Under the pieces are notes generated by a model. It was not told where the DNA came from. It saw only the letters and a program-made list of their open reading frames with translations, and did no database searches. 27,882 bases of DNA from a virus. Shown here piece after piece: positions 1 through 27,882 of this stretch; the first letter of the stretch is position 1, and every line of letters starts with the position of its first letter. The DNA is taken from positions 1 through 27,882 of IMG/VR virus record IMGVR_UViG_3300001460_000142, one strand, 5' to 3'. The position numbers were made by a program, and so were the translations under genes.

Positions 1-2729
1 TGTGTGGCAGTATCACCTTCCACTCTGAAATCTAAATCACTTCCACCCTCGTTAACTACTACCCCTCCGTTAAGCTGAACAGCAGTTGTTGTAGTGTTAC
101 CTCTACTAGTAACACTTTGCAAAGTATCTCCCTCTGGGGTTTCTCCAGTAAGAACAGGATTACCATTTACATAAAGAGCGGTATTAGTATTTACATAAAC
201 TCCATTAACGAAGTCCATTACCATTGAGTTTGTCCCTGAAGATAAACTAGGTGTAGCTACAGAATCACTAAAAACAAATGCGCCATTATGCCCTTGCTGA
301 ACTTTTGAATAGTTTCCAGCAGTTATTGCATCATCGGCTTTAATTTCTTGATATGATCCTCCTAATGCCGCTGATCTACTACCAATTACAGTATTATTAT
401 TACCTCCTGCAATAGTGCTTTCAGACCCGCTAATGGTATTAGAAACACCAGCTCCTATGAAATTATAACCACCATCAATTTTTTGATATTTAATTTCATT
501 AGTTTGCCCTCCGACAATAGAAGAGTATTTATTGTAAACTCTATTGTTATTACCCCCACCTATGCTACCTCCAGCCTCTCCAGTAATCTCATTAGCCTGT
601 CCTCCTGCTATATTAGAAGTAGGAGAACCACTAATTAAATTATTAAATCCTCCTCCAATAACTGCTAAATTACTACCACTAATATCGTTATTTCTGCCAC
701 CTACACTTACAGCAAATTCACTGTTAACAATATCAATTCCAGAACCACCACCAATGAAGTTCATTGATTCACCTGAGATTAACTGATTAGCCCCGCCAAC
801 AATAACATTATAATTACCACTAATAGAGTTTCCAGAACCCCCTAAAATAGCAGAACCAGTAGCAGGAGAAAGACGTTTAATATAGCCATCTTGAGAGCTA
901 TAATCAGCAGAAGTCTCAGAAAATACATGAAATGTGTCGGAGTAATCTGATGAAATTTGGCTTACTCCAGCCCCCAATTTAAATTCGCCATTACTCTGGT
1001 CTATCTCAATAGTATTATCAGTGTTATTACCAAACTGAAGTTTGCCGTTATTAGCATTTGAGGAATCCTGTATCTTTACGTTCCCGTTTACATATAAGGA
1101 ATAGCTAGAGTCTGGTGATGTTGAACCAATTGCTACATGAGTATTAAAGTAGTTACCAAAACTACTAGCAGTAAGCTTGTTTACTGTAGTCTCACTTGAA
1201 TCATTGACCTCGATTACTCCATTACAAGAAGAATCAGTCTTATATTCTTGAACTTTTTTCCCACCACACCAAACTGTAATACCTTTGTTGTTAGTGTCTT
1301 CTGTTACAACATTTAATGGAGCAGTCCCTCCCACAGAAGCGCCGCTATTAATTGTTATATTATTTGTTGTAAAAGCGCCTTGAGAAGTTGTATCTTGGAG
1401 ATTACAACAATCATGGGTAGGTTCAGTATGAGTAATAAGTATAGTATTCCCATTATCTGTCGTTCCTATACCAATATTCGGACCAGAGACGCTAATACCT
1501 CTAAACTTAAATGGTCTAATACTGTTCTCTTCGTAAACTTGAGTTCCTGCCCCTACGTTTTCCGCATGACCACCACTAATAAGAATTGTCTCTCCATCTG
1601 CATCACTTGGGTCAAGTAAAACAGTAGTGCTATTTTTAATAGACGGAGTATTATCTGCTATAGTTTTAAATTTAAAAGGATTGCTAGTGCCATCTTTATA
1701 TATATCTAATCCATCCCCGACATTAGAGCAAGTAGCTCCTACAGCCGATATAGTGACATTATTAGAGTCACTATCATCTATAGTTATGTTCGTTCCCTCT
1801 GCTAATCCTTTAAATCTAAATGGACGTATACTGTCCTCTATGTATATTCTTTTAGTAGCACTTGCTTGGTTTGCCGCATGACCTCCACTAATCAAAATTT
1901 GATCAGTGCTAGTAGGATCTCTTAAAACAGTAGTATTATTCTCACCATTGTCTGGAAGAGCCGAATTCCCTGTTAAAGTTCTAAACTTAAATGGAACATT
2001 ACTATTTTGCTGATAAACTCGTTCTCCTAGTCCTACATTTGTCGAACTAGCCCCTACTCCAGCGGCAGTGCCACTTCCACTAATTAAAACATATTTTTCT
2101 GTTTCTGTTACAAAAACAGTCCCTGTTCCTTGGACTGCTCTAACTCTAACTGGATTTGTTTGTAGATCTTTGTCCCCACTAATTAGAATGTGTGCGCTAT
2201 TTGTTTCTGCATCATCTCCATTGTCATCTTCTCCAACAAGACCCAATTGTTTAAATTGCCTGTCTGAAACATATATATTATCTCTTTGTGTAAGATCATC
2301 TACTTCTCCCCTCACAAAAGAAAAAATAGGGTAGTAACCAGTATAATTTTGATCTACAAGTTGATCAAAGGCTATTTCTGGGAATTGTGTAGAGGGTTGT
2401 TCTATGTCTGAATCAAATCCAGTAAAATCAGCACGGACGACTAAAAAGTTATCTTTGTTTAAAACAACCTCTACATAATACTGCTTATTGCAATTAAGAG
2501 GTAGTTCATGGATAAAATCCATTTGGCCAATTTTAGACCCAAATCTTGTTAAATTATTAGAAACACTATTAAAGATGTAACCTTGGTTAAAGGTTACATC
2601 AAAATGCTCTGCACTACCATTATCTGCATAAGATATTTCAACATTTGGTTGAAATGGAGTAATCTGCTGAATAAGATGTCCAGCCCCGTCTACTTGAGAA
2701 ATACCAAAGTAATCTTGATCTTCAGCCAT
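1..2729 (-). CDS. Large phage tail fibre / adhesin-like structural protein, 3' end cut by window edge
   Basis: I read an open frame of about 909 codons from ATG at 2729-2727 to the left edge with no stop. The N-terminal part (MAEDQDYFGIS...) looks like a virion-attachment domain. About residues 190-450 hold three to four degenerate repeats of the type NSxxPFKF(R/K) followed by TxVLxDP and ILISGG. About residues 620-790 hold many GG-x-x-N-x-ISG repeats, typical of the left-handed roll of trimeric YadA-like heads and marine phage fibres. The last visible part contains DLDFRVEGDT, common in phage fibres before a C-terminal intramolecular chaperone or receptor-binding end, which is outside the window. 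The start overlaps the upstream stop by 8 bp and has an AAGGG Shine-Dalgarno 6 nt upstream, one of the better ones here. Likely a trimeric receptor-binding or side fibre. Family type is confident; exact virion position is inferred. Confidence 0.85.
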   Translation of the reverse strand, partial: MAEDQDYFGISQVDGAGHLIQQITPFQPNVEISYADNGSAEHFDVTFNQGYIFNSVSNNLTRFGSKIGQMDFIHELPLNCNKQYYVEVVLNKDNFLVVRADFTGFDSDIEQPSTQFPEIAFDQLVDQNYTGYYPIFSFVRGEVDDLTQRDNIYVSDRQFKQLGLVGEDDNGDDAETNSAHILISGDKDLQTNPVRVRAVQGTGTVFVTETEKYVLISGSGTAAGVGASSTNVGLGERVYQQNSNVPFKFRTLTGNSALPDNGENNTTVLRDPTSTDQILISGGHAANQASATKRIYIEDSIRPFRFKGLAEGTNITIDDSDSNNVTISAVGATCSNVGDGLDIYKDGTSNPFKFKTIADNTPSIKNSTTVLLDPSDADGETILISGGHAENVGAGTQVYEENSIRPFKFRGISVSGPNIGIGTTDNGNTILITHTEPTHDCCNLQDTTSQGAFTTNNITINSGASVGGTAPLNVVTEDTNNKGITVWCGGKKVQEYKTDSSCNGVIEVNDSSETTVNKLTASSFGNYFNTHVAIGSTSPDSSYSLYVNGNVKIQDSSNANNGKLQFGNNTDNTIEIDQSNGEFKLGAGVSQISSDYSDTFHVFSETSADYSSQDGYIKRLSPATGSAILGGSGNSISGNYNVIVGGANQLISGESMNFIGGGSGIDIVNSEFAVSVGGRNNDISGSNLAVIGGGFNNLISGSPTSNIAGGQANEITGEAGGSIGGGNNNRVYNKYSSIVGGQTNEIKYQKIDGGYNFIGAGVSNTISGSESTIAGGNNNTVIGSRSAALGGSYQEIKADDAITAGNYSKVQQGHNGAFVFSDSVATPSLSSGTNSMVMDFVNGVYVNTNTALYVNGNPVLTGETPEGDTLQSVTSRGNTTTTAVQLNGGVVVNEGGSDLDFRVEGDTAT

Positions 2730-3066
2730 AAACAACCCTTTCGTTAAAATCAGAAGATTCGGTTCTTTCAGATTCTATTTTTTGAATCTCTCCCTCTTCA
2801 TCAAAGTAATATAAACGATCAAACCAATTGAATTTCTCTAGATTAACGGATTTGATGTTTTTTTCTACATCATCACCATGCAACGAAGAATAAAAATATT
2901 TTATACCTCCGCGTTTTAGAGAACCATCAGGCCACAAAAATTGTTTTTCTGCAAAATAACAATCTGTTAGCGCAGCATTGCGCCAAATTTCTATATATGC
3001 AAAATCATTACCAAAGTCGTGGCGCTTTGTTTCAAGTTTAATTACATTTTTAACGATAGTTTTCAC
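2722..3066 (-). CDS. Hypothetical protein, 114 aa, first gene of the fibre transcription unit
   Basis: An acidic, aromatic-rich soluble protein with no signal peptide or membrane segment. I do not recognise the family. The start codon is GTG (3066-3064); no in-frame ATG lies nearby and no Shine-Dalgarno is visible. It is preceded by a promoter whose -10 box ends 7 nt before the GTG and by a strong terminator at 3123-3156, so it begins a new transcription unit. Its stop overlaps the fibre start by 8 bp, which suggests translational coupling. By position it could be a fibre-associated structural or assembly protein, but nothing in the sequence proves this. Confidence 0.7.
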   Translation of the reverse strand: MKTIVKNVIKLETKRHDFGNDFAYIEIWRNAALTDCYFAEKQFLWPDGSLKRGGIKYFYSSLHGDDVEKNIKSVNLEKFNWFDRLYYFDEEGEIQKIESERTESSDFNERVVYG

Positions 3067-3073
3067 TTTAATA

Positions 3074-3102
3074 ATGATATAAAATAGTTACACCTATTTC
3101 AA
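3074..3102 (-). promoter_or_regulatory. Sigma70-type promoter of the fibre unit
   Basis: On the minus strand TTGAAA (3102-3097) is followed by a 17-bp spacer and TATCAT (3079-3074). Only 7 nt separate the -10 box from the GTG start at 3066, so the expected transcription start falls on or next to the start codon. Confidence 0.5.
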
Positions 3103-3122
3103 TTATTTGTATGCGGCCTAAA

Positions 3123-3156
3123 AAAAATACGGACTCAATTAAGAATCCGTATTTTT
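3123..3156 (-). terminator. Rho-independent terminator, possibly bidirectional
   Basis: An 11-bp perfect stem (AAAAATACGGA paired with TCCGTATTTTT) with a 12-nt loop lies 26 bp past the stop of the head-type protein gene. The minus strand ends in a run of seven T, giving a classic terminator for the 7249-3182 operon. The opposite strand also ends in T5, so it could act both ways, though no convergent gene exists here. Confidence 0.85.
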
Positions 3157-3181
3157 GTATTTAAATTAATTTTTAATAAGA

Positions 3182-4756
3182 TCACTCAGATCCTTTTGCT
3201 CTTTCTATCTGCTCTGATGTGGGTGCGCCTTTGTCACCCTTTTTTCTCATCTTCTCACCAGAACCCCTTTTGATACGCTCTTTCTTCTTTCTGATGTTTT
3301 CCCAGAGACTACTATCAGATTTCTCTTTTTCTTTTAGAATCTCTTTGTGACGCTTCATGAAAGCTTCATGGTTAGGTCCAGCCATATATAGAGTCTTTCC
3401 ATCCTCTGTCTTATGGGTATGGATTCCCTTTAACCCCATTTTTTCAGAATCTTGCATAGCTTTTTCTTTACTATCAAAGTAGTGATCATTCATGTCAGGA
3501 GAGCCGTATGATTTTTTCTTGTCTTTATAGCCAGCTTCACTACTCTTTCCTTTTTGTTTTTTTAGAATTTCTTTTTGTAGCCAACTTGGCAATTTCTTCT
3601 GCTTATTTGTGAGACCAGCTTCATTCTCTTCCATTAGAATCGCTCTATCCTTCTTATATTGAACAGCACAAGCTGACATAGTTTTGTCCATATCCATGTC
3701 TTTTGTATTAGTCATTTCTGCATCACTTTTCATGCAATGGCTCATGTAAGATTTAAACATAGGTTTTTCTTTGTCTTCCATCTCCATCCCATATACTTTT
3801 TTATCTTTATATGCGGCCTTGGCAATATCTTGATCAGCTTTTCTGTAAGATTCTTTAACCTTTCCTCCTCTCATCATCTTGAGAAATGTATTAACTCTAG
3901 CCATAGCCCATCCATGACGGGACATATTAGGACGATGCGATGTGCTGAAAGCCCCAGCACCACGCCTATAAACACGCTTAAGCTGGCCTAAAGTTACTTT
4001 TTTAGAAGACTTCTCATTATGAGCTTTAACTTTTTCTTTTAAAGTATTAGTGGTCTTCTCACTAAATGTGATCTTCCCGCCACCTTTTTTCGCGCTACCC
4101 TTCTTATTCCTCTCGGAACCTTTTTTTCTTTCACTAGGTTCTGCTGGCGTTTGTGCGCCACTTTTTGGCCCTCTGCGCTTTGCAGCCTCAGACTCTTCAG
4201 TAATTTCATCAACATATGCTAATGAAGGACAAGTCTCCAAAAGATCTGCTTTATCATATAGAGATTCTCCATCCCATTCTTGTTCTGTGGAGGCTTTTGT
4301 CATTTTTGTGACGCTTTTTGCGCTCCACATTCTACATGACCAGTATTTCGGAGTTGTTTTATCTTTTGCCATATCGCAGTTATGCCTAGCCCTAAACGCC
4401 TTTCTTCTTTTTGGGTCATCCCTCTTAATCTCCATGTTGGGATCTCCAAAGTTAACCTTAACAACATTTCCTTTTTTGTTTTTTACATAAACAGAAAACT
4501 TTTTTGGACCCTTCGGAGTTCTGAAGGGCTTATTTAAAGTCTTGTTTTCGTTAGCCGCTTCTGTGAAAAATAGAGATGTGTCATCTCCATCTTCAAAAAC
4601 AACAGATGCCTTTGATTCAGCATCTTCAAAAATATTCATACAAACAGCGACTCTCTGCTTATTATCGTTGAATTCATCCTTGTTAGTCAAATCTGAAACA
4701 CAACGACCCATGAAGTCGCCTCTTTTTTCATTGTTTCTGGGAGTTGGTAATGGCAT
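3182..4756 (-). CDS. Multidomain head-type structural protein (prohead core/scaffold-like), 524 aa
   Basis: A very Lys/Glu-rich protein built of short conserved modules joined by low-complexity basic linkers. From the chosen start: a FMGRC...AVC module (about residues 15-40); a module with DPxxRRKxFRARHNCD and YWSCRMW (about 110-145) that I recall from phage head or prohead proteins; a basic region; a VTLGQLKRVYRRGAGAFS module (about 250-292) resembling small phage DUFs; a second Cys-spaced YMSHCM...SACA module (about 336-367); and a KEKAMQDSEKMGLKG...YMAGPNHEAF module (about 430-465). I chose ATG at 4756, 13 nt after the preceding stop, because the N-terminus MPLPTPRNNEKRGDF fits this protein type; the longer frame to 4834 overlaps the previous gene by 65 bp. 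It is last in the heptose operon, before a terminator. Head role is family-memory inference. Confidence 0.7.
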   Translation of the reverse strand: MPLPTPRNNEKRGDFMGRCVSDLTNKDEFNDNKQRVAVCMNIFEDAESKASVVFEDGDDTSLFFTEAANENKTLNKPFRTPKGPKKFSVYVKNKKGNVVKVNFGDPNMEIKRDDPKRRKAFRARHNCDMAKDKTTPKYWSCRMWSAKSVTKMTKASTEQEWDGESLYDKADLLETCPSLAYVDEITEESEAAKRRGPKSGAQTPAEPSERKKGSERNKKGSAKKGGGKITFSEKTTNTLKEKVKAHNEKSSKKVTLGQLKRVYRRGAGAFSTSHRPNMSRHGWAMARVNTFLKMMRGGKVKESYRKADQDIAKAAYKDKKVYGMEMEDKEKPMFKSYMSHCMKSDAEMTNTKDMDMDKTMSACAVQYKKDRAILMEENEAGLTNKQKKLPSWLQKEILKKQKGKSSEAGYKDKKKSYGSPDMNDHYFDSKEKAMQDSEKMGLKGIHTHKTEDGKTLYMAGPNHEAFMKRHKEILKEKEKSDSSLWENIRKKKERIKRGSGEKMRKKGDKGAPTSEQIERAKGSE

Positions 4757-4769
4757 ATTGTTTTTTACA

Positions 4770-5306
4770 CTATAAAAGTTCCATAGGGGAACGATATTCT
4801 TCATATGGGAGAAACCAATGTTCACAGCATTCAAGGACGCTAGACATATAAATAACAGTCATTAGGTCTTCTCGACCCTTCCTGTTATACCCCTTGTGAA
4901 GAGCATTCTTAATGGAAGTTACTCGATCATTTAATTTGCAATACTCAATAGCATAATTGTATAAATCCTTGTTTTTAGCGCACAGAAAGAAAGCCCCGAA
5001 GTCAAAAGCTATCCATTCAGGCTTGTTTAAATCATTGCACCAACCCCTTTGTCCTTGGACATTCTTAATTTCCAAAAGAATTTTTCCTTCTTTTTGTGTT
5101 TGTTTTAAGCCTTTTACGTCAAATCCAATGCCATCTACAACAAAATCAGTATGATTTTTAATATCGTCATATTGACCTGTCTTTTTAATCTCCTTATTGG
5201 CTGCTCTACAAGAGTCGTAAAACCTTTGTTGACCTTCATTACCAACACTTATTGATTTGTTGATATGTGTCGCCGAAGACATATTTTTGGCCTTATATGA
5301 TATCAT
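4770..5306 (-). CDS. PD-(D/E)XK-like nuclease candidate, 178 aa
   Basis: The central part has D54, a FDVKG segment (62-66) and then LLEIKN (77-82), an arrangement of acidic residues and Glu-x-Lys that resembles a PD-(D/E)XK nuclease core, followed by aromatic-rich strands. The assignment is from this pattern only. The ATG overlaps the stop of the HAD gene in an ATGA, so it is translationally coupled into the sugar operon. The C-terminus ends in PMELL, exactly as in the Cas4/RecB-like nuclease at 20903-21943. It could process phage DNA or attack host DNA. A non-nuclease role is possible. Confidence 0.55.
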   Translation of the reverse strand: MISYKAKNMSSATHINKSISVGNEGQQRFYDSCRAANKEIKKTGQYDDIKNHTDFVVDGIGFDVKGLKQTQKEGKILLEIKNVQGQRGWCNDLNKPEWIAFDFGAFFLCAKNKDLYNYAIEYCKLNDRVTSIKNALHKGYNRKGREDLMTVIYMSSVLECCEHWFLPYEEYRSPMELL

Positions 5307-5644
5307 AATGTAATTGTTTTAGTCTCCCCTGTCTCTACATCTGTCATGAAGAAATCATCAACATTATAAGCTCTATCGTCAATCCAATAATCATAGGAAG
5401 GTTTACCCATTCTTAACTCAGTTCTCTTTACCCCCCACTCATCTAATTGTTTTTTTGTAAGCACTGAATGGTCTTTGCCAGACCAACCTCCTCTTGCTGT
5501 CCAATAAATAATTGTGTGACCAGCATCATGTAGTTTATTGAAGAATTCAATTCTTTCTTTTATAGGCTTGCCTTGGTTGTAAGGTGCGCTCTGATCTTCG
5601 TGTCTACAAATTGTTCCATCAATATCTACTATATAAGTTTTCAT
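5303..5644 (-). CDS. Small HAD-superfamily phosphatase (capsule-type), 113 aa
   Basis: HAD motifs are complete: motif I DIDGT (residues 7-11) with the nucleophile and acid/base Asp, motif II Thr in YWTARG, motif III Lys in MGKP and the acidic pair in WIDDRA. The small, capless form matches HAD proteins found in capsule and nucleotide-sugar clusters. It sits directly after the heptose kinase and transferase genes, joined by ATGA overlaps on both sides. In the ADP-heptose pathway a phosphatase (GmhB) removes the 7-phosphate from heptose 1,7-bisphosphate between the kinase and transferase steps. This protein is not a close GmhB look-alike but could fill that step; this is inference from context. 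Confidence 0.75.
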   Translation of the reverse strand: MKTYIVDIDGTICRHEDQSAPYNQGKPIKERIEFFNKLHDAGHTIIYWTARGGWSGKDHSVLTKKQLDEWGVKRTELRMGKPSYDYWIDDRAYNVDDFFMTDVETGETKTITL

Positions 5645-6135
5645 TTTAATTTATTTATAATATCTGTTGTACTAATATTTTCTACAAAAGGAATAACTTT
5701 TAATATAGCTAATCCTTTAGATTTAAGCTCTAATTTATTTAAAGAATTTTCATCATAATCGCCCCCCTTGCACCAGAAATCTGGTTGAAGTTCTTTTAAA
5801 TGTTTTGAGACTGTTTTTGTGTTAAATATAAATACATAGTCTACAGCCTCATGACAAGCTACTGTGTAAGCTCTTTGTTTAGCAGATAAAATAGGTCTAC
5901 CTTCCCCCTTTAAAGACTTGACACTTGCGTCTCCGTTAATACCCACAACTAATTTAGAATTTAAACTACAGGAATTTTTCATCCCGTATAACAAACTGGC
6001 ATGGCCAGCATGGAATAAATCAAAACAGCCGTTAGTGAAGATAAAAAACTTTTTAATACCACACTTTTCTAATTCTCTGGCAAATTGCCTTTCTCTCTTT
6101 ATCTCCTCAAAAGAAATAATTTTTTTATGTTTCAT
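5641..6135 (-). CDS. HldE-type heptose 1-phosphate nucleotidyltransferase (RfaE domain II), 164 aa
   Basis: A cytidylyltransferase-fold enzyme with TNGCFDLFHAGH (residues 34-45) containing the HxGH nucleotide-binding signature, a GEGRPILSAKQRA segment, a KGGDY segment and a C-terminal STTDII close to the STT motif of RfaE transferases. Length fits the isolated C-terminal domain of bifunctional HldE. It would join heptose 1-phosphate and ATP to give ADP-heptose; the nucleotide is inferred from the family. Its start overlaps the kinase stop in an ATGA, so the two HldE activities are split into adjacent, coupled genes. Glycerol-3-phosphate cytidylyltransferase is the main alternative, but the kinase and HldD homologues in this window make the heptose reading stronger. 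Confidence 0.85.
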   Translation of the reverse strand: MKHKKIISFEEIKRERQFARELEKCGIKKFFIFTNGCFDLFHAGHASLLYGMKNSCSLNSKLVVGINGDASVKSLKGEGRPILSAKQRAYTVACHEAVDYVFIFNTKTVSKHLKELQPDFWCKGGDYDENSLNKLELKSKGLAILKVIPFVENISTTDIINKLK

Positions 6136-6878
6136 ATAGTTGCAACTCCCTTTTTTCTAATAACTTTTTGGCAACAATCTTGAGCAAAAAAGATTGCTGT
6201 TTCTATATTTTTAGTTGCTATATAAGAGTAACTTAATGCTGCAATAAAAGTATCTCCAGCGCCAGAAACATCTCTAACTTGTGAGGGATTTTTAATTAAA
6301 TAATCTTTATAATTATATGAACAACCTCTATCTGCTTTTGTCACTATTGTATTACTCGCCATATGTTTCCAGCCATTTTCTAAAAATTCTTTCTCATTAA
6401 TTTTTATAAAAGTAAATAAATCTGCCCAATCAATATTAAATTGTTTTTTAGTATCAAGAAAAGACACCTTGCTTCTTTCAGCGATCTGTTTCAAATCATA
6501 GTCTTTTAAAAATCCTTTGTTATAGTCTGAAACTATTACAGCATCATATTCTTCTATGTTATTTGGCAAGTTCTTGCAAGATGAATATGTGTCCGTATCA
6601 ACTCTCAATAACATCTGATTCGATTGTGAATCAATGTATCTAGTCTTATGTCCTTCTACTTCGTTGGTCAATAAATCTATTTTATTTCTATAAGGAATAC
6701 CCTTAAGACTTTCTTTATCAATTGCTAACATGTTTTCATAAACATTACTCGCCATGCCTAAATTTTCTACACCTCCATCTGGGACAAAAACAGGAGCAGG
6801 GGCTTCTGGACAAAGTCTACTTGCTTTACCATAGCAGAATCTATCGCTACAAGACTCTCCAATAATTAAAAATTTCAC
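6132..6878 (-). CDS. HldE-type heptose 7-phosphate kinase (RfaE domain I, PfkB family), 248 aa, compact
   Basis: A ribokinase/PfkB fold kinase. SRLCPEAPAPVF (residues 20-31) matches the substrate-lid motif SRISPEAPVPV of HldE. SDYNKG (117-122) and DVSGAGDT (203-210), with catalytic Asp209, are the conserved core motifs. It phosphorylates heptose 7-phosphate at C1 in the ADP-heptose pathway. At 248 residues it is about 60-70 shorter than the usual HldE kinase domain; the region after the lid, normally GG-x-A-A-N and the following strands, is replaced by a shortened, divergent stretch, so activity needs testing. The start is GTG within a GTGA overlap with the cupin gene. All motifs needed for phosphoryl transfer are visible. 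Confidence 0.85.
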   Translation of the reverse strand: MKFLIIGESCSDRFCYGKASRLCPEAPAPVFVPDGGVENLGMASNVYENMLAIDKESLKGIPYRNKIDLLTNEVEGHKTRYIDSQSNQMLLRVDTDTYSSCKNLPNNIEEYDAVIVSDYNKGFLKDYDLKQIAERSKVSFLDTKKQFNIDWADLFTFIKINEKEFLENGWKHMASNTIVTKADRGCSYNYKDYLIKNPSQVRDVSGAGDTFIAALSYSYIATKNIETAIFFAQDCCQKVIRKKGVATI

Positions 6879-7249
6879 TTTTGAGAAGCTCCTTTCTCTA
6901 CTCTATAAGAGTCTTCGTTAAAGTGTTGTGTACTTACCTCAAAAACACTAGATTCCTCTAGTGCTGTTAATTTATGAGGGACACAAGGTTCAAGATGAAC
7001 TACATCTCCTTCAATTAATTCTCTTTTAAGTTTTTCTGCCTTTTCTAAATCAAAATATTCTAATTTAAGTCTTCCTTTTGTGACACACCAAGTTTCTTCT
7101 TTTTTGATATGGTAATGCATAGAAAAAGAAGACCCCTCGTTAAAACGAAGGATCTTCCCGCAATATTTTTCGTTGTTAGTTATCCAAAGCTCATCTCCCC
7201 AACCTTTTGGGTGAGCTTCTAGTCTAGAAAAAACAGGCTCAATACTCAT
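6875..7249 (-). CDS. Cupin sugar-phosphate isomerase/epimerase-like protein, 124 aa
   Basis: A single cupin barrel with metal-binding residues H45, H47 and E51 or E52 in HYHIKKEET, and H92 in VPHKL. The N-terminal GWGDELWI and the layout resemble the C-terminal cupin of mannose-1-phosphate guanylyltransferase/mannose-6-phosphate isomerase proteins. It starts the sugar operon, directly behind a strong promoter whose -10 box is 7 nt from the ATG, and overlaps the kinase gene by GTGA. A role in GDP-mannose or heptose precursor supply is likely from context; the exact substrate cannot be read from sequence. Confidence 0.75.
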   Translation of the reverse strand: MSIEPVFSRLEAHPKGWGDELWITNNEKYCGKILRFNEGSSFSMHYHIKKEETWCVTKGRLKLEYFDLEKAEKLKRELIEGDVVHLEPCVPHKLTALEESSVFEVSTQHFNEDSYRVEKGASQK

Positions 7250-7256
7250 TTAGAGT

Positions 7257-7284
7257 ATTATATCCTGCTGGATGAATTATTCAA
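7257..7284 (-). promoter_or_regulatory. Strong sigma70-type promoter of the heptose/cupin operon
   Basis: On the minus strand TTGAAT (7284-7279), a 16-bp spacer, then a perfect TATAAT (7262-7257). The ATG at 7249 follows after only 7 nt (ACTCTAA), with no room for a Shine-Dalgarno, so the mRNA should be leaderless or almost so. Confidence 0.75.
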
Positions 7285-7293
7285 GGAATAATT
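7275..7293. repeat. Inverted repeat covering the -35 box of the heptose operon
   Basis: AATTATTC and GAATAATT form a perfect 8-bp inverted repeat around AAG. It contains the -35 hexamer and the stop codon of the small membrane protein gene. There is no T-run behind it, so it is a poor terminator and a better operator candidate. Palindromes arise easily by chance in AT-rich DNA. Confidence 0.4.
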
Positions 7294-7483
7294 AATCTTT
7301 AGCCTTTTCCTTCGCTTTACCCACATTTAACGCAGCCCAGTCAATTATAGAATAGACCTTTGCCCAAATGCTACCCTTTTTCGGGGTAGGGGTTGCTGCG
7401 GCAATAGCAGAAGCAAGCGCGATTGCGGCAGTCACTACGCCGAACCAAGGATTGTCTTCAATTAATTTAATAAGAATGTCCAT
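7292..7483 (-). CDS. Small membrane protein, 63 aa (holin-like candidate)
   Basis: A short N-terminal amphipathic segment and DNPWFG are followed by one Ala-rich hydrophobic segment (about residues 13-30), then a Thr/Pro/Lys turn, a second, more polar helix with WAALNVG, and a basic tail. It looks like the small one- or two-helix membrane proteins common in marine phages, sometimes annotated as holins. A separate holin beside the endolysin (10733-11050) makes that role uncertain here. It stands alone between two promoters: its own (-10 TATAAA 5 nt before the ATG) and that of the cupin operon. Confidence 0.65.
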   Translation of the reverse strand: MDILIKLIEDNPWFGVVTAAIALASAIAAATPTPKKGSIWAKVYSIIDWAALNVGKAKEKAKD

Positions 7484-7488
7484 AATAT

Positions 7489-7517
7489 TTTATATGTGTT
7501 CTCTATATATTACACAA
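7489..7517 (-). promoter_or_regulatory. Promoter of the small membrane protein gene
   Basis: TTGTGT (7517-7512), 17-bp spacer, TATAAA (7494-7489), then 5 nt to the ATG at 7483. The -35 is weak, the -10 good. Same short-leader geometry as the other promoters in the window. Confidence 0.45.
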
Positions 7518-7544
7518 TCAAAAAAAATAAGGAAATTATTGATT

Positions 7545-8297
7545 TTACAAACCTTTTGGTTTTTGTTTATCTCTAATAAAAGCTCGTTCCTTACCTATTT
7601 CTGTAATCTCTTGAGAGTCTTGTGGACGGCCAACAAATAATGCTTTATTCCTCTCTGAAGCTTCTCCACTTTTAAGATAACTAAATGTAATTGCTCTCCT
7701 CTCGGAATTAACAGTGGGGACACCATGATATGAAGTATCTGAATTAAGGAAAATAACAAGCCTATTATTAATTGGTTCTAATTCTCGTTTCATTTTCTGC
7801 ATACTATCGTCCCAGATTTCTAAACAGCCCTCATCTTTTTCCCTAACATAATTCTCTTTGTTTAAATAAAACAAAAGAGTTAATTCTTTCCTCAATTTAT
7901 TCTCTGGGTGTTTCCTCGCATCGCTATGAATCATTTGATATGATTTTGGAAGCATTGTCCTCATGCCAGACCACCTCATGCTTTTATCAACATGAATATC
8001 TTCTATTTTGGTTATATCTTTAACATAGTTCAAAAATTCAACATCATGAAAGAATTCAACTAACTCAGCAATTTTACTTGGCATTTTATCTAAATCACTA
8101 ATCGCCAGCATTTTTTCTTCTAGAATATTTGTTTTCCCATTTATTTTTTTATGGCCAGAATGCCACAACTCAGATTCTTTATCTGGCCATTCTTTTTTAA
8201 TATCATCAACTAAATGATTCTGAAGTAAATTATCTACTACCCAAACTGGGTAAGGGTCAGTAAAACTTTTAATTTCCAAATTATCACTTAATTTCAT
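7545..8297 (-). CDS. 2-oxoglutarate/Fe(II)-dependent oxygenase, 250 aa
   Basis: The facial triad of a double-stranded beta-helix dioxygenase is visible: H124-S-D126 in MIHSD, distal H191 in SYHGVP, and the 2OG-binding Arg at about 200 in ERRAITFSY (numbered from the chosen start). The spacing fits the prolyl-4-hydroxylase-like 2OG-FeII oxygenases common in marine phages. I chose ATG at 8297, just behind the TAG of the upstream gene, because MKLSDNLEI begins a normal domain; the longer frame to 8357 only adds residues overlapping the neighbour. Substrate unknown: a phage protein, nucleotide or surface sugar are all possible. No Shine-Dalgarno is visible; expression probably depends on coupling to the upstream gene. 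Confidence 0.85.
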   Translation of the reverse strand: MKLSDNLEIKSFTDPYPVWVVDNLLQNHLVDDIKKEWPDKESELWHSGHKKINGKTNILEEKMLAISDLDKMPSKIAELVEFFHDVEFLNYVKDITKIEDIHVDKSMRWSGMRTMLPKSYQMIHSDARKHPENKLRKELTLLFYLNKENYVREKDEGCLEIWDDSMQKMKRELEPINNRLVIFLNSDTSYHGVPTVNSERRAITFSYLKSGEASERNKALFVGRPQDSQEITEIGKERAFIRDKQKPKGL

Positions 8298-8301
8298 TTT
8301 A

Positions 8302-8592
8302 CTATAATTTAATTGTAATTGGAGCAATTTCCTCCAATTCTTCGCAAAGCCTGTCAATCTCCCCTCTTTCCATTTTTCGAGCTTTACTCCTTAATTTTGA
8401 TACTTGCGCTCCAAAATCACGAAATTGTTCGTCTTGATTTATATTGCACTTTAATTTACTATCAAAAATAAAAGTATCAAATACCTCATATCGAATAGGG
8501 TCAATGCATTTTTCAATAGGATCAAATGTAGAATTTCCTACGACATAATCAAAGATGTCATACCTGCTTACCTTGATTTTAACTTTTTCCAT
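8302..8592 (-). CDS. Hypothetical protein, 96 aa
   Basis: A soluble protein with a beta-rich first half (MEKVKIKVSRYDIFDYVVG) and a charged helical second half (KLRSKARKMERGEID...). I do not recognise the family. It begins a transcription unit with a perfect TATAAT 6 nt before its ATG and ends 4 nt before the oxygenase start, so the two are probably co-expressed. Confidence 0.65.
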   Translation of the reverse strand: MEKVKIKVSRYDIFDYVVGNSTFDPIEKCIDPIRYEVFDTFIFDSKLKCNINQDEQFRDFGAQVSKLRSKARKMERGEIDRLCEELEEIAPITIKL

Positions 8593-8598
8593 CTAACT

Positions 8599-8629
8599 AT
8601 TATAAATAGAAAAATAAAGATTTCTACAA
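8599..8629 (-). promoter_or_regulatory. Promoter of the oxygenase unit
   Basis: A perfect TATAAT (8604-8599) lies 6 nt from the ATG at 8592. A possible -35, TTGTAG (8629-8624), sits at a long 19-bp spacing, or TGTAGA at 18 bp, so the -35 is weak. Confidence 0.5.
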
Positions 8630-8632
8630 AAT

Positions 8633-8857
8633 TTATTTACTTGATAAATAAATTTCTTTTGACATCACATTACTTGTTTCTCTTCTAATAATTACAATTG
8701 GATCATCATAAAAATTAATATCAAGAATTCTATTCTTGTTATATTGCCAATAATCTAAAGCTTCTTTTTCGTTATGAAATTCTGGGGTATCTGCAAGAGG
8801 TTCATACTTAAAGCCTCTATCTTTTGCTATAATATGAACTTGCTTATATTTTTTCAT
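8633..8857 (-). CDS. Hypothetical protein, 74 aa
   Basis: A small protein with a basic N-terminus (MKKYKQVHIIAKDRGFKYEP), a central FHNEKEALDYWQYNKN helix and a beta-rich end. The family is not recognised. Its ATG lies 2 nt after the stop of the beta-propeller gene, so it is read as the last gene of that unit. Confidence 0.6.
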   Translation of the reverse strand: MKKYKQVHIIAKDRGFKYEPLADTPEFHNEKEALDYWQYNKNRILDINFYDDPIVIIRRETSNVMSKEIYLSSK

Positions 8858-8859
8858 TT

Positions 8860-10062
8860 TTAGAACTCAAGCTTGATAGCTTTTGAGGTGCCAGCTAAAC
8901 CAAGGTAAACATTCTTATCTTTTACTAAAGCTGCTGTTGAATATCCAGTTCCTATACTCATAATCCCAGAACCCGCTTTAGCACTTAAGTGGCCATCTGA
9001 AAATTCGTATTCATAATCTTTCCATTGTATCTCATAGGTTTCTGGATTAATTCTAAAACACTTGGTATCAGCCCAAAACGAACTGTAAAGCCAACCATCA
9101 GGAGCCAAGTAACCGTGAAAGTTTTTATTTTTATTAGCTAAAGCAAGATAATCCTTCGGTAAGTCTATCTCTTCATAACTATCATCAATACAATTAATAA
9201 TAAGAATCTTTTTTCCTGTTCTCGGTAAACAAAAGATCTTGTTCTCCGACTCTACGTAAGTCGCTCCAACATATTTTACTGAGAAGCCCGAAACTCCTGA
9301 CGTAACTGGAGCCCCATCTAAATATGTAAATTTTCCATCTTTATCAATTTTTGAGATACTCGTCCCAAGTGCAGGTGGCATATAGACCTCTCCCTTTTTG
9401 TCAGTAGTCGCTCCCCAAATATGATTAAACATTGTATACCGATTTGGTTTAGGTGGCGTAAATGACCCAACTTCTCCTGTATTTGTATCTAAAGTATAAA
9501 TTTTTAAAGTTTTAGTATAAGAGGGCATGTAGATAATTCCATTTAATCCCTCTGCCCCAGATCTAACTTGAGGACTCATCTTGAATTTCTTTTCTATAGT
9601 TATAGAACCAGTCTTCCTACCGAGTTTACCAATAGAACTTGCATAAGCTGGCATAAAGTAAGTATATCCATCCGAAGCCTCGACAGTGCCGATAAAACCT
9701 TTGTAACCTAATTTATTTCTTTTTATAGAATCAGTGGCTGTATCAGTCTCAATATGCATGTCCGACTTATAACCCAACGAATGAATGATGCCGTTATCAT
9801 CTATCGCCATAGTGCGTGTTTTAGTAAGATTGCCGACTATTTCGTTTTTTAAATATTTAAAACTCGGCCAAGGCAAACTAGTCGATCCGATGCCAACGCT
9901 CGTCGATCCGATGCCAACGCTCGTCGATCCGATGCCAACGCTCGTCGATCCGATGCCAACGCTCGTCGATCCGATGCCAACTCTTGGAGAAACAACTTCG
10001 TTAACTACTTTCTTGTAAGTTTTTAAGAAGTTAAGTATTTTTTTTATGAACCCATAAAACAT
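8860..10062 (-). CDS. Beta-propeller-like protein with a VGIGSTS tandem-repeat stalk, 400 aa
   Basis: The N-terminal 28 residues are basic and amphipathic, possibly a virion or membrane anchor. Residues about 28-62 are five copies of VGIGSTS encoded by five near-perfect 21-bp repeats. The rest (about 70-400) contains repeated modules of the type Y-x-P...I-x-x-L/I-D-x-x-T-G/D-G (for example GIIYMPSYTKTLKIYTLDT, GEVYMPPALGTSISKID), as in NHL, SMP-30 or Kelch-like propellers; I estimate five to seven blades. Propellers in phage fibres often bind or cleave glycans. VGIGSTS-type motifs are also common in phage fibres, so a minor tail or receptor-binding protein on a stalk is my best guess. It follows the endolysin by 45 bp and precedes a small unknown. 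No catalytic signature is evident. Confidence 0.7.
   Translation of the reverse strand: MFYGFIKKILNFLKTYKKVVNEVVSPRVGIGSTSVGIGSTSVGIGSTSVGIGSTSVGIGSTSLPWPSFKYLKNEIVGNLTKTRTMAIDDNGIIHSLGYKSDMHIETDTATDSIKRNKLGYKGFIGTVEASDGYTYFMPAYASSIGKLGRKTGSITIEKKFKMSPQVRSGAEGLNGIIYMPSYTKTLKIYTLDTNTGEVGSFTPPKPNRYTMFNHIWGATTDKKGEVYMPPALGTSISKIDKDGKFTYLDGAPVTSGVSGFSVKYVGATYVESENKIFCLPRTGKKILIINCIDDSYEEIDLPKDYLALANKNKNFHGYLAPDGWLYSSFWADTKCFRINPETYEIQWKDYEYEFSDGHLSAKAGSGIMSIGTGYSTAALVKDKNVYLGLAGTSKAIKLEF
9881..9985. repeat. Five tandem 21-bp repeats inside the propeller gene
   Basis: The unit GTCGATCCGATGCCAACGCTC (plus strand, 21 bp) begins at 9881, 9902, 9923, 9944 and 9965. The first four copies are identical; the last differs only at its end. 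The unit is 13/21 G+C in AT-rich surroundings. Being 7 codons long, gain or loss of units would change stalk length without breaking the frame. Confidence 0.95.
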
Positions 10063-10107
10063 TATTTTAACAGTTTTCTTACGAATTTCTATATAGGCAT
10101 CTATCTG

Positions 10108-10728
10108 CTATACTAATCTTATTCGACTTCTTATTTTAGAAACATGCCTTCTTTTCTCTAAAACAGAACCACCTTCTCTGCTCCCCGCCCCATTAGTATT
10201 CCCTTCAATTGTAGTTACATAACCACTTGAGTCTACGTCTTTTACGGCTAAACCAATGTGAGAAAATGTAAATACGACAATATCACCAGCTTTAATATCT
10301 TCATTTGTAGGTTTCCGTAGATCTACTCCCTTGCTAGATTGCTGCTTCGCCCAATTTTCAAAGTCCCAAGCCCCAGCAGTTCTAGGTCTTTTAAACAAGA
10401 TGTCTTCTCCGTCAATAGCTTCTCTGACTAACCAACAAATAAATGCAGCACACCAAGGCCACCCTTTATCTGCGTCAAGCCATGTAGCAGCTTTGTATTC
10501 ATCAACTCTAGGGCCGCAATTACTCCCATCAACCTCGGAAACACCAATTTCTTCACGAGCTAATTGAACCAGTTTATCTGGAAGACTACCGCTTATGGAA
10601 ATATCCTCTTTTGTAGATAGTTTCGCTAAAATAGCGTTCCAAGTAACGGGACCATCAGCGCCATCAGCATAAACTCCAAGGAGTTTTTGAACTGCTTTTA
10701 CGACTTCTTTTTTGCCTTTAAATTGCAT
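10108..10728 (-). CDS. Endolysin: peptidoglycan-binding domain plus CHAP-type amidase/peptidase, 206 aa
   Basis: From the chosen ATG (10728), residues 7-36 (VVKAVQKLLGVYADGADGPV...) match a PG_binding_1 module. Residues about 50-200 form a CHAP-like domain with catalytic C93 in WPWCAAF, H157 in FSHIGLA and E175 in TIEGNTN. It would cut murein cross-links or the amide bond once released by the holin. The frame stays open up to 10830, but the extra 34 residues lie wholly inside the holin gene and their ATG has no ribosome site; ATG 10728 follows the holin stop by 4 nt and starts right at the PG-binding domain. No signal peptide, so release by holin is expected. Confidence 0.85.
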   Translation of the reverse strand: MQFKGKKEVVKAVQKLLGVYADGADGPVTWNAILAKLSTKEDISISGSLPDKLVQLAREEIGVSEVDGSNCGPRVDEYKAATWLDADKGWPWCAAFICWLVREAIDGEDILFKRPRTAGAWDFENWAKQQSSKGVDLRKPTNEDIKAGDIVVFTFSHIGLAVKDVDSSGYVTTIEGNTNGAGSREGGSVLEKRRHVSKIRSRIRLV

Positions 10729-10732
10729 AGTT

Positions 10733-11050
10733 TTATTTTCTGAGAAACTTATCGGCGTTTCTTGCGAATTTTTCTCCGATCCGAACAATGCCCGTAATAA
10801 CTTCTGGACTAATGACTCCAATGATACCATAAGTAATAGCTTTAGTTAGAGATGAAACGTCTGTTTGTTCTAGAACAAACCAAGCGATAGTTGCAGCTAT
10901 ACCCGCTGTTACAATCTTTTTGAATTGTTCCATACAAGATAAATCTTTGTTAGCGTGTAATAATCTAGCGAACATAGCCGCAGCCCCGATCAAGGAAACC
11001 AGCCAACCACCATTCAAGAATTCTTTGATTATCGATTTTTCGGGTTCCAT
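10733..11050 (-). CDS. Holin, three-helix class III-like, 105 aa
   Basis: Three hydrophobic segments are visible: about residues 14-30 (GGWLVSLIGAAAMFARLL), 46-62 (IVTAGIAATIAWFVL) and 71-92 (AITYGIIGVISPEVITGIV), followed by a basic tail ending in KFLRK. This layout matches LydA/phage_holin_3-type holins. It lies directly before the endolysin, giving a classic holin-endolysin pair for timed lysis. It starts a transcription unit: a promoter partly built from the upstream terminator hairpin lies with its -10 box 8 nt before the ATG. Confidence 0.75.
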   Translation of the reverse strand: MEPEKSIIKEFLNGGWLVSLIGAAAMFARLLHANKDLSCMEQFKKIVTAGIAATIAWFVLEQTDVSSLTKAITYGIIGVISPEVITGIVRIGEKFARNADKFLRK

Positions 11051-11058
11051 ATATTCTT

Positions 11059-11086
11059 ATGTTACACAAAAAAAGCCTCCTGTGAA
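11059..11086 (-). promoter_or_regulatory. Lysis promoter with -35 box inside a terminator loop
   Basis: TTCACA (11086-11081, exactly the loop of the terminator hairpin), 16-bp spacer, TAACAT (11064-11059), then 8 nt to the holin ATG. It matches the sigma70 consensus at 5/6 and 4/6 positions. Confidence 0.45.
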
Positions 11087-11096
11087 GGAGGCTTTT
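11071..11096 (-). terminator. Rho-independent terminator behind the beta-barrel gene
   Basis: AAAAGCCTCC and GGAGGCTTTT form a perfect 10-bp stem with a 6-nt loop. On the minus strand it is followed by a run of T (seven in total including the stem end). It lies 27 bp past the stop of the beta-barrel gene. Confidence 0.9.
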
Positions 11097-11122
11097 AAAA
11101 TTTATATATAATGTAATTAAAA

Positions 11123-11803
11123 TTAGAACTTATAACTGAGTCCAGCACTAACTCCCCAATCGTGATCAAGATCGTAAAGAGTGCCATTCTCATCATTGTT
11201 AAGGTAAGAGGCTTTAGCTCCAATAGAGAGTCCATTGCCAATATCATAACCAACGGAAACTCCAAGCTCTACAGCATTGTAGTCGTTTGCAAAATTTGCA
11301 GACGCAAAAGGAGTAAGAGTAAGATTATCAATAAGAAGACCCAAATCTTTGGAAATAGTAAGCTCTGCTCCATAAGAAGCACTAGAACCAAGTTGATGCC
11401 AAGCATTTACAGTGAAGTCTGCAATAGAGTCAGTATAAGTTAGTCCTAGACCAAGCTGCTCCCAACCTCCGTAAGAAGACTCAATCTTCTTAAAAGAAGC
11501 TTCCCCTGCAAAATCTTGACCTAGAAGATTTACTGAGCGGCCCCAAGATACTAAAACATCAGTATCTGTATTCCCGTCTCCTTCAGCAAGGCCAATGCCA
11601 ACAGATAGATCTCCGTCTGCAACAGCGGTTCCGAGAAGTAGTGAATAGTTAGCGGTGTCCTCCCTAACGGCCAAACCGTTACGGACAGACAAATTACTAA
11701 AAGAAATACCAGCTTCAGCAGAGACATCTGCAATGTTAGTAGCTTTAACTGCGCCAAACATTGCAGCGCCCATGATTAATGTTGTTAGAATTGTTTTATT
11801 CAT
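11123..11803 (-). CDS. Secreted outer-membrane beta-barrel-like protein, 226 aa
   Basis: A signal peptide is clear: basic N-terminus MNKT, hydrophobic core ILTTLIMGAAMFGAV, then a likely cleavage near KATNIADVSAEA. The mature part alternates polar and hydrophobic residues in many short strands separated by Gly/Asn/Asp turns and ends in GVSAGLSYKF, with the C-terminal Phe used by BAM substrates. I estimate eight to ten strands. It is a single-gene unit between a promoter and a strong terminator. Phage-encoded barrels (Lom-like) change the host surface, for example to block superinfection, but the role here is inferred. No motif identifies a specific porin or enzyme family. Confidence 0.75.
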   Translation of the reverse strand: MNKTILTTLIMGAAMFGAVKATNIADVSAEAGISFSNLSVRNGLAVREDTANYSLLLGTAVADGDLSVGIGLAEGDGNTDTDVLVSWGRSVNLLGQDFAGEASFKKIESSYGGWEQLGLGLTYTDSIADFTVNAWHQLGSSASYGAELTISKDLGLLIDNLTLTPFASANFANDYNAVELGVSVGYDIGNGLSIGAKASYLNNDENGTLYDLDHDWGVSAGLSYKF

Positions 11804-11809
11804 ATATTA

Positions 11810-11838
11810 ACTATGTATTACAGAATTGTAATAGTCAA
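11810..11838 (-). promoter_or_regulatory. Promoter of the beta-barrel gene
   Basis: TTGACT (11838-11833), 17-bp spacer, CATAGT (11815-11810), 6 nt to the ATG; alternatively TACATA at a 15-bp spacing, 8 nt from the ATG. Good -35, modest -10. Confidence 0.5.
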
Positions 11839-11844
11839 GGGAAA

Positions 11845-12066
11845 TTATTCTTCTTCAACCTCTGGATCTTCAATAGGCTCAATATTACTGGCAAACTCAG
11901 GATTTGCGTCAACTTGCTGATCTGGAGTTGCAGCAGAACGAATCTTATTTATTAATACTACGGCTGCTTCAGCAACTCCCATGCCTTGAGACTTGACAGC
12001 AATATCAATTAACTGAGCCAAAGCTTGAAGCTCCTCTTGTGTGAATTCAATTTCAATGTTTTTCAT
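11845..12066 (-). CDS. Hypothetical small acidic protein, 73 aa
   Basis: Mostly alpha-helical (EFTQEELQALAQLIDIAVKS...), with a very acidic, Pro-containing tail ending EVEEE. No membrane segment or known motif. It has its own promoter with a perfect TATAAT 9 nt from the ATG. The helical body plus acidic tail resembles small phage assembly or regulatory proteins, but I cannot name a family. Confidence 0.65.
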   Translation of the reverse strand: MKNIEIEFTQEELQALAQLIDIAVKSQGMGVAEAAVVLINKIRSAATPDQQVDANPEFASNIEPIEDPEVEEE

Positions 12067-12075
12067 ATATATGAT

Positions 12076-12103
12076 ATTATATATTCAAATCCAAAAAAAT
12101 CAA
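12076..12103 (-). promoter_or_regulatory. Promoter of the 73-aa acidic protein gene
   Basis: TTGATT (12103-12098), 16-bp spacer, perfect TATAAT (12081-12076), 9 nt to the ATG at 12066. No Shine-Dalgarno lies in those 9 nt. Confidence 0.65.
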
Positions 12104-12405
12104 AACCAAATTCTAAAATTTCCCGTGCCAGTATATCTGAAGCCAGCATCATAAGGATCAAGAAAAAAACCCGTGCCAGCATTTCCTCCAGCACCTGTAT
12201 GACTCCACTGCCCAGAGAGAGTATCTATTTTTCTATTGTATTCTTGAATATCTTGCGTGAATTCCCCATAACTTCCACTATGCGACCCTCCTCCACTAAT
12301 AAATTCGCCAGTCAAAACTCTACGATATTCCTGCCATACCCCACTACCTGTTGAAAAATCAGTGTGGATTTGGTCTCTAATTGGACTCCCTGCTTGATAT
12401 GCCAT
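12100..12405 (-). CDS. Hypothetical Gly/Ser-rich protein, 101 aa
   Basis: Rich in Gly, Ser, Thr and aromatics (ISGGGSHSGSYGEF, GAGGNAGTGFF), ending RIWF. No signal peptide, membrane helix or recognised motif. The composition suggests an extended, beta-rich structural protein, perhaps a minor virion component. It stands between a strong terminator upstream and the 73-aa gene promoter downstream. Confidence 0.6.
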   Translation of the reverse strand: MAYQAGSPIRDQIHTDFSTGSGVWQEYRRVLTGEFISGGGSHSGSYGEFTQDIQEYNRKIDTLSGQWSHTGAGGNAGTGFFLDPYDAGFRYTGTGNFRIWF

Positions 12406-12411
12406 TACTAA

Positions 12412-12440
12412 AATTTACACTTAAAAAACTTTATTTTCCA
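12412..12440 (-). promoter_or_regulatory. Weak promoter candidate overlapping a terminator
   Basis: TGGAAA (12440-12435, loop and right arm of the terminator), 17-bp spacer, TAAATT (12417-12412), 6 nt to the ATG at 12405. Each hexamer matches consensus at 4/6 positions; listed because the geometry equals that of the stronger promoters. Confidence 0.3.
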
Positions 12441-12456
12441 CTGGGAAAATAAAGTT
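12427..12456 (-). terminator. Strong rho-independent terminator overlapping the lipoprotein stop codon
   Basis: A perfect 13-bp stem (AACTTTATTTTCC with GGAAAATAAAGTT) and 4-nt loop, followed on the minus strand by a T-run. The last codons and stop of the lipoprotein gene lie inside the hairpin. Confidence 0.9.
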
Positions 12457-12700
12457 GTCTTTCTAAACTTCTAAATCTTGAATCAGAATGCCAAATTTCA
12501 TCACCTTGAGGAATGTAAACTCCTTTACTTGTGTTTACTGGAAGACCCTTCTTTAGACTCAGCGTAGAAGGCTGATAAATGTTGAAAGCTTGCGTCTTCA
12601 CGGATGAGTTCGTCGCGCAAGAGGTCAGCCCTATCAGCATCGCCACCGTTGGAACGAATATTTTCAATTTCTTGAATAATTCTTTTTCTTTGCTTTTCAT
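12431..12700 (-). CDS. Outer-membrane lipoprotein, o-spanin-like (Rz1-type), 89 aa
   Basis: A basic start, hydrophobic stretch IFVPTVAMLIG and lipobox LTSC with Cys28 give a signal-peptidase II lipoprotein of about 62 mature residues. The mature part has a VNTSKGVYIPQGDEIWHSDSRF segment and a helical end (SLERQLY). It overlaps the upstream gene by 176 bp in another frame, the arrangement typical of embedded or overlapping spanin pairs. In Gram-negative phages the o-spanin joins the i-spanin across the periplasm to fuse the membranes at lysis. It lies about 1.4 kb from holin and endolysin. Lipoprotein is confident; spanin is inferred from architecture. Confidence 0.75.
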   Translation of the reverse strand: MKSKEKELFKKLKIFVPTVAMLIGLTSCATNSSVKTQAFNIYQPSTLSLKKGLPVNTSKGVYIPQGDEIWHSDSRFRSLERQLYFPSGK

Positions 12701-12791
12701 GATTGTTTCTTAATTCTATATAAAAAAGCTTATTTTTTAAAGATAAAAACAACTCAATTGATTTTAGAACACTTTTAATTAAGGAAAGCAT
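12525..12791 (-). CDS. i-spanin-like / coiled-coil protein overlapping the lipoprotein gene, 88 aa
   Basis: The N-terminal 27 residues form a moderately hydrophobic helix (MLSLIKSVLKSIELFLSLKN), then a charged coiled-coil region (HEKQRKRIIQEIENIRS) and RADLLRDELIRE with FQHLSAFYA. The 3' 176 bp also encode the lipoprotein in another frame. Position and overlap suggest the inner-membrane partner of a spanin pair, but the N-terminal segment is weak for a transmembrane anchor, so a peripheral role is possible. The start overlaps the epimerase stop by 17 bp. Confidence 0.6.
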   Translation of the reverse strand: MLSLIKSVLKSIELFLSLKNKLFYIELRNNHEKQRKRIIQEIENIRSNGGDADRADLLRDELIREDASFQHLSAFYAESKEGSSSKHK

Positions 12792-13617
12792 CGATATTTT
12801 GTTCTACATATTGTTCTACAGTCTGCCATTTATAGTCCCCAATAACTTCTATAAGTTTTGAGTTATCTGCCTTGGTCAACTTTTGATATTGCCCTTTTAA
12901 TTCTTTAGGCATTGGCACCTCTGTAATTGTAGTATAAGCATTCGCTTTTATTATATTGGCTACATCTCTAAAAGAAATCTCCTGTCCTGTTCCTACATTA
13001 TAAATGCCTGACTGTTCTATATCTAGCATTCTGTAGTGCATTTCACAAACATCATCTACAGAGACAAAATCTCTTTTATACTTTTCGCTTTTCTCAAAAA
13101 GTATTATTTCACCGTTTTTTTGAGCTTGTTTAATGAATTTAGAAACAGGGCTGGCTTGATCGCCTTTTTTTTCTTCTCCTAATCCATATACGTTAAAGTA
13201 TCTAAATCCTTGATATGGATAATTTTGATTCATAAGCCAACAATCAAACATATACTTACTATAAGCATAAGGGCTTAATGGTTTACAAAAATCAGATTCT
13301 TTAAAACTCCTTGATACCCCATAAACAGAAGCACTACTTGCATACTGGAACTTAATTTCCAACATTTCACACATTTTATAGAGTTTTGTAGAGAACTCAA
13401 AGTTTTGATTTAATATTTTTTTCAGATCAGTTTCGGTAGTGCTAGAGTTGGCCCCAAGATGTATAACTATATCTTGATCAAGCAAATCAGGAATGCCTGA
13501 GTTCCCAAGATTAATATCAAACCTAGTTACATTATATCCTCTATGCTCTAGATAAGCAGAAAGATTACCTCCAATAAATCCTCCTGCTCCAGTTATTAAA
13601 ACTTTATTCGCTTTCAC
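12775..13617 (-). CDS. hldD: ADP-L-glycero-D-manno-heptose 6-epimerase (HldD-like), 280 aa
   Basis: An extended short-chain dehydrogenase with NAD(P)-binding GAGGFIGG (residues 10-17), the HldD signature SSTTETD (58-64), catalytic Y117-x-x-x-K121, GFRYFNVYG, and KRDFVSVDDV. The C-terminal KGQYQKLTKADNSKL closely follows the HldD pattern KGRYQAFTQADL. HldD converts ADP-D-glycero- to ADP-L-glycero-manno-heptose in the cytoplasm, the last step of precursor supply for LPS inner core. It is about 30 residues shorter than E. coli HldD. It is separated by 6 kb from the kinase and transferase genes it should work with. Its start overlaps the upstream gene by 14 bp. The STTETD motif makes HldD much likelier than a generic sugar epimerase. 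Confidence 0.9.
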   Translation of the reverse strand: MKANKVLITGAGGFIGGNLSAYLEHRGYNVTRFDINLGNSGIPDLLDQDIVIHLGANSSTTETDLKKILNQNFEFSTKLYKMCEMLEIKFQYASSASVYGVSRSFKESDFCKPLSPYAYSKYMFDCWLMNQNYPYQGFRYFNVYGLGEEKKGDQASPVSKFIKQAQKNGEIILFEKSEKYKRDFVSVDDVCEMHYRMLDIEQSGIYNVGTGQEISFRDVANIIKANAYTTITEVPMPKELKGQYQKLTKADNSKLIEVIGDYKWQTVEQYVEQNIDAFLN

Positions 13618-14071
13618 TACTATTTTCTAGATCCTCTTTACAGACTTTTAAATCTTTTGGATTTTCTGGATACTTTCCTTGTAATATAGTGTCTAAAATA
13701 AAAGGTTCGTCAAAATCTGCCTCTTTAATCTTACGCAACATATCGTCAAGCTCTTCATCTCCTGTATCTTGATTTAATTCAGCTTTCGCAAAAAAATCAA
13801 AATCGTCAGAAACCCTAAAGGATTGGATTAGCTCAACTACAAGCTCATCCTCTTTAAAATATCTATTAAGAGAATAAGAGGAATGACTAAATTTAGTGTC
13901 CTCCTCTAGTTTCTCTCCTTCTAAAAGTTCTATTTCTCCCTTTTGTTTTTTGTATTCTTTCAAAACCCAGATTTTTTTAGTATAATCTGAAGCTTCAGGG
14001 AATTTCATATCAGCATCAAAAGAAAGACTTTGATACATTTTATTGTCAAGAAACTTTACTGTGTAAGGCAT
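13604..14071 (-). CDS. Hypothetical acidic protein, 155 aa
   Basis: Soluble, rich in Glu/Asp/Lys, with a beta-rich first half (MPYTVKFLDNKMYQSLSFDA) and a helical acidic second half ending in SSESE. No family recognised. It overlaps the epimerase start by 14 bp and follows the 74-aa gene by 19 bp, so all are likely co-transcribed. Confidence 0.65.
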   Translation of the reverse strand: MPYTVKFLDNKMYQSLSFDADMKFPEASDYTKKIWVLKEYKKQKGEIELLEGEKLEEDTKFSHSSYSLNRYFKEDELVVELIQSFRVSDDFDFFAKAELNQDTGDEELDDMLRKIKEADFDEPFILDTILQGKYPENPKDLKVCKEDLENSSESE

Positions 14072-14090
14072 TTACAGTGTCTTACACAAG

Positions 14091-14315
14091 TTATTTTGTT
14101 TTTGCCTCTGAATTTTCTGCACTCGCAGATTTTACTTTTGTGGTTAACTCCTTAAGAGCAGAAACTTTTTCTTCATCAGACATTTTTTCAACATTAGAAT
14201 CGACCTCTTGCACTGCAAGATTATGCATAATGTTGATTGCTTCTGCCAAAGTTATGCGAGAAACCATTTCTGATGTGAGTAATGCTTTCAAATTATTATT
14301 TTGTTCTTCAGTCAT
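14091..14315 (-). CDS. Hypothetical helical protein, 74 aa
   Basis: Nearly all helical and acidic (TEEQNNNLKALLTSEMVSRITLAEAINIM...), with a C-terminal SASAENSEAKTK tail. The style resembles small phage accessory proteins of unknown role; no family named. The ATG lies 3 nt after the upstream stop (TAATATATG). Confidence 0.6.
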   Translation of the reverse strand: MTEEQNNNLKALLTSEMVSRITLAEAINIMHNLAVQEVDSNVEKMSDEEKVSALKELTTKVKSASAENSEAKTK

Positions 14316-14318
14316 ATA

Positions 14319-14531
14319 TTAATCTTTTTCTTTACTCGCGTAAATTCTAATATCAGGCTGATTTGAACCCTTCTCTTTAAAAGAGTTGGGGAAACAGACA
14401 ATTTTTACATCATTACCCTCTGAATCTTTAATAGATCCACTGTAGTAAGATTGTTTTTGTCCATCAACTCTCCAAAGCGCACCTAATTCGCGCTTCTTCC
14501 ATTCGTCGTTTGTTTTTGTATTTTCACTCAT
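14319..14531 (-). CDS. Small DUF736-like hypothetical protein, 70 aa
   Basis: The order KRELGALWRVDGQKQSYYSG, then a VKIVCFPNSFKEKGSNQPD segment and IRIYASKEK, resembles short DUF736-type phage proteins (WK...G...F.NK.K....PD.RIY). The function of such proteins is unknown. The start lies 2 nt after the stop of the 54-aa gene. Confidence 0.6.
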   Translation of the reverse strand: MSENTKTNDEWKKRELGALWRVDGQKQSYYSGSIKDSEGNDVKIVCFPNSFKEKGSNQPDIRIYASKEKD

Positions 14532-14533
14532 AA

Positions 14534-14698
14534 TTATTTATTGTTAAATTTTCCTTCGACGCTTTTCCAGAATTTTTCAGCGCCGATAGCAAGATACCTA
14601 CCCTTTAGGGTTTTGTAAAGTTTTTTTTCAATATGATTAGCTTTTTTTTTATCGTATCCAATAAGTTGACGAATTCTTCTAGCAGCAGATCCACTCAT
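14534..14698 (-). CDS. Small basic protein, 54 aa
   Basis: Read directly from sequence: ATG at 14698-14696, stop TAA at 14536-14534. The product begins MSGSAARRIRQLIGYDKKK and ends with FWKSVEGKFNNK; it is rich in Lys/Arg and predicted helical, so nucleic-acid binding is plausible. The ATG overlaps the TGA of the AAA+ gene in an ATGA and the stop lies 2 nt before the next start, which fits this operon exactly and supports it as real. Two homopolymer A runs (nine and eight) lie in the gene. Confidence 0.65.
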   Translation of the reverse strand: MSGSAARRIRQLIGYDKKKANHIEKKLYKTLKGRYLAIGAEKFWKSVEGKFNNK

Positions 14699-17037
14699 GC
14701 TTTATGATCGACGTTGCTATTGTCTTTTTCAATAAAAAGTTTGATATTCTTTTGTCCCTTCAAGATAGAATCTGAAACAAAAGGAGTTATCTCTGATAAT
14801 ATCTTATTACTCAAAGCTTCTATTTTTATTTTTTCTTTCAGAATGCTTTTAATTGTTTGTTTAATGTAAATAAAATCAAAACTTAAATTAATATCATTAT
14901 CTTTTAAGCGATTTTTTAATCTTTTTAATTTCATCCACAATAATCTTCTGAGCCCCTTCTCATCAATCTGCTTAAGAGGGAAACACTCATCTACAAGAGA
15001 TAGGATATCTGGATGAATAATAAGATTATCTTTATTAGATGCTGCCTTTTGAAACCCCATTGATGATTGGCTATTAGAAATAGAACTAGTTAAAAATATT
15101 TTACAATTTGTAAAATCTGCTATGTCTCCATTATTCATTTGAAACTTCCCATGTTTAAATATTTGATTAAATAAAGGAATTGCCGTATTATCTACTTTAT
15201 CAAAATCATCTATAACTATAACGCTATTTGGAGATATTAATACTTTTTCACATATTGAGGTGTTATTACCTTGCGATGTAGCTATTTTATGTGGAGCAAA
15301 CGCATCCGCAAAATGAACGCCGCTATAAGATAAAACATTAACTCCATGTTTCTGTAAGCTATCTTTAAATAAATCCATAAAGTAAGATTTACCGCTAAAT
15401 CTAGCCCCGCTTATTACATAGCATTCTGGAGCGGAAAAATTATCAGTCTTTTTTATACCTAGACTAGATAAGGTAATTTTATCTTTTAGTTTTTGTAATA
15501 GGTTATTTTGCCCGACAAGAGATTTACTAACGCAAGAAAAAACTTTGTCTACTATAACTCTATCGTTTAATGGATTTGATTTCTTTTTAAAAAAATCTTT
15601 TAAGTGAGATAGTTTTACTTCTGGTGTTAAGTCTGAAACTCCCTCTGTCCATTTTTCCAAACTATCATTTAATTTTTCAAGCAATTGAATATGATTCTTC
15701 TCTGGGTCTAGGGCCGCAGCTATAGTTTCTTCTTGTTGACTTTTGATTGATGGAGTAACATGCCAAAAATTTACTTTTGCTTGCGCTCCGCAATGATCAA
15801 TTATGTCAATTGCTTTATCTGGATAATATTTATTAGGAATATATTTCTCACAATAACCAATTATATTTTCAAGAAATTGATCGCTGTATGTGATGCTATG
15901 AAAATTTTCATAATAAGAAACTATTGTAGGTAAAATTTCTTCCATTTGAAACCTTGATGGTTCCCTGATGATTACCCTCTCAAATCTTCGATCAAGAGCA
16001 GTATCTCTTTTAATGGTATTTGTATACTCGTTAATAGTCGTTGCTCCGATACAACTTATTGTTCCTCTTGCAAGCTCGGGTTTAAGGATGTTAGACGCTT
16101 CTAGAGAGTTATTTGTTGCTCCTCCTGCCCCAATAAGCGTATGAACCTCATCAATAAACAAAATTAAATTACTGTATTTTTTAGCCTCATTAACAAAGTC
16201 TTCTAGTCTTTTTTCAAACTGACCTCTGTATTCAGTCCCTGCTACCATGCTTGACAAACTTACAGAATATATAACTTTATTAGCAATTAACTCTGGAGCG
16301 TCTCCCGAAACAATTTTAGAAGCTAAACCCTCCACAAGAGAAGTTTTACCTGTCCCAGCGGGGCCAACTAAAAGAGCGTTTGGTTTTTTCTTTCTGCAAA
16401 GAACAGTTGCTACCTCATCAATTTTCCCGTCGAAATCAACAATTTTATCAAACTCATCATTTAAAGCTTTTAGATTAAGATTCTCTGCGAATTGAGAAAG
16501 AACCTCATTTTTATCAAACATGTCGATCCAGTCTTCAGGTGTTTGAACATCCATAAAACTAGAAATCTCTTGAGGATCAATATCTTTTATGATTAAAGAA
16601 CACTCTGTAACAAATCCTAGAAAAATCTCATCAGAATACTCGTCTTCCTTGGGATAAATATTTTTTATTACTTTAGGACAATGATTTTCATCAAAGAAAG
16701 TCATCAGTATTACCTCTGGTGGGATATAATCTAATTTAAAATTTTCTATAGAAATATCTTCAGCTTCTTTTAGTAATTTTCTTACATCTGTTTTTAAAAC
16801 TTTTTTAGTGTTTTTATTTTTACGTTTCTTATTTAAAACACTCCTAGATTCTTTTATTAAATCTTTTGGGTCTACATTTAGTTTTTTGAATATAGAGGAA
16901 CAAGACTGCCCCAAATTACTCAAAAAACAATGGAAGAACAAATCAATATCCGCTCCATTTCTTTCTAAAATCCCAGCAAGTTCTTTTGTTTTTTCTAGAA
17001 CCCCCTCTATATGTGGAGTGAGAGGTAGTTTATGCAT
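14695..17037 (-). CDS. ClpA/ClpB-like two-ring AAA+ ATPase, 780 aa
   Basis: Layout of a Hsp100/Clp protein: an N-terminal Clp_N-like helical domain (first repeat about 5-65), a variable basic linker, AAA ring D1 with Walker A GPAGTGKT (225-232), pore-adjacent GTEYRGQFEKRL, Walker B LFIDEVHTLIGAG (293-305) and arginine finger LDRRFER (348-354), then D2 with a divergent Walker A GARFSGKS (544-551) and Walker B VIVIDD (606-611). D1 is close to bacterial ClpA; D2 is degenerate but keeps the P-loop Lys. Clp proteins unfold proteins with ATP. It follows the polymerase gene with an 8-bp overlap and a strong GGGAGG ribosome site, so a job at the replisome (remodelling or clamp handling) is tempting; using host ClpP is another option. 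No phage ClpP is visible. Confidence 0.9.
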   Translation of the reverse strand: MHKLPLTPHIEGVLEKTKELAGILERNGADIDLFFHCFLSNLGQSCSSIFKKLNVDPKDLIKESRSVLNKKRKNKNTKKVLKTDVRKLLKEAEDISIENFKLDYIPPEVILMTFFDENHCPKVIKNIYPKEDEYSDEIFLGFVTECSLIIKDIDPQEISSFMDVQTPEDWIDMFDKNEVLSQFAENLNLKALNDEFDKIVDFDGKIDEVATVLCRKKKPNALLVGPAGTGKTSLVEGLASKIVSGDAPELIANKVIYSVSLSSMVAGTEYRGQFEKRLEDFVNEAKKYSNLILFIDEVHTLIGAGGATNNSLEASNILKPELARGTISCIGATTINEYTNTIKRDTALDRRFERVIIREPSRFQMEEILPTIVSYYENFHSITYSDQFLENIIGYCEKYIPNKYYPDKAIDIIDHCGAQAKVNFWHVTPSIKSQQEETIAAALDPEKNHIQLLEKLNDSLEKWTEGVSDLTPEVKLSHLKDFFKKKSNPLNDRVIVDKVFSCVSKSLVGQNNLLQKLKDKITLSSLGIKKTDNFSAPECYVISGARFSGKSYFMDLFKDSLQKHGVNVLSYSGVHFADAFAPHKIATSQGNNTSICEKVLISPNSVIVIDDFDKVDNTAIPLFNQIFKHGKFQMNNGDIADFTNCKIFLTSSISNSQSSMGFQKAASNKDNLIIHPDILSLVDECFPLKQIDEKGLRRLLWMKLKRLKNRLKDNDINLSFDFIYIKQTIKSILKEKIKIEALSNKILSEITPFVSDSILKGQKNIKLFIEKDNSNVDHKA

Positions 17038-19591
17038 TCCTCGCCTCCCTCAATTTCATAAATATACTTGTCTCAATAGGATTAACCTTATCTACAAAAA
17101 AAGTATCTCTACTTTTAGATCCATTTAAAACAATTACTTTGCTTTTAGCTAATTTGAAGCCGCTTTTTAAGAAATCAGATAATCTTTCTTCTCTTGCGTT
17201 ATCCATGAATAGAAAGTTTTTTGTCGCTGTGTTATCGCAGATTGATATCATCATGTATTTATTACCATTTTGAGAAGTTCTAGTAAAAAAATCTTTTACC
17301 TCTCCTACAACTTGGAAGGTCTGCCTATCAACAAGGTCTTCAATTTGTTTTAAGTCAATGAGAGAAGAGAACCTATCTTGAAAACACTCTCTTAAATTAT
17401 GAGAGTAACTATAACCTAGTAAAGAACTTTCATATCTCCATTTAGCAAACATTTCATGTTTTCTATTTTGATTATAGATTTTTTTATACTGATCAAATTT
17501 ACTTTTAAATGTTTTAAATCTTTTCTCTGCCATTATCGGTCTATTGTCATCTCCTAGAGTTTGTTTCCCTAGAACCTCTGAGATCGCATTTAATATATCA
17601 TGACCAAACCTATCCCCGATTTTAACAAAATTCCTTTTTTCTCTATCTGTAAGGAGATTAAAAGCTTGGGCTTCAAGGACCATGCGAGTTCTGTTGGTTC
17701 CCGCATGGTCCATTGTTCCAGCCTGTATTAAAGCAGCAAGGACTGATATGTTGATACCGCACTGCTTTGCAGCTAAAAAAACTTCATACTTATTATTAAA
17801 TTTCATCCCCCTAAAATCAATAAGGCTTTCTATTGATTTAAGTGAGATACCCTTGATGCTATTTAACCCATAGCGAATGTCCCTATCTTCAATTGTAAAG
17901 CCAAATTCAGACTTGTATAAACAAGGAGGAAGCATTTTCATCCCAAAATCTATAAGTTCTTCATTTACTCCAGAGACTGTTTGAAGAGGCTCTGGGTCAA
18001 ACTCAGCGCACTCAAGAATAGATAGAAAAAATTCATGAGGATATTTGTGTTTTAAGTAAACTGTTTTGGCAGCAAGGTCTGCATATGCAAAACTGTGAGA
18101 CTTGTTAAAGGAATAGTGAGAAGCAGCCACCAAGGAGTTCCAATAGAAATCTGCTATCTCTTCTGTTAAGTCTCTGGATGTAGCTGCCTCATAAATTCTA
18201 TCCTTCCATTTAGGCATCTCTTCCACCTTTTTCTTGCCGACAATTCTTCTTAAGACTTCCGCTTCCTCAAGCGTTAATCCAAAAACTTTGTGAGCAATCT
18301 GCATCAACTGCTCTTGATAAAGAATCACATTCTTTGACCAAGACAGAATAGAATCAAGCTCTGGGTTTAAATCTAGTTGAGAAGGAAAATCTTTTTGTGT
18401 TTTATATACACCAACAAACTCAAGAGCTGCTGGCCTAGCTAAAGCAACAACATCAGAAAGTTCATTTATATCTTTTGGCTTTATCTCTCTGCATACTTTA
18501 AAGTTGGTTTCTGCAGATATTTGAAATAAGCCCATAGGATGCTTAAAGTCTTGCAATATCTCATATATCATTTCATCGTTCGCATCTATGTCTTCAATAT
18601 CTATCCCGACTTTCTCGCAAGTTTTGTGAGCGATTGTTAAAGTTCTTAATCCTAAAATATCAAACTTTACCATCAGGTCTGCTACATCATTCATATCATA
18701 GCCAGTAATTAAATCGCCATCTTTTGTTCTCTGCAAGGGAACAATATTTTCAATATTTTCTGAACAAATCGCGATGCCAGATGGGTGGACTCCAGTATTT
18801 TTAGGCAAGTTTTGTATCTTTAAAGCATTATCAAATGTCTTCTTATGATTCTTTACCCATTTTTTAAATTTGTCACTCTCTTCTTTTGCTTGATTAAGAG
18901 GGAAAACAACTCCGTGAAGTTTAGGAATCATATCAGAAACTTGATTTGCTTCATCCTCTTTTGCTTCGTCAAAATATTTAGTAGCTTCTCTAATACAAAG
19001 TTTAGAGCTAAAAGTATTGAACGTTAATATTTTAGCAGTTCTACCCTTGTGTTTTTTCTCAATATATTCAATAACTCTGTATCTTTGATCGTATGAAATG
19101 TCTGAATCTACGTCAGGTAATAAGCTACCAACAAGAAACTCTTTACCTCTTTTATCTGTAATTTTTTTCGCTCTAGATTTAGAAACAAATCTCTCAAAAA
19201 ACAGACTATGAGGGATTGGATCAATATTAGTCACTCCAAGAAGAAATAGAATAAGAGAACCAGCAGCAGATCCTCGACCAGCGCCAGTAGGTATATTGTT
19301 GTCATGACAAAAATTTAAAACATCCCAGTTAAGAAGAATATAGTCTGTGAATCCAAGTTCTTCAAATGTCTCAAGTTCTTGTTTCGCTCTTTCAAAATAA
19401 ACTGCTTTGTTTTCGTATTTTGTGATACCTTTATCTCTCAAACCTTTTCTAGTAAGCTCATAAAGAATATCCTTTGTAGAGCTATCTGAACCAAGGCCGA
19501 TTTCTTCTAGCTTGTTCTGATCAACAATTGTTTTAGGAAGGTCTACTCCCGCAGGTTCACAATCGTCGTATGGTGTGAAATCTTCAAACAT
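17030..19591 (-). CDS. dnaE: C-family DNA polymerase III alpha catalytic core (DnaE-like), PHP domain absent, 853 aa
   Basis: Palm motifs are intact: GAGRGSAAGS (103-112), the two metal Asp in PDVDSD (D162 and D164), GVHPSGIAI (266-274) and the third Asp D310 in MVKFDILGLRTLT. Fingers, a helix-hairpin-helix region (about 610-690) and a C-terminal OB fold (about 755-830, VVGEVKDFF...) follow. The usual 270-300 residue N-terminal PHP domain is missing: the protein starts just upstream of the palm. The missing part is probably the product of 20192-20893, with the exonuclease gene between. It should replicate the phage genome, probably with a host clamp since no clamp gene is seen here. The start overlaps the exonuclease stop as TAATG. 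Confidence 0.93.
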   Translation of the reverse strand: MFEDFTPYDDCEPAGVDLPKTIVDQNKLEEIGLGSDSSTKDILYELTRKGLRDKGITKYENKAVYFERAKQELETFEELGFTDYILLNWDVLNFCHDNNIPTGAGRGSAAGSLILFLLGVTNIDPIPHSLFFERFVSKSRAKKITDKRGKEFLVGSLLPDVDSDISYDQRYRVIEYIEKKHKGRTAKILTFNTFSSKLCIREATKYFDEAKEDEANQVSDMIPKLHGVVFPLNQAKEESDKFKKWVKNHKKTFDNALKIQNLPKNTGVHPSGIAICSENIENIVPLQRTKDGDLITGYDMNDVADLMVKFDILGLRTLTIAHKTCEKVGIDIEDIDANDEMIYEILQDFKHPMGLFQISAETNFKVCREIKPKDINELSDVVALARPAALEFVGVYKTQKDFPSQLDLNPELDSILSWSKNVILYQEQLMQIAHKVFGLTLEEAEVLRRIVGKKKVEEMPKWKDRIYEAATSRDLTEEIADFYWNSLVAASHYSFNKSHSFAYADLAAKTVYLKHKYPHEFFLSILECAEFDPEPLQTVSGVNEELIDFGMKMLPPCLYKSEFGFTIEDRDIRYGLNSIKGISLKSIESLIDFRGMKFNNKYEVFLAAKQCGINISVLAALIQAGTMDHAGTNRTRMVLEAQAFNLLTDREKRNFVKIGDRFGHDILNAISEVLGKQTLGDDNRPIMAEKRFKTFKSKFDQYKKIYNQNRKHEMFAKWRYESSLLGYSYSHNLRECFQDRFSSLIDLKQIEDLVDRQTFQVVGEVKDFFTRTSQNGNKYMMISICDNTATKNFLFMDNAREERLSDFLKSGFKLAKSKVIVLNGSKSRDTFFVDKVNPIETSIFMKLREARNA

Positions 19592-20205
19592 TACAGGTCC
19601 ATGTGTTTTTTTAACTTTAAGAAAATTTCATAACACATTTTAATATCGTATAAAGCATCATGCAGTTTCTCTTCTTCAAAATCTATATCAAAAAACTTTA
19701 ACAACTGATTTTGTGATACCTTTGCTTTTAAGCTCCTATCATTCATGATTTTGTATTGCCAGCCTAGAAAATCACTTTTTGGTTTATCTAGTTCCTCTCT
19801 GTATGCTTTCCCCAAGGCTCTAGTGTCATATATTCTTGGTAAATAAGAATAATCTGGCTGTTCCCCAAGCATTCTTTGCAGATGAGCAATCATATATACG
19901 TCAAATCCTAATAAGTTTTGACCAACTACAATGTATTGTGGATCGAATAAATATTTTTCAAACTGAGACCAAACAGAAATCAAGGACTCTGCCTTTCCGT
20001 TATATTTATCCCAATCAAACCCAGTTAACTTTCTAACAACTTCTGGTATGTTTAATTCCTTGTGTTTGATAAATTTATCATGTGTTTCAATAACATTCTT
20101 TCCTTGACATACTATCCAAGATAGCTGCCAAGTTTTAGAAGAGTGTAAATTTAAACCTTCTGTTTCTGTGTCGAAGACGAGATATTTTTGATTACTTGGC
20201 AACAT
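19591..20205 (-). CDS. DnaQ-like 3'-5' proofreading exonuclease (DEDDh), 204 aa
   Basis: Motif I FDTETEG (residues 11-17), motif II with Asp in GQNLLGFDVYMIA, and motif III with H-x4-D in HDALYDIKM show a complete DEDDh exonuclease, as in the epsilon subunit of DNA polymerase III. It would proofread for the DnaE-like core. It lies between the PHP-like gene and the polymerase core with overlaps on both sides (14 bp and 3 bp), so the three should be made together. No separate clamp-binding motif was recognised. Confidence 0.9.
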   Translation of the reverse strand: MLPSNQKYLVFDTETEGLNLHSSKTWQLSWIVCQGKNVIETHDKFIKHKELNIPEVVRKLTGFDWDKYNGKAESLISVWSQFEKYLFDPQYIVVGQNLLGFDVYMIAHLQRMLGEQPDYSYLPRIYDTRALGKAYREELDKPKSDFLGWQYKIMNDRSLKAKVSQNQLLKFFDIDFEEEKLHDALYDIKMCYEIFLKLKKHMDL

Positions 20206-20893
20206 TTTCTAAAAAGGATTCATAGCTAAATTCATCAGAGCAGAAATCATTTAATCTTGGGTTACTATATGTAGGAACCCTTCCCTGCTTACGACTACAG
20301 ATTGCTTTATACATTTGAAATGCTTCAAAGTCTTCTTTATCTCTGTAATAAATACTCTTTGCTTTTTCTGTTTTCACACCTAGTTTTTTTAGGGCTGCAC
20401 TAATTTGAAAGTCAAAAGGGTGATTGTTTGATTCTTCTATATAGAAGTGATCATACTTGTCTAAAAAAAGCTCACACATCCCAAAATGAAAAATATTGTT
20501 AAAGACATAAGAATCATAAAAAGGGACTCCAATACTAATGTCATCTAGTTCACCCTTTCCTAAATCGTCAAGATGAAGACATTCCCCCTCGCTGGTATGA
20601 CACTTTGTATACAGTTTTCTCGCTATAGCAACCCCTTTGTTGTTCTTTGGGAAGAAAATTAGTTTGCTAGGTTTTTCTAAATAAAAACTAGATTGGACAA
20701 CAGGCAGTTTTACACCAAAGACCATAGGGACATCGGTATTTAAAAACGCTTTATTGATGACTCTAAATCCGTAGAAATTATCTTCTACTAGAATCATCTT
20801 TTTTATCTCACCAGACTCGGCAATGTCTACTAAATCTTCGACCCTTAACAGGGATCTACCTATGCTGAAAGTGCTTTTGAATAATGGTATCAC
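20192..20893 (-). CDS. PHP-like N-terminal part of a split DNA polymerase III alpha, 233 aa
   Basis: The start IPLFKSTFSIGRSLL, then VEDLVDIAES...KKMILVEDNFYGF and VPMVFGVKLPV, follows the order of DnaE PHP domains (short S-x-S loop, LVxxAxxxGxxAxxxTD, then KPIxGxE). The metal-binding H-x-H is replaced by K-S-T-F-S and other His are sparse, so hydrolytic activity is unlikely. Position directly before the exonuclease and polymerase core supports it as the detached alpha N-terminus. Similarity is weak, so this is a structured inference. The start codon is GTG, and an AGGAG motif runs into it (its last G is the G of GTG), an awkward spacing. Confidence 0.65.
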   Translation of the reverse strand: MIPLFKSTFSIGRSLLRVEDLVDIAESGEIKKMILVEDNFYGFRVINKAFLNTDVPMVFGVKLPVVQSSFYLEKPSKLIFFPKNNKGVAIARKLYTKCHTSEGECLHLDDLGKGELDDISIGVPFYDSYVFNNIFHFGMCELFLDKYDHFYIEESNNHPFDFQISAALKKLGVKTEKAKSIYYRDKEDFEAFQMYKAICSRKQGRVPTYSNPRLNDFCSDEFSYESFLENVAK

Positions 20894-20902
20894 TCCTGTA
20901 TA

Positions 20903-21943
20903 TTACAAAAGTTCCATAGGTTTGTCAAAGGAAAAAGCAGGGCATCCATCATATTTAACCTTTTCAATCTTTAAATCTTTAGTTTCTTTACTTTTAAGAT
21001 CTTCTTTAAGGTCTGCTGATGCTATCCTTACGCCGCTTGTATCGACTAAAGTGTAAAATTCTCTTGGGAACTTGAAGGGACAATGCCACATCGGTGTGCC
21101 GTCTTTTTTAAGTTGTCCAGCGTAATCCGCTCTACCACAAACCACTCTACCCGCAAATCCATCGTCTTTTCCCAAGTAACCCTTATTGTAAGCTAAATTT
21201 TTAGAAGCTAACACTTCATTAAAATTATTAATAATTTGTTGGACCTCTGTTAAGAAATACTCAAAACCCTCTAATTCGTCATCGTCTAAAGGGTTCATTG
21301 TGCAATTTCCCTCATTGTTGCAATCGAACTTTAAAAATAAAAACTCCATCTGACGCTTTAAAAAATCTGGATATAGATGTTTTACTGCCAAACAATACAT
21401 TAGGTTTTGCATATTGTCTGTATAATCTTTTCCTGAAAAAATTTGTTTAGATGTTTTAAAGTCTCTAATAACTGCTTGCTTTTTTCTTTTGAAAAGAAAC
21501 AACTTATCAATAAAACCTAATATTCTGTAATTTTTGCTTCCTTCTAACACAGAAATATCAAAATCTTTTTCGCTTATTGACTCTGTAGGTTTGCTATCTT
21601 TATCTCCAAAGAAGTCAAAGTTTAGACCCTCTACAGTCATCTGGTTGATAAGATCCATGTTCTCAAAATCATCTATACCGTGCTTCTTTGCATAAGACTC
21701 TATCATCCTTTTTACAGGTAGAGAAGCATAAGCATTTTGCGTTTTTACAATCCTAGTATAGTGCTTTCTATGTTTTGGGTTGCCAAGATTTTCAAACACA
21801 GCATGGCAGATTGTCCCGCGCAGACTTCCTTCATTTGACTTGTCTGGCAATTTTAAGTGATACTTGCACCAATACTGCCAAGAACACATCTGGAGTGTCT
21901 TTATGCGAGATGCTGAGAGAGGCTTGTTATCAGAATTCGTCAT
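20903..21943 (-). CDS. Cas4/RecB-like PD-(D/E)XK exonuclease, 346 aa
   Basis: LSASRIKTLQMCSWQYWCKY near the N-terminus, GSLRGTICHAVFENL (conserved R-G-x-x-x-H), then GFIDKLF and VIRDFKTSK give the order of PDDEXK_1 (Cas4/AddB) nucleases, with D-(x)n-D-x-K metal residues and the QNLMYCLA helix. Cysteines near the N-terminus (C20 and C25 region) and late (VVCGRADY, WHCPF) could hold a 4Fe-4S cluster. It lies between the primase and the polymerase genes, overlapping the primase by 14 bp, so DNA end processing in replication or recombination is likely. It ends in PMELL, the same as the nuclease candidate at 4770-5306. Confidence 0.85.
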   Translation of the reverse strand: MTNSDNKPLSASRIKTLQMCSWQYWCKYHLKLPDKSNEGSLRGTICHAVFENLGNPKHRKHYTRIVKTQNAYASLPVKRMIESYAKKHGIDDFENMDLINQMTVEGLNFDFFGDKDSKPTESISEKDFDISVLEGSKNYRILGFIDKLFLFKRKKQAVIRDFKTSKQIFSGKDYTDNMQNLMYCLAVKHLYPDFLKRQMEFLFLKFDCNNEGNCTMNPLDDDELEGFEYFLTEVQQIINNFNEVLASKNLAYNKGYLGKDDGFAGRVVCGRADYAGQLKKDGTPMWHCPFKFPREFYTLVDTSGVRIASADLKEDLKSKETKDLKIEKVKYDGCPAFSFDKPMELL

Positions 21944-22976
21944 AATGAAATGAATTTTTCTTTACAAGCTTTGAATAAGAAGAAGAAAAACTTTTGTTTA
22001 CACCTCTGTCATTCATGCCCTTTGCTATAGAAATAACTTTAGACATTGACTCTTGATGTTGAACATTATAGCAGTCTAGGCTGTATTTTTCTATTTGATT
22101 TTTACTCATCTCTCCGAAATCATTTTCTTCGGGAGGGATAAAGTAAACTTTGTCAAAATCAATTGTCTCAACCAATTTAAAAATAGATTTAATTGCACCT
22201 TCAAAGCCTCTATTTATAGACGAAGTGTGATCATTATTAAATGATATAAAAACTTTTTTTACAGGAAGTAGGGAAAGCCTTGCTATAAATTTAGGTGAAA
22301 TATTTAAGCCAAAAGAAACAAGAACATTTTTTATACCGTTATCGTAAAGAGATAAACAGTCCCCCACAGATTCGACAATATGAACAGCCTCCTTTTCTGT
22401 TATTGCTTCTTGAACCTTGTCTACATTGTAGTATGGGAAAAACCAACCAGAAGATTTCCCCATGTGAAGCCATTTAGGTCTATCGTCATTGGTAACTTTT
22501 CTACCAGAAAACCCATGTATTCTTCCGTCTTTCCTGAATACAGGAAATATTATTCTCTGATACATTTTGCCAGACATTGCTAGGCCACATTTAAAATCTT
22601 GAAGGGTATCTTTGCTAATCCCTTTTTCTAGATAAAAATCGTGATGAGGAAGAAGGCGAGTTAATACCTTTTGAGAAAATGTTTTTTCTTCTTTCAATAG
22701 ATGTTTTTGCTTGATTCTTGCTCCTATATTTACACCATTATCCTTTAAATAGTGCTTTACAGCATTTGTATCTTTGGTATTTAAGGTTTTTTGGAGAAGA
22801 GCTTCAAAGGGCATAAACTGAGAGTCCTCTACATAATCTTTCCAGACCCCAGTATCTTTATAGATCTGAAGAGCAGTTGAATTATCTCCAGATCTGTATA
22901 CTGCATTAGTCCTCCAGTATGATCCATGATCCTTGAGGCGATACCCAAGGTTTTCTAACACATCTTTATAATTCAT
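21930..22976 (-). CDS. DnaG-type primase with TOPRIM domain, 348 aa
   Basis: The N-terminal part (YWRTNAVYRSGDNSTALQIY...GVWKDY) resembles a primase zinc-binding domain without the usual Cys. The middle KGISKDTLQDFKCGLA and RIIFPVFRKDGRIHGFSGR are typical of DnaG. TOPRIM motif I Glu is in VESVGDCLS; the usual D-x-D appears as FNNDH, so one metal ligand is replaced by Asn. A C-terminal helicase-contact region is not distinguishable. It should make RNA primers for the phage fork together with the DnaB-like helicase two genes upstream. Confidence 0.85.
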   Translation of the reverse strand: MNYKDVLENLGYRLKDHGSYWRTNAVYRSGDNSTALQIYKDTGVWKDYVEDSQFMPFEALLQKTLNTKDTNAVKHYLKDNGVNIGARIKQKHLLKEEKTFSQKVLTRLLPHHDFYLEKGISKDTLQDFKCGLAMSGKMYQRIIFPVFRKDGRIHGFSGRKVTNDDRPKWLHMGKSSGWFFPYYNVDKVQEAITEKEAVHIVESVGDCLSLYDNGIKNVLVSFGLNISPKFIARLSLLPVKKVFISFNNDHTSSINRGFEGAIKSIFKLVETIDFDKVYFIPPEENDFGEMSKNQIEKYSLDCYNVQHQESMSKVISIAKGMNDRGVNKSFSSSYSKLVKKNSFHYDEF

Positions 22977-22984
22977 TCTAAAAC

Positions 22985-23404
22985 TTAGTCTTGAAACGGG
23001 TTATTAAGATAAGTAATCGCCCTTTTTAATACAAATGGATCATCATCAAATTTTCCAAGAGCATTGTTACAGTCATTGCATATCCACCCTCTAAATTCCG
23101 CTGTTTCATGATCATGATCTAGCACGGGGTTTTCACACTCTTTACGACATATTGGGCAAATTATCCATTTAGGTCTTTTATATTTTTTATGGAGTTGCGA
23201 AGATTGGCTTTTTAGTATATTATAACATTGTTTGCAACAGTGTTTACGGTATTCTTTTTTATTCCCATTTTTATCTACCGTTGTTAGATGGATTGGAAAA
23301 AAATCAATAGGGAGCCTTCTTTTGCACATTTTTTTGCAAACTCTAAACTCCTCTCCCTCTGGTAAACCGAAATCATCCCAGAACTCTGTTTGTTCTCCTC
23401 TCAA
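22985..23404 (-). CDS. Endonuclease VII-like HNH nuclease with N-terminal zinc finger, 139 aa
   Basis: The C-terminal half has CPICRKECENPVLDHDHET and RGWICNDCNNALGKFDDDP, matching recombination endonuclease VII (two Cys pairs, catalytic DHDH). The N-terminal half has a CKKMC...KHCCKQC finger (with LPIDFFP) often fused to phage HNH nucleases. Such enzymes resolve branched DNA before packaging or act as homing nucleases; in this operon, between helicase and primase, junction cleavage is likely. The start codon is TTG overlapping the helicase TGA; no ATG occurs before residue 26. Confidence 0.85.
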   Translation of the reverse strand: MRGEQTEFWDDFGLPEGEEFRVCKKMCKRRLPIDFFPIHLTTVDKNGNKKEYRKHCCKQCYNILKSQSSQLHKKYKRPKWIICPICRKECENPVLDHDHETAEFRGWICNDCNNALGKFDDDPFVLKRAITYLNNPFQD

Positions 23405-24939
23405 GCCCTTAAATTCACTGGTATTTCCTCTGAGTCATTTGTATTAACCTCGACCCCTCCTCCATTAAAAACATTTACAATGTCTTGCAAGTCTCCACAC
23501 TCAGTAATCCGAAAGTTTTCTATGTTTAAATTAATAAAGTTCTGTTTTTTAGTTCCATCTGGCATCTCTACTGGATGAATAGCTCTGAGAGCATCTCTAC
23601 CAAGATGTCTGCATTTTAAATTAATTAATTTATGAGTGCCAAAGTTAACTCCTTCCTCATGAATTTCATCAGCAACTTTTCTGCGAAGCAAGAACAAATG
23701 AGAGCAGAACTGAGTGATTCCATCAGATAAAGAAACAACGCTTTCATCATCAACTATTCCCGCAGCCCCTCTATTGCTTGTAATTCCCAGCCTGTTAGAC
23801 TGCACAGAAGTGAGCATAGAAACACAAGGTTTGCCGTCAAAACACAAATCTCTTTGAATTGTTTGCTTAAACTTATGCACCATATAGGATACTTGTTGCC
23901 AGCCATCAACCTTGCCAATACTACCAAAGTCACTCTTAATATAATCAAAACTAAAAATAAGTGGATTGCCTCTACCAATTTTAGAAAAATAAAATCTTTT
24001 AAGCAGAGAACACATTTCATCTGGAGATAATCCAGCGACATTCTCATAGTAAAATTCCATGTCTTTGATTTTACCCCAAGCTGATCTAACTTTAGCTACA
24101 ACCTGATCTACTGTTAAATTTTTATATCCTGTAGTTCTCCATTTCCCTGTCTGTAAAAGCCACACAGGAATACCCGTCATTGCAGAACACTGTCTGAAGA
24201 TAAGTTCTTCTTCACTCATTTCTCCATTATCAAAGTGAAGAACAGCGACTTTATGTTCAGCAGAAACTCTTGTAGTATAATCCATACAAAAATTTGTTTT
24301 ACCTACTCCAGATCTAGCGACAATAACAGAGATATTTCCTGCAAGTAGTAGCGATCCATACATCTCATTGATTCGTGGATGTGGGCCAAGCATACCAAAA
24401 TCCTCCACAGGATTATCTCCCCGATCCTCAACAAGATCTTCCATCATGTCGAACAAGTTGACGGGACCAGATTCTGTCATCTCGAAATCTTTTATGTTCT
24501 TATTATAGAGTTGATCAGACTGTTCAATAAGTTCTCCATACTTGAGATTAGGATCTGCATTCTTTACAAAAGAAGCAACCTTCTTGCAGCTTGTGTATAT
24601 TTCTCTACGAGCGCTATACTTTTTAAGCTCCTTTACAGAACTTAAAAAAATGTTTTCTGTAATCTTATAGAATGCTAAAGAAAAAACATACTCTGCAACA
24701 TCTACACTGTCAGGAAAAGTAACTTTTAATTGTTGTATCCTCTGAACTAGAATTGTCTCATCAATGCTTTCAGCGTTATCAAGTGCATTTTTTAATAATT
24801 TAAATATTGATACATTTACTTTTGAATCCTCTGAGTAAAAATCACCATCATTAACAAAACTAGAAATCTCTTCCCACTTATGCTGATGCTGAATAATACC
24901 GCTTAAGACTTTTTTTTCTAAATCAAAGGAATAAATCAT
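23401..24939 (-). CDS. dnaB: DnaB-like replicative helicase, 512 aa
   Basis: An N-terminal helical domain (about 1-130) and linker are followed by a RecA-like core with Walker A ARSGVGKT (208-215), Walker B hydrophobic strand LIFSFDYIK, SVQSNR, and a late RHLGRDALRA. Length and layout match DnaB/DnaC replicative hexamers. It should unwind the phage fork. Start ATG overlaps the upstream TGA as ATGA; its own stop overlaps the TTG start of the HNH gene. No separate helicase loader is recognised in the window; the 77-aa protein upstream is too short to judge. Confidence 0.9.
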   Translation of the reverse strand: MIYSFDLEKKVLSGIIQHQHKWEEISSFVNDGDFYSEDSKVNVSIFKLLKNALDNAESIDETILVQRIQQLKVTFPDSVDVAEYVFSLAFYKITENIFLSSVKELKKYSARREIYTSCKKVASFVKNADPNLKYGELIEQSDQLYNKNIKDFEMTESGPVNLFDMMEDLVEDRGDNPVEDFGMLGPHPRINEMYGSLLLAGNISVIVARSGVGKTNFCMDYTTRVSAEHKVAVLHFDNGEMSEEELIFRQCSAMTGIPVWLLQTGKWRTTGYKNLTVDQVVAKVRSAWGKIKDMEFYYENVAGLSPDEMCSLLKRFYFSKIGRGNPLIFSFDYIKSDFGSIGKVDGWQQVSYMVHKFKQTIQRDLCFDGKPCVSMLTSVQSNRLGITSNRGAAGIVDDESVVSLSDGITQFCSHLFLLRRKVADEIHEEGVNFGTHKLINLKCRHLGRDALRAIHPVEMPDGTKKQNFINLNIENFRITECGDLQDIVNVFNGGGVEVNTNDSEEIPVNLRA

Positions 24940-25169
24940 ATATTTATATCGTCATCTTTCTTTGCCATTGCCATCTCTATTAATTTACCAAGTGCCATGT
25001 CAACTGTAGGGTTCTCTGTTTTACTTGTCATACTAGGACAACCTTCTTTATTAACATAAAGTAATATAAATCCTCTGTTGCCTCCAGTAACAGACCCCGT
25101 AGAGTCGTAAACTTTATCTAACAATGATTGTGGGATTCCTCCACTACTTTCTTCTTCTTCCAATTTCAT
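24936..25169 (-). CDS. Hypothetical protein, 77 aa
   Basis: A small acidic protein (MKLEEEESSGGIPQSLL...) with a GFILLYVNKEGCPS strand and a C-terminal helix (MALGKLIEMAMAKKDDD). No family recognised. It is locked into the operon by ATGA overlaps on both sides, between the EVDG nuclease and the helicase, so a replication accessory role is plausible only by position. Confidence 0.65.
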   Translation of the reverse strand: MKLEEEESSGGIPQSLLDKVYDSTGSVTGGNRGFILLYVNKEGCPSMTSKTENPTVDMALGKLIEMAMAKKDDDINI

Positions 25170-25582
25170 TTTAAAAGTTTAATTAAGTTTGCAGGGTATT
25201 TTTTTGAATCCATTATATCAGACTCTAATACTCTAATAATTTTGATTTGATTAATATCGCAAAAATATTCTTTCTTCTCATCTCTCTGCAATTGATGTAA
25301 AAATTTCTGGCGAGAGTCAGAGTGGAAAAACCGATTAAACTTGTAGTGTTGATTGCCGTCAACTTCAATCGCTATCTTTTTAGTAGCATTATAAAGATCT
25401 AGTGTCATCCTAGTGCCAGCGACAGGAAACTCTTCAAAAACCACATCTGCAAACCAATACGGCTTAACTTGATCTTTTACGTCTTTTTGTATCCCGCTTC
25501 TACAGTCAGAATCCCAGTCAATAAGATATTTGCTGACATTTTTTATTTTTTTCTCTCGACCATTTGAACATAAAAATTTCAT
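25166..25582 (-). CDS. PD-(D/E)XK-fold nuclease with EVDGxQH motif (DUF559/Vsr-like), 138 aa
   Basis: LDLYNATKKIAIEVDGNQHY (61-80) gives D62, E73-V-D75 and H79, followed by QRDEKKEYFCD and IKIIRV. This is the core of DUF559/Vsr-like endonucleases. Such small enzymes nick or cut DNA; joined by ATGA overlaps to the RecA-like gene, a role in phage DNA recombination or repair fits. The first 50 residues, with several Trp/Tyr (IDWDSD, YWFADV), could contact DNA. It has no recognisable zinc finger. Confidence 0.75.
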   Translation of the reverse strand: MKFLCSNGREKKIKNVSKYLIDWDSDCRSGIQKDVKDQVKPYWFADVVFEEFPVAGTRMTLDLYNATKKIAIEVDGNQHYKFNRFFHSDSRQKFLHQLQRDEKKEYFCDINQIKIIRVLESDIMDSKKYPANLIKLLK

Positions 25583-26706
25583 TGTTTAAGAATATTATCT
25601 TTGACAAAATCTACTAATAGAGAGGTAATTTTTTCATCTGACTCTAGAAATTCATAAACTGATTTAATTCCTTGGTAAGAATCCTTTGTTTCAATTTTAT
25701 TTTCTTTAAGATAATTTTTTATTTTATCATCCAGTTTAATCCAAGCACCTGATTTCTCTAGATAGCCCCACATCAAAAGCATATCAACAACCTCCCTCTC
25801 AAGCCAAATAGATCTTCCATTTTTACGACCATGTTTAATTGGGTAGGTAACAATTTGACCTGTCGCCTCATTTGTTGATTTTAAAATTAACACTTTGGCG
25901 TTGTGTCCATAAATTTTATTATCGGGGGTAATTTGTTCTGTTGGCTTTTCTAGAATTTTGTCACTCTTATTTTGCTTTTTGAATTCTAGAATCCAATCTG
26001 GGTAATGTAAAATAGCATTGCCTCCACTGCTGTTTGTCTGGTTATTTGGGTCTTGCTTCGCATACATACTTGTAGTGATAGTTGATCTCACCTGAGAAAT
26101 CATGATGCACATGTGTCCAAACTTACTCATGCCTAAACTGACTCTTTTTAAGAAATCAGATGTCATTAAAGCTCCTCCCGCTACTTTTCTAGCGTCAGAA
26201 GATCCTTTTTCTAAATCTTCTTTTGTAATCAACCCATCCATGCTGTCGATAACAATACAAAACTTTTCCTTATCTGGATTATTTTTAAGCAAGCCTCTTA
26301 AAAAATCAATCATCGTATCCATTATGTGACATTCAAGAACCAAACAAGTCCCTGTATCCCAATCTTCTGCACTCTGCACGAATTTAATTCCCGCTCTATC
26401 TTTAACGTCTTGACTTAATCTACCTTCTGCCATCACAAAAAGACCTTTAGAATTTTCTACCGTCTTAAGCATATTGTGCATTACATGCAGGGCTTCATTT
26501 GTTTTGCCCCCTTCGTTTGCTCCGATAAACCTATGTAATCCAGACCCAAATCCTCCACTCAGAACATGATCGAGAATCATTGATCCACTTGACACTAGAT
26601 ATGGTTCCGCACCTTCCTCTAGGTTGTAGTGGTAGTCCTTATTAGATTTAAGGAATGCTTCTGTATAATCTTTTGATCCGCTGCTTTTTTTCTTCATTTT
26701 AGTCAT
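25579..26706 (-). CDS. RecA/UvsX-like strand-exchange recombinase, 375 aa
   Basis: Walker A GANEGGKT (62-69), Walker B FCIVIDSMDGL (about 145-155), a MISQVR strand and then NSSGGNAILHYPDWILEF, corresponding to the loop L2/GG-x-A-L-x-F region of RecA. Overall length and order fit phage RecA/UvsX proteins. It would drive recombination-dependent replication and repair. The start is at 26706 with an 8-bp overlap; an ATG three codons later (26697) is equally possible. The C-terminal 60 residues are a separate helical extension ending KDNILKQ. Confidence 0.88.
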   Translation of the reverse strand: MTKMKKKSSGSKDYTEAFLKSNKDYHYNLEEGAEPYLVSSGSMILDHVLSGGFGSGLHRFIGANEGGKTNEALHVMHNMLKTVENSKGLFVMAEGRLSQDVKDRAGIKFVQSAEDWDTGTCLVLECHIMDTMIDFLRGLLKNNPDKEKFCIVIDSMDGLITKEDLEKGSSDARKVAGGALMTSDFLKRVSLGMSKFGHMCIMISQVRSTITTSMYAKQDPNNQTNSSGGNAILHYPDWILEFKKQNKSDKILEKPTEQITPDNKIYGHNAKVLILKSTNEATGQIVTYPIKHGRKNGRSIWLEREVVDMLLMWGYLEKSGAWIKLDDKIKNYLKENKIETKDSYQGIKSVYEFLESDEKITSLLVDFVKDNILKQ

Positions 26707-27142
26707 TTAAAAAATCTCTTAATGTTTTACTCTTTTTTCTAATGATATCTTCTCCTGATTTAACACCAGTGTCAACAAATTTATCTTTCTCAGGAGGTTT
26801 GTAGTAAAACTCCTTGTTCTTTTTTTGTAAATACTTTTTCCCATCTTTTGTTAAAAAGTATTTAATTGTATTTTTAAATACAAATGGAGGTTTTACCTTC
26901 GATAAAAAATCAACATCATTTTCAAACTGCTCAAAAACCTTTGTTGCTGTATGCATCTCCATTCTCCAATCGGTAGCCTTTGATCCAGCAAGCATTCTTT
27001 TAACAAACTCTCTCCGTTCTCTAAAAAACGGTTTAGCCTGTTTTTTCTTTGCTGGAAGAAATTTATGACCGCATTCACAAGTGCTGACTCTAGCACCTAG
27101 AAGGCGATTACATGATGGGCAAGACTTTTTACCTCTTGGCAT
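26699..27142 (-). CDS. Zinc-ribbon protein, 147 aa, first gene of the replication operon
   Basis: The N-terminus holds CPSC (C8, C11) and CEC-G (C22, C24), a plausible short zinc ribbon, followed by a basic helical region and Lys-rich C-terminus. It looks DNA- or RNA-binding; a transcription or replication regulator is possible but unnamed. It begins the long replication operon behind a promoter whose -10 box lies 6 nt before the ATG. Confidence 0.7.
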   Translation of the reverse strand: MPRGKKSCPSCNRLLGARVSTCECGHKFLPAKKKQAKPFFRERREFVKRMLAGSKATDWRMEMHTATKVFEQFENDVDFLSKVKPPFVFKNTIKYFLTKDGKKYLQKKNKEFYYKPPEKDKFVDTGVKSGEDIIRKKSKTLRDFLND

Positions 27143-27148
27143 AAAGTC

Positions 27149-27176
27149 AATATAACCAGATCTCGAATTAAGTCAA
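27149..27176 (-). promoter_or_regulatory. Promoter of the replication operon, overlapping the gmd 3' end
   Basis: TTGACT (27176-27171) is encoded by the last two sense codons of gmd; a 16-bp spacer and TATATT (27154-27149) follow, then 6 nt (GACTTT) to the ATG at 27142. No Shine-Dalgarno. Confidence 0.65.
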
Positions 27177-27882
27177 GAGGTCCATGTCATATTTTACCAT
27201 TTTGCGAACAAGATTAATAAAATTTGTTTTTGGCTCCCAACCAAGTTCTCTTCGCGCCCTATCTGAATCCCCCAAAAGTAAATCTACTTCTGCGGGTCGA
27301 TAAAATTGAGGATCTGTTTCCATCAATAAGTCTTCGCCGTGATAATATTTTGTATCTTCCTCAATCCCCTCCCATCGACATATAGATCTATGAAACCCCG
27401 CAAAGTGAAATGCTTCCTCAACAAACTCTTTGATTGTGTGAGTTTCATCTGACGATAAGACATAATCATCGGGTTTTTTCCTCCAAACATGCGTCCAATG
27501 TTCCTCTTGATTTAGCATCCTCCAAATTCCATCTACAAAATCTTCTGAATCACTCCAGTCTCTTCTAGAGTTTACATTTCCCAATTTCAAAGGAATTGGT
27601 TTTTTATCGCGAGTATACTCATGGGCAATACGAGCCGCATTTTTTGTAATTTTTCTAGTTACAAACTCCTCTCCTCTCCTTGTCCCCTCATGATTAAATA
27701 ACCATCCTTGAACAGCATATAGATCATAAGAGTCTCTATATACTTTCACCAAATGTCTAGCAGCACACTTTGAAGCTCCATACGGGCTTCTCGGCCTTAA
27801 TGGATGTTCTTCGGATTGTGGTTCTGTAACCACATCACCAAATTCTTCAGAACTTCCTGCGTTGTAATATCTACAATGTGGC
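27168..27882 (-). CDS. gmd: GDP-mannose 4,6-dehydratase, 5' end cut by window edge
   Basis: The frame continues to the right edge without a stop: upstream of the internal GTG (27833) it reads YYNAGSSEEFGD, matching the conserved QASTSELFG segment of GMD, so GTG is not the start. Visible are SPYGASK with the catalytic Y-x-x-x-K, LFNHEGTRRGEEFVTRKI and a conserved C-terminal part with VDLLLGDSDRARRELGW. About 238 residues are present of the usual 340-370; the N-terminal Rossmann loop lies outside. The enzyme makes GDP-4-keto-6-deoxymannose, precursor of GDP-fucose/rhamnose/perosamine; relatives act on GDP-heptose. It joins the phage's set of sugar-nucleotide genes. Confidence 0.93.
   Translation of the reverse strand, partial: PHCRYYNAGSSEEFGDVVTEPQSEEHPLRPRSPYGASKCAARHLVKVYRDSYDLYAVQGWLFNHEGTRRGEEFVTRKITKNAARIAHEYTRDKKPIPLKLGNVNSRRDWSDSEDFVDGIWRMLNQEEHWTHVWRKKPDDYVLSSDETHTIKEFVEEAFHFAGFHRSICRWEGIEEDTKYYHGEDLLMETDPQFYRPAEVDLLLGDSDRARRELGWEPKTNFINLVRKMVKYDMDLLT

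Follow-up and report, generated by a model that had tools for sequence, protein, structure and literature searches.

A phage DnaE-type DNA polymerase divided at the PHP/palm boundary, with a DEDDh exonuclease gene between its parts

The PHP domain has been described as a universal domain of C-family DNA polymerases (PMC12926913) and as contained in one C-family polypeptide chain (PMC3666897). In the alpha subunit of E. coli Pol III (DnaE1), where it spans residues 1-280 (PMC4703070), the domain is inactive, and mutations in its degenerate metal site lower both the melting temperature and polymerisation; alpha unfolds cooperatively, the whole protein behaving as one unit (PMC3666897). Loss of the PHP metal site accompanies a separate epsilon exonuclease (PMC3666897), and E. 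coli epsilon contacts the PHP domain by means of its C-terminal tail and helix (PMC4703070). So far, the non-catalytic role of the PHP domain has been difficult to disentangle from the overall protein fold. Our literature search, which covered few subscription journals, found no paper describing a detached PHP domain.

C-family enzymes are the rarest of the three polymerase families in tailed phages (PMC11348598). An earlier annotation of the DNA considered here had called them unusual in phages and, whilst their relative rarity is borne out, they are hardly exotic, with 1309 phage records matching. In deposited phages DnaE usually forms a single chain, but several exceptions are known. The phages phiT1, MrMiyagi, TR-TP1 and Cellulophaga phi19:2 encode DnaE in two genes, as do cyanobacteria. 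In these phages, however, the break lies inside the palm and fingers (positions 142-144 or 314-333 of the core described below) and the PHP domain is still fused to the N-terminal half, whilst the cyanobacterial parts are joined by a split intein. In three loci from cultured phages (L161, L340 and L343) the break falls around or just after the third catalytic aspartate, at core positions 314-333, with an HNH gene at the break in one of the three; this region is a recurrent site of breakage or insertion. In PolC of Gram-positive bacteria the PHP, exonuclease and polymerase domains belong together, but in one chain. In Wifcevirus WFH a gene for a DEDDh-type exonuclease lies immediately upstream of dnaE and shares 1 bp with it, but this dnaE is full length and includes the PHP domain.

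The window analysed here is a viral sequence of 27,882 nt (IMG/VR record IMGVR_UViG_3300001460_000142, positions 1 to 27,882). Its polymerase genes and their neighbours, all on the minus strand and listed in order of increasing coordinate, are as follows.

14695-17037, minus strand: Clp-like AAA+ protein (phrog_4871), overlapping the core gene by 8 bp
17030-19591, minus strand: DnaE catalytic core lacking a PHP domain (palm, thumb, fingers, HHH, OB fold), 853 aa
19591, minus strand: 1-bp overlap of the exonuclease stop and core start (TAATG)
19591-20205, minus strand: epsilon-like DEDDh 3'-5' exonuclease of 204 aa, lacking a C-terminal tail of the epsilon type
20192-20205, minus strand: 14 bp shared by the PHP and exonuclease genes (ATGTTGCCAAGTAA)
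20192-20893, minus strand: alpha-N, a standalone DnaE-type PHP domain, 233 aa, GTG start, without H-x-H
20903-21943, minus strand: PD-(D/E)XK nuclease (PF12705, 3.3e-16)
21930-22976, minus strand: DnaG-like primase (PF08275, 1.3e-7; phrog_47, 1.3e-23)
23401-24939, minus strand: DnaB-like replicative helicase (phrog_19, 3.8e-30)
25579-26706, minus strand: UvsX/RecA-like recombinase (phrog_97, 3.3e-32)

The first-pass annotation had proposed that a C-family polymerase is encoded here as a PHP-like part, an exonuclease and a catalytic core in three overlapping genes, and both the open reading frames and the profile matches agree with this. Its 14-bp PHP/exonuclease overlap can be read directly in the sequence, and the same -14 spacing is common to most close relatives. 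The sole error we found concerns the exonuclease/core overlap, given as 3 bp but in fact 1 bp.

The core is a C-family DNA polymerase of the DnaE type. It matches the Pfam domains DNA_pol3_alpha (PF07733, 4.8e-59), DNA_pol3_finger (PF17657, 2.9e-31) and HHH_6 (PF14579, 9.5e-17), with the DnaE fingers, HHH and C-terminal OB fold present in that order, and NCBIfam DnaE models score up to 455 bits against 27 bits for PolC. An AlphaFold2 model of the protein (pLDDT 84.6) has C-family polymerases as its top PDB matches in Foldseek, led by M. tuberculosis DnaE1 (7pu7, E 1.9e-40) and followed by the Taq and E. coli enzymes, the alignment to DnaE running to about 865 columns. Residues D160, D162 and D311, the D-x-D pair and third aspartate of the Polbeta-like palm, are invariant and align with E. 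coli D401, D403 and D555; the polymerase active-site residues are intact. Two elements of E. coli alpha are missing, however. The phage core ends at the OB fold (around position 1047 of 1160 in DnaE) and therefore has no tau-binding C-terminal domain, and the clamp-binding pentapeptide Q-x-x-[LMI]-[FLY] is lacking between HHH and OB in 23 of 24 representatives.

For the 233-aa protein, identification as a PHP domain is weak from the window sequence alone. The Pfam PHP model PF02811 matches with E 0.0038 and 18 bits, below the Pfam cut-off of 26.4; no match was obtained at E<=1 in a tblastn search of 50,697 deposited phage records, and a profile search found none among PDB sequences. The protein does match the phage DnaE family phrog_405 over positions 50-266 (E 1.2e-8). 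With 32 aligned family members the identification becomes firm: compared by hhalign with an alignment of 11 bacterial DnaE proteins, they align to DnaE positions 12-243 (E 2.4e-13). An HMM built exclusively from standalone phage PHP proteins finds the N-terminal PHP domain of bacterial DnaE in more than 40 loci (best E 6e-9), and in these loci the PHP and polymerase matches lie in one ORF. The AlphaFold2 model (pLDDT 87.7) points the same way, its best 19 PDB matches in Foldseek being C-family polymerases, of which 2hnh, the alpha subunit of E. coli Pol III, ranks first (E 2.7e-10, TMq 0.74), with other PHP-fold enzymes far behind. The DnaE PHP domain can thus be reached from the phage protein by three routes, namely HMM search of DnaE ORFs, profile-profile alignment and fold comparison; profile and structure comparison was the test set in advance for this protein, and both approaches returned DnaE PHP similarity. 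As the first-pass annotation had noted, the H-x-H motif of the PHP metal site is absent, and this holds for all distinct family members that cover the N-terminus. With its metal site lost, the PHP protein is predicted to be catalytically dead, as is the PHP domain of E. coli alpha.

Placed on a single DnaE profile, the PHP protein and the core occupy adjacent, non-overlapping parts: the core matches phrog_405 positions 324-1082 (E 9e-159) and, from residue 35 onward, aligns to DnaE 284-1047 (E 7e-104, hhalign). As one protein covers DnaE 12-243 and the other 284-1047 (E. coli numbering), the break falls in the PHP/palm linker, in keeping with the opening at the PHP/palm boundary proposed earlier. 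In the core model residues 1-12 are predicted to be disordered, and no replacement N-terminal domain takes the place of the PHP domain.

The gene lying between these two parts encodes a complete exonuclease, as the first-pass annotation had stated. It matches PF00929 (1.7e-13) and phrog_192 (3.5e-23), and its relatives among PDB sequences are DnaQ and an exonuclease of the PolC type. Of the NCBIfam models, that for the PolC exonuclease domain scores highest (TIGR01405, 8e-12), although the core it accompanies is DnaE-like. The five DEDDh residues (D12, E14, D102, H182 and D187) are invariant in the family alignment, and the exonuclease active-site residues are likewise intact. A separately encoded, active-type DEDDh exonuclease alongside an inactive PHP domain and a polymerase with its catalytic aspartates is also what E. 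coli possesses; the phage set repeats this combination, with the PHP domain, which in E. coli belongs to the polymerase chain, released from it. One difference is that the 204-aa phage protein stops right after the last catalytic helix and lacks the PHP-binding C-terminal tail of epsilon. Since that tail has no counterpart here, any docking of the exonuclease would have to differ in mode from that of E. coli epsilon. As to how the arrangement arose, the exonuclease gene may have inserted into a broken polymerase gene, or the polymerase may have broken beside an exonuclease gene.

How widespread is this organisation? Scans of IMG/VR turned up core relatives on as many as 419 contig stretches, and up to 80 loci from each scan, together with genome contigs, were analysed. 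All three genes are found with 143 of 152 non-identical cores, always as separate ORFs and always in the order PHP, exonuclease, core; the other nine cores, which lack a PHP gene, each start no more than 740 bp from where their stretch ends, the locus being cut by a contig end. A related phage with a full-length DnaE would have told against a split polymerase, but neither this nor a fused PHP-core protein occurs among the 152 distinct cores: in none of the 143 complete relatives is the PHP domain in the same polypeptide as the polymerase. PHP, exonuclease and core are separate genes in a large family of phages that are uncultured and mostly aquatic, and the earlier reading of a split polymerase is supported. 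Metagenome-assembled genome bins with members include Flavobacteriaceae, Saprospiraceae, Bacteriovorax, Halobacteriovorax, Verrucomicrobiales and others, labels that offer hints as to the hosts rather than proof.

The same data bear on the possibility that the PHP gene reflects an assembly error, a pseudogene or a decayed dnaE fragment. Apart from the sub-threshold Pfam score there is little to recommend this. The same ORFs recur in 143 distinct relatives from many samples and, compared with the relative L003, the PHP, exonuclease and core genes have dN/dS values of 0.050, 0.046 and 0.044, respectively. Purifying selection on the PHP gene is strong. Its dN/dS of 0.05 and the recurrence of the arrangement in all 143 complete relatives exclude chance, and the artefactual explanation, to which we attach negligible weight, was rejected.

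In trees built with 14 bacterial and 14-16 phage DnaE sequences, the cores form one clade (SH-aLRT 100) on a stem of 1.9-2.1 changes per site, which points to a single origin of the split family on a long stem. The genome-contig scan shows a distinct gap: no family member falls below 45% identity to the query (L145), and bacterial DnaE starts at around 32%. A parallel outside the family comes from Krampusvirus, represented by the cultured Microbacterium phages Krampus (L353:1809-5160) and RikSengupta (L346:1762-5259), in which a PHP protein of 344-345 aa and a core of 751-767 aa (phrog_11165), both annotated as DnaE-like, are encoded by two genes and divided at the same PHP/palm boundary. An early view that the split lacked any parallel was dropped on this account. 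The Krampusvirus cores, however, fall outside the split-family clade, no exonuclease gene lies between the two parts, and the RikSengupta PHP protein retains H-x-H. The Krampusvirus split is independent of the one described here and, given its position elsewhere in the tree, the PHP/palm boundary has been broken at least twice. In RikSengupta a 63-aa zinc-ribbon-like ORF lies between PHP and core; otherwise nothing separates the two in Krampusvirus. What is new in the present family is a widespread variant with a PHP domain predicted to be dead, an exonuclease gene in the middle and, by the tree, a single origin on a long stem.

We consider the best explanation to be that alpha has been divided at the PHP/palm linker with the exonuclease gene between its parts, and that the products assemble non-covalently with the dead PHP protein acting as a scaffold in trans (probability roughly 0.77). 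The three overlapping genes would yield three proteins that come together as an alpha-epsilon-like replicase; docked on the core, the PHP protein would serve as its structural scaffold and hold the DEDDh exonuclease near the primer end, performing in trans the role of the E. coli alpha PHP domain in cis. Because PHP mutations in E. coli reduce both stability and activity, a core without its PHP domain would be expected to need a partner. That the proteins bind one another, that PHP acts as a scaffold and carries the exonuclease, and that the set serves as the replicase is inferred.

Assembly might instead be covalent, with split inteins rejoining the pieces as they do in cyanobacterial DnaE. 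Split-intein-like sequences do occur inside the core of two relatives, L044 and L257, but the family alignments contain no intein at the C-terminus of PHP or the N-terminus of the core, the split site differs from the cyanobacterial one, and an exonuclease gene lies in between. With no intein at the break, covalent rejoining is unlikely, and we regard it as scarcely credible. The sequences in the two relatives break the core a second time (L044:6962-7597 and 7670-10042, at GAGRG/CFVSGQSVKLYNG...; L257:5995-7779 and 7789-8982, at SFNK/CMSLDTLVEG...), so that in both the polymerase derives from four genes; the Pfam model Intein_splicing matches them below threshold (1.4e-5 and 2.4e-4).

A more serious alternative is that the PHP domain has left the polymerase altogether, the core acting alone and the PHP protein serving elsewhere, for instance in keeping the exonuclease, or some other replication protein, away from the polymerase. 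Covariation of PHP with the core is no higher than that of PHP with other replication genes (76 sequences, few of them effective, Neff 25), a result that neither favours nor contradicts a PHP-core complex. The PHP protein also evolves faster than the core (47% versus 69% identity in L017), and in L050 the PHP and exonuclease genes lie 290 bp apart with the core 3.4 kb away. Against this, the core is accompanied by PHP in 143 of 143 complete relatives, it has gained no new N-terminal domain, and PHP is a covalent part of the polymerase in bacteria and in nearly all the cultured phages sampled. The co-occurrence of PHP and core is not specific, as the whole replication module is syntenic. On balance we judge a departed PHP domain improbable.

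The free PHP protein could also be aimed at the host replisome, capturing or competing for host epsilon or alpha; since the PHP domain is a binding site for epsilon in E. coli (PMC4703070), it could act as a decoy. However, every complete relative encodes PHP together with the phage's own exonuclease and core, in most cases as immediate neighbours, and PHP sequences diverge to about 30% identity alongside the core, as would be expected of a partner from the phage rather than a conserved target in the host. A host target seems very unlikely, and we retain non-covalent assembly with the phage core as the preferred reading.

Other genes part PHP, exonuclease and core in a minority of relatives. 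In L047 and L050, 3.4 kb separates PHP from exonuclease or exonuclease from core, a distance that weighs against the assembly proposed above. Homing-endonuclease-like genes are found between PHP and exonuclease in L044, L045 and L107, and between exonuclease and core in L205, and in L253 a gene that by eye resembles TnpB lies between PHP and exonuclease.

Twelve long relatives (G001-G012, 92-184 kb) give an indication of how the polymerase is used. Each has a single C-family polymerase gene, and no polymerase of the A or B family (PolA, PolB) is recognisable on these contigs. Seven of the twelve have clamp-loader-like AAA+ proteins, encoded by open frames some 315-344 codons long (for example L333:224-1156), whilst no beta or gp45 clamp was found in any. 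The contigs may be incomplete, and the absence of a second polymerase or of a clamp is therefore provisional; the sliding clamp may also be very divergent. From this gene content, the split DnaE is probably the phage replicase. A broader proposal, to which we give somewhat less than even odds, is that the whole lineage relies on an obligately multi-subunit alpha, with an exchangeable PHP subunit in trans, a proofreader held through an interface other than the epsilon tail, and no recognisable beta or gp45 clamp.

A PHP protein that is naturally separate, apparently dead and yet strongly conserved makes the non-catalytic role of this domain directly testable. The family further points to a large group of phages, apparently uncultured, that depends on a C-family polymerase, and its organisation suggests that searches expecting a full-length DnaE may mis-annotate split replicases of this kind. 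In one 118-kb relative (G003, comprising L330-L335), TerL and the tape measure protein match PHROG families but candidate structural ORFs of 507, 367 and 414 aa do not, and these unmatched proteins mark it as belonging to a poorly sampled phage group.

In 231 of 241 family loci the polymerase is immediately followed by the Clp-like AAA+ gene (14695-17037 in the window). Elsewhere in the window, a 400-aa ORF (8860-10062) carries a tandem SVGIGST repeat near its N-terminus, and a gene cluster of sugar-nucleotide type (5303-7249 and 12775-13617), read by eye, appears to include HAD, cytidylyltransferase, sugar kinase-like, cupin and epimerase genes.
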